From Rhynchosporium graminicola (Eukaryota > Ascomycota > Leotiomycetes > Helotiales > Ploettnerulaceae), in NCBI GenBank assembly GCA_900074885.1, contig FJUW01000012.1:992001-1056000 (forward strand): DNA of 64,000 bases, written 5' to 3'. This document shows, piece after piece, positions 1 through 64,000 of the stretch. Made by a program: the position numbers and the translations under genes. Each line of letters starts with the position of its first letter. The stretch's first letter is position 1. Below the pieces are notes generated by a model. That model worked only from the letters and a program-made list of their open reading frames with translations, was not told where the DNA came from and ran no database searches.

Positions 1-1657
1 TTGTTTTCGTTCCCAAAGGAGATGTTGGCGAAGACTGACCGTGAGCTCAGAAGCGAGCATGTTGCGGCGGGTTGTTCGAGGTGAAAGCGCAAGTTGATGT
101 GCGGTAGTGTTTGTGGTGGTCTGGATGATAGGGCGAGCTGTTGATTGAGACGTTAATTGAGGGTTCTCAGCGATTGACTTGAGACCCTTCTTCATCACGA
201 GAGGAGCATCATCAGAATCCGGAGAGGCTGCGAGAGAAGGTCCGTTGGGAGAGGCTGTGCGTGAACGATGTAGAACTGGCTGCGACCTTGAGACTGCTGC
301 AGCGGCCGAGGCAAGAGCGTTGGCCCTGTCATTTTGATGAAGCATAGTGGTGATCAAGGATCTGCGCGAGGTCAAGTTGGGTCTCGAGTCGACGCGTTGG
401 AAGAAGGTCTTGTCGTCAATACTAGCGTTTCCACTGTCCTCAACAGAATCCTCCCAGTCCGAAGAGTCGTCATCATCATCGATAGCACTCTCGTCGATCT
501 CATCGTCCGACTCAAACACGTCATCGTCAAATACTGGCTCTTCCGCGATCGTCCTGGTGGCAACCTCTTCTCTGAATGAAGTCACCTTCTTGTTAGAAAG
601 TGGCAGCGCGCTCTGTGTCATCTTCATCTTTTGTGGGAGGGAACTCTCGTCCTCGTTCGAAGATGCACCAAAGCTGAAGACAGGCTTCTTCTTCTGTTGG
701 GCGGGTTGAAGATTGTTCTCCATCGAGTTGGTCTGCTCACTCAGAGAATCCTCTCCTGAGGAACCACCGAGGGCGAACATGTTCTGTTTCTTTGGTTGGG
801 GTCCTTTGGAAGCAGGGGCATGGGTGAGGTCGGCTGTGGGAATGGATGAGGGAGCTGTAAGAAGAGGAATGGATCGGTATGAAGAGCTGACATGTGAAGG
901 AGAGAAGCCTTTGACAACGCTGGTAGTGCTTCTTTCGGAGGTGGCGCTCTCAGCAGAGGACGCTTGTGATCCTTGCGCCAGCTGTTCCGAGGCAGCTTCC
1001 GAGGTCAACGAAGTCTCGACAGGCGGCTCGACGATCTGAGGTGTGGATTGCTGGGGGTCTTGGATATTCTGAATGCTAGGCGCGACATAGGTGTGGATGC
1101 TAGCGGCGAGTGGCTCGAGATCCTTCTTCTCCTTGATAGTAGTGATCATCTTCTCTAGGTCACCGGGTGTGATATGTCGTTCGTGGCCGCGGCTTCGACT
1201 GCTTACTGAATCGGTTCTCTGGATATGGGGGTGTGAAATGTCGTGGGCACCAATCGGCGAAGAAGAGATGTCGGTGAAGAACTCTAAAGCTTCTTCATCT
1301 AATGAGTCGAGGCTTCCAGAAAGACTTGGTACCTCCGAGCTGGAGTACCGACCTTCTGAACTTCTCGCAGCAATGGAGATAGCTGGAGTAGTAGAATTGG
1401 CCTCTGATACCGGGTCGCAGCAGAATGTCTCTCTGTTCCAAAGTCTCCAACTGAGGTTCTCCAATCTCCGTCCCTCCTCCAATGAACCAGCACATCTAGA
1501 GAAAACTGTGTTTGGGTCAGTGAGTACTCTTTCTTGGCTTGAGGCCTCTCTTCTACTCACCTGTCCACATGCTGAAGAGATTCTCAACATTACGCGTGTC
1601 GACCTTGTGAATGAGAGCGGCGTCTACCGTCAAGACGGGTGTTGTTAGTTGGGGCAT
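1..1657 (-). CDS. DUF1752 (AreA GATA-like) / DUF3295 regulatory protein, 3' part outside window
   Basis: Exon 1 is 1561-1657 and starts MPQLTTPVLT. An intron follows at 1506-1560 (gtgagt...cacag). Exon 2 runs from 1505 to the left edge still in frame, so about 534 residues are visible. The exon junction restores WTVFSRC, followed by GRRLENLSWRLWNRETFCC, the hallmark of DUF1752 (an AreA-like N-terminal domain). Further on are two similar acidic-serine blocks, FALGGSSGEDS and FSFGASSNEDES. A very acidic stretch (around DDDDDSSDWEDS), the block TSRRSLITTMLH and the block LSPRTTRRNMLASELTVSL follow; these are typical of DUF3295. Known members are fungal proteins linked by annotation to nitrogen or glucose regulation, with no enzymatic motif. 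The start is the first ATG in frame before the conserved domain. The C-terminus is missing only because the window ends. Confidence 0.9.
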
Positions 1658-2643
1658 TGTATCGGGTCTGCTCGAGCGCGCGAGCTGTTATGAGTGAGAA
1701 GACAAGACTGCAGCGAGATGCTCGCGAATTTCTCGCGAAGCGAACTGAAGAATGTTGTATAGAAGAGGTAGACGATCTGTTTGCTGATCGAATGTAGTAG
1801 CTGCTCTCGGTCGAGGGGTAGAAGTATCAGCGGTGGGTTTTAATCGGTATCGTAATCGATATCGGCGGCGAGATACATTAAACGAATGCAGAAGTGGTGT
1901 GAACGGATTGTGTTGGAGAAGTACTGGTTGAGTGGAGTCGATACGTTACGATTGTCGTCGACTGTCGATAGGACCAGGTGTGAAACTGTACTGCTGGTAT
2001 TGTTGTTGAACGGTAGTATTGCTGTTGTGTCGACGGACGTAGAGGCAGAGGTGATGTGAGGTGAGAAAGGCGTGTAGGGTGAGTCCGAAGTGCAGGTAGG
2101 GAGGGTTTTCACTTATGTGGATTGTCGCGTATGGAAGTTGGCTGGCTGGGCTTCAAGACTCTGCTGGGGGGGCCTCGCCTTTGCTGGTGGTCTAGCCCTG
2201 GGACCGGAACTGGGTGGGGTTGAGAGAGACGCCGAACTAGCGGTGGAACGCCGAGGAGCTTAGACCTATACGGGAAGTATTATGGAGTGGCGCTATGACG
2301 ATTCGGGCATTGATACTTCTGGGCTGATGGCCCTGGTCACAATGGCTTGCAAGGTTGAAAACGAGGCTTGACCAGGGGGAAGGGCGAGCTGGATGATGTG
2401 TAAAAGATGGGGGTCCGATACAGTCACAGCACAACAGGTGATGATACACTCCTGAACTTTAGCTACCTTACTTATACCTAGGTAGGTAGGAAAGTACAAA
2501 GTATGCTGATCAGGTAGGTATGGTCATTTGTTGCTTGGCTTTGTTGTGCTGTACAACTAACTCAGCAGTCACTTGCACATGCACTTGCAGTTGCCGTTGC
2601 CGTTGCACTTACCGTAATCTTGGACCCTAACACTCACCCTCTT

Positions 2644-2716
2644 TACCTACCTACCTACCTAGGTATTTGTAAGTAAGGTAAAGTCAGGTACAGTAGGCAG
2701 GTAGGTACCTAGGTAA
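2644..2716. repeat. TACC/TAGG repeat cluster with palindromic CCTAGG centres
   Basis: Four TACC units run into AGGT, and about 50 bp later GGCAGGTAGGTACCTAGGTAAG follows. The units occur in both orientations and meet at CCTAGG, so the cluster can form hairpins. Similar short runs recur near 2476, 3783, 4921, 6841, 24917 and 45710. Confidence 0.8.
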
Positions 2717-5496
2717 GTATTTCCATTTGACGGGTTTTGCGTCGAGATAGCGGTGTCAATGCAAACGCATCATTTCTCTTTGTTATTTGAAACCACGTCA
2801 ACAAAGCGTGCATGTCGGGGTGGAGGTAAGAAAGAAGAAATCATCGCGAATGTAGGTACTGTCTGTGCCTGCACATAGTAAACTGCTTTCTTTGATTGCT
2901 GTTCCCAGCGCACGTCGCATACCCGACCTGACTGAGGCCCCGTGTACGATAGATAGTACGGCAGGCTTTCGATCGCTGTACGCAGCCTGAGTTGCCCGCT
3001 CTTTGCCTCATCTGAAGCAGATATTTCCAGGGCCCCCGCAGCCTAAGCCCCCGGATTCCCTTTGACATTGCCGGACCACATGCACCACAAAATGTCCTTC
3101 CGCCGTCTTTCAGGCCACATGATGTTGCTTTTCTTGTCTGGACGCAACTTCGCCCTGACTTCCCTAATGTATACTTACTCTGCCGACCAATCGATACGTC
3201 GACTCGTAGACAAAGAAATACCCATCGGAGTAAAGCAAAGCAAGCATATGCCTGTTCACGTCATGTTGAGTATTGTCGCCTTCATGTTCTGGACTTGTGT
3301 TTACCGGTACTTTATACTCGGTCCGGAGTAGACCCAGCTTCGGTGGACGGGTGACGGTCACCCCTCCGCCAGACTCTCTGGCAGAGTAACAAGCTGGAAA
3401 CAGTGCTACGTAGAGTGACCTCAGAGAACTCTGGCTCAGTGGTAATCAATGCTGGCAGGGTTGCAACAGCGGCTGACTTCCATTTCTGAGGCTCATTAGA
3501 CACGTACTGCAATGCGTTAGGTGGCTCCAAGAAAGCCAGCGAAATCAGTACAATGTGTCGCATAAACAGTGGTGAAGCAATAGAACGACATTTTTGACGG
3601 TACTGCCCGTTCATGACTCTCGAAGCAGCTGCGATGAACTGTGACCTTTGTGCTGCAGCCAAAGGACTGTTGACTTGAATCCTTGAACCTGAAGCATCTT
3701 TCTTCCTCCTCGCTCTCTGACCGACCCTCGAGTCGCGAGCAGTTGCATCGTCTCAAAAGCCTGAGTCGTGGAGGCGTAGGGTGGTAGGTAGGTAGGGCTT
3801 TTGGCGGTCAAACTCCTGAACAATATCCGACTGGTCTCACAGCCTGCCTGCTCTTCTTCCCTTCCCCAAAGCGGAAAACCGAACGAGCTCATTAGTACCC
3901 AAAGGGGGAAGATGCTTCACTCAAGACCACTACGTGACTCAATATCTGATCTATGACCAAAGGGGCATCAATTCCCAATGGGGCAGTTTGCCTGAATTCA
4001 AGCATGGTGGTGGCTTCACCTCGGCGCCGGGGAACACAGCCCATGCCTCCTCTTCCATGGCATCAACCCGAGTTTTTGGAACCCCCCAGCAAGGAGCCCT
4101 GTCCTGCGCTGCACATGCTCATATCCTGAACGCCAACCAGATTGGGAGTCCTGGCAGCAGCTCGGACGGTCGGATTTGGAAATGAACTTGGATGTTGCAG
4201 ACCCCATGGATGGAAGTACGTTAATGGCATGGAAACCCTACTTACGAGCTCATCTCGTCTCTCGCCTCATTTATCTCTCGGCCTGGCTTCTCGCGATGAA
4301 AGGATGAGTCGGGACCCTGATCCTTTGAACCGCTTTGGAGCGTGACCAGATTGTCTCATCCATCCGGGAGAATGTACACGCCGCAGTCTCCTCACGTCAC
4401 GAAGTAAAACAAAGCCTTCCCGAGGGAATAGATGCGGAGAAAATGGAGAAGAAGACACGATGCAAAGGCAATATTTCTATTGGCTCCTTTAAGATTCGCT
4501 CCACTGTCACGACTTCATATGCAAGCAAAATTGCTATTTGAGAAAAGCTTTTGCATTTCGGGTGACAGGACCGTGATTGTTGTTGATTGCTTGAGATGTC
4601 CCGAGGCTCGGGAAGCGAACGGAATGATGTGGGGAAAGATCGAACTTGAGGAGCACGCACGCCTTCAGTTACCTATCGACGACGAGAAGGCCTCGGAGAA
4701 AAGCGTTTGGTGCTCAAGCTTTTGATTCTTCGAGCAAGCCAATTAAACCTGAGCCAGAATACATGTGATACGGCGGACGACCGTAAGAATCACAAGCTTG
4801 ATGCGATTACATTACTCGCTACTAAGTAGAATGGAAAGTTTCGTCCTGACGAGGCCAACCAGAGTGCGACGTGGGACACGTTCATCCGATGTCCTTCATT
4901 CGCTTTTTTGATCAGCCATAGATAGGTAGGTAGGCAGGTAGATACGAAAGTACCTACAGATCTTGGACTTGCTTGCCTTCTCGAAGCGGTTGAGGGACTT
5001 GTGAATGATCGCGTCGCATATCTCACGCTGCCAGTCAAATGATCTCAGTCAGATAAGTCACTCCCGCGTCAAACGCCTAGTTACCCGCTCGTCAAGCTAT
5101 TCTTCCAGAAGCGCAAACACCTCACGACCGCGACCGACGCGACAGACACCATCTGCAACTTTCGACCACACCCACACCGACACCCTTATCATGAAGATCC
5201 ACTTTATTCATCCAAACCAGCCGGGGCTGTCCCACCCGAAGACACGGGATTTACCCCATGGTACAGGCTCCCCACTCAATGCTCAGCTAGCCACTTTTGG
5301 ACAGACGCAAGGAAGCCATTTCTCTCCGCCATCCCGAAAGGGGGGGAAGGACGGGGGAATCACTTCATTCCATCAAACCCTTCAGCTATCGATCTCTCGA
5401 CCCTTCATCTATTATGTCTGTCACACAAACCTACCTGCTTACATGATTAGACACATGCAGACTACTCGAATCCTAGGTCTACCAAACAATGCACTT

Positions 5497-5520
5497 ACTC
5501 CTACTCCTACTCCTACTCCT
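5497..5520. repeat. Microsatellite (ACTCCT)4
   Basis: Four perfect ACTCCT hexamers are seen directly in the sequence. They lie in the gene-poor left region with no supported gene around them. Confidence 0.95.
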
Positions 5521-6177
5521 CGCCGACTCGCTAAACAACAACATCCATGAACGATGAACACAACCAAACAAACTCGTCACATGGCTTGCTTCCCAGCCGT
5601 TCCCAGAGCAGGCGATCCCCCGATGTAACCGCTCCAATCCTTCCCCATGCTTTGCTGATAAGATACATACATTTCTCACAAATGACCAAAGCACAACCAA
5701 CCAGCCTTTGGGCATCCGGCATCTACGAAAGTACTTCCCCGTCCAAGCCCCGTTGCCTCGCCATTTTCCGATTTGATCTCTCATCATCTCTTTGTACGTA
5801 TCCTTTTACGAAGTATGACTTGTAATTTCACAATACTTACTTACCCTGGCTGAACGGGTCCGATGCAGAACATTGACATTCCGCAAGCAGGTAAGTATGT
5901 ATGTATGTCTTGCGATTGGCTGGAATGCAAACAATCGATCTGACTGACATATTCTCTCTCCTTACCTCGCTCGTATGCAAACGGAGAGGAGAGAGAGCCT
6001 TTCATCCATCCAAACCCCTTCTTCCAGATTCAGGGTCTTCGGAGATACCTCCGAAACATCCAGATGCCAATGAAACACATCAATCAATTCACTCACTTTC
6101 CACGTTCCCGATCCCGATTCCGATTCCCCCACGTTTCGCAAACTCACCACATGACAGGTTTGTCTCCCATTTCAGTG

Positions 6178-6195
6178 CCACGTCCACGTCCACGT
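6178..6195. repeat. Microsatellite (CCACGT)3
   Basis: Three perfect CCACGT hexamers are followed by a CCACCT variant. They are intergenic and about 110 bp from the CATCAC array. Confidence 0.9.
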
Positions 6196-6304
6196 CCACC
6201 TCCCTCCCCTATGTGCCGTCCCACACTCAGCCAATGCCTATCAAACGGTGAGGCGCGATCCGTACAGTACCGCCTATCTTCCATCCATCCTGCTGCTTTT
6301 CATT

Positions 6305-6340
6305 GATCACCATCACCATCACCATCACCATCACCATCAC
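6305..6340. repeat. Microsatellite GATCAC(CATCAC)5
   Basis: Five perfect CATCAC hexamers follow one GATCAC unit. Reading frames across it give only histidine-rich or valine-methionine repeats, so the short frames here are artefacts. Confidence 0.95.
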
Positions 6341-6840
6341 CTCACTCACACCATCCCGCGGAGAAAAATAAAGAAGGCATGACTGTGATTGGCTCTTTTC
6401 CTGGCGTCGAGGTGTGGGGTATCGGGTCATTTTCCCCGGTTGGGATTTCAGGGATTTTATGATTGTTCAAGAGAGAGAAATTCCTCACACACTCGTATCC
6501 ACGGACTTCGTCCGCTGGGAAAAGGTAATCTTAGATAGACTCTTCCCAAATCCAACAAAGACCTGAAGTGCAAATCGCACCCACACAGAGTCACCCCCGC
6601 CCCCGCCGCAATAGCATTTACTTTGCAAACCCGCAGCTCAAGACCGGTCATGCGCGACGGCAGTCCTATCAGCCTACCACTTTAAACATTTGAACAACTC
6701 ATGAAACATTCCCGCGCGCACACAACTAACTACTGCCAAGATCAAGTAAAGACGTCACATTCACATCTCAGCACTTCTATCCACGACTGTGTTCCATTTG
6801 TTGTCAAAGCTTCTATGGTACTGTTGTCGTCACTTGCCCC

Positions 6841-6887
6841 AGGTAGGCAGGTAGGCAGGCAGGCAAGCAGCAAGCAGACAACGCGGT
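6841..6887. repeat. AGGTAGGC / GCAAGCA repeat tract
   Basis: Alternating AGGTAGGC and AGGC units grade into CAAGCAGCAAGCAG. It belongs to the TAGG-type repeats scattered through the gene-poor DNA. Confidence 0.8.
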
Positions 6888-9547
6888 GAGTAAGTAAGCT
6901 GGAGAAGCAGGCTCGCACGCGGATCTCCGCCCCGTGATCGCGGTACCTGGAAAAACATCAAATACCCTTACAGTAGGTAACTTTATCAGGCGAGCGAGCA
7001 GGCGATCTTATCCTATTCATAGAGGTCCCATACTTGGTCCCTGCAGGAAGGAAAGGACCCCGAGTGAGTGAGTATAGCGAGGTAACGCAAGTAAGTAAGA
7101 GAAAAGCATGCATTGATCAGATGAGCTGCGTGCTTACGCCCCCGAGACATCTATGCTGGAGACGGACAGACCGGTAGGTAGAGTTTTATCTGCTACTAAA
7201 TTTACTTACCTATCGATACACTTTGTGCGTACGCCAGGTGTGGGAGTGACAACGCAGAGATCAAGTGACGGATGGGCTATGTATAATTCTTGCATCGCGA
7301 TGAGCAATCAGCGCTTATCGATTTACCCTCTTTATTATTCCCTCGGCCTACCTGGTTATCCGCGAACAAGTCGAGTGCAGAAAGGGCTTAGAGCTAGGTC
7401 TTATCTCGTACTATGTCTACATATGTAGACAGACTATGGGGTTAATTCGCGAATTCGACGCTATTCATCGTGGGAACATCACCTACCTTGAGATTCACAA
7501 CCGTGGACAAGACCCACCTCCAACCGCCTTCCGTCCTACATACACGAGCTGAATGTCGCGTGATACTCTCTCTGATGAGAAAGATACATAGGATGATGTG
7601 CGGGCGGCTGTTACCTAGGCTCACAATTCCACGCACTGAACCCCCGGTGAACCAGTCCTACCGTTGGACAATCAGTAGGCTAGAAAATGTGATTGATTCT
7701 CTGAGGCTCTGACTTACCAAGTACACCACCTAATAATAGTCAGTACCCACTTCCCTAAGGAAAAGCCGAAGTACTGGTATCCTGATCTGTACAAAGGCAC
7801 GCCCAATAATTATAATATCAAATTCGTAGGCTTTTCTAGCTAGAGGGCAGGAACAAGGGCAGGAAACGGACGCATATAGTCGAAGGATGAGGATCCCTGT
7901 TATCGTCTCTGTCGGCGATTTTCGAAATATTCGTAAATAGATAGAGGCCTACTGAGATCATTCTCGCACTTGGGATAGTATCAGCGGCTCCTCCAAAGTC
8001 ATGGCATATTCACGGTAGGTTACTTCACCCCATTACCTACTTACCACACACAGCGCATACGATACGATATTCAATTTGGCATCGGCCCCATTCCATCTCA
8101 TTCAAGTCCACCACGCAACCAACACCAGACGATATATTGTGCATTTCCAAAAATAAAACAAAAATAAAATCTATTTGTATAATTTACAGGTTATGGAAAT
8201 GCTGGCCCCTGAGAATAGGTATTTGGGATTATAAGCCGCGGTATCGGGACTCATCATGAGGACAGCATTACTCAGCCTTACCCCTTCACCACCTACCACC
8301 TGTGGCGTCAAAACAGAAGTAAGGCGAGCGAGGCACTGTAGACGAGATGCCTATTTGCAAGCCGCCTGAATAGAAGGGAAAGGAGGCGCTGACAGATATT
8401 TAGGTAAATCATTACCATGATAATCTTTGCGTAAGACGCGAATAATGTAGCGTGAATAAATCCCACGAAGGCGTTCAATAGCGATTCGGGAGAATACCGA
8501 AACCAGATAGCCGGATAACGCCCTCGGCAACATCTCAATGCGGACCTCCTAAGCCCCAGATCCCCAGATTCCAAATGAAATAGTACGGAGATACCTCCTC
8601 CCAAGAATATGCTGGTGGTAAATACTTGGTCTTGACACTATCTATTGGTATTTGCTTTTTTCAGAGACAAAAAACAAAAGGCTGACATCATCTTCCCCGG
8701 GTCAGATCACAATCGCGATTACCCTCCAATCCCGCTCCAACCACTTCGACCCCGCGAAATTGCAAACGAGCCGCGTTTGTTCGGTCGGCGGGATCGACAT
8801 GCGGAGAACCGGGGGTCTTCCGTACATTTACGGTTCGGAGCGATACTGTAGCGATGTCATTTCATCTCAACATGTTTGACTTTTCCAGCTTTCTGGTACA
8901 GCGATCAAGTTTCTCGCAACTCTCTCGGTTGATCGATTCCCACGCATCCCTTTCTTTTCCTTGGTAAATTTTCAGCATGCCTGCCTAGCTGAACGGAACG
9001 CATGATATGAGAAATGGAAAAATTGATCATGCTGCTACAAGAGAGAAAAGATCTCTTTGTACTGGGGAAAGATTGATTGTTCTTTCTTTCTCCGTGGATC
9101 TGGAGCTGAACAGGGAGTTCGACGGGCAGGAGACCTTAGCTATGAAGGTAGTTACAGCCGATAGAACAGATAGGATCGACAGCCGATATTCTGGGACTCA
9201 CATATTCACGATGCAATTACTGCACTGAAATAGTACTTACCCTTACACTCAGGCCTCTGAAGGCCTCTGAGGGATGCCCAGCCCGATTTCGAGATTACCT
9301 AGACATTTGAAGCACCAGACACCTGAATAACCGAGAGCATGCCCTTCGATGATGGAGAAGAGAAGGATATCAGGTTTGAAGAGAATGAGTTGTGATATTG
9401 ATAGAGCAAATGAATGATCGCGATGAAAGAAATCACAAAAGCTCTCCCTCGGGATAATCTTCTCTTCATAAAAATCCCCTCTCGGATTCAGACCCGCGGA
9501 AAGCGAGCGACTTCTTTAAGAGAACACACCCCGCTTCTCTTGTGTGC

Positions 9548-10518
9548 TTATTTCACACACACCTTATCATCGAAGCCAGCAACCGCTAGTGATGAGTTAG
9601 TGTTCTGATGGTCTCCAAAAACTGAAGATTGTCACCTACCCGCACATTTGAGTCCAAACTTGCAGGTACCGGCCTTTGCCGTAGTGCAAGGATCTGTCAA
9701 AGCGTAGTTAGTTTGAGGTATGTTAAAAAGTCGAACATCGTGCCATGAACTCCTTCTGGCCCTCCTGTAGGTGGTACTGATTGATGCAACACCGGCGAAT
9801 CTTGCGGGGTGGATGTCAGCACGCTAATGCTACCCCCCCATCGCCTGAATAAGTCAAAGTGGAGAATCATCTACCCAAGGGCTTCTGACTAATCTGGGGA
9901 ATATAATCTGCCAGAAACTGGATCGAATTTAGGATCTCCACTTTGGAATAAACCAAGGGGGGATAGTATGTTCAGCTCCTCTTTGATTTGGGCTGTTACA
10001 CCTTGCTGTGTGTTCCCTCTTGGTCAGGGCCGACTCATAGGCGTAGCGCGTGCTTCTCTTCAAACGTTGCAGCCCAATCGGTTTACCCAGACGTCTGAAC
10101 CTCATAGGGCTGATATCAAGTGTTACCAAGTCCCATAGCAACCTATTGTGGACAGATTCAGACGTCTGGAGAAGCCGAGTACCGGAGGCGAAGGGCTCTT
10201 GTCGAAGGCATGATGAGAGTGTTACATACCCCCTTTGTTTCCTGAACCCGCACAACGATATCCAGTTGTAGATCCGGCCCCCGCTACAAATTGTCAACAA
10301 TATTAAAGTCGAACCCCCTGGTGAGTACCTACGGTTACATACTCCGGAGTAACAATCTGCCAGGGCGTTATTGGTGTGACATTCGCCTAAGCAGTTAGAA
10401 TAAGATAGTGCATATAGATATGTCTATACTACTTACCCCCATTGCCTTGATTATTATAAGCGGTTGTCAAGGCACTGAGCCCAAGGGCTATCATCGCTAT
10501 AAGACTAAAGAACTGCAT
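9548..10518 (-). CDS. Small secreted cysteine-rich protein, candidate effector, five exons
   Basis: Exons are 10437-10518, 10333-10386, 10230-10283, 9640-9693 and 9548-9585. Introns have donors gtaagt, gtaggt, gtatgt and gtaggt, and acceptors ttag, gtag, acag and ctag; two show CTAAC branch motifs. The product has 93 residues. Residues 1-20 (MQFFSLIAMIALGLSALTTA) form a clear signal peptide. Eight cysteines follow at 30, 39, 44, 56, 66, 74, 80 and 91, giving two similar units (C-x8-C-x4-C-x11-C and C-x7-C-x5-C-x10-C). The three inner exons are each exactly 54 bp with phase-1 borders, which suggests exon duplication. Intron 3 is 536 bp against about 50 for the others. Exon 4 could instead read through to a stop at 9632. 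Size, secretion signal and cysteines fit an apoplastic effector or antimicrobial peptide; that role is inferred and the family is not recognised. TE1 lies 80 bp upstream. Confidence 0.72.
9694..10229 (-). other. Oversized intron 3 of the secreted-protein gene
   Basis: This intron is 536 bp, roughly ten times the other three. Its ends are normal (gtatgt donor; CTAAC then gacag acceptor). It contains inverted copies of CCAGACGTCTGAA (near 10089 and 10174) and of AAAGTGGAG (near 9857 and 9937). An insertion into an intron of normal size is one explanation; a missed exon is another. Confidence 0.5.
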
Positions 10519-10593
10519 TGTAGATAATTGTGAATATAAGGTCGTGGGTCAGGCGTGAGCGAGAGATTGAGAGGGAAATGAAAATTAAGGGTT

Positions 10594-10598
10594 GCGGG
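10594..10598. repeat. Left target-site duplication of TE1 (GCGGG)
   Basis: GCGGG directly before the TG start of the left LTR matches GCGGG at 20736-20740 directly after the right LTR. Confidence 0.9.
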
Positions 10599-10739
10599 TG
10601 TTATAGTACAGTCCCAGATTATAAAGTAGAAAAGTCTTGATTCTTCTAAATACTATAGTGCGAGGGGCTATCTAAGTAGTAATAACTAATAGACACTAAG
10701 TATCTGTCCCTGTCCTGTGATATGTCCTGTCCCGTGATA
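10599..10739 (-). repeat. TE1 3' LTR (left copy), 141 bp
   Basis: It aligns end to end without gaps with 20595-20735. About ten differences were counted by eye, all transitions, as expected from RIP. On the plus strand it starts TG and ends TA; the TA is probably a RIP-altered CA. A polypurine tract (AGGGGGGGGAGA on the minus strand) abuts it, marking this as the 3' LTR of a minus-strand element. Confidence 0.92.
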
Positions 10740-11359
10740 TCTCCCCCCCCTAGGCGTAAAAAAAACTCTATCCTTAGAGAGAAAAGGAAAAAAAAAATTT
10801 CTTAGTAATTATCTTCGCTACTCTCCCTTAATAAGTTAAGGACGTCCCCTTTGAAACATAACCCTATTATAATCTGAGGAATTAAAGCTATATTCTCTAT
10901 GCTATCGTTATCCTTTCTAGCTAATAGTCTTATTATCTTTTTTATAGTAAGTTTCTTTATTAACTTAATTATTCTTACTAGTAGTACTTTAGACTTTCCC
11001 TTTATAAGCGATTTCGCGGGTATTAGTAATATAGTAAGGTTATTATCACTATTTTCCGTATAGCTAATAGTCCAGGCAGTTAGTAAAGCTATACTTATTA
11101 GCTTTTTCTTTAGATAGGACTATCTTAGTTCGTATAATTAGGAGTCTATATCTAGTACTATAGTACTAAAAAGGCAGCTATTTATAGTATTACCTTAGTT
11201 TTCTCGATTAACTAGGTCCTTAATAGCGTATATTATTTCCGCGTTACTAGCGATATGAGGTAACTCCTATATACTTATTAATTTCCTTAGGAATAGTATC
11301 CTATTCTTAATTAGGTCTATAACTCTCTAGTAGTATCTTAGCTTTAAAGGTTAATATAT

Positions 11360-13300
11360 TAGTAGTTATAGTAGAGCGAAGATAAAGGACTTATACTATT
11401 TTAATATACTCTTGTTTAGCTTTACTACGTCGGTCTTCTTAGTTCTCTTTGAAGATCGTCCGCCCTTAGTATCCTTCGACCGGTTATAATTAACTATACC
11501 TATATCTTCCTCTATATTATTTAGCGTTATTAGTAATTTAGATTATATATCGTAGTCTGAGGATAATATAATTAGATTTATTATATTTCCTATATTAATA
11601 CGCGCTTTAATTAAATACGTATTTTGATATACTCTTATACTACTCTTTATTTCGCTCTGAAAAATTAGGCTACGTGCGTTTAAACGTTCACGTAAGAATA
11701 TAAAGTCCTTTATCTTACTATTTATAATAAGTACTTATCTTAGCTTAAGCGTATATAGTATTAGAGAGTATCTTAAAATCTAGAATAGAATTCCTGATAT
11801 TACGATCATTAGGTCTAAGTCGCGGAATAGTACCTTATATAGTAACCCCGGTATAAATTCCGTCTAGTAGCCCGGTCCGTTAATAATAATTCTTAGAAGA
11901 GCTATTATACTTATAACTATATCTAGTACTAATAGGCATAAGATTTATACTAGCTTAACTATCTCTAGCGTAATAGTACATATGACCTCGCTGAGTAGTA
12001 CGATTATAGACCTATAAGAAGTACTAATTAACGTGCTCGGTAGAGCGTCTAGAATAGCAATAGGGTTTAGTATATCTTAAAGCGCTCGAAAACATTCTTT
12101 AATAACTGCCTTAGTATCTACGTAAACTTGAATTATTAAGGAACGTCTATTATATAATATCTGAAGAAGATATAGTGCATAGTTAGCGCGGTCCCTATCT
12201 AATAGAGATCGGTTAAGTATATAAAGGAAGTCCTCTATTGATTTATATATACGCTCTATCTCTACTACAAGTGAAATATATATACTATAATATATTACAG
12301 CGGAAGCTATAGCTTATAGGAATATTTCAAAGCTCGGCTTTAAGCTATCGTACCCTCTTATTAGCGCGTTATCGAGAATGAATTATCTATCGGTTTTACG
12401 TTTTGCGATAATACTAATATCTTCTTTAGTCTTAATTAATAGAGATAAGGTCTAGTATAAACTATCGAATACTAAGGAAGCGCTAATTAGTTGAAATACT
12501 TTCCTGCTTACTTATATCTCCTCTTTATACTCCTTAATAAGTTCTAATACTCCGGTCTCCTTTAATTTCTTTTATCGTATCTTCTTTTATCTCTTTAGCT
12601 CCTATAGTTCTTAGAGAACTAGGTAGAGTTTATCTCTAAGATACTCTTATATAGTAACTTCCACGAAGTAATAGTACTAATTATACTATATCTCCTCTAT
12701 AATATTAGAAAGTTTAAACTTCTAGCTCCCGAGAACTATAATATCTCTATTAGGATAAACGATATATCTGATTCTTAAATCGGAAGTTATAAGACTATTC
12801 AGAGGAAAGTCGCTTATAGTAAGGCGTAGGCGGAAGGCGTCTCTAAAGGCGACTCGCTAGGAGTAAAAGTATCTATTAATTAGTGAAAAGTTAGCTAAGA
12901 ACTATTTAAAAAGGCTACTTATCGCTATATTATAGTAAGCTACGCTAATTAGATAGTCCCCCGGATATATACTAGTTAGGACGCGAACGTTACCCTAGGG
13001 GCGTTCGATAATTAGGACTAATTCCTTATCGCTCTAATATAGTAGATATAAGTATAACTAGTTTTTATAATATATTCTATCCTTAGGAGCTTTATAATAG
13101 AGTATAAATAGCTATTAGAGTCCTAGCGGGAGGTTACTATTTAGGTTAATATACTCGTAGGGGTTATCTAACTCTCTGCTCTATATAGTAAGGTTAGGGG
13201 GGATATCTTAAGTAACTCTAATAATACTACTTATCTTATACCTTAAACTATATTCGTTTCTCTTAATATCGGGATAAAGTAATCTGTCTCGAAGACCTTA
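11360..13300 (-). pseudogene. Extra RIP-degraded reading frame downstream of pol in TE1, unknown family
   Basis: After the chromodomain stop, a single minus-strand frame can be followed for roughly 600 codons, interrupted only by TAG/TAA codons of the kind RIP makes from CAG, CAA or TGG. Readable patches include NVRVLTSIYPGDYLISV, IERIYKSIEDFLYIL and, near the end, KGGRSSKRTKK. It is sense relative to gag-pol. No protease, polymerase, integrase, envelope-like membrane segment or zinc motif was seen. It may be a third element gene or a captured host gene. The N-terminal limit is uncertain because stops are dense above 13.2 kb. Confidence 0.6.
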
Positions 13301-13619
13301 AAAGACTCGTAGAACGTTACTTCGACGAATTAGTTAAGTGAAAGAAGATAATAAGTATACTAGGGATAATAGAGTAAGGGATTTAAGAGTTCTTAGTATA
13401 TTATTATTAGTCGCTATATTCGGTCGAAGGAGTAACTCTTATCGCGGTTAATATAGAATTAATAGTAAGAGAGTCGATATATAGTAGTAAGATTATTATT
13501 AATAGAATTTTATATACGTAAGCTAGATAGGAAGGAGCTTAAGTAAGTAAATAAAAGCAATAGTAAATATTAATAAGGCTAAATTTACTAAGATATACGT
13601 CACGTGGATAATTTATTAT

Positions 13620-16600
13620 TTGCGTATTAAGGAGCCCTCGAACTTAGCGACTAAGTTCAGTATATCCTCTTTTAATATTAAGGCAGGTTCCTAAGACGTA
13701 GTCTAATAACCTATATATTTAACCTTATAATATATCTTTCTTATCCTATCTCTAGGTTATTTTCTTAGTTCCTTACGCAGGATTTTCTTAATAATATAAT
13801 ATTTAGTACTATCTTTATCGTATATTAAGCTAAGTTCAGGTATAGTCCGATTAAATAGATCCGGTATAACTAGCTCTAAGTGTTCGATTAAGATTACTAG
13901 GTGTATATTTATCTATTCGGGAAGCTCTAGTTCGTAAGTAAGTAGGTTTACTCGCTTAATAATCTTATATAGTCTAGACTTAATAAAAGATAGCTTAGTC
14001 TAATTCTATAAGAGCCTATACCTAGAGTCTATCTCTTTAGCTAGTCTGATATAAACTTCGGCCCCTAGCTCTAGTAATACTAATATCCGGCCCTTATTAA
14101 AAGCAAGTTTTATACGAGACTATACTAATACGACTAACTCTATCGTATCTTAAAATAAGGTTTAATAGTTACGTATAAAGTCTTATCCCTCTTTTATAGT
14201 AAATATAAGAGTAGTAGTATAATTAGTAGAAGAGAAAGGGGATCGGGGTTTTTATCCGAATCTTAGTTTATAAGGCGTGAACCCGGTAGAGGTATTTTCT
14301 GAAGTATTAAGGACAAAAGATATAGCCGGTATAAATCCTTCCTAATTAGACTAATCGAAACGTCTAGTAATAGTATAATATAAAGTATAGATAAATATTT
14401 AATTAGACTATTCTGATTGACTATCTACTTTAGGGTTATTAGCTATAGTAAAAGCTAAGTTAATATTAGCGAAACTATATACGTCTCCCTAAAAACCGCT
14501 AGTAAATCGTATATCTCGATCTAATATTATCTTTTCCGGTATACTTATATCCGCGTATACGTCCCTGTAATAGGCCTTAGCCTAGTCCTCGCCTCTCTAA
14601 TCCTTATACCTTATAATAACCTTAATCTACTTTATTATCTGATCTATAAATAGTAAGATAGCGTCATATCCCTCCTAAGATACTAGAAACCTTATAATTA
14701 AGTCTATATAGAAGGTATATAGTTAAGTTACTAGTAGTAGAATTAGTAAGAGTATACTATTAGGTAGGGTTCTGCCTAGTTTTATTATATAGCAGATAGG
14801 ATAGCTAGCTGCGTAAGATTAGACTATACGCTATATCTTACGTATAAATACCTTATCCTTTAGGAAGTTATATATCCTCTATACTCTTACGTGAGCTCGA
14901 TTATTATAAGTAATACTAAGAATCTTTTTAATTAATTTCTTAGGTATATATATACGATTAATCTTATTAGGATTACGAAAGAATAGTAGCTTTATTCTAG
15001 TGTTAAATCGGAATAATTCAAAGGTAGAGATATATTCGTTTTAAGGAGACTTCTAATAGTTTATCTTTATTTTCTGATAGATCTGCCTAAAGGTCTTATC
15101 TATTAGAAGCTAGCGTAAGAAGGATACGACTAATTACTTATCTATATATACTATAGTTAAGTATAAAGTTATTTCGTTCTCCTAGACTAGGTAATAAGTT
15201 ACTTTTAGAATTAAAATATCCTCTTTTAAGGATTCGTATATAATATTTAATAATTCTTAGTTCTCCTTCTAGCGTAGTTAATATTATAGCTAACTTAAGG
15301 CGTTAGCGTTTAAGTAAGTCTTTCCGGCTCTATGAATTATATTTATTTTATAAGTGTACTTAGCTAGAAATAGGAACTAGTTATCTAGCTTAGTGCTCTT
15401 TTTGCGGGGATAGTCCTTGAAGTAAGTAAGTATAGCCTAGTGATTAGTATAGACTATGAAATCTGAACTATTAAGATATTATAGTGACTTCTCTAGCGCT
15501 TATACTAGTATACCTGTCTCTAGTTTAGTAGGCTAGTAGTTTATTTCTGCTATAGATAAGGATTTAGATAGAAATAGGACTAGCCTCTCTACTTTATTAG
15601 TAGTATCTATCTAGTGAAGAGCTATACTATACCCGAATTCCTTAGAACTATCGATATAAAGTATAAAGTCCTATCTGAAGTCAGGGAATTTAAGGGTTAG
15701 CGCTAAAGTAAGCTAGTCTTTTAATATATCGAATGCTAGTTTAGACCTATATAGCAGGTTATCTATATATTACTCGGAGTATATTTTAGTATCCTTATAA
15801 CGTTTAGCTTTCTAAGACCGAGTTAAATTAGTATATTCTTTATATCTTAGTTAGGGAAGCGGAATAAGTATCGCTTTAGTATAGTTACCTTATCTTACTC
15901 CCTCCTGTAGTATATTCTTAAATCCGATTATCTTAAGCTCTAATAATAGTAACAAGATAGCTACGTAATATAATATAAATTTATAATAGTACCTGAAAAA
16001 TCCTAGCGCTTTCTCTAATTAAGATAGGGTTCTTAGGAATTCCTAAGATTATATTACTTCTATCTTCTCTTCTAAGGTATTTAGCTCTAGTCTAGATACC
16101 TTATATCCTAGTGCCTTAATAGATAGTTAAGCGAAGTAGTATTTTCCTAGAGCTAGTATAACTCCGGCGTCTTCTAGGAGAGTAAGAGCTAGGTCTAGGT
16201 CCTTTATATACTATTCCGGTATAGTTAAGAAGATAATTACGTCGTTGATATAAATAATAATAAACTTCTAGAGGTATTAGCGAAATAATTTCTCTATGCG
16301 CGCTTAAAAGAACGCTAGAGTTATCGCTAGACTTATCGTCGCGATAGTAAGTATCTTATATCCCCTATGCGTAGTAACTAACGCTATCTTCTATTAGTCG
16401 GCAGGCTCTAAGGGCTACTAGAAGAAGGATTTCGTAAGGTCGATACTAGAGAAAATAATTACTCTACTTATAGCAGATAAGACGTTGTTAGCTTTAGGTA
16501 ATAGATATATATTAAGTATTAGTTTTATATTAACCTTCCTAAGGTCGACTATAACTCTTGGCTTCCTATTCCTATAGACGATAAATACCGGAGTAGAGGC

Positions 16601-17300
16601 TAGGGAAGGTTATCTAAGGGGTACTAGTACTAGTGAACTATCGGCTCTTATTAGGTCTAAGATTTTATCTATTTCCGCCTTATCCTTTTAGGATTATAAG
16701 AAAAGTAGTCTTTTCAGGTTATTAATCTTAGCGCTTTCCTTAAATAGCACTAGTATATTAATTCCGTTATTAAATCGTCCGAGTTCGTGACGAAATAAGT
16801 TCGTATAGCGATAGAGGACTTCCTAGATCTTATTCTTAATCTCTTCCCTAAAGGCGTTTAATATATCTGATTTCGCTATATCTTCTAGAAGGGGTCTAAC
16901 TAGGAAAGAGGTACTAGCTAGATACTTTCCTTCCGGTTCCTCCTTTACGAAGGGCTATCCTTCGTAGATACTAGCTAAATTTAGTAGTACTAGGTAATCC
17001 TTAACCTTAAGTATATATTTCTTAAGTACGCCTAGAATTATCCCTCTTCGTAGACGGATAGGAGTATAGCTAAGGTTCGCGAACGGAATTAGTATAAGAA
17101 GACTTATAGTAACTACGTTAACTACGGAACTAAATTTTCCGAGTAATATATCGATTTATAAGTAAGGATATATTATATAGCTAGCTTATTACTTAGGAAA
17201 TAAGCGGTATATTATAAGTAAGTTAATTCCCTCTTCTAGTTATACTATTACTATCTGCAGAAGATAGATATTAGTATACTTTAGGGCAGAATCTATAGTA
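13620..17300 (-). pseudogene. TE1 pol remnant: RT, RNase H, integrase, chromodomain
   Basis: Minus-strand reading gives an RT core ending in a leucine-rich block (DLALTLLEDAG) after Y-I-N-D-V-I-I-F. An RNase H patch follows (VYTNH, then KSTKLDNWFLFLAKY), then an integrase core (DRDIRF, NPKVDSQSE) and an IEHLE...W-EPA chromodomain. This order is the Ty3/gypsy chromovirus order. D-to-N and W/Q-to-stop changes are typical of RIP. A protease should lie upstream of the RT but was not pinned down. Confidence 0.85.
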
Positions 17301-20300
17301 TTCGCTACTTTAGTTATCTTAAGGAGTATATAGTTATTATTATCTCTTACTTACAGATAGTATAGCTTCTCTAATAACTCTTACCTAAAGTTAAGTTTAT
17401 TTTCCGAGAAAAAGTCAAGCTTAAGAAGAATTCCTCCTAGTATCTTTAGTATAATATAATAGTAGTACGTAGGAAACTATAGAAGTCCTTTACCGGAGAT
17501 TATCCTATATAAGATAGCTATCTCGATATAGTCGGAAATAGTAGGACCTGAACTTATACTAGAAAGACTAACCTATAGGCTATCTATCCTATATCGAGTC
17601 CTTACGGAAGGGAAGTACTACACTAGACTCGGCTTATTAATTAACCTAATAGGCGAAGTAATATTAGTAGTAGCTTCTATCAGGAAGTTATCTTTACTTA
17701 ATATTTAGATTCTAGTATACGTATTAGCTATAAAAGAAGTATTATTTAGGAAGATAGATATCTTATCCTTCGACTCCTAAGGTTATAGGTCCGGGATCTT
17801 TATAGTATAAGAATAAGAGATTAATATATCTCCTTCTAAGGTAATAAGTAAGATTATAGCGGAAGGGTTCTTAACTAGGACAAAGTCCTCCTCGGTTTCG
17901 TCTTCATAGGAAGGCGATATATAATTAAGTATAAAAGGTAAAGATAGTAGTACTTTATTTTAAATTTATTCTATCTTTTTCGCTAAAGGTAGCGCTAAAG
18001 TAAGTTTATTAAAGACTAATAATATTACTAAAATAGAGTTTAGGTAAGAATAAAGCCGCGAGGGGACCCTCTCTAGGTCTCGCGATAAGCTTTTCCCGAG
18101 TCCGCGGATAGGGAAGGACTTAAGGTTTCAGGCGATTTATTATCCTCCGAATTATACTCTTAATCCGCTTAATATAAGAATCCGTTATTAGAGTAATTAA
18201 GTATAACTAGTAATTAAGAATAATACGTATTGTAGCTATTAAAATTTCCGGTTATTAGTAAGTACTAAAGAGAGTACTAAGGTTAGTTTATTATTATAGG
18301 TACTTATAGCTAGTACTAGTATAACAGCTAGTTCTAATAGGGTTATCTTCCGTTACGCCGGGCAATTAGTACGGAGGCTAGTACTAATATAGTTAACTCG
18401 ATAGCCTTATCTCCCTCCTTCTCTTATCGTTACTTTCTTCTGAATTCGGTATATTCTACTAGTAATATCTAAGGTCGCGAATAAGGAGTTAAGAGTTAGG
18501 TAGGTGCTATTATCGTCGGATACCGTACTATTAGTACTATCGGTACTTAACTCTATCGTTCGCTTCGGGGGTCTCTATCTCGCCTAATACCTTAGTAGTG
18601 CGAATTATCTATTACTAGTTATTATAACTCCTATATCTCTTTAGTTTACTTGTCGATACGTAACTAAGTCTATAAGTAAGCTTCCCTCGCCTGATTCTCT
18701 ATATTATAGATCTTTAACTTAAACTCGTTTATCGTATTCCTATAGTCTTATAAGGGTATACTCGCCGCTAGACTTAGATCTAAAGCTTAATATATTTATC
18801 GGATAATAAAGTCTTAGTTTATCTCTCCTGCCTCGATATAGAGGTTATACTTATTATCTAAGAATTATCTTAGGGATAACTCCTTTTCGTCCTTAAAGGA
18901 GTACTTTAGAGTATCTGCCTTTTGTACTGCTATACTCGGATTCGTATGGAATTATAGTATTAACTAATACTTCTATTCTTCTAAGCTCTAAGATATAAAG
19001 CTAGTAATCTCTAGAGATAAGATACTAAGCTAGATAGCCGCCTTATCCTTTATATAAATTAGTAAGACTTCGAGGATAGTATCTTTACTATATCGAGCTA
19101 TTATTATATTAAGTATCGCGATATAGCTTATAACTAAAGTAGTACTATTAAACTATCCTATGTCCTGCGGGCGAAGTCGTCGATATTAAGTACTAGACTT
19201 ATATAGTCTATTATCTTACTATTATCTTCCCGAGTCTTAGGGGTCCGAGTCTTTCTTATCTTTAATATTAGTTATATTATTACTATATATAAAGTTATAA
19301 CGATAGCGATTTAGAAGAGGAATTTCTGTCTCGATAGATAATCGGACGGGTCCCGGAGTGCGAGAGATAGACAGCCTCGGTACTACTAGTATAGAAGATA
19401 TACGTATTGCTATTTCTGCCTCGGGAGGGCCGGCTTGAAATCGGGTTAAAAAGGAATTAAAATTTACTATTAACTTAATTGCTATTATTTTTAAGGTACT
19501 AATCGCCCTAATCGCCTTATCCTTTAAGTCCGCTAAAAGGCCGAGGTCTAGAGTACGAACTAAGGCTTTAGCTTATCTTAGAATTAGTAGGAGGATTAGC
19601 TTAACTAAGTATTTATTACCTCTATCCTCTATATCTTCCTATAAGGTCTAGATAAAGATAGCGTCGCTCTTCTACTTATTCTTAATATATACTAATACTG
19701 TAGCTATAGCTATTAGCGGTATAAATATAGAGCTAGGTAGCCGGTTTATTAGGATAAATTTATCTTATAGCTATCTTACTAATTTTTCGGCTCTAAGTAA
19801 GGTCTTATCTTTTAGTAAGATAAACTATCTAGGTAAGAGAGACTTTAATAATTACGATAACTAGTCGATCGGAGAAGTCTATCTTTAATAGAAGGAGGCT
19901 ATCGGAACTATTAGCTTAGGGAAGGCTTAGTCTCGGATTACTTATAAGTCGACCGGTAGAGATATATATTAGCGTTAACTCCGGGACGTAATCTGTATTA
20001 GTATAACTAGTACTCTCTCGATAGATTAATCTACCTCGGTATCTTAGACTTATCCTTATATTAATCGAGGGTTACGAGGCGCTATAAGGAAAGGACTCGG
20101 TTTAGGTAATAATCGTTATAGTATCTCTAGGTATTCTTAAATAAGGGATATAGAAGGGCCGGCGAAAGATGATCGGAGCTTCCTTTTCTATATTATTTAT
20201 TCTAATTCGGGTGTTATAGATAAAAATCTCCCCTAGGGGTCTCTTAAGCGGTCGTTCCTCCCTCGAGTACTATTTCCTCTAGTATTAGAGCCTCTGATAT

Positions 20301-20590
20301 AGCGGTATATAGAGTGTACCGCTAGTAAACCTCTATAAGTCTCTGGCGAATCGCAGGGGGTTCTAACTCGTATATAAGGAGTTAGTTGAAGGATAAGGTA
20401 TAAGTAATCCGGAGAGGATAAGGTTAAGAGATTAATACGGGGAGTCGTGCTATACTACCCTATAAGGTAGCAGTAGAGTCGTACTATAATAATAGAGCGC
20501 GAAACGCTAGGGAAGTGAGAGTAATTATAGTAGAATTAAATGAATTAAGTAGTTTAAAGACTTAAGTTACCTTACTTTCTTGGAATTACT
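17300..20590 (-). pseudogene. TE1 5' leader and gag-protease remnant
   Basis: This is the part of TE1 between its 5' LTR and RT. By position it should hold gag, and the protease near its lower end. It is heavily RIP-mutated, with stops in all frames, and no zinc knuckle was confidently placed. The assignment rests on position and element orientation. Confidence 0.5.
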
Positions 20591-20594
20591 ACTA

Positions 20595-20735
20595 TATTAT
20601 AGTACGGTCCTAGATTATAAAGTAGAAAAGTCTTGATTCTTCTAAATACTATAGTGCGAGGAGCTATCTAAGTAGTGATGACTAACAGATACTAAGTATC
20701 TGTCCCTATCCCGTGATATGTCCTGTCCCGTGATA
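20595..20735 (-). repeat. TE1 5' LTR (right copy), 141 bp
   Basis: It is the same length as 10599-10739 and aligns without gaps. Its plus-strand start is TA instead of TG, a RIP-type change. It is followed by the GCGGG target duplication at 20736-20740. Confidence 0.92.
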
Positions 20736-20740
20736 GCGGG
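20736..20740. repeat. Right target-site duplication of TE1 (GCGGG)
   Basis: It matches 10594-10598 and confirms that TE1 inserted as a unit at this spot. Confidence 0.9.
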
Positions 20741-20745
20741 GGACA

Positions 20746-20752
20746 CTATATA
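20746..20752 (-). promoter_or_regulatory. Probable original TATA box of the secreted-protein gene, displaced by TE1
   Basis: On the minus strand TATATAG lies 5 bp outside the right target duplication. With TE1 and one GCGGG removed, it would sit about 90 bp upstream of the ATG at 10518, a usual distance for a fungal TATA box. TE1 now puts it more than 10 kb away. The role is inferred from position and sequence. Confidence 0.5.
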
Positions 20753-23700
20753 GAAAAAGGTAGCGGTGCCTAGCACGAGTCGATTTTGCCTCACATTCCT
20801 ACGGAACGTACCTTTTGTGCACGAGAAACGGATCAATAAACTTTGAGTTCAACATTTATGGTTTGTAAATTGAGAGGTAAAATCTAGATCGTCAACAGTA
20901 GCACAAACAGCAAAGGTTAGATTATCACCTTTGATACTATCTATCCTCCCCACCTTCCTTCCCCCCGGTATAATTCCCCGTGTGGCAAGGGGATTGCTAG
21001 GAACTTTTTGCACCTTCGGTACGTATATCTGACCGTATCAAATCGCATTGTTGGGTCCAAGATTTGAGTGCAGCACTTTACGTCTATCAATTATGCGGAA
21101 GAGATCGGTACTCTAATACGGTAAGAACTAACCCGAGTTACCGAGGGGATAGTATGGAATTACGAAAGGTATTTAGTAGAAGGTTAAAAAGAAACTCGAA
21201 GTCCTGCCCGGTCATTCCCTAAGCAGTAGGGAACCGCATAATCTACTTCACAATCTCACAAAAGATTTCGGCCAGCCCGATCAGGCATTACCACATTATG
21301 TAATCAATTAGATATTCCTTGATAAAATACACATAATTTCTATTATTATAGCTTCTTAGCTACAAACTTATACATAATGAACATCACCAGCTTAGACTAT
21401 AGATTTACTGTATTACATCTCGATAAATCTGTAAAATAAAGTCACATGATCCGAAAGCCCCCACTGAAATTTCATTAGGCCCTAGCTTTTCGGCTACTTT
21501 CCTCCCTAAACTTGGAAAATACAAAGTACAATCGTGGTAACCCTTTAGAAGATTATGAACCATCAAATTTCCTATTTTACCAGGTATTTGACAGTTATCT
21601 AATTTCCTTATCATACGTGCGATTCACTTTTTCGTATGATAACCGTCAGACGTAATACTTTCTTAGAGCAGATCAAACTTCAACGTATGTGGAAGACCAC
21701 TTAGTTGAAAATCCTTGAGGAACGAAGTTCCAATCCTTGAGATTGACATGACTATCTGAGCTCAAGTTTGCGCACGCGCTCTAAATCAATTACAGAACAA
21801 GAACTTTAGTATGTCCTTCACCCTCCAAAGCATACTGCAACGAGCAGATTACCTAGGTAGTCAGTCTAGCATCTATTAAAACTATACTAGACAGTCCCCT
21901 CAGGCGCTGATGATTGTCTGGTTTTTCTAGCATTTCTTAGTTCTTAATAGCATAACAGCGCCGGACTTCAATTTCTACAATCACAAAATTCGTAATTTAT
22001 CAAAGGTGTATGATACTAGTTTTGGAGAGATATGAAGAGATATGAAGAGTTTTTCGCAACCGGAAATAACGGCTTGAGAATTGGAGCTTGTGATGCTTTC
22101 TCGTAGAGACTGAGATCGTCCGAAGGCAGGCTCATGCTCAAGCACTACTTGAAGATCACATGTTCAAGGTAGCTGTTGCAGATTAGGTAATTCCCATGAT
22201 GATCTCCTCAACGATTTCAATGGCTGGCTTCACCTCAAGTATATCCACTCCAGCAGGCATATCAACAAGGCAGCCAAATCTCACACGCGTCCCAAATGGT
22301 CCCAGAATCATAACAAATTCGGTCCGTAATTATTAGTATTTTCAGACGGCCCCGAGTGAGTGGCACAAGACGCGCAAAAGAGGCGCTGCTCACATGTCCT
22401 CTGAGCGGTGCTTCAGGCTGATTCCAGCCATTCAGGAAATCGCTTTCTTACTAATTCACCCTTCAAGAATTTCAAGAACGGTCATAGCTGACAACTCCTT
22501 ATGAAGCTTCTGCCAATGTAGCGGTGTAAGCACGAATACATACCTCATGGCGCTGGACATCATACAGTACCTTGAAAGACCATATAACAGGCCATCTCGA
22601 TGTTTGGTAAACGGCACGTAACCCGGGGAACTCTCCTCTCCCAGTCCCTCGTGCATAAATAAGGGCCTCAACTCGTGATTGTTATCTATCATAAAATGGA
22701 TCTGTACCAAACCTGGTAAGCGACGGGGATTACCTGGGCTCCTCTACCAGTTCTGCGCGCATCTCTACCTTGCTCCTCACCAGTTTTCCCACGAGTCTCG
22801 TTCCTAAAGTCTAGTAACCTCGTGGTATATGGCTGCGGCTGGTTAGGCTAAATGATTTTTAGCAGATGTATGCAGGGGTTGGGAATGGGCGGCGCCTTTA
22901 TACTTCCCCGGCGGCGCCTGTACGCTTAGGGATTAGCCATGGTTTGCGGCTCGGCTCTTTGCCAGAGTAAATATCTGGCGCAATATGTAGCTACGTAGAT
23001 GCTAAGTGTGTATCGTTTTTGAATCATAGCACATTTTTCATTTTGACGCGGATGCGGATGCGATGCAACGCTCGTCCATGATTGTTATTAGGAATGGCTG
23101 ATCGAAAGAGGTTGCGATGATCGAAAGTCAAAGTTTTGAGAGCGAGTCCTAGCTGGTGCATTTATACTTTTGTGGAGGAGGGGACGAATGAGGGGCCGAT
23201 TGGATTCCGGGTTGTTGAAGAAGGTTGGACGAGGTTTGGGATGAACAGGAAAATACGCAGCAATCTTCACGTCGGCAGCCTCAACCCCGTGAAAGCAACG
23301 ATGAGGACTAGCAATCATCATGCCATGGATCGTAAACACGAGTCAATTGCATTTCGCGAGTCAACACAGACAACTCTAACTGACATAAATAAGGATTCCC
23401 CGCGAAGTTTATTGAAGTATCAAACGCTCGAAAAGACTGACTTCCATGATCGAACTTCTTGAAACCTTGAAAAAAAAAAAAAAAGGAAGTCTATAGATCA
23501 ACACTCGGATGAACTGCGCCCGATGGACAAAATCCGACTGACTCGAGAATGAATCGCACAAGTGCCTCGCTTCAGACACCAATACCGGTGTTCCATCCGA
23601 AATTTCGGGACGGGCCTCTGTTTCAGGACCAGTTCACATTGTCTAGAAAAAGAAAACAAGGCGAGCAAGGCGTAGACACCCGATGTTTCGCGTACTTGCA

Positions 23701-26700
23701 AGTCAGCTTGAAACTTCGTTGGTGTGATGGGAGCTGATCACGACTTTCTGAGCGTCTAATCGCGACTCCTCGGAAGCATGAGCCGGTGCTATGGCAATCC
23801 AATGCCCTAAAACTCTATTTGTGTGTGATGGCTAATGCAATTGTATGAAGGTGTTGGTGCATGGAAGACAGAGACGAGATTTCGGCGAGAAATCAAATCA
23901 TCAAACCATTAACCCTTTAACATGCGATGAAGACATGTGGGAGCTGGATGTTTTGTTGATATTCGTAATTTTACCGAAGTACCAGCCAGTTGGTCGCACT
24001 CATTTGCAAACTCTCCTCGGCTGGATTCCACTTTCTTACATGAGGTGATGAAAATCATACCCGACAAACCAATAGCTGGAACCCGAGCTTCATTCCCATT
24101 CAGTGATTAAGTGTCTCCACCTCCCTCATCGGTCATCACGAAGAGAGTCTAGAGGGCGTGGTCGGACCAATTCCAACTCCCAGGCCAACGGACCGCGGAT
24201 TGCCTCCCGAGATTAGCAACTGCCTGCCTGACCTTATCTGAACAAACCCTGCAACGACGCTCAAGCATTGACAAGAAACAATTAGACTTCCAAAGGCCGA
24301 CCATTGCAGGAAATAATAGTAATAATAATAAAATAAAAAGAAACTCATGAATATTTTCGAGGCTCCGCACGCACCCCCCCCTCCCCCAAGTATCAACAGG
24401 GCATGAGCCCCCCCGCCTCTCAATTGCAGGGCCATACCACGGCGAACCCTACCTTCTCCCCCCTGATCAGCCATCCCATTGGAACGTCCCCCAGGATGCT
24501 CTGACCCAAAAGGGATTTCCGGAGGTAACCCACTGACCCTCATCCTCACTGGCCGCGGAAGCTGGGTCTGCTACCGGTTTGCCCTTCCAAGTTCCCACGA
24601 GGTGTTCAGGTTCAGGGTGTCGGCCACCATAAACCGTGATTGTAAAATGGCCATTCTACCTGACTCTCCCAGAAGTCTAACTCTCGAACGGGTATTCACA
24701 AGTCATGTCACGACTTGTACTGCATACTGAAAGGCACGCATGCGGAAGGAATCGAGTGGGATCCAGACGCACATAGACTTGTTTAGGCAGTTTCAACCCC
24801 AATACTTCCAGAAGTGCATCTTCTACAGTCTGTGATTTGAGGCCCAGCAGGCCCAAGGTGTCCATATCGCCAGTGCAACGGCACAATCTGAATCTGAATC
24901 TGCATAGTACTGTAGTGTAGGTAGGTAGGTACCTTCTGTATGTACATAAGTGCAAAGTCGTTGATTGGTGCGCCTCCTCGCCTACGTACCTACTCTCCAT
25001 CAGTCTTTTCACGTGCTCAACTTCGATTCAGGGCAGGGGCAGGGGGGGGGAAACCTTCGAACCCAAGCTTCTCAAGCTTCTAGCTCAGTTCCATGCATTA
25101 TGGAAGCCCACCCGCCATCCTCTCCCTGCATCGATCCACAGCAACTCAACTCTACTCAAAACTCCTCTCTCAGATCCACAATCGAAACTCTCTCGTCCAA
25201 AGGTCCGATTAAAACTTGGTAAGTTAGATAAAAATGCCAAATCCTGCTTCACATAGGGGAATTTTTGCTCTTTCTCCCCACGCCCCATGTAAATTTAAGC
25301 TTCCTCTCCAATCCTTCCAATAGAGATCCTCGCATTCGGTATTACGGAGATGAGGATGAGAGTGGCCAGGCCTTTTCAAGCAAATTCTCGGTTTCCCCGC
25401 CTCGGGCGAAAGAGAAGGCCCGGATAAATGGTGTCCTCGGCAGGTTGAATTGCTGCCCGAGCTAATCCACTCCAAGAAGAAAATACCAAAGGTATACCGA
25501 TAACCTCGTAGTCGCCTTCTTTCCCTTACCGGGAGATGTGACGAAAGGTGGGGATCACGAGGACAGGAAATGTATTTTGCTTTGCGATTGTACCTGTTGG
25601 TGAAGGGATCTGAAGATGAGGAGGCATCAGCTCTGAGTGCCGTGCCGCAATCATCGACGGACGAGAAGGACCGTCCTTCCTTCAGCCGTCAACTGTTGCT
25701 GGAGACAGCAAATGTTTATGATCATCCAAGAAAAGGAGAAGAGAGCATCTGCCAGTCATGTGGAGCTGACCGCCACTTCTCTCTGTTCTTGCGCTCCTCT
25801 TACAATCGACAGGGAGAGACACGCGGGCAAAAGAAGATAGATGTGACCCCGTACGTCTTCGAGATGAATGATCTCGGTCAAAATGTATGCAAATTACAAG
25901 ACATCCACTCTCTCGGCCTAGCCTCGATACACTTACTACTCGGGTACAGTAAACACCTTGAAATAGTGGGATGAACAGATATGACGTGTTGTTACTGTAT
26001 CCACAATTTTCACCGTCTCCCAATCGAGCGTTGTCTTGCTATGATAGATGAAGCCGCTGCATTTGCTCGCTCTGGGGACAATTCTCCAACCCAGCGCAAT
26101 GGAAACGAATTTCCAGAAATCCAACCGTGAACGACCCGTTTGAGAATTCGGATTATCCGCTTTGATCGGGAAGGATGAAAATTCGGCGATTTCTCGTCTA
26201 CCAAATCCAGTCAACCTGGTCCATGGAGCGAAGTTGATAGACATCTAGTGGCATCTCGGTAAGGAATTTATCAAGACATCGATACCGACCAAGCAACGGT
26301 CACATCACGTCGTGCGAGTAATGATCAAAGCTCCTTCATCCTCATCCAGGGTCTAAATCAGGTCCTTTATTAATGCCCCTCTCCACTATTATCTCCCTCT
26401 ATACTATTTATATCTATATAATATTGAGCTATTTGTGGATCACTAGTATTATAATATTCTATTATCCTCAAACTTGTTTCTGGACAGTGACATCGGGCAG
26501 TCCCGCTTCCAGAAGAAATTCCAGAAGAAGGAAAGAAGGGCAAGAGGTATTGCCGTCTCGTTTCGTCTTGTCTTATCCTGTCTCGTCACCCAACCACCCT
26601 CCCTCACCCCCATTCAAAGACCCTTCAGACAAACCCCCCCCGCGGGATACATCTTCATGTAGAAGGTGGGTGGACCAGATGGCTGGTTGTTCGCACAATA

Positions 26701-26827
26701 GGGCCTCGTGAGCACGAGCAGGCCCAGCGAATGCTCTCCGTGGGAGTGGGATGGTGGGTCTTTATGTACCTGCCCTGGCGCCTATCACACTTATCCAAAA
26801 TGCACGTCGAACGAGTGCGATTGCACT

Positions 26828-27175
26828 TTAGGTAGGAGTAAGAATCGGAAGAAAGGAAGGTCTTTGTTCCTTCCGAAAACGAGTCCTTGGTAGCTTCAGC
26901 AAGACGAGTTTTGTCGATGCCCCAGTCAGCCCGATTTTGAAGAACTCGAAGAAGGCATAGTAAAAATCGCAGATTTTCGAATTTTCGGGCTTAGCCTGAT
27001 ACCTCTTGAATTCTGGTGCCAAAATTACACGGATCTGTACGAACCTATCCAAGCCCTCAAGGCACAACATCCTGTATCTACGGTCCTCCCGCTGAACCCC
27101 CGAAAGACCCCTATCGCAGTCCAAAGAAGCAAAACCAACAGAACAAGCGAGAAGAATAAAATTCAACAATATCAT
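26828..27175 (-). CDS. Possible small secreted protein, weak candidate
   Basis: A 115-codon frame starts MILLNFILLACSVGFA, which looks like a signal peptide with cleavage after VGFA. The remainder (beginning SLDCDRGLSG) has three further cysteines and a basic end, with no known domain. No introns, TATA box or family support were found. Such a frame can occur by chance in a 10-kb gene-poor stretch, so this is only a candidate. Confidence 0.25.
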   Translation of the reverse strand: MILLNFILLACSVGFASLDCDRGLSGVQREDRRYRMLCLEGLDRFVQIRVILAPEFKRYQAKPENSKICDFYYAFFEFFKIGLTGASTKLVLLKLPRTRFRKEQRPSFLPILTPT

Positions 27176-28504
27176 ACCACACCCAAATAACCCCTTCCCG
27201 TTGCGAATCACGCAACAAACCAAGACAAATATGAACCTCTATCTCCCAAAGAGGAAAACAAGTTTAATTCTTCTATTTTACCAAACCGATGGAATCTGCT
27301 TATGAGCACGTATTTTTTCTTGACAATTTAGCATAAGATGAAATATCCCACGCAGTTTGGCAAGACCCAGCCCTATCGTCCATCCCCAATTTCCATTGCC
27401 ACGGGGAAGCGTAGCGAACCACCCGCCTGGGAATCACTTCCCTCCCGCCATACAGACGGGTCGCTTCCTCATTCATCTCCTCATTCATCCTCCTTTACTC
27501 ATCCCGCTTCCCCACGAGCACGACAGGTGAGGAACTTGAGACTTTCTCTCCCGCATGTGAGGACGCCGAAACGCCAACTATATCTCGTCATTGTTTGGGG
27601 AGAGCACGCGGTACGAAATACGGTGCTTGTGGCTTGATGAGAGGACGCGTCGTGCATGACATGATGGGGATAACAATAACGTAACTCTGCGACTGTTGAA
27701 AGCTAGCGTGCGTATGTTTGGTCAAATAATGAGATTCCATCACTTTGGCGAGGCGGAATCAAGGACTAGCCCCATTTGATAGTGTGTAGATCCGGTGTGT
27801 AAACCCCCGACTGCCCGATTATTCATGGTGGTGATGGCATCAAACTCGAGTACAGAGAAATGATTAAGCCTCCAGTACTGCGTTTCCCCTTCCAGCTACT
27901 GCATCAATGCAGTATTACACTAATCTCAATCCAAGACAAGATATCGTGGGGAAGTTAGCTCTTCTTGCTTTTGCTTTTTCTTGCATGTCCTATCTATCTC
28001 AGTAAAGAAGGGCGGAGAAATCCATGTGTATATACGCGCTACGTCAAATAGACTCCTCCGCACCCCGAAATAAGGTCCCCGAAAGACGTAAGTACAGATA
28101 GGACATCCGTCATTGCATCAGCGGCTTTTCGTGGCGTTCTTCCTCGCACAACATAACATCACCAACCTCCTCATATTATAGCATATTACCAAGACCCGAC
28201 ACCAACACCAGGCAACGTTCTAAAGTCAAACACCCAACGTCAGAATAAGCTCATCTTTTATCAACGCATGCTGCTTACTAACACTATACTATCTATGTCT
28301 AGCCTCTGTCTGGGGAATCTATTCAGATTGGGTAGACGTCTATTTACACTATACTCGTATTATCTATATCCAGCTTCACGTGTAGCTTCTCAACTAGATC
28401 GGGAGGAAGCCGTCGTGTCCAACTAACTCGTGAGGCTCGATAGATCGATCTTGCGAGCTTGAGTGATCTACCCGATTTACGGAAGCGGGATCGGCGTCGG
28501 CATC

Positions 28505-28528
28505 AGATTCAGATTCAGATTCAGATCC
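28505..28528. repeat. Microsatellite (AGATTC)3 plus AGATCC
   Basis: Three perfect AGATTC hexamers and one variant are seen directly. They lie in the gene-poor region. Confidence 0.9.
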
Positions 28529-30775
28529 ATATTCGCAAAAGCAACGAAGGGGTGCATATCTCCTTGGCGTCAGCGTGCAGTGCAGGATATTGCTTGTTAT
28601 TCACGGTCGTGGCGTGATGTGATAGATCGTATAAGTATCTTGCGGGACCGCGCTCTTTCTTACGCCGTTGTGTTTCTGCGTGTTTGGATTGCTTGTCGGG
28701 TCCGTCAGAGGGTTTGTTGGTATCCAATGGTTTGCTCGTTGGTTTGCTGAGCTGTCGTATCTGAATTGTGACTTCATCTGAAAACTTGAGCGGCAGGCAA
28801 GGATTCTCGCTTGGCTGGCTCTATTTTCCCTCTTCCCCGGAATACGACAGGTCTACTTTTGGTAAAAATTTTGGTGCAGGAGGCGGACTCTGTTATAAAA
28901 CTGTCTTACCGGGATCACTGGCTCTTGCTTATTTTCCGTTTGCGAGTTTCCTATTCACATTCGCTTTGGTCTCTCATTACTACCTCTTAGAAGAGGATTG
29001 TTTACCACATTCGTAGAGGGAAGCTTGACGGCGCAGGTTGTTATCGCGCTAGTAGTTTCAATTCGAGCGCTCGTTCCCACCAAGAACCGCGAAGCCAAGC
29101 CACAAGTTTAGTAGATCTTGATCGTAGGATTCTCGAACTACAAGAATTAACCCGGCGTAGGTACGTATGACTCTTTTGTTGTGACTAACGCCTTCACATT
29201 TCAAGCATCCAACAGCAAGAGGAAGCCAACGTCTAATCTGGAATCCACAAACTCGCTCAATCATAATCAACAACCAACAATACAATCCCGACTAAGCACA
29301 AAACATGCGCCAGGTCTTAGATTAATAACACGAAAACCAGGGGGTCGGGATCGATGGGTATTGTGAGACGACATGTCTATCCGCAGCTCCCGTGTAACTG
29401 CTGGGCTTGAGGCTTCAACCCTTCTTTTCTCGTTCATTTAATCATTAAAACGAGATCTACGATTATATTTTCTGTTTTTCTTTGACCTTTCCAGCAAGAA
29501 GATCCGCGTCGTGACTACAGTGCATGACAGCAGGGTATGAGAAAGGGAGGCATGGTGCAGTATCTGTATCTGTATCTCATCATTCTGCGTACTGCACATT
29601 GCCTATTCGTGTCTCTGTGTATGTGTACCTCCGTGTCGATACATCAGCTTATCTGTGATATCGAAGTCCGGGAAGGAAGTACGTACCCGAAGCATATCAC
29701 ACGGTGAGTGTTCGATCTCTCCTTTTTGGGTTCCATGCTGCTGTCCAGTGTCTTGTGAATTTTCCTGGATTGGACGGGGTGCATGGGTTGAAGACATGAC
29801 GGACAACCTGGAGTCTCACAGCTTCAGGCTGTACATTGGTACGTAGATATTTACGGACCTCCGTATCTACGTACTTCTCGTGTTTGGTCTCTTCTCTTGT
29901 CTTGTCTGTCCTATCCCTCCTTTCAGCTCTCACACCAGAAAAGTGAAGCAGTCAATGCTCTCTCAGCCATGAATCTACATCCCGGTCTGGCTGAAGACAA
30001 GACATGATTTACCGCCGCCACAGCGGCTACCTGCCTATTTCCGCTTCCCTTCCCTTCTAGCCCATCATGGCTTTCGGATATATCCCCGTAGCCTAACATT
30101 CACATATAAGATATGAGGAAACCGATACATCAGTTTCCAGAACCCGTACTCACGGAGCCGCGCATATATCGTGTAGATGGATGGATGGATAGACACCGGG
30201 ACGGGAGGGAGGAAGGCTTGTGACAGCTTGGTGTTGTACAGCATTTGTATCTTGTCTTGTCTTGTCGTGTCTAGTCTGGTCTTACCCAAGGTGATGGTGA
30301 TGCATACAAATGGGTATTTCGCGGTTCTATGTCTATAAGGGTCATGAGTATATGTATGGGTGAGATCTCAGCATGTGTCTGGATCTTGGTCATAACTTTT
30401 TGGGTTGGGCTGCGTTCCTTAGGGGACGTGTACCAGGTTTGCGATGACATGTGCTGGGCCGAAGGACAGCTTGGAGGGGCTGGCTGGTGGTACGGGTTTG
30501 TCATTTGGAGTTACGCATGTGGGGGTTGTACGAGTATGGGGATGAGGGAAGTATTGAGTTTAGTGCTTATGGGACAAAGATGGTACTCAGGTAGTCCAAT
30601 CGCTTACGAAATTTATTGAAAAGCTGTGCGAAATGAATAGCATGTTTAGCGAGAACTTCAGGGGAAGCGTGAGCATGTAAACACACTTTCTCAGCATTCA
30701 CATCGTGAACTCAGCAGACCATCCTTGATGACACATCTAGTATTGCTACAATATATATACTTCAATGTTAAATAT

Positions 30776-33569
30776 CTATGCCTGATGTAAGTGATTCTTC
30801 GGCTTCGTCCCTGGAACCCGTCGAAACTTCCTCTTATCCTTCTTGCTCATGCGCACCTTATCCCTTGTCCCCTTCCCACCCTCCCAAAACCCACCAACAC
30901 TCTTCTTACCCACCAGACTCCCATGGCAAACACCGCAGTCCTCTGGTCTGTAATTCTGCTCTCTAGAACACCATCCACAGATCATGCGATTCGCCCACTC
31001 ATTCAGATGATCCTCTGCTTCATCGTGGCACTTATCACACGTATACACTTTCGAGCAGCAGCTAAAGCGGAACCAGCGATAGCTCTTGGTATAATGTCTG
31101 CATCGTCCTCGTTTTGGCAGTTCGGTGCCTATTGTTAAACCGAGAGTTTCTCTTTTGCGTCGGGGACCGGATGATGGCGGAAGACGGTTTGTGGATGAGA
31201 TGCGAAGAAATTTCACAGAGGGGATCTTGAAGGTGAATTTTTGGTGGCATTCTCGACAGATATTGCTGGTGGATTCGCCTTGGACGGTGTTGATTCCTGG
31301 TGATGGGTAGGCGGTAGAACACTGGGAGCAGGTGGGGATGAATGTGCTGATCGTGTTAGTTTTAGATGTTAATATGAGGAGGGAAAGCACACCTTAGTAA
31401 CATGTCGCCAACAATGCAACCTTCTAGGTCTAGGAACCCTGCTCGGACTGCGTGAGCGTGTAGAAGATCTCGGCGGAAAGTTACGCTGAAAAGACTTGTA
31501 CATTTCCGGCAGCTTGGGGTTTTGGCAACACCGTCCTTCAAGCCTTTGACTTCAGTGATTTCCTTGCACCTCTCGCATTTCACGGTTATATTCAGAGTTA
31601 CAATCTCGAGTAGCTCAATTCCATGCATATCCAAGAACGGAAAAGAGATTGCTGTGCCACGTTCCGGATTTTGTGTTGGCTGATCTGATGACTCCTGACT
31701 CTCATCTTTGACATCGACTTCATCTTCATCGTCAGTTGTCTCGTCACCGGTGTCGTAGGAGTCGAAGTCATCTGAGTCGGAAGCTTCGTCTCCTTCGATG
31801 AAAGTCCACTCCGGAGGCCGCGTGATGTATTGAATGTGGCTACGCTCAGGATCTTGATGACCTGCAAACGAAGGCTTTACAACCTCTGGCTCTTCTACCG
31901 CAGGCGATTGAACCTGAGGAGCTGGAACTTGCTCTACCTCCAGTTTCGTCCTTGCCAAAACATGCATATTCTGAGAGAGGTAATTGATATGTCCAGTCAA
32001 AGTAGCGACTTTCTGCTCTGTCGAACGCTGAAGAAATCCGAATTCCACTGGCTTTGCCTCGGGTACATCTAATCCGTCTAACTTGATTCGGCAGGGCTGG
32101 AGAGGATATAATAGAGGAACAAAAAGTGTGATTGCCTTGACAGACTGCAATGGAAGAGGCAAGTCATTTCGTCGTTTGGGCTCAATGGGAAGAGTGTAAG
32201 CAATGCCATCGGGTGACATCTTGTAAAGAGGTAAACGCTTCATCCGAGCTTCAAGTTGTCTTGTCTCGACACCTCTCCTCTTCAAAGCTTCAGCCTTTTC
32301 TTGCGCTGTATAAGTGATGAGCGGTTCAACATAGTCTGACGCAGCCTTGCCAGCAGATATACTAGGAACAAATTTTGCAGCAGCTGGACTGATAGCTGGC
32401 TCGAGTGACCGAGAAGGAATGCTTGATAGATGCCTAGTATCTTTATTGGGCAATATCTTAATCGTCTCAGCTTTGGGCGCGGATAGAAAAGTTTCAAGGT
32501 TCTTGTCAAGAGACTTCATAAGCTCTAGCAAAGTTGACTCAGGCTTTTCCTTGACCAAGTTACCAAAGCCATATTCGACATTGAGAGAAAACCCTCTTGG
32601 AATATCCTTGTTGCCAACCTTCAGAGAAGGGGCCTCTTCTGGATAATTTGCTGGTACCGATATTAAACATTCCAGGGCTGTCATCTCAAAGGGGAAGTCA
32701 GGGTCTGATGGAGCGAGGCTGAACTTCAACAGCGCAGCTCCACTGCCAGACTGCCTGGTCTCCTTCGGGAAAAAGCGTCGTCGTATTTGGCCCAACTGGA
32801 ACTCTCTCGGATCTTGCGTTTGAGCCTGTGGTACGGGCTTTGCCACCACACGAGAAGTAGGCACTGGTTTCGTAACAGCTTGACGACGATCTTGGATCAA
32901 GCCATCTTCCCTCACGGGATGAGTTACGGTTGATTCTCCGGATGATTCGGACGTCTCGTGAGTTGGCTTTGCAGTCGAGCCTCCTGGGAAACGTGTCTCA
33001 TCGTGTATGAATTGGCACTCTTCCCCCGCCCGACAGTAACCTGCATCATCGATCAGCTTCTACTTTCAACTCATGGCTTACTCTCATGTTCACGTGTAAA
33101 TTAATGAGAGGGACGCTTTAGGCTCTCAACAATCTGATATCCAAGGTCAAACGCAAGTATCCCCCACGCCTGTAATGGCGGTGAAAATCACTTGATACAT
33201 AACACATGCTGCACAACACATTCCTGCACATGCAAATAGATCATGCATAGAACCAATAAAAATATTCACAAATAGATAACATCACATACCTGTTTTGCTA
33301 AAATACCGGCAAACCCTTGTTTTCGGCGCCGGTACTGGTCTATCGCTTGGGGCGGAATCGTGGCAGAGTGTAGTAGGGATGTCTGCCAGCGCATCTATCA
33401 GTCAACGGAAGCAGATGACCTTCCTCAGCCACCGGCCGCCATGATATGCATTGCAACTTTCGTCTACAGTGCCGTGCATATCGTGTGGAGGGACTGAGTA
33501 AAGCGGTGAGGGAAGCTGCTGACCTCTGTAGGAGAGAGGAAGAGGGGCTGTATTAGGGTTGGATGCCAT
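30776..33569 (-). CDS. CCCH and CHY zinc-finger protein
   Basis: Exons are 33524-33569, 33290-33394, 31393-33040 and 30776-31346, giving 789 residues. Splicing exon 2 to 3 completes a CCCH finger (C44-x8-C53-x5-C59-x3-H63) split by an intron. A region resembling an RWD domain (FPFEMTALECLISVPANYP) follows at about 134-240. Then come an acidic serine/aspartate stretch near 470-500, two CxxC pairs near 535-560 and two more at 606/609 and 630/633. The C-terminal CHY finger begins C-R-H-Y at 682, with CC at 696-697 and CDKCH at 703-707, ending near 740. CHY fingers occur in ubiquitin ligases and stress proteins, and CCCH fingers often bind RNA; a role linking the two is inferred. Exon 2 may start at 33382 instead, shortening the protein by four residues. 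Confidence 0.85.
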
Positions 33570-35476
33570 GATTTCAACGTGCGACTTGGTGACAAACACA
33601 ACAGCCGGGCGTCGAGCCGAGCTGATCTGGAGGGGTTGGCTGACAAGACAAGAATGAGAATGAGAAAGAGAAGCAGGAGGCGATGAGTGGGCAATTGTCC
33701 TTCGTCTTAATTCGGTCTGTACATTAGGACGAACGGGACAGGGTACGGGGTATGACAATTGGTTTGAGGATAACCGGAGTTCTTATGAATCAATTGATTA
33801 TGGAATATCGAGATCACGAAAAAGCCAGTCGTAGATACGACGCGAGATTGATGAGTCAAGCAACGGGAGCCTCGCCACCGTCGAGAATCGTTCAAACATC
33901 ATGAAGCATGACTCTTTTTGGCCTTGTATCTGAGTCATCTTTTAGATGTGCAGCCATCGGATAGACTCATAATGAGTAAGGTAAGTACCAAGGGCAATTT
34001 TTTAGTTTCTTCTAACTGTTACTCAACTTGATAATGTTTAATCATGATTTCAATATTATCTTTAACCTCGAGTTGCGATTTAATATCCCTTCTCACCAAT
34101 CGCCGAACCATCATCAATGACATCACCTGGTCATAGTTTGTTGATATCCAATTTCTTGGTTTGCGACCCCCTTAGCAACCGCATTCGATATTTCTCCGGA
34201 TGAGGCGTTTGTGAATCCCACTCACGTTCGATCAAGATTAATGATCATCACATTTGTGCCGCATTGTTGTTTTGTTGATTTCACGAACTTGCTACCAAGG
34301 CGCAGACTTAACCCCGTTCGCAGCAATTGTTATGACCGCTGGTGACTCAACATCCAGGGACCGTTTCTTTTTTACTTGATATTATTTGTATTTGATCAGA
34401 ATGATATTGCTTCTTAAATAAATCCTAGCTAAAGACATTACCGCATCGAGTGTTGACAATGTTCTGGAGATCTAGGAGTTCCCTGAATAAGGTAACTTGT
34501 TGGCCTTTTCGAGGGATGCTTAAATCGACAGACAGGATCGCAAACACGTTGAGTTTTGCTAGACCATGCTATTGAATGCGAATCCCTTGGTAAACTGTGG
34601 GAGACTCCCCGTTGGACATGAGCGTCCAAACGCTAGTCTTGAACTCCTGCATCTTGGCTACCATTTTTACTGTTTGTGTAAGCTTGGTACCCCGTCTATA
34701 ATGATTCACGCCAACAACATTGATATAAATGTTGCAGTCATATCAGCGTCCGCAGAAGTATCCAATTTATCAATCTGTCTCGTGCTCTTGACTGCTGGTG
34801 GTGTTCACTTAGACTTCGCAGCTTGAGGTATTTTGACCGTCAGCGGCAGCTTCTGACATGTGATTCCGTACGAATCCTGTTGTATGCTGACATGTGTTAT
34901 GTACCGTAGACTTCTTCATATAAAATGTTACTCTAGGGTACTCAGGATCATGTGTTCGCTGGATTCAGTCGTGATAGGTCCTACACTAAGCTACATGTGA
35001 GAATCTCGCCTGAACCCTCATAGGTGACTAGCCTACTATTGATCCGATGCTGCTAGAAATAGACCAACCTCATTCCCGAGATGTGGAATTCTGACTGGCG
35101 TTTTTGCATATCATGAGCACGATCTTAGAAGAGTGGTCTTTCTACTGCCCATTGTGTAAGACTTCTCTGAGGATATCTTTGTTGTGTCTTTTTCTATTTT
35201 TATCACGACAATACAGCTATGAAATGTTTAGAACAAAAAGATTTTTCTGATGAAAGGAAATATTACCTTGGTAAGCAGTGAATAATTCAGTACCCAGTCA
35301 CAAAGCGATCATATCTTTCATAAAGCCACCGACCAGCACAGGTGTATCCCTTGAATGGACTTACGCAAACAGACTCGAATCATTTTGTCACCAAACTGAA
35401 GTTAACGATAAAAAAATCAATTTAACCCTCACGGGACGAAATCTTGAAGCCCAATAACGACTCTACAAGCAGGGCG
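33570..35476. other. Intergenic region between divergent genes
   Basis: About 1.9 kb separates the start of the CCCH/CHY gene from the plus-strand gene at 35477, so it probably holds both promoters. No supported gene was found. Short frames near 34438-34826 on both strands lack any family or splice support. Confidence 0.5.
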
Positions 35477-35956
35477 ATGACGCACAGTATATCCCAAACA
35501 CGACTTTCTACCTCTTCATACACTAAATCTCGCTTCCAGTGCCTTCAAGTCCGCCTTCTCTACGAGCAATGCGGACATATCGAAACCCTCTTCGTTCACG
35601 AGCTTCCCTGCGATAAGCTTTACCGCGGCTGGCTGCGCGAGACATCGCCTTACGTTCAGGTGAAAGAATGCCCGAATATGACGCAGCATATGGCGATCAA
35701 GAAAGCTTCGTGCACGAATTGCGATCTGCTGGCGACGGTGCCAGTTGTAAGGAAGAGCTTCTTTGCATGGGGGAAGAAGGTAGGTGGTGCACATGGAGAG
35801 ATGACTGGGAGGAAGAAGAGGGAGGATGGGGCGTTGCCGATTCAGGAGATAGTAAGGAGGAGAGGGGAGTGGTTAAGAGAGACGTTGAGGCAAAAGGAGA
35901 GGAAAATGTTAAGGGTGGAAGAGATAGAGAGAGTGAAAATGAAGCGATACCTTTAA
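35477..35956 (+). CDS. Hypothetical small Cys/His protein
   Basis: The frame encodes 159 residues starting MTHSISQTRL; a longer frame upstream begins only with TTG, so this ATG was chosen. The N-terminal half has a cysteine pattern LLYEQCGHIET ... ELPCDK ... KECPN ... CTNC, which looks like a small metal-binding fold. The C-terminal third is basic and predicted helical (REWLRETLRQKER-like), probably a coiled coil. No signal peptide or membrane segment is present. Neither family nor function is recognised. The gene at 38656 shares the motif LY-x2-CG-x-I and the same ordering of cysteines, so the two may be distant paralogues. Confidence 0.7.
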   Translation: MTHSISQTRLSTSSYTKSRFQCLQVRLLYEQCGHIETLFVHELPCDKLYRGWLRETSPYVQVKECPNMTQHMAIKKASCTNCDLLATVPVVRKSFFAWGKKVGGAHGEMTGRKKREDGALPIQEIVRRRGEWLRETLRQKERKMLRVEEIERVKMKRYL

Positions 35957-38655
35957 CACATAATGATGACGTGAAAATATTCTTCGCTGATTGAGGGAAA
36001 CTCTCACAAAAGCAACGGATTATTGACTGTTATAAACACCGTATGGCACAATTTGTATACAGATAAAGACGACAGGCGACAGGCGACTGGATCAATTTTT
36101 CTTCACTTGGTACTGATCCAGAAAGCTGGTGAGCTGTGCAAATAGCTAGTATACATTATATAATCACTTCATCTTGTATTCACTTCCCGCAGGATCGTCG
36201 CAGGAAGGGCAAATTCGTATTAGCAATCTTGGGAAAGCATAATCTGCGAAATATCTTCTTATATTTGTCTCTATTGTCCTTCCAACAAGTCAACTCCAGG
36301 TCTAGACACTCCAAGATCCACCAACAAACTTTCCAAAAAATCTCCCTCGCTTCTCACCGCCTTCAAACGTCTCCACTGACTCCTTTATCATAGAAAATAA
36401 GCAGTATCCAGCATACCAAGGGCGGCCACTCCGGTGGTTCAGGTCAAATTGGTTGCCGACGACAAATCGACAACTACCTACGTACCCGAACACGTACCCA
36501 CACAACGACTAACGTATCGACATCGACGGTAAACTATCGAATGAGCGAAAAACGTATTAAGTTACGTTTATAGATTGGAACCTCACACGCATCCGAGTGT
36601 GGGCTTCCAATTGAATTTTTGCAGTTTTTTCCTTTCTCATCTTCAACTTGGCTACCGAAATGATTTCACTACCATGTTTTTTTTCCCTTTGTTTCTATAA
36701 TCCCTTTGAGTCACTCACCCTCTCTTCGTCTTTAGTATCACTGGCTAATATTTTTGGATTATTGTTATTGTTTCTGGTCCGCTCCACAGGCCGAGCTTAG
36801 GAAATAAGCGAAAGTAAATACTATCCTCACGATCGAGCTCTTTTTCGGTTCACTATCAGAGTAGAACCTCGATTTCTTTTTATTCCACCACAAGTACCCC
36901 AAGTATAGAGCATTCGATGGAAGAGATGCAGTGGTACCTTGTTGAATATAAACGTCTCCCCCTTGCCTCTCGGGACGGTTACAGAACTAGACTTAACAGC
37001 CAGTTCCCTTCTGCTGGCTCGAATTTCCCGAGTTAGGTGGAGATGGACCAGCTATTATGCAGCTACTCTCAATTAAATTTCCGCCACCTGGGCAAGGTGC
37101 TATGCTACGTTATCAGTAAGAGAGCCCTGTAAAAACGAGCATTGGACAGGCATAAAACCATTAAATTCTTTATCCGATTTCTCTTATCGCGTAGCATAAA
37201 GCACTTCCGCTTTTACAAAACAACAGTAGAGACTTGACGATGAGCTTTGTACTGTTTTTGAAGGAATGAGTGTGGCGCTTCATCAGCTTATATTGAACCT
37301 TCTCGATTATTCTGAGCTGTTTTTCGAGCAGCTTCCTATCCACCGTACATATCGAGCAAGAGTTCTCAATCTGGTTTCCTCTCCATCCTTCATCATTCTG
37401 TATCTTCCTCGCCCACTTGTTTTACCTTCCAACGAGACATCTGTGTACATATCTCTCTCGATCACAAGAGAACTCAACGTCATGCCGTCCGGTAACTTTG
37501 ACGAGTCGTCAAACGCTTTCATCTTGGCCCCAGGATCTATCTGCTCCCTGGTGGGCACCACTGACAAACGCTACCAGAACCTGCATGAGGGAGCCGGATC
37601 CTATCAGGTCAATATGAATCAAAAGTGAAAGCTAACAAGGTTGAAGAGAAGTACGTACTGTATCCGAAATTTGGAAGAGTTTTCATAGGTCTAGCTGAAC
37701 GCTATTGCATTTCGACAATTCTGTCGCTGTCATGAGACTGTAGCTGATCCATGCAGTAAGAAGAGTACATGTGCGTGACACGAGAACTTTGAAGCCATGA
37801 AATAATACTAGAAAGTCCCTGGGTCGTGATGGTAACGTTAAGGACTTCAGAAACACTAAATAGCCAGAAAAGTGCTTCAGTACAAATTATGCAGATATTA
37901 CAATATTGAGTCAGTTCTACTTACTTTGGCACCTTTTCCAGACATCTGAAGGTATCGTGACAAAGCTCACCATTACCTCTTGGCCCTCTCGCTTCGAATC
38001 TAGATCGCCAAGTCTCTTTTGATAAATGAATCGAATGAAATAATCTGATGAACAAACCTCAAGAGCATGAAAGGACTTTTGCGATGTCTTTGTAACCTCA
38101 CAAATCCAACAATAAAGATGCCATAACCCTATGTCTTTGTGCATGAGTTCTCCTGCATGAGTTGGAAGCTTGATCAGAATCATTAGCAGAATTCTTTTTT
38201 AATCTTGACTCCAAGAATTTAAGGTCCGACTATTGTGTTCACACAAAAGTTTAGTATTCAACACAAGTTTAGAGTTTCTATCGAGCATCCTAAAAGCTCT
38301 ATTCATGAGGCCATGCCCAATTTTCACGTAGTTTTGTGTGTTAAAGTAAAGAAAAGAAAGCCATTGATTTGGAACAATGGACAAAGGGATAGGAACGTGG
38401 AACAGAAAGTTCCCCTTTAGCAAGATACAATGCTCCGATTTTTAACATCAGATACTCGAATGTTGTTACCAATAACAGTCTACTAACAGTGTACAGACAT
38501 GAGAACACCTCTTAGTAATAGGTATAAGAGAAGGCGACTTCACACCCAGATAATTAGTACTCATCATTCTCATAGCTCTGGCTAGAGAAGACTTCATTCT
38601 ATCGCATTCTTCCACTACTTTCAACACAAATCCACATCATCTCCATCTTCCAGAC
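35957..38655. other. Intergenic region, about 2.7 kb
   Basis: No gene is supported. Frames at 37266-37628 (plus) and 37307-37567 (minus) overlap each other, and neither has a family match. The last 200 bp before 38656 contain a TATA-like AGGTATAAGAG at about 38519 and CT-rich sequence, a plausible promoter. Confidence 0.5.
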
Positions 38656-39534
38656 ATGGCGCAGGAAGCAAAGCCATCATGGTGGCCAGAGCTTGACGCC
38701 TCTAACAACCAATGCAAGCACTACAAGCATCTCTACACAGGATGCGGCTGCATACACGAGGGCTTTCAATCTCTGACAGTCCATTCCAAAGAGTGTGTAC
38801 ACACCAAACAAGGCAAGCTGACTGAAGAGGAGTATCAAGATATACACCGCGCCCTGCCCTGCAAGAAAAGCGACAACATTCATGTCATCCTCGACGGGCC
38901 CTGCGAGCTCTGCAAATCAGGCGTTCCGCTGTTCTTCGTCCGCCGTCGAAACAGTGCTCAACGTCTCGGCTTCAAAATCAAATCGATTTTGAACACCGAG
39001 GAACGGTCACCGCCCCGTCAGAAGGTGTCAGCCGCGGCTAAGAAGCCAGAGGTGCACAGGACTGAGGAAGAGATCGAACGACGAATCCAACTGTGGCAGG
39101 ATGCGGTTGCAACATACAACGAGCTTCTCGATCGCCGAGTTGACAATCGCAGACAGCGGCGAAAGGAGGCCTACAAGGCCGCTATCGAGCTCGAAAGAAT
39201 CGAGGAAATCAAGAACGGTGTGGTTGAAGCCGACCGCTTCCACCTCTTCAACTTTACAGGCGGAGCAGGAGGCGATCTTCTGCAAGCATCTGACGATGCC
39301 ACTGTCAACATCTGCACCTACTGTGACAAGGAGACCCGAGCCTTCAACCCGCCTCCGGAAAAGCTTCCCTGTGGCTGTCACGTTCATCGGGACTGCGCAG
39401 CTGACCTGTTCTGTCTCCAGGCAAACGGTTTGAGCAGACAGAGGGCGCGGTGCACGTGTGGAAAGCCAAAAGGAAGTTTCGAGCTCCGACGGCTCCACAT
39501 GGAGTTCGAAGACGATTCCTACCCCCGGGCCTGA
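38656..39534 (+). CDS. RING-like Cys/His protein with coiled coil
   Basis: A single exon encodes 292 residues with an ATG start. The N-terminal part (20-90) has cysteines in the order HLYTGCGCI, KECVH, LPCK and GPCELC. A charged helical region, probably coiled coil, spans about 136-192. The C-terminal part holds C220-x2-C223, C239-G-C241-H242-V-H244-x2-C247 and C266-T-C268-G, a RING-like arrangement with shortened last spacing. RING-type folds are often E3 ubiquitin ligases, but the degenerate ending makes activity uncertain. The first half resembles the protein at 35477 in motif order. No named family is recognised. Confidence 0.8.
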   Translation: MAQEAKPSWWPELDASNNQCKHYKHLYTGCGCIHEGFQSLTVHSKECVHTKQGKLTEEEYQDIHRALPCKKSDNIHVILDGPCELCKSGVPLFFVRRRNSAQRLGFKIKSILNTEERSPPRQKVSAAAKKPEVHRTEEEIERRIQLWQDAVATYNELLDRRVDNRRQRRKEAYKAAIELERIEEIKNGVVEADRFHLFNFTGGAGGDLLQASDDATVNICTYCDKETRAFNPPPEKLPCGCHVHRDCAADLFCLQANGLSRQRARCTCGKPKGSFELRRLHMEFEDDSYPRA

Positions 39535-40306
39535 GCGGCTTTGTGCTCCGAAAATTCCTCCTCTCTCTGCACAACAATCTGTCTAACACTATCATGGCGT
39601 TGGTTTAATTTAAAGTAAATATAGACTGTAAATTACGGCAGGAAATCTGAATTAAAAATGGCAACGAAACTCAGAGAAAATCTTAAAATGAAAATGACTT
39701 GTGACCTCGAAACAGTGGATGGCAACGAAGCCCAAAAATCTATGAAATTGACATGTGACCTCAAATATGATATCAATTGTGGAACGAAGCTCATTCATTC
39801 AAAACTCGAACATTGGTTCCGCGCTGGGTAGGTTGGTATAGACAGGCTGTGTCTTGTTACTGTGATTTGTCCTCTATGCGAATAACATAATGTCAACCGA
39901 CTAAGACTGTTATCGAGTGAAATTATGAGTACAATTCGGCCCAGGTTCCATCCATCATACACAGAACATAAAACTGAATATCTTTCATTGGCTGATATCA
40001 ATCCGCTGTTTCCGATTGAGCGAGAGACTGAAAAGCAGTCGGATAAAATTGGTGGGAGCGTGGGACCCAGGTCCCGTTAGTACTTACAATCATTCAGTTC
40101 TTGAGACCAGAAGAATACCAGGCACTCAAGAGGCCGTCGGACAATGAAAATTCATTTCCTGTAATACGTCACTCATAGTCGATGGCGGTCCACATCTGAC
40201 ACACGATAGCTTCCTTCCCTCTAAGCCATGCAATTCTCGACCCTTCTCACACATTCTTGAGTCAATGTCTGTCCCAGTGGATACATGCGTGTGAAGTCCG
40301 ACGCAA
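39535..40306. other. Intergenic region between convergent genes
   Basis: Two genes converge here. The sequence has no supported gene. A short degenerate repeat of the type AATGGCAACGAA(A/G)CTCA occurs near 39658, 39716 and 39776; otherwise it is 3' flanking DNA. Confidence 0.5.
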
Positions 40307-41803
40307 TCAAATAGCCTTCCAAACTGGCTCCCGCCTCTCAACCTGCGGGGTACTCACAGCGTTTCTATCAGCAAAAGGATCATTCTCATCCTCCTCCTCA
40401 ACCTCATCTTCTTCATCAGAAGGAGGGGATGGTTGGACAGGTCTCGGAGGCTGTCTAGGTGCTGGTGGTGGAGCGCGAGGGCTAGTACTTCCTGCGAGGT
40501 TAGGTCCCGCAAGTGATTGGGCAGTCTCGTTTTCCTTTCCCTTTTCAGACATGACTACAAGTGATTAGTTAGGATGACTGGACGTAAGGCAGTCAATAAA
40601 CATACGTCTGTACATATGTTGCTGATTGGCTAGCTCGTCATCCGAGTCACTATCCGCGTCGATTGATCGATCCAGTTGCTCAAATGTCATGAGAGAAGTG
40701 ACCAGCTCGTCGTTGGCATGAAGTAAAGCGCCAAGCCACTGTTCAGACTCCACAAGTTGGATCTGAGCAAATCAGTACGAGTCACTGATAGAAGACCGGT
40801 TGGACCTACATAACGTAAGATCTTTCGACGGAGTAACTTGCAAGACTCGAAGTGCTGATTCGCATTTTGATTCTCGGAAATTCTCTCTTGCTCTCTGTTC
40901 ACCAGCTTCAAAGCATTGAGCAGATTTGTAGAAGCCACAGAGGAATCTGCAATGCAACTCTTCATGATGTCTTTTTCTGCTTCCAGACTAAATGGCTTTC
41001 CTTTCTTGTTTTTCTTCTTGTCTTTGTCTTTCTTTGACTTCTTGGATTCAGGAAGCGTCACGGCCATGGCTGGGTAGCTTGGTGAGAAAGTTTTACTGGA
41101 TGACTGAGCGGCCAAACCCTGGCGAGATTGTGATGCTGGGAGAGGAGGTGTCTCGTCTTCGTCTCCATCGAATGGATTCTGCTCTGTCTCACGAAGGACC
41201 TTGGACTTGTCCTGGGTAACAACTTGCTTATGGCGAGGTAGTTGCTACAGATAATGAGCTCACTAATTCCCCGCCTATTTTTGATAAAGTACCTTGTAAA
41301 GACCAGCTATTTGCTCGAGTCCACGGACATTCTTATATGCGACAGCCCATTGCTTGAAAAGCACTTTACATTTGTCCCTCACGAGCGGATCTGAGAGATC
41401 TGTATTACCACAAAAACGGAGTCTTTCTAGGAGCATTTCGTCGGCAAAAGTACGTTGGAAGGTGGCACCTGCATTCTGGATCAAGCCATCCAAGAGTGTC
41501 AGAGCTCGAAGTTGACGATGCACATTCCCGTACTTCAGCTTCTTTCGGATAGAGCGAGCAGCTTCAGATGGTCCAGTTGCTTGAAGCTTGATAGCTTCTA
41601 CCAGGTCTGGGATTCCAGATAGATCATCTTCCTCGTAACTTTCACTAGTGAGATTCTCAACGGCAACCGTAACGGCAGAATATGGTTTCTTCTACATTTT
41701 CATATTGGAAGTTAGCAATCATCGCGTGATATGATCAACGTGCTGGCTGTTTGGGCGAAGAGATTGCACTCATCAAATAACACAAACTTACGTTAGAGAA
41801 CAT
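40307..41803 (-). CDS. LSB5: Lsb5-like VHS-GAT endocytic adaptor
   Basis: Five exons (41792-41803, 41293-41691, 40810-41244, 40606-40762, 40307-40554) give 416 residues. The first exon is only 12 bp (MFSN), joined to KKPYSAVTVAVENL by a gtaagt...gtag intron. Residues 5-137 form a VHS domain (RQLRALTLLDGLIQNAG, FADEMLLERLRF, VLFKQWAVAYKN). An NPF motif lies at 160-162, a lysine-rich linker near 205-220 and a GAT domain at about 220-330 (SCKLLRRKILRY, then VESEQWLGALLHANDEL). The tail is proline-rich and acidic with DPF near its end. Yeast Lsb5 links Las17/Sla1 actin regulators to ubiquitin and endocytosis; the same role at the plasma membrane is inferred. All introns have GT-AG ends and restore frame. 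It is divergent with the gene at 42496. Confidence 0.92.
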
Positions 41804-42495
41804 GCTTTCTTTACTGTCTCCTCTCTTACGATAGCCAGAGTGCTTTGCCCGTGACTTTGGTATATTCAAAGCCTGATCAGTGATCTGACAGCACTGTTTC
41901 AAATCTCGGTATACGTGGGAAGTTCGTAGTCCTATTCGAGGACAACCAGCCAGGAGTATCGAATTCAGACTGAAATCATGAACTGAGGCTAGGTAAGCTG
42001 AGTAAAAAGAACAAAGACTTTCTCTAGATTTCGTGGTCCTGTTGCCGGCCAACTGGATAAGAGAGCTATGATGGCGGGGTAAGTTTAGGATTGCGCTTGA
42101 TGATGATGGCTAGATACAGCCACAATCTCAAGTCTGATGGAATCGAATAGTGTTCGTTTGAAGCTCTATTGCGCCGCATAAAGTTCATGAAGTCTACCCA
42201 AAATTACAAGAAGGAGTGACGACTCATGCGACGGCGCCATGAGCGAGGCTGAGGTCGTAAATGCCCCTCCTTCAGGTGATCAATCACCCCACTTTAGAAT
42301 GCCACACAGCTCAGCCTTGTGTCGCGAGACTTCGCTTCCATTCTTCGCAGCTCCATTTTATTATACTACTTTTCTACCTCCGACCTTCCATGCGACCTAC
42401 TTCCGGTATCCAGAAATCCAGAAAATCTGTGCTTTCTGGCGAGGGGGAGTATCGAAGGGTAGTGAGACGATTGATCATTGACAACCGCCGGCAAG
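41804..42495. promoter_or_regulatory. Shared divergent promoter region
   Basis: About 690 bp separates the divergent starts of the Lsb5-like gene and the 994-residue protein gene, so it must contain both promoters. No individual element was confidently identified. A short frame at 42239-42481 on the plus strand lacks support. Confidence 0.5.
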
Positions 42496-45400
42496 ATGTC
42501 GCTGTATCAAGGTTGGGATCGAGAGAGCATGCTGCAGAGGGAAGTTGTTGGGAACGAAGGATCGTGGGTAGCAATTCCTTCGTTCAGATTCCGTATGCTG
42601 AAATTTTTACGTAGGCTTCACAAAATATCCTCAGGAACATCATTACCATCGTTTACACCAATTAATCCTCCGCGTGAACCAGCCCAGTTTGTCCTGCCCC
42701 GAACGACTCTGTACGCAAGAGGACTTGATGATGATGCCTTGTACAACGAAATCCCCGAAATACCATACAGAACTCCGGCAGAAATGAGAAAGAAGAGAAC
42801 GGTTTCCCAAGCAAACAAAGGCCGGGCGATATCAATAGCGCAAGTCTGGGAGTACAGGGACGAAGGGGATGTTGCATGTCAGAATCAAGGAGCTGATTTC
42901 GAAGCTTCATTTCCCAAGAGGAACAAATCAGCGATCTCTAAACGATCCAAGTCTGCACTAGGCCAACAGCACCCGACCCAGTCTCAATATACGCAAGATG
43001 GTAAAATCTTTGGCTTGATGCATGGCACAGTGGATCAAGAGGAAGAGCAGGGCTCTCAACTGACACCTCCACCTAAATCCAGCAAAAGGCACTCCAAAAA
43101 GACCGTACAACAGCCGCGGAACACGAATTCCACGCCAGGTCCCTTCCGCAACCCAGTGATCACGAAGCCTTCCGTGTCTCGCGAGGCAGACCTTGATAAG
43201 GATAGGACACTTACAAAGCCTGTTACAATTCATCAAGGATGGACCAGCACGCAAGACGCTGTGAAAACCCACCCTGGCTACCTATCGAAATCGACTCTCG
43301 ATAAGCTCGCAGCATTCCGATACAAGTCGTCTGCACATATACAAGCGGACCGTCCTTCTGCGATAGGTGGAACTCTCCAACCAAGGGAAGTAGTAGAGCC
43401 TATTGAGGCAGTCGAGGAAGTTGATCCTGCTTCTTCAAGCGACTATGGCTTTTTGCAAGGCGTTGACTCTTCCTTCGGTGACCTCGATTGTGCCGATCAT
43501 TCTCCTACTCATCCTGATGTGTCTGCTGAACATCAACATGACCAGTCTCAACGAGCAGAATGGGGCCCCGACCATCTTCAAGAAGGCGATGTCTTTTTCA
43601 GCGATGTAAATTGGGATGCTCCGGCGGGAGGTCCCGGTGCAAACGAGGGTCATTCCTCACAAGATCACATCCCGGCCCCCAAAATCACGAGCATGTCCGG
43701 GTCCAAATTTCGAAATGACGCTGACTTGAACTCAGTTGGCGGCGCCCCACCTCCTTTACCAATAATGCCTGGTCAAAACCGTCCTCCTTGTCGTCCAGAT
43801 CCTGTCAAAACGCAGATTCTTTACGACTCCGACCACCTCTCTTCGCTTGCAGTAAGAGCGGTTGCAGAAGGGATGCATGTTGAAGTGCCTGCAAGTCAAC
43901 CGCACGAAGACTATTCAGCGGGGTGTCTCCACCAGCCGGACTTTTTCCCTCTTACCGAATACGGCCCGGTAGCTGGTGAATCGGTTGAACTTCAGAAGAG
44001 CACCACAAACTTCACACATCACCAAGGAAATTTGCCCAATCATCTGCCGGACATCCTAGCATGTGGAACAATTGACTATACTCCGCGCGGCCAACTTGAA
44101 GGTGGAAAGTTGAGTGCTAGAAAGCCGCCGTCCAGACACGTCTTTGACGTTCAAGTCGAACGATCCAACTTTGGAGAAACCGAAACGGCACCTCGAGATA
44201 TCCCTAATGGCTTCGAGCTCCTCGAATTCGACGACGAAGGCATCGATGATGCTGATCTGCTTGCAATTGCGTCGGACGAAGCCATACCAGAGACACAGCC
44301 ATTGGCGTCTGGAACTCTGACCGTCCGACCAGGCTTGGAATCAGCCGAAGAAGCTTGTCCAAGCAGCATCTGTGCGACCCAGCCCACTTTGCCAGTAGCA
44401 ACAGATTCGCAACTTTTGCAAGATCGCGAATCAGGGTCACCCGAAAGACTATCTCACGATGAGTATCCTTTGGAAGATGGACTCGAAGAAGGTGACATGT
44501 TGTCTTTGCCTGCGCATCCACAAGGTGTCACTGAGACGTTCCAAGCACCTCCTAGCCTCCAATATTCCTTTGGAAATGGTCCAATGTCAGGGGAAGTATA
44601 CGCCAGATCTCTCCAATTCTCCTCCCCTCCTAAATCGTGGCTGTCTTCTGTCCTACCGGCAAAGGCAGTCGAGGCGCCTCTTGCTGACGGACATAGTCCC
44701 TCCAGAGCCCAGCCTATTGGAAACTTGGGATCTCACCTTGCGGAGGAAGAGGACTGGTATTTCATCAGTTCAAATGACTGCGTGAAGACGTCCGAGAATG
44801 TAGCTTTGTCTGATCCTGCTTTGGATCGAGAGAAAACCCGTCTAAATGAGATTACAAAATGTGTTATAAATTTAGGGCCACAAAAGCAACGCAAGCGCAT
44901 TTCTTACCCCAAAATTTATACAGCAACCCAAGCATCCACGTCGGAGGAGATCGTGGTGGATGACAGCCATGAGTACGAACCTCTTCAACCATTTGCTAGG
45001 CCAGATTTTCCTTTCTTGGTGCTCGACCGATGCCCAATACCTGGAGTGACAGCACAAACATTTCTTCGTGTCTGCTTCCGAGTTGGCGAGATGTTCAGAG
45101 AGGGAGCGAAGTGCAATGCTTTGAAGCAGGATGCTATCATCGAGTTGTTCGCACGGGTTACCTTCTCGTCTCGTGAACCTGGCACCACACAGCAGCACTT
45201 CCAGTTCGCTGATCTTTGGCATGATCGGCCTCCCTTCCCAAATGGTATCTTGACCAACTACAAGACTTCGGGTTTGGCTGAAAGTGAGAGCCGAGCTTTC
45301 ATTGGAGCTGAACAGCATGTGATGGCGAGATGCATTGGACGGCTGAGAAAAGACACCAGGAATGCAACTGGGAAGTTCATCGATATCATCAATATCAGAC

Positions 45401-45594
45401 AAACCGACTGGTTAGTATTCTCCACCGCCCCCATAATTTTAAAGCTCTGGCTAGGATCTGGGATCGGATTATGCATTCTGATCCTGAGACATTATACTAT
45501 TTCCATACTAAAGAGTTTGAATAGGGAGGAAGTCAAGTGGACGAAGAGAATCATAAGTGCGGGTCTTGTGAAGTCAGAAAACGTGGATCATTGA
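42496..45594 (+). CDS. Conserved fungal protein of unknown function, 994 residues
   Basis: Exon 1 is 42496-45410 and exon 2 is 45525-45594, with intron gttagt...aatag. The first in-frame ATG is 42496 (MSLYQGWDRES); an upstream TTG is not a likely start. Near the N-terminus is SLPSFTPINPPREPAQFVLP and then LYNEIPEIPYRTPAEMRKKR. Most of the protein is long, disordered and acidic or serine/proline-rich. A folded C-terminal part at about 830-985 includes FLRVCFRVGEMFREGAKC, IIELFARVTFSSRE, FQFADLWHDRPPFP, MARCIGRLRKD and, across the splice, DIINIRQTDWEEVKWTKRI. This end looks like a conserved Pezizomycotina domain. No enzymatic motif was seen, and function is unknown. The region around residues 25-45 could contain a short missed intron. 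Confidence 0.85.
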   Translation: MSLYQGWDRESMLQREVVGNEGSWVAIPSFRFRMLKFLRRLHKISSGTSLPSFTPINPPREPAQFVLPRTTLYARGLDDDALYNEIPEIPYRTPAEMRKKRTVSQANKGRAISIAQVWEYRDEGDVACQNQGADFEASFPKRNKSAISKRSKSALGQQHPTQSQYTQDGKIFGLMHGTVDQEEEQGSQLTPPPKSSKRHSKKTVQQPRNTNSTPGPFRNPVITKPSVSREADLDKDRTLTKPVTIHQGWTSTQDAVKTHPGYLSKSTLDKLAAFRYKSSAHIQADRPSAIGGTLQPREVVEPIEAVEEVDPASSSDYGFLQGVDSSFGDLDCADHSPTHPDVSAEHQHDQSQRAEWGPDHLQEGDVFFSDVNWDAPAGGPGANEGHSSQDHIPAPKITSMSGSKFRNDADLNSVGGAPPPLPIMPGQNRPPCRPDPVKTQILYDSDHLSSLAVRAVAEGMHVEVPASQPHEDYSAGCLHQPDFFPLTEYGPVAGESVELQKSTTNFTHHQGNLPNHLPDILACGTIDYTPRGQLEGGKLSARKPPSRHVFDVQVERSNFGETETAPRDIPNGFELLEFDDEGIDDADLLAIASDEAIPETQPLASGTLTVRPGLESAEEACPSSICATQPTLPVATDSQLLQDRESGSPERLSHDEYPLEDGLEEGDMLSLPAHPQGVTETFQAPPSLQYSFGNGPMSGEVYARSLQFSSPPKSWLSSVLPAKAVEAPLADGHSPSRAQPIGNLGSHLAEEEDWYFISSNDCVKTSENVALSDPALDREKTRLNEITKCVINLGPQKQRKRISYPKIYTATQASTSEEIVVDDSHEYEPLQPFARPDFPFLVLDRCPIPGVTAQTFLRVCFRVGEMFREGAKCNALKQDAIIELFARVTFSSREPGTTQQHFQFADLWHDRPPFPNGILTNYKTSGLAESESRAFIGAEQHVMARCIGRLRKDTRNATGKFIDIINIRQTDWLVFSTAPIILKLWLGSGIGLCILILRHYTISILKSLNREEVKWTKRIISAGLVKSENVDH

Positions 45595-45899
45595 TTCATC
45601 GGGCCGTAAAGGATCTGTTATAACTTGAGAGTACTGCTATTGCTATCACACAAATCTTGCTAGCCATCTGGTTGAACTGACATCTAGGTACCACAACTAA
45701 TTTCTGTCACCTACCTACATATTACCTTACTTTCCCTATTGCACACTACCTAGCTAGCTACTCCTCAATTTCAATGAAAGCGCTTAGTCAAAGAAAAGCT
45801 CACAAAAACCCCGAAATATGCCTGCCTGCCCGAATCACCCTGACTTCTAGAACGCCTCGAGCACCGAAAGCCCAGTCCCATTTCCACCTATCTTAGTTC
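45595..45899. other. Convergent intergenic spacer
   Basis: 305 bp separates two convergent stop codons. It is CT- and TACC-rich near 45690-45760, with no gene. Confidence 0.7.
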
Positions 45900-46932
45900 T
45901 TATTGGGAATTAGGACGATACTTCTTCGCCTGTGCCTGCTCAACCAAAATAACCGTTATACAAACCATGAACGCAATAGCAAGCAAAATCAGTATCGGCC
46001 CCTTACTCCTACGCACATCGTTCTTGCTCCTGTACGAGACACAACAGTTTGTGCCCTTGCCCTCCGTCAGAGCTCTCTCCAAGTCAGGCGACGCATCGTT
46101 GAATGTTACGCAGCAATTATCTCTCTCTTTCTTTTGTGGCACTCTACTTCCTGCATTGGTATTGTTCTGATCCTTCTCCATTAACAGCCGGCCAATACTT
46201 TCTTCAAGCCAGTCGATACGCTGTTTTAGCCCGGTGATTGTAGCCAGTGCGTCGTTGGAGGTCGTGATTGTATTGGTGTTCGTTCCGCCGCCGAAGGTGG
46301 AGGGAGCTACGCCCCAGAGCTCGGCGTAGGATGGGATAGATAAGTCGTTGTTGGAGGGCTGAGAAGCGTGTGTGATTGTGCTGGGTGTTGGGCGGGGTGT
46401 TCCTGGTGTGGAATGCGTGTGGAAAGATGGAGGCGGGGAGTTGGGTATCGAGGGAGGTGGACCGCCTATTGAGGGCTCGTAGCGCGAAGACGCGACGGAA
46501 TTGGCTATACCTGAATTATAGCTGCGATGGCTGTTAGTTTTCTGGAGGTTAATTGTATAGGTAATGTATAGAGGGCGCGGCATGTTGAAGAGAGTATAGG
46601 TTACGACTATTAGACAAGGTGGTTGGAGCTCCGTAGGTGCGATGTGGGGGGGGTGTGGCTTGGCGAAAGGATGTACAGAACAATCAAACGTACTTGTATG
46701 CCGGAGAACCATGAATGCTGTCTAGAATGATAGATTCATCTCTTTGTGGAACCTAGATACTGTGTTAGATACAGCATGTCTCTATTGTCATTTGCCTCGT
46801 CCTCCTCCTGAGCCATTATAATCACTTCTCTCCCTTCTCACGCAGCCAGTCAGGCAACCACATTTGGTACCAGAGAACAGACGCAGAACAAGAATAGCAG
46901 GAACTTACAACTTCATATCTTGACCGACTCAT
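45900..46932 (-). CDS. Tail-anchored membrane protein, unknown function
   Basis: Exons 46909-46932, 46694-46752 and 45900-46521 give 234 residues. The 24-bp first exon MSRSRYEV joins VPQRDESIILDSIHGSPAYN, then YNSGIANSVASSRYEP. Introns use gtaagt...ctag and gtacgt...gcag. The N-terminal half is proline/serine/threonine-rich and probably disordered. A likely coiled coil (LKQRIDWLEESIGRLLMEK) lies at about 117-146. Two CC pairs at 164-165 and 187-188 could be palmitoylated. One hydrophobic segment (ILILLAIAFMVCITVILV) at about 204-221 is followed by a short basic tail, so a C-terminal anchor in the ER or another endomembrane is likely. A longer single-frame start inside intron 2 (46712) is an artefact. 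Confidence 0.8.
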
Positions 46933-47574
46933 CTTGCACCTCAACAAGCCTCCCAGTAATAAACTCGAGGACCAAAAAGAACCAGCTACGATAGCAACAA
47001 GCAGCGTTTGCACGGAGTATGGTCTGAGTCAAATCTCACGATGTCGGGTTCTGAGGCAGGGATAAGGAGGTATGTGCTGTGGAACTGTGGTTTCGGGGAT
47101 TCGATTAGGCCGAGGATTATAGTTTTATATGTACTTTCCGCGTAAGCATGCAAAGCTTTCAGCTCTTTGAGCCGGCTGTCCAATTGTGTTGAGTGGCTGT
47201 GTTCGAGAGGGCTGAAGGTGCTGTGCCGCGTACCTACTCTTGCATCGCGAGTCCTGTTTGGAATCTCGGTTCGCCCTGCCACCTGAGCATGATGCATTAT
47301 GATAGAGCTGATATTTTAAATCACAAGTTGAAAACTATGTTAATTTGTCGATAGATACTCATGTGAGGTGTTATTTCTTATTTGCAATTACAAATCTGTT
47401 TGTGAAAGTTATAGTTGTACTACTACAAAGCCATGAGTACCCTGCAAAAGTCATCAATTGAGTTTGAGTATCCTCTGGCAAGTATCTGGGTCGGCACATT
47501 CACTGCATTCTTCTTGAGTCTTGGGTCGAACCTCATCCCCGTATAGATTGAGCTGTACAACATCTCACCAGTAT
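46933..47574. other. Intergenic region, about 640 bp
   Basis: It lies upstream of the tail-anchored protein gene and downstream of the 117-residue protein gene, both on the minus strand. It probably holds the promoter and 5' UTR of the former. A 103-codon frame (46986-47297) was considered and not accepted. Confidence 0.5.
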
Positions 47575-48183
47575 TCAACCCTCAACCAAACCAGGCCACT
47601 TCTCCTTCAGATACTCGACAACAGCATCAGGTCCCTTCTCAACCTGCAATCCCTGAGGAATGGCCATCGTCTTAATACCAGGCACTGTTTCCTTTGCTAT
47701 CCTCAGAATCTCATCGCTCTCATCTTTTGTCCACATCGATGCACAAAACTTCAGAGTTCGTTAGCTTTTGTTTCCCAGCTAACATGTAGATGACTTGGGA
47801 CAAAAGAGTACAGATGATCTTGCTATGAGATGCTTCTCAAATTTCAGACTTGGAGAGAGTGATGTAAGTGTTCGGAAGTCGAATTTGAAATACCAAAACA
47901 TCAGGCTTATTCCTCTCACACATAGCCTTGACATCTTCTATTCCTATGCGGGTTCAACGTTAGTTTATACCCATTCTGTTTAGAGCAGATAGAAGCAAGA
48001 ACCAAAAGGTAAATTGTTGGAGAGGAAAGTTGGCATATGAAATAGAACCGTACTTTCAGCATTCTCAACATGCAAGATTGTGTATTCCTCCTTTACTTCC
48101 TCCACAACTCGGCCAACAAGCCGCTTCGCTCGCTCGGGTACTGTATTGACTGTGCACAATTTGAAAGGACCTTTGGGCACCAT
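47575..48183 (-). CDS. Small conserved fungal protein of unknown function, 117 residues
   Basis: Exons are 48054-48183, 47894-47943 and 47575-47748. It starts MVPKGPFKLCTVNTVPERAKRL, continues with IEDVKAMCERNKPDVLF joined to CASMWTKDES across the second splice, and ends with PGIKTMAIPQGLQVEKGPD and VVEYLKEKWP. The alternation of strands and helices (TVNT, YTILHV, PDVLF, IKTMAIP) suggests a small Rossmann- or CheY-like alpha/beta fold. Similar proteins occur widely in Pezizomycotina as far as I recall, without an assigned function. There is no signal peptide or membrane segment. Intron 2 (47749-47893) contains an in-frame stop soon after the donor, so an unspliced form would be truncated. The gene lies about 230 bp from the edge of RIP-mutated DNA. 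Confidence 0.85.
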
Positions 48184-48409
48184 TAGATCTGAAAATTATG
48201 TTAGAAAAAACTTATTCTTGAATGTGGAAAGGCTGTAAAAGAATAACAGCAAATTAGAATTGAAATGAGGATGTTATAGACGAGGTCTGGAGAAGTGGGG
48301 GAACTCACGCTTGACATGTGGGATATATAGCGGTAGATAACGAGTGGGTGTCTTATCTGAGATTTTAGCGTTTTTTCACAGGAAAAACCCAGGAACACTA
48401 GAATATTCA

Positions 48410-49132
48410 ATTATTAATAACTACTAATACAAATAACTATAATTTTTAGATATATACCCTATAGATATCCTAGATAATAGATATTAATATTTTAGAAAGA
48501 TATAAAAGGTTAAAGTAATAGTCGAAGATAAGTTTCCTTTACTACTACTTCAACTTAACTCTATAAAGCACGTGTCTACGTAGTAATATATAGTAACACT
48601 TTCTAGTAATAGTAAAAGCCTTATAATCTTTATTCTCCTACTTTAGAAACTTAATTCTAGGAAAGTCTAAAGTGCAAATTTTCTAGTAGATAGAGCTATA
48701 TATAATAACACCTAATAGTAATATATAAAGTCTCTATTTCACTCTTAGAATCTTTCCTAATTATTCTTCTAATAACTTAAAGCTAACTTAATATACCTAA
48801 CCTTAAGTATTATAATAGCTTATACTCTACTAGATTTTAATTATCTAGCGATAACTACTACTTTAATAGATATACCTAAAGAGAGAGATCGCTAAGAAAG
48901 CTAAAATCTCCTAAGAAGATAGAATACTAGTAATATACTAATAATAAAGATAAAAGGGACTAGAAGATCTCTATTATTAAAGATAAATCTTGCCTTATAG
49001 TTATTAAGTAAGAGCTTTTTCTAGTTAATAAAGTATAACTTTACCGGGATAAAGTAGATATCTGTAATAAGGAAGTAAAGGAGTAAGAGAAGGTTAAGGG
49101 GATATTTAGTATTAACCTAGGGAATACTATTA
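48410..49132. mobile_element. Left flank of TE2: older RIP-mutated transposon remnant
   Basis: From about 48410 the sequence changes abruptly to AT-rich DNA nearly free of CA and TG. It ends at the GAAAG target duplication of TE2 and should continue at 56920, so TE2 inserted into it. No domain was recognised and the element class is unknown. Confidence 0.6.
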
Positions 49133-49137
49133 GAAAG

Positions 49138-49405
49138 TGTGACGACAGCTCACCTGAATATCATATAAGAAGAAGGATAGATACTAGGGCCCAAGTTCAT
49201 AGGTATCCCGGCAGAACTAGTGTCCGACTTGGTATAGTATCGGGCTAGTACCGGCATATATATATAAGGTGCCTTATACTCTATCTCTCTTCTTCTTCCT
49301 TTCTTATCTTTTTGTTTCCTTTATAGTAGACTATATAAGATCGCTCTTAGCCTCCCTACTTGTTTATTCTTACTTATATACTACCTTAAGTCTTATATCG
49401 TTATA
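49138..49405 (+). repeat. TE2 5' LTR, 268 bp
   Basis: It starts TGTGACGACAGCTC and ends TCGTTATA (CA changed to TA). It has the same length as 56647-56914 and is nearly identical to it. GAAAG precedes it at 49133-49137. A TATATATATAAGG box at about 49256-49268 probably drives transcription. Confidence 0.93.
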
Positions 49406-49619
49406 TTAAATAAAAAGATCAAGATAGCCGGAGATAGCCTACTATAATATCTTACTACTAAGTTAGTTATTCGATAACTACTCGTATATAGCTAAGATAC
49501 TAGAGATCTCTCGGATAACTATAAATCAGGGTTTAATTTAGCTTATCGCAAATAGTATAATAGAGGAGGTCTTCGCTGATACTCCTTTAATAACCCCCTT
49601 AGTATAAAGGAATTATAGA

Positions 49620-51060
49620 TAGATTTTAAAGAAAGTATAATAAATACCTCGGAACTTTAACCTCTACGTATCGCCGCCGAAATAGCCCTAATATACCCCT
49701 TTTTAAGCTACTATTATAGCTCTTAACTAATAAACTAGAGACCTTTCTAGTTCTAGGGGAACTTAACGCGATCCCCCCTACTCTACCTCCGAACCTAATC
49801 TATTATACCTTTCCTTATCTTAAACGTCTCTTGCCCTAGAGAATATTAATACCTTATTAAGGAAGTACTAACTAAGAGGGAAAGGAAAACAAAAGCGAAA
49901 TTCACTAAGAGTATAATCGCTAAGTACTCTTACTACTACAGGTGACTCGAACCTGATCTATTCTCTCTTATAATAATTAGCAGAATAAGAGGAAAAGAAT
50001 AACTCTCTAGAAGATACTATAGATAGACTAATCTCTGCATAAGATAAGTTCCTTATAAAGGTCTCTCGCTTATCTTCAACTCTCTAACTAGAACTAATAC
50101 TATAATCTCCGCGTATAGCGGAGTTTAATAACCTAATAAACTCTATTCTGATACGTAGTACCGAGAGAGAGGATACTATTCCTAATAAACTATCTCTCTC
50201 TCCTAGCGCTAAATTAGTAGAGTCACGCCCTAGGAAGTCTTATCTTACTAAGAAGATCCTGCCTTTAGATAATAGATCGGACCTTACTTTCCTCTAATAG
50301 AGAGTATCGATACGAGACTAGCTAGCTGTAAACGCTAACTACTACCCTACGGACTTCTCCTAGTGCGTTCTCGTATAGGAGCTAGTTACTAGATTAGCTA
50401 AGAAGTATCTTACGCTTTAGTATCTCGCTAATAAGTTTAAAACTAGTAATAAAATAATCTCCTTATTAGAAGAGAACTTTCTTACTAGTTTAAAGGAAGA
50501 CGATTACTATAATGCTTTCTACTACCTGGAAATATAATAACCCGGCTATATACGCGAGACTTTCGCTAAGTTTCGTAGTCGATTTCAAAGCGCTACTATC
50601 TAAAGTAAAGTTAAAAAGAAGGAGTAGTTCTTCTATATATAAGATAAGATTATACTATTCTTACGCGCTTTAACTCTTATTATTAAACTAATATAAAATA
50701 AGGATTACGCTTCTATAGTTAGATCCTTACTTTCTTTTAATACTAAGCGTCGCTATAACTCAGAACGTACTTATCCCGAGAAAGCTACTACCTAGGTATA
50801 GTACTATAAGCCTACTATTACTACTATAACTACTACTAGTCCTACCTCTTACTAGTCCTTAAGCTTAGCTCCTCGATAAACTACTCTTATACTATATATA
50901 CGTACTTCTACCCTAGTATAAGCTAGTACTCTCTCCGCGCTAAAACGCCCTACTACCTCGACCGGAGAACCCTTTAAGTATTATAGTTATAGATAGCTCG
51001 GTTATATTAAGCTAGATTACCTTAACTTACCTAAGGTTTAATTAATTAACGAATTTCCGG
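49620..51060 (+). pseudogene. TE2 gag remnant with zinc knuckle
   Basis: At 50979-51020 the codons keep exact C-x2-C-x4-H-x4-C spacing, with TAT at the Cys and His positions, as RIP turns TGT or CAT into TAT. Upstream is a helical gag-like region. Nonsense codons run throughout. Confidence 0.75.
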
Positions 51061-51199
51061 AAGAGGATCAAGTAACTAAGGAAGTAGTAGAAGATATACC
51101 CTCCGAATCTGGATTAATACTAGAGAGAAACGATAAGGCCTAAGTAAAAACTCCTTCTTAAGTCTATATAAGTATAATCTCTCTAATCTAGACTTTAAC

Positions 51200-54100
51200 T
51201 CCTTAATAGGAGGTAAGTAATTCATATACTTAACTATAGTTAGTATAAATAGGTTAAGAGTCTCTATAAATAGCCTAATCGATACTAGAGCGAATAGTTA
51301 TCTATTTATTAATCGCACTCTTACCGGACGACTATTAGGGGCCCTTAGTATTAAAATCGAGCTACTGCCTTATTCTATTCTAATATATAGTTTCTAATAG
51401 TCTATTAGAACTTATATTACTTATTTTATACGTTTATACCTTTCTATTAACAGCAGGCGTATTTATAACTACCTTTTTATTCTCCTCGATTTAGGATAGT
51501 AAGATATAATTATTAGTATTAAATAAATATAATAATTTCAGGTTAAGCTAAATACGCTCTACTATAAGCTACTATAATCGGAACACTATCTAGCTACCCT
51601 CTGATACGATAAGGAGATAATTATAATTCTACTACCTCGTAAACCTAATATTAATTAATCTCACTAAATCGATACTAACGCGCAGGACTTAGCTATAAAC
51701 TAGCTAGACTAACGCCGATTATACTAAATAGTAGCGATATAGTATATTAATATATTATCCTTACTCTTTAACTTATTTCTGCTTATTACTAAGGAATCCG
51801 AACCCCTTTCCGCTCCGAATTCATCGAGAAAGGTAATTACGCCGAAAACTTAATATAAGTACTCCTCTTAACCTCAGAGGATCTAGAAACAAGTTCAGAT
51901 TTACTAAATTAGTACTATAGCTTTTTACTTTAATATAAAACGTAAAAGTTCCGAATTATTCTTTACTAGTATCTATAAGATAGACTACCTCTTATAAAAC
52001 CGTCTAAATAGCGACTCTCCTGAGGATCCCGATATCGAACGACTTATAGCCGAAAAGCTACTAGAATAGTATTATACTCTTAAGGAAGCCTTTTCTAAGC
52101 GGGATTCTAATATTCTTCTGCTATATTACTTATACGATTATAAAATTATTCTAGAAGAATTATTACCTAACGTATATTCGCCCTTATATTAGTAATCTAT
52201 AGACGAATTATAAGTAACTAAGGAGTATATTATAGAGAACTTAGATAAGGGATTCATCGAATCTAGCTAAAGTCCCTTTATATTACTTATACTATTTATT
52301 AAAAAGGCTGATAGAGGATTACGCTTCTATATTAACTATCGTAAGCTTAATACGATCACTCGAAAGGATTTATACTTAATACCCAGGATCGATAAGCTCT
52401 TAACTTATATATCTAAAGTAGTAATCTTTACTAAACTAGATATCCGGGTAGTATTTAATTATATCTATATAAACCCCGAATCAGAGGAGTATACTACCTT
52501 CCGAACCCGCTTCGGATCCTATAAATATAAAGTACTACCTTTTAGGCTTTATAATAGACCTAGTATATACTAGCGATATATAAATAATATACTACTAGAT
52601 TACCTAGATAATTTCTATATAGCTTATCTAGATAATATCCTTATATACTCGGAAACGCTCTAGGAATATAAGGAATATATCAAATTAGTACTACGATACT
52701 TAATAGATACTAGACTTTAGGTAAATATTAAGAAAAGCGAATTCTATATTACTCGGACTAAATACCTCGGATATATCGTTACTACTAACAGAATTAAGCT
52801 AGATCCCGAGAAAGTAATACTATTAGTAGACTAGAAGTACCCCGAAACGGTAATAGCTATGAAATCCTTCCTAAGCTTCTATAGGTTCTACTGTCAATTT
52901 ATTCGGAATTTCGGCTTTATCGCTAAACCTCTCTTAGTGCTCACTCGGCCTATAGTACTATAGAATTTCACTAATAATTACAAGAAGTCCTTCGACGATT
53001 TATATTAATAGCTACTATTAGTATAGAAACTATACTATTTCGACCCTGAATTATAGACTAAACTAGAAACTAATACTTCTAATAGTATAATAGCTAGAGT
53101 TATCTTCTAATTATATAAAGATAACTAGTAGTATCTAATTAGATTCTACTCTTATATTCTTAATAGATATGAACTAAACTAGGAGATCTATAATAAGGAG
53201 CTATACGCTATTATTAAGTCTTTCCGGAAATAGAAACTAGAACTTATATCTCTATAATACTATACCAGCGTATATACGGACTATCGATCCTTAGAATACT
53301 TTATAACTACTAAGGTCCTAACTAGTAAGTAAGCTAGATAGATAGAATTCCTTTCCGAATTTAACTTTTAAATTATATATATACTTAGTAAAGATAACGC
53401 TAAAGCTAATATCCTTAGCTATAAGGAATAAGATCTAAGGATATAGGAATAATAGAAATAAGATAGTAGATCTCGGGTTTTATTACCTCTAGATTACTTA
53501 GACCTTAGGATTAACGCGGAACTAGCTAAGTATTATATCGATTAAATCAGTTATATATACCTAATATCGCTAAGGACTAATACGCTACTAGAACCCGTAT
53601 ATAATTCCTTTAATTTAATCGAGAAGTTATATTAATTTAACTAAGAATTATTCTCTAATAAATAGAATATATTAGGAGATAGCTATACTATTAATAATAG
53701 TTTACTACTTTATAATAGTTATCTATACGTATAACGCTATACCCTACTATATATCTATTTAATTAGCGAAGTCCACGATTAAGTTTCCTCTACTTATCTA
53801 AATACTCGTAAGACTACTGAAATAATTTCTACTTATTACTACTAGAAAGGACTTATATCGGATATAAAATAGTACACTTGTAATTACTACCTCTATTAGT
53901 ACTCTCATCCGAAGTAAACGAAATAGTAAGGATTCCTATACTTATTACTAGTACTTAGCTACCCTATATAGCACCTAGCTATAGATTTTAAGGACTTCCC
54001 GCTTAATAACTAAGGATTTAATAAGATATTAGTATTTATTAACTGCCTAAGGAAGGACTCTATATCGATACTATGCTACTGTAATATCGATACCCGCGAG

Positions 54101-55065
54101 ATAGTGATATTATTTATCTAATAGATATATCGTTTCGGATATACTCTTAAGTTAATTATATCCGACCGAGGAGCTTAGTTAGTCTTATCCTTCTAGTAAG
54201 AGTTTTATTATATAATTAGAGTTAAAGTTAAGCTCTCTACCTCTTTTTACTAGTAAACTAATAGATAAATAGAGATTATAAATTAGTATATTAACTAATA
54301 CCTTAGACCTTTTATTAATTACTACTAGAGTAACTAGGGCGAACTACTACTGATAATAGACCGCGCCTAAGTAACCCTGCCTTATAACTCTATCGGTATA
54401 GCGCTATATACCCTTAAATATAGTATACTACTACGGAATAGCTAAGACTAGAAGTAACTTACCGGATTAATACTATAAGAGAAGCTTAACTATACTAATA
54501 CTAAATCCTTAGCTAAACGTGCTAAATCCGCTATCGAGGTTATAAAAGCTAATATACTAGCTACCTAGTATAAGATAAGCGCCGTAACTGACCCGAAACA
54601 GCGTAATATTAACTAGGAAGTTAGAGATAAGGTATTTCTCTTTATAAGGAACCTTAAGAATTACTAGCTAAGTAAGAAGCTATCTAATCTCTAGGTAAGA
54701 CTATATTAGGTCTTAGCTAAGATCAGATACTCCTATAAGCTAGATTTACCCCCGGGATCTTCTATATATAATATATTCGCTTCCGAATTACTCTTTAAGG
54801 ACCCGGATAACCTATTACTAGGCTAGGAGTTACTAAACCTACCCCCGGAGGTTATCGCTACTTAAGAAGAGTAAGAGTTATAAGATATACTTAATATATA
54901 GCTCCTAAGAGGTAATCTAAAGTATTAAGTTAGCTAGCTAAGCTACGACCCGGACCTAACTTAGTATAACGCTTCTGACTTAATAAGTACTCCGTATAAG
55001 CTCAGAGACTTCTATGCTACTAACTTAAGTAAACCTAGACCTCCGCGTAAACTAGATCAGTAGAT
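51200..55065 (+). pseudogene. TE2 pol remnant: protease, RT, RNase H, integrase, chromodomain
   Basis: The protease shows L-I-D-T-R-A-N (from DTGA) at about 51275-51295. The RT runs from about 52260 to 52950 with FYINYRKLN, VIFTKLDI and Y-L-D-N-I-L-I-Y-S at 52624 (from YLDD). The RNase H block TDYRSLEYF is near 53280. Integrase has IDFKDF near 53975, IISDRG near 54160 and QTNRQIE near 54250, matching the three acidic catalytic positions. A chromodomain-like block (LKYQVS...YNASDLI...LRDFYA) ends near 55060. Many Trp and Gln positions are stops, so no protein can be made. Confidence 0.88.
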
Positions 55066-56640
55066 TAAGGCCTAAGAAGATAGAATAGATAACTATAGTC
55101 ACTTAGAGGATAATAAGCTATTATAGTTACTAGTATTAGAATTTATTACTAGGAATAATCCCCTGATTATACTTTATAATAACGCTATATCTAAAACTCT
55201 ACTTCTTTAATTACTTTCACTTTACTAGCTTTCTCCCCTAAGTCCTCCGGAGCTTCTAGTAAATCTAGAATATCTAGAACTAGAACTACTATATCTAACT
55301 CCTTACTTAAATCTACTAATATAGCTCTAGTAGTAGACTAAGTATAATAGCTAATCCTATAAGCTTTCTTCTTTAGAGAGAGTCCGGGAGTATCTAGATC
55401 CGACGCTATCTCTAAACTAGAAAGCAAATTCCTCTTTCCCTTAGCGTTAGATATTATAGCTTTAAATATAGCTTTCTTTATAAATTCCCGTATAATACTA
55501 TTTAATTCTTTCGTCTGCTTTAATACTATTTCGGCTATTAACTTAGACTCCGCTAAATCGACTATTAGAAGATCTAAATCCTATATCGTATTAGTATCGT
55601 ACTAGTATCTAAGGGTTTAAGATCGTAACTTACTACTTTAATAAACTCTAACTCCTTAAATACTTTCTTTATAGAACGCCTTAAAACTTAAGTCTCTACT
55701 AATTATATAGTAATAATCTCTAATATAATAGTAAGAGTAGTAGATTTCGCAAGATAATAAATCCGATTAATAGCCTTATAAGCAGCTACGATACTACTCT
55801 AATTTAGCTCCGTGTCCTTAGCTTTACTACTAGAAAGTAAACCGAATAAAATAATATACTTCGTATTAACGTAATCAGGTAACTATAACGCGTTAGTATA
55901 TATAACTACGTTTATATTTAAGTAACTTATATACTTATAACTACTCTTTAACGCTGAATAATACTTATAAAGCTTAGAGTTAAGCTTATTAAATAAGTAT
56001 AAGAGTTCTAAAATAAGAGTATTATTATATTTTATCTTAAGGAAAGCGCGAATATATCGTAGGTAATATATATAATACGCCGCCGAAAGAGTACTAGTAG
56101 GAACTAGTAAAAGTACTATAGGAGTTAGTGTTATAGATCCGTGAAACCCCTATACTATACTTGAGGACTATCCCTAAAACTAAGATAAGAAACTTACTTA
56201 TATTAAGAGAAGAGTTAATTAGGTCGATTAATATATAAGATTATAGCAGACTACTATAGTAGTTAGTAACGATACCTACTATAGGAGCTATATCGCAGTC
56301 TAAGGAGAGTAAACTTATAAGTTAAAGTAGTTATCGCGGTTAAAAAGGAAAAGCTCTAATATTAATAAACCCCTTCCTTTATATACCCTACGCCCTACTT
56401 AAACTCGATTCCTACTATAAACAGATAAAGTAAATACCGCTTACCGCCCGATTTAGAAGCTACGACTAATATAGCACTATTATAGCGATATAACTAGTTA
56501 GAACTTAATAAAGAATTTACTACTACTAAAGAGCAGCTAGCGCTTATTACGCGAATATCGACGAAAATAGTTATAATAAAGACTAATTCTAGTATAAACT
56601 ATAACCTTCCGAGCTTAGGGTTAAGCTCTTCTTAGGGGGG
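55065..56640 (+). other. TE2 3' region after the chromodomain
   Basis: About 1.6 kb of RIP-mutated DNA lies between the pol end and the polypurine tract at about 56634-56646. A plus-strand frame continues in patches (for example PLSPPELLVNLEYLELELL near 55250) but is not recognised. It may be the 3' part of pol or a non-coding tail. Confidence 0.4.
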
Positions 56641-56646
56641 GGGTAA

Positions 56647-56914
56647 TATGACAATAGCTCACCTGAATATCATATAAGAAGAAGGATAGATACTAAGGCC
56701 TAAGTTCACAGGTATCCCGGCAGAACTAGTGTCCGACTCGGTATAGTATCGGGCTAGTACCGGCATATGTATATAAGGTGCCTTGCACTCTATCTCTCTT
56801 CTTCTTCCTTCCTTATCTTTTTATTTCCTTCGTAGTAGACTATATAAGATCGCTCTTAGCCTCCCTACTCGTTTATTCTTGCTTGTATACCGCCTTGAGT
56901 CTTATGTCGTTACA
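56647..56914 (+). repeat. TE2 3' LTR, 268 bp
   Basis: It is the partner of 49138-49405, starting TATGACAATAGC (TG changed to TA) and ending GTCGTTACA. This copy keeps the CA end and is followed by GAAAG. Confidence 0.93.
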
Positions 56915-56919
56915 GAAAG

Positions 56920-59516
56920 ACTCTGATCTTAGTCTACTTTATCGAAGTACTTCTAGTAAAACTAATACTTATTAGTAATCTTACTAAAGTCGACCTAGAC
57001 TTATCAATACCCTTCCCTACCTCCTAGTCTATCGATATATTTATTCGCTAAGCTCTAGAGAATAAGAAGATTCTATTTATAAGAGATTATAAAGATATTA
57101 TCAATAAGGAGCTTATCTTAGATAGTACTTAGGAGTATTATATTAGGATATAGGAAAATAGCCTACTTACCTAGGAAGATATTTCTAGTAAGAGTATTAT
57201 ACTCTAATATATTATCGATACTTAACTAGTAAAAGCTAGTAAATAGCCTTCTCTTCCTATTTATATTATAGTTCTATAGAAAGAGAAAGTTAAAGAGGGG
57301 AATAGAAAGAAAAAGGAGTATAAGAAAGGGGGGTTAATACTAAATATAGAGCCTAGGGAGAAAAGGAGATAGAAAGTAAGTTCATAAGCTATAGTAGTAA
57401 AAAGAGTTCCTACTAGAGTAAAGTTAGAAGTAATAAAGAAAGTAATAGTTAAGATAAAGAAAGCTATAAAGGAAAAGATCTAGACTAAAGATATTAAGGA
57501 TAAGAAGGAGATATAAATTAAAGATATAGAAGCTAAAGAAGATCAGGATATAAGTTTAATAGAAGAAGAAGATAATAGTAGCTTAGACCTAGACCTTTCT
57601 GATCTAGTATTAGTTTCTACCGGAGTTACTATAAGGAGAAGTTCAAGGAGAACTATTAAGACGCTAGCGAAGTTAAAAGAATAAGTTTTATTATATAGTT
57701 TATTTTATTTCTTTTATTTAGTATCTCTTTAATAGTAATACTAGATAGTAATATATTAGTTAATAAGAAGTTATTAAATAGAAAAAAAAAATAATAAGTA
57801 GAAAATTAAATAAAAAACTTTTTAATAAAGAAGACTTTTTAATAGTAATAGTAAATAGTAATATAGTAACTTCAGAAACATAATTTAGAGCTTATCTCTA
57901 GTATCTCTATTACTATTATTATCTGAACTACTCTCTCTTTTAAAGTCTTTCTCACTAGCTAAGTTTACTAAGGTATTATACCGACTTACTAGAATTTCAA
58001 TTCCAATAGTAATAAACTCTGCCCCTATTACTTCTAATATCTGAACTCCCCTTAAATATCTCTCTTTCAGTTTAATAACTTCTCTAGTAAGTTCCTAAAT
58101 ATAAAGCTCTTCTCTTAAGAGTATATAGACTTACTTATAAGGCTGATCTGGACTAAGAGTAAGATTCCCTAAATCATACTTAATACTATAACTCTAAACT
58201 ACTCTTTTATATATCTCTTATACCTTAGGAGTTAAAAACCCCTGATTATTATACTATTTGAACTTCTCTTTAAACTCTTTCAAGAGATATAGATTAGCTA
58301 GCCAGGTATAGTTTTTTATACTCTATTCAGAGTATAAGTAGAGTTCTATAGGAGATCGGCCAGATAATAGGTAGTCCTCTCGAGACTTTTACTTTCGGAT
58401 TAGTATTTTATTATAAATAGTAATTATTTATCGAAATAACCTCCTTAATTACTCTATATATAAGAACTATAATACTATTATATTATATTTAGACTTATTA
58501 AATAGATTTCTCTTCTCTAAATCCCTAAAGTACTCTATCTACTGATTTATAAACTAGTTAATTAGAGTCCTCTAGAACCTCTTAATTCTCTAGTTTCTTA
58601 TTAATATACTAAAAGCTAGTACTTTAGTAATAGTAATATCAGGCTTTTCCTCCTATCTAAACCGGAATTATATAGCCCCTAATAACTTAGTCTCTTTCCC
58701 CTTATCTACACGTATAGCTTTTAGAAACCTAAACTCTTTTACTATATAGAGATAGAATCTACTAACTATAATTTAAGTTCTATTAGAAAAACTAATAAAG
58801 AAGCTAAAGATACAGCGACTATAACTATCTATAATACTATAGATCTGAAAGCTAAAGCGAGAGAGTTTATTATACTTATTAATAGACTAAATTCTATTTA
58901 GACCTTTAACTATAAACCTTCGACGGAGCCTTAGGGCATTAAGTGACCTTACTTATATAGTAACAAGATCTAGTTAGAGAAGTAGATCCTATATAGTATA
59001 CTTTAGTAGAGTTATTTAGTAATGAACTCTTAAATAAGTAGTAACTTTTCAGTACCTCAATTATATAAGAAGATTATTCTTCATATTATAAAGCATAATA
59101 TAAGAAGTATACTATAAAAGCTCTAGTATAACTTCTAGAGCTTTATTCTTATAAGAGAGATAAAAGTAAGCGCGGATCCGTCGAAGTTACTAGTCTTATA
59201 GCTTAGGGAACCCCTCAAATTCTACTAAATAATAGAGCATATTCTTATGCTTTATATTATTATTATATAATTAAGAAATCTTATTTAAAAGTCTCTTATT
59301 TACTAAGTATTTATTCAGCTTTTAAGGAGTATCTCCCTAAAGCTTTAGCTTTCTATAGAAAATTACCTTTCTATCTTTTATATTAGTATAAAAATCTTAG
59401 ATTATTAGAATAGACTTATAAAGTAATTAATCCTTTCTCTAATATAACTCTTCTTACTTCTAGTAAAGGAAGTTTACAAGTAAAATATAAGTTATAGATC
59501 TCTTCTTTATATTAAT
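56920..59516. mobile_element. Right flank of TE2: older RIP-mutated transposon remnants
   Basis: This continues the transposon split by TE2, probably together with a second remnant. On the plus strand at about 57280-57684, a frame rich in Lys and Glu ends IRRSSRRTIKTLAKLKE, a tail resembling those of some DNA transposases. On the minus strand at about 57890-58440, a second frame is readable (LRGVQILEVIGAEFITIGIE). At 59180-59510 a further plus-strand frame (NRAYSYALYYYYIIKKSYL) occurs. None of the families is recognised and all frames carry RIP stops. Confidence 0.5.
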
Positions 59517-60763
59517 TGTGACGACTAGTCAAATTGGAGGTTTAGAGGTTTCCCCCTATTAGTGGAAACACTTACTACTAAGCGAGATTACACGAGTAGA
59601 GTTTAGGGGCCCCTTTTTATATATATACTTCCCTTCTCTCTCTACTTCTTCACTCCTTAGTTATAGATTCTAAGTTAATTCTTATTACTTCATATTCTAT
59701 ATAATATAAAGTCTTACCTATTAGGTAATACGTAAGACCTTTCTAGAGTAAGCGTTATATTATCTATAACTCTTTTATCTACGTCTAGGAAGATAGTAAA
59801 TATCTACTTATATTATATCTCTATGCCTAGAGCTACTAAACGCAGGAGACTACGCTATATAGAGAAGGCTTATACTAAGTATAAACTTAAAGAATAGCAC
59901 CTAAATAGAAGTAACTTAAGTCCGATAAATCGATAACTAGTTCTCTAACTCCCTCTACTTCTACTTATTCTTCAGCGACTCGTAATACTCGCTATAATCC
60001 ACCCCTCTCTATAGTAGAGAGTGCTCGCGATAACGCCTTATCCGAGTTAAGCTCTCTAACTCCTATTATAATTAACGAACTCACTGAGTTGCTAAACCTC
60101 CCTGATAATACCCTTATAGTAATAGTAACTATAAGTAACTTATAGGAAGACCGCGCTCACTAGCTATAAGAGGCAGAGAGAAGACTTACAGAGGAGAGAT
60201 AATTAAATATAGACCTATCTGCAGAGCTATGTTAGTTACGGGACGAGTTCCGGGAACTATACTAGTTAACTACCTAGCGTTCTATTAAGTCTATATTATT
60301 TAATAACGTTTAATCGCGTATAATACCGCTGCACTTAATTAAAGAAGATAATACTACTCCTACGCCTAATAATCGCTATCGAGAATAATCTACTAGAGGA
60401 ATATTATTAATATTATACGCTACGCGTATTAAGAAGATCCCGAACCTTCTAAATAAGCTCTCTAATAGAATCGACTACTCTCTAAAACTCTAGGAAGTAT
60501 AGATACGTAACGCCCTCTAGCGCTACTCTAGCTACTTCCTTAACGAAGATTACTATAAAGATTAGTTACTTAATCAAACGGAAGGAATAGCTAGAACTTA
60601 CCTAGAACCCTTATTCTTAGAACTAGAATATAACGAGGAAGGTAATATAATCGATTCACTTGATATAATCACTTAACTCGTCTCCTTCTTATCGAATCCA
60701 TATAACTAACAAACTATAAGAGCTAGCTACTTAGCGCTAAAGATAGATTATAAGTAGACCTTC

Positions 60764-60965
60764 TGTGACGGCGCATGGTATACGTGGCAGATACGGGCCA
60801 GTATCGGTGCCTTAGGCATACCCTCCTTATATATATAGAAGGTGCAGACTCCTTCAGAGCTCTATATCTTTCTGTTTCCTTCGTACTAGACTATATAAGA
60901 TCGCTCTTAGCCTCCCTACTTGTTTATTCTTACTTATATACCGCCTTAAGTCTTATATCGTTATA
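60764..60965 (+). repeat. TE3 5' LTR, 202 bp
   Basis: It starts TGTGACGGCGCATGG and ends TCGTTATA, matching 62750-62951 at the same length. CCTTC at 60759-60763 is the left target duplication. The last 100 bp closely match the end of the TE2 LTR. Confidence 0.93.
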
Positions 60966-62548
60966 TTAAACAGAAAGATTAAGACCGCCGGGGATAGTAT
61001 TAAATAATATCTCACCTAGAAAACTCGATTCGCACGTACGACTACTAGGGAGCTCTTCGCTGAGTTATCTCTACTTACCTTAGATTTTCGGAATTATACG
61101 GAAATAGTTAGTACTATTAATTACGAATTCGATAGTTAGGTTTTCAAAAGAGCCGAGATTCCAGAGATCTCTCGGATAGCTAGGAATTTGAATGTAATTC
61201 AGCCTCAGAAGCACTAGTATTACTGCGAAGTCACTCTCGGATACTTCGAAACTCGTTCTTTCGTGCGTACGAAGTAAAACAGTAGACGAATTTTAGGTGG
61301 AAACTTCCCTATAGGCCCTAATATTCATTATCCTCTTACCCGACTTTAACCTTCCGAAAGTAGCTCTAATAGCGAAAAACCTTACTTTTAAGCTAGGACG
61401 AAGTAGCTTATTACCCTAGCGGAAATTGCCGGAATCCGACTTGTAACCCCTATACCCCGGTATAATTTGTCCCCCTTAGTAGAATCGACCTCCTTCTACT
61501 AGAACCTTTAATTTAACACTTTCTATATCTACTTAATAAAGATATCTGATTCTTCTTAATCTTTCGGCTTCTTCAGAATTCGATTTCGACTTTCGCTTCT
61601 TCTATAACTTTCAAGTGTTCTATCACTTTCGCTTAGCCTCGCTTACCTAATACTATACCTCCTAAGAAGGCTCAGCTAGCTCCTACGGCTTCACCGGAAT
61701 ACCCTTATAGCCCCTTCGATTCCGTACCTACTATAGAATTGCTTTAATCGATTGAAGACTATTAATTATAGATAGAATCGACTACTCGGGAGCTTTCTAT
61801 TAGTATTAGTCGCATCGAACAGATATTTACCGAGTTTTTACGTACTTAGGTATAATCGATAAACCTTAGACCTTCGGGAAACTCGGTATTATAATTACCG
61901 ATAGAACCTACTCTTAAACGCTCTTTAATTAATAATTTACAGACCTCCGGTAAGTCGCAACTAACTAAAAGTATCGATAATCTTAATATAAGGATCAACT
62001 CGTCTTTTAGCTAATAGCGTGCTTCTATTTAGGACTGACTAGAAGTTAATTCAGACTAATACCTAACTACGCGTGCCTATAAAGCGCTAGTCTAGAGCTC
62101 TACTTCTAGCCTTATAAGAGGTTACTTAGAACTATAGTATCTCTCGGAAATTACGCCTTTCTCCTCTGCTAAAGAGATAATTTCAGTACTCGCTTCTTAT
62201 TACCTTTCCGGACTCGAAACGGAGTAGTATCAGACCGAATTTCATAAGCTTTTAATGAAAAAGGAGTCCTTTTTATAATTCCGTGCAAAGTTCTAAAGCT
62301 CAGTAATTCTCGGAGGTATAGCTGAATCAGAGTAGTACTTTTACCTCTAGCTGAAGCTTACTATACGGCTACGTATAGCTACTGCTCTAATTAAGTACTC
62401 TTAGAAGACTAATTATTTAGCTATAGTCTCTTCTCTTACGGCACTCGATTTGGAACTCTCTCGACTACTTTTAATACCTCGAGCTACTCTAGCTCTACCG
62501 ATAGTTAGCACGTCTTCTGAGCTCTTAATACCTATCGAGGAAGTATAA

Positions 62549-62590
62549 TATTACTACTATAAGAAGTATAGTCACTATAAGGGCGATTAT
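62549..62590 (+). pseudogene. TE3 gag zinc knuckle (RIP-mutated)
   Basis: Fourteen codons read YYYYKKYSHYKGDY. Replacing Tyr at positions 1, 4 and 14 by the Cys that RIP would have removed gives a standard CCHC knuckle with H at position 9. It shows that the TE3 interior once coded for a functional-looking gag. Confidence 0.8.
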
Positions 62591-62749
62591 CCGATATTAA
62601 AGATAAAGAAGGAGTGATTTGCGTCTTACGCTTTAGATTAATAATCACTTAGATTTTATTTAGAATTCGACTAGATTTAACTCTCTTTTCTTTCGTTTCT
62701 TATTACCTTTAAAGGCTCGAGGGCGAGCTTTTATCTTAGAAGGGGGTAA

Positions 62750-62951
62750 TATGACGGCGCATAGTATACGTAGCAGATACGGGCTAGTATCGGTACCTTA
62801 GGCATACCCTCCTTATATATATAGAAGGTGCAGACTCCTTCAGAGCTCTGTATCTTTCTGTTTCCTTCGTACTAGATTATATAAGATCGCTCTTAGCCTC
62901 CCTACTTATTTATTCTTACTTATATACCGCCTTGAGTCTTGTGTCGTTACA
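62750..62951 (+). repeat. TE3 3' LTR, 202 bp
   Basis: It is the partner of 60764-60965, starting TATGACGGCGC (TG changed to TA) and keeping the CA end, followed by CCTTC. Confidence 0.93.
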
Positions 62952-64000
62952 CCTTCTAGACGTTCTATCACGAGTTTCGTACGCTAGCTCGTAAAGCTAA
63001 TATAAATAATCAATCGACTCTGAAAATAGACTTATAAGAGAAGCTACTCTTATAGCTTCGGAAATAGCTCTTCTAATAGTATAGAACGTTAAGAATACTA
63101 GAAGAATACGTTAAAGCTATATAAGCTGAAGATTAAGGTTAATTTATAAAAAAGAATTACTATTCCGAGTCTTCAGCTAAGGCTAGCGCGACTCGGGAAC
63201 GCCCTATTAATACCTCCTCCTAGCGCTATATTACGAACTCTTCTTCTTATCCGCAACTAGGCCTTCCTACTCCCGAGAACACTAGTATAACCGGTAATTA
63301 AACCTCTATAAGTCGTATACTATAGTAAGTGCGAAGCGATACTCCGCGAGCTCTATCGCTAGCGAATACTCCTCGTTACTTTACGCTTACCTTATACTTA
63401 CGCTTATCGTTAGCTCGACCTAATACTCCGCACTATATTAACGCGATTAATATTAATAATAATATTAATAGTAAGTCAGAAGATAATAATAACGAAGATA
63501 CGTATAGCGACGCTTAGGAGTATACTAAACCTCTGCTAGTAAAAGACTATACTTAAGGAAAGACTCCTTCCTAGGTAGTATACGAGATATACGATATCTT
63601 AACCTTACGAAGCTTCTTAGTAATTAATCGTTTACTACGCGTACTACTCTTACTAAGAATAGACTTTCGTATAAGCTACTCGCACTTCTTAATTCTAGAG
63701 CTAATAGATACTATTTTATTAATTATTCTTTTCTCAAATCTCTTTCCTTCTTTCTAAAACCTTTAATTTACTCTCTACTAAACGTAATCCCTATTAAAGG
63801 TTTTAATAGCGTTAATAGTAGTATAATTAGTCACTATATAATACTTAACTTAATAGTAGATCGCCGCGTTCAGGCATTTACTCCCTTTCTTATTACTACT
63901 CTCGGAAACTATAGTATTATACTCGGAAGGACCTGGCTTTCGGAATATCAAGTACTCTTAGATACCTCTAAACGATAGATTATTTAGCTACTATATACTC

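What the first reader, a model, noticed from the sequence alone, without database searches (positions are those of the whole stretch)
9548..20760. LTR retrotransposon separates a secreted cysteine-rich protein gene from its TATA box
TE1 sits 80 bp upstream of the ATG at 10518, with an exact GCGGG duplication. The sequence just beyond the far end carries TATATAG on the gene's strand. Joined across the duplication it would lie about 90 bp upstream of the ATG. So TE1 appears to have cut the core promoter from a candidate effector gene, which could silence it or put it under heterochromatin or LTR control. The gene's coding exons look intact and free of RIP. In pathogens this kind of insertion can change host recognition; that consequence is inferred.
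Basis: partly seen in the sequence, partly recalled or inferred. Interest (0 to 1): 0.85.

Follow-up and report, generated by a model that had tools for sequence, protein, structure and literature searches.

The report
Retrotransposon in a secreted-protein gene's promoter
In a fungus that is, or is very close to, the barley scald pathogen, a dead 10-kb retrotransposon sits 80 bases in front of a small secreted-protein gene and has pushed its original upstream DNA 10 kb away, a kind of insertion known to change or silence such genes in other plant pathogens.

Summary
The anatomy is confirmed. A 10,137-bp Ty3/Gypsy element (10599-20735, minus strand, 141-bp LTRs, exact 5-bp duplication GCGGG) lies 80 bp upstream of the ATG at 10518. 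It is heavily RIP-mutated, with no stop-to-stop frame above 111 aa.

The gene can be drawn more fully: five exons, 93 aa, hydrophobic leader, 8 cysteines, single copy. None of 378 control strand-segments gave such a model. Its third intron holds a roughly 131-bp MITE. The only protein relative found is an annotated model of the same locus in Rhynchosporium graminicola WAI453, partly in another frame and without the leader.

TATATAG does lie beyond the far end and would have started 92 bp upstream of the ATG. Three points weaken the claim that a TATA box was cut off: TATA motifs are not a general feature of this genome's ORF starts (1 of 49 sense, 1 of 49 antisense); the adjacent LTR brings TATA-like sequences at -105 and -87 on the gene's strand; the native, unusually pyrimidine-rich 80-bp leader is kept.

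Changed or lost expression is likely but unshown. Closest precedents: UhAvr1 (LTR element 115 bp upstream) and AVR-Pib (Pot3 at -54). A new example of a known kind.

The parts
10599..10739 (-). 3' LTR of the element (element and gene run on the same strand); carries TATAAT and TATAAC at -105 and -87 from the ATG
10740..20594 (-). RIP-degraded interior of a Ty3/Gypsy retrotransposon; C-rich on the plus strand from 10743, i.e. a purine tract next to the 3' LTR
   Evidence: GC 0.326, composite RIP index 1.48; Pfam order RVT_1, RT_RNaseH, Integrase_H2C2, SH3_Tf2-1 on the minus strand; sequence
16097..16498 (-). reverse transcriptase remnant (RVT_1)
   Evidence: E 2.6e-4, 21.2 bits, below Pfam's cut-off of 29.6
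15356..15682 (-). RNase H remnant (RT_RNaseH)
   Evidence: E 1.4e-13, above cut-off
14792..14947 (-). integrase zinc-binding remnant (Integrase_H2C2)
   Evidence: E 0.0016, below cut-off
13877..14005 (-). Tf2-1-like SH3 remnant
   Evidence: E 5.9e-4, below cut-off
20595..20735 (-). 5' LTR of the element
10594..10598 (.). target-site duplication GCGGG, gene side
20736..20740 (.). target-site duplication GCGGG, far side
20746..20752 (-). TATATAG on the gene's strand; the surrounding CTATATAG is palindromic, so TATATAG is also on the plus strand
   Evidence: position arithmetic
10519..10598 (-). native 80-bp leader, pyrimidine-rich (best 35-nt stretch 83% C+T); also holds TATATT at -20
   Evidence: 1.3% of 5,000 random 80-nt segments are as rich; 0 of 49 other leaders
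10437..10518 (-). exon 1: start codon and signal-peptide-like leader
10333..10386 (-). exon 2, 54 nt
10230..10283 (-). exon 3, 54 nt
9694..10229 (-). intron 3, 536 bp, expanded by at least one insertion
   Evidence: average intron in R. commune UK7 80.5 bp (PMC5118889 Table 2, passage)
9833..9963 (.). about 131-bp MITE with inverted ends, flanked by TA on both sides, inside intron 3
   Evidence: 10 further BLAST pieces at 8 other sites in the genome; inverted arms 9855-9865 / 9935-9945; copies aligned
9640..9693 (-). exon 4, 54 nt
   Evidence: same residues in P0001
9548..9585 (-). exon 5 with stop codon
   Evidence: same residues in P0001

Best explanation
[quoted passage not shown] It later mutated heavily by RIP and has no intact coding frame. 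Shown: the insertion, its orientation, the RIP, the open exons and the retained leader. Inferred: the gene has lost whatever control elements lay more than 80 bp upstream, including a possible TATA element, so its expression is most likely weakened or mistimed, through loss of upstream activation and through repressive chromatin on the RIP-mutated DNA next to it.
For: Element limits and 5-bp duplication. Ty3/Gypsy domains in order on the minus strand. RIP index 1.48 inside against -0.57 in the leader. A unique gene model with 4 introns, consistent phase and 8 cysteines, and none in 378 control strand-segments. Flanks without other copies. The locus is retained in R. graminicola WAI453: P0001 (WAI453_010030) is on a contig of the same length, 2,635,092 bp, as P0002 (WAI453_010036), the relative of the window gene at 42475-45594. 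In Ustilago hordei the authors attribute changed expression of UhAvr1 and virulence to a retrotransposon whose sequence begins 115 bp before the start codon (PMC4081816, abstract and passages). In Magnaporthe oryzae, isolates with Pot3 in the AVR-Pib leader, as near as -54, are virulent on the Pib line (PMC9040519, passages).
Against: There are no expression data. The element's own LTR offers TATA-like sequences at a fitting distance and on the right strand. Short 5' leaders can hold the start site, and this one keeps a rare pyrimidine-rich tract. TATA motifs are not general before ORF starts in this genome. PMC9040519 also says that short insertions in the AVR-Pib leader may not affect its function. 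Exons and splice sites are open, which would not be expected to last in a gene silent for a long time. RIP spread into the flanks is not shown.
Confidence: 0.6

Rival explanations
1. The 3' LTR now serves as the gene's promoter: element and gene point the same way and the LTR puts TATAAT at -105 and TATAAC at -87, close to the lost TATATAG at -92, so the insertion replaced rather than removed a core element.
For: Minus-strand orientation of element and gene; positions of the motifs; open gene model.
Against: The LTR is only 141 bp and RIP-affected. TATA-like words are common in AT-rich DNA. The motif at -87 is the LTR's own end and would come with any insertion in this orientation. Regulators that might bind the LTR are unknown.
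Confidence: 0.2
2. The insertion is neutral: the 80-bp leader with its pyrimidine-rich tract, or distal elements acting over 10 kb, suffice, and the element is harmless intergenic DNA.
For: Leader kept and unusually pyrimidine-rich; no general TATA rule; many other copies also lie in RIP-free DNA (35 of 36 bins of 400 bp below 0.3 beside nine left ends; right ends mixed).
Against: Close precedents where insertions at -54 to -115 go with changed expression or lost avirulence.
Confidence: 0.15
3. The gene is not expressed as drawn, or is a decaying gene: two insertions (promoter, intron 3) mark a locus already released from selection, and the WAI453 annotation reads much of it in another frame without a signal peptide.
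For: P0001 starts at an internal ATG, reads exons 1-3 in another frame and uses part of the MITE as an exon (one search compared by eye); no other relative found.
Against: The five-exon model is open, phase-consistent, has 8 cysteines, and has no counterpart in 378 control strand-segments. The introns implied by P0001 at 10436-10387, 10332-10284 and 9639-9586 agree with it.
Confidence: 0.15

Closest known systems
UhAvr1 in virulent Ustilago hordei Uh362 (PMC4081816; abstract and passages seen)
   Same: LTR retrotransposon close upstream of a small secreted-protein gene (synteny ends 115 bp before the start codon), coding region intact, promoter separated
   Different: There other isolates, expression and host response were examined; here none were available. 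The LTR there resembles that of a copia-type element (Tuh3); here the element is Ty3/Gypsy with heavy RIP.
AVR-Pib with Pot3 in the 5' leader (-54, -231, -235, -241), and AVR-Pizt with a solo LTR of Inago2 at -181, in Magnaporthe oryzae (PMC9040519; passages seen)
   Same: Transposon insertions a short way upstream of an effector's start codon
   Different: Population and virulence data exist there; Pot3 is a DNA transposon (recalled); here a full-length LTR element next to an untested candidate gene
Effector genes beside repeats in Leptosphaeria maculans (PMC3945186; search listing only)
   Same: Small secreted-protein gene next to AT-rich repeat DNA
   Different: Epigenetic control is the subject there; here it is only a possibility

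Membership tests
Ty3/Gypsy LTR retrotransposon | Two direct LTRs with short target-site duplication | tested here: met
   141-bp LTRs, GCGGG on both sides; same 5-bp rule, exact in 8 of 10 pairs
Ty3/Gypsy LTR retrotransposon | Order RT - RNase H - integrase on one strand | tested here: met
   RVT_1, RT_RNaseH, Integrase_H2C2, SH3_Tf2-1 in this order on the minus strand; only the two RNase H models pass Pfam's cut-off, and the integrase core was not found
Ty3/Gypsy LTR retrotransposon | Intact gag and pol (autonomous copy) | tested here: not met
   no stop-to-stop frame above 111 aa inside the element
RIP-mutated repeat | C-to-T type changes with high TpA and low CpA/TpG | tested here: met
   index 1.48, GC 0.326; all 10 LTR differences are transitions
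Secreted cysteine-rich effector candidate | Signal peptide, small size, at least 2% cysteine | tested here: met
   93 aa, 8 Cys (8.6%), hydrophobic N-terminus by a simple hydropathy rule; no signal-peptide predictor was available
Secreted cysteine-rich effector candidate | Expressed during infection | not testable with these tools
   no expression data
Secreted cysteine-rich effector candidate | Restricted to the genus | tested here: inconclusive
   only R. graminicola P0001 found; the search needs shared 5-residue words, and unannotated genes are missed
Promoter-disrupting insertion | Empty site in another isolate | not testable with these tools
   no fungal DNA besides the window's own assembly was searched; the one relative found is a protein
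Promoter-disrupting insertion | Changed expression of the gene | not testable with these tools
   no RNA data
TATA-containing promoter | TATA motif enriched at the expected distance in this genome | tested here: not met
   1 of 49 sense and 1 of 49 antisense in the -130 to -60 zone of ORF starts of at least 150 aa; 1 and 1 of 33 at 200 aa; 0 and 0 of 19 at 300 aa. Starts are mechanical, so the test is weak and says nothing about this one gene

The most novel reading that the evidence does not exclude
The LTR has been captured as the core promoter of a candidate effector: its TATA-like box took over the position of the displaced one at almost the same distance from the ATG, so a RIP-mutated retrotransposon now ties the gene's activity to the chromatin state of the element (off in culture, on when heterochromatin opens in the plant).
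Probability: 0.12. Interest if true: 0.6.

Novelty: new member of a known kind. Interest (0 to 1): 0.3.

Why it matters
If the gene is expressed in planta and some isolates lack the element, this locus would be a natural experiment on how a retrotransposon rewires a secreted-protein gene in Rhynchosporium. It also shows a candidate effector that the one annotation seen (WAI453_010030) reads partly in another frame, with a MITE piece as an exon and no secretion signal.

Tried and rejected
A first 75-residue model without exon 3 was replaced after comparison with P0001 showed the 49-bp intron 10332-10284. Several hits overshot the LTR end by a few bases, one of them to query position 459, which raised the question whether the TATA flank belongs to a longer LTR. 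I rejected that: at the 11 other right-end loci inspected the sequence after the LTR differs (C71 shares only GCGG), and the 5-bp duplication fits. LTR divergence as a clock was rejected because all differences are RIP-like transitions. Insertion preference of the family was looked for in flanks of other copies. Beside nine left ends 35 of 36 bins of 400 bp have a RIP index below 0.3. Beside six other right ends the picture is mixed: L003, L004 and L006 are nearly free of RIP, L005 is RIP-mutated from 250 bp on, L002 reaches 1.75 and L007 has one bin at 0.92. Of six flank ORFs scanned one had a Pfam hit above cut-off, an aspartyl protease near the C50 copy; the four window ORFs in the same call had none. 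Nothing can be concluded. Family hits for the gene's protein: none at all in Pfam for the 75-residue model; for the 93-residue model one below cut-off, a phycodnavirus capsid model at E 0.014, taken as chance. Solved structures: nothing convincing (best E 0.02, 0.077). Paralogs in the genome: none. Rfam and a bacterial-code tRNA scan of the window gave nothing. A bacterial-type promoter scan of 10500-10760 gave 1 site against 0.7 expected and does not apply to a fungus.
Full report
What is there. The window is part of a 55.3-Mb assembly in 121 contigs. The window ORF at 42475-45594 matches R. graminicola WAI453_010036: of 1032 aligned columns 973 are identical, 55 are gaps (two intron-like blocks) and 4 are substitutions. 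So this is Rhynchosporium graminicola or a very close relative; the species is an inference. Published R. commune UK7 has 55.59 Mb, 163 scaffolds, 17.06% LTR retrotransposons and a mean intron of 80.5 bp (PMC5118889, passages). A paper on barley scald names WAI453 together with Rhynchosporium (PMC6937342, search listing).

The element. Two 141-bp LTRs (10599-10739, 20595-20735) differ at 10 sites, all transitions. The duplication GCGGG is exact. I read both ends of 10 LTR pairs of this and a sister family, the window's included; two further loci were seen at one end only. Eight pairs show an exact 5-bp duplication, one differs by C/T, one is unclear. In three of the eight the left LTR begins one base later than the BLAST extension placed it, and in one I read past a 17-bp tandem extension of the right LTR. 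Pieces of the interior, read with X at stops, gave RVT_1 (E 2.6e-4), RT_RNaseH (1.4e-13), Integrase_H2C2 (0.0016) and SH3_Tf2-1 (5.9e-4) in order on the minus strand; only the RNase H models pass Pfam's cut-off, and a weak unrelated hit (bHLH_INO4, E 0.1) was ignored. It is a Ty3/Gypsy element reading toward the gene, with its 3' LTR beside the gene and a purine tract next to that LTR. GC is 0.326 and the composite RIP index 1.48 inside, -0.57 in the leader and -0.43 in the exons. The first 300 bp beyond the far end have an index of 0.29, and the 250-500 bp bin has 0.71; other non-repeat 500-bp bins of the window reach 0.59. Slight RIP spread on that side is possible but not shown.

The gene. 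On the minus strand from 10518 the exons 10518-10437, 10386-10333, 10283-10230, 9693-9640 and 9585-9548 give 93 residues with 8 cysteines. Introns are 50, 49, 536 and 54 bp, all GT..AG. Allowing common fungal donor, branch and acceptor patterns and one long intron, this is the only model of 70-120 aa with at least 8 cysteines and a hydrophobic start at the locus, and 0 of 378 control strand-segments of the same length (from the window's non-repeat DNA and the 200 kb) gave one. The limits of that test were set knowing the model. Intron 3 is long at least in part because it holds a MITE at 9833-9963, flanked by TA, with 10 further matching pieces at 8 other sites, two of these on one contig. About 400 bp of the intron remain unexplained; an imperfect inverted repeat at 10078-10178 hints at another insertion. 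The only protein relative found is P0001, WAI453_010030 of R. graminicola, 82 aa. Comparing it with the window by eye, it implies the same introns 1, 2 and 4, but starts at an internal ATG, reads exons 1-3 in another frame, and takes part of the MITE as an exon, with one residue there unlike the window's. It agrees with my model only in the last 30 residues (100% over 32% of the query). Hence the locus and the MITE exist in WAI453; whether the retrotransposon does cannot be told from proteins. No paralog was found in the genome, and no known family or solved structure convincingly.

The TATA claim. TATATAG on the gene's strand is at 20752-20746 and would start 92 bp before the ATG across one GCGGG. 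TATA[AT]A occurs 24 times in 72,800 strand-bases of nearby non-repeat DNA, so its presence in a fitting place is moderately unexpected (about 0.02 for 60 nt) before allowing for choice of motif. Against a special role: among 49 ORF starts (at least 150 aa, mechanical) in 200 kb of the genome plus 36.4 kb of the window, the -130 to -60 zone holds TATA[AT]A in 1 on the sense and 1 on the antisense strand. The LTR beside the gene has TATAAT at -105 and TATAAC at -87, and the leader itself TATATT at -20. The 80-bp leader is 70% pyrimidine; its best 35-nt stretch is matched by 1.3% of 5,000 random 80-nt segments and by 0 of 49 leaders. Pyrimidine tracts near start sites are a recalled feature of fungal promoters. 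So the older arrangement could have been TATA at -92 plus a pyrimidine tract, and the tract stays with the gene.

How it most likely works. The insertion separated the gene from its upstream control DNA; lower or mistimed expression is the most likely effect, aided by repressive chromatin on the RIP-mutated repeat. Rivals are promoter supply by the LTR, no effect, and a locus already decaying. No expression or isolate data allow a choice.

What is known. In U. hordei the authors attribute changed expression of UhAvr1 and virulence to an inserted retrotransposon whose sequence begins 115 bp before the start codon (PMC4081816, abstract and passages). Pot3 at -54 to -241 of AVR-Pib and a solo LTR at -181 of AVR-Pizt were found in M. 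oryzae; isolates with Pot3 were virulent on the Pib line, while short insertions in the same leader may not matter (PMC9040519, passages). Epigenetic control of effectors in L. maculans is in PMC3945186 (search listing). Searches for a Rhynchosporium case of this kind showed none by title or start of abstract; 20 of 22 and 15 of 24 hits were listed and, apart from PMC5118889, not opened. The finding is therefore a good new example of a known kind.

Noticed in passing
window 9833-9963: A roughly 131-bp TA-flanked MITE sits in intron 3 of the gene; part of it is an exon in the WAI453 annotation (P0001).
   Followed up: yes
window 10078-10178: Imperfect 25-bp inverted repeat (84%) around CAGACGTCTG in the rest of intron 3, perhaps a second old insertion; no other copy found in the genome.
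   Followed up: partly
window 48500-64000: A second large RIP-mutated AT-rich block reaching the window's end.
   Followed up: no
window 10740-13876: About 3.1 kb between the last pol-type domain and the 3' LTR without any Pfam hit; it seems long for a Ty3/Gypsy element.
   Followed up: no
G000 C50, C75, C82 copies: LTR pairs of the same family lie 17.7 to 22.3 kb apart, about twice the window copy's length: nested insertions or a longer family form.
   Followed up: no
L036 (C51:332900-333500): The right LTR carries a 17-bp tandem extension before its target-site duplication.
   Followed up: no
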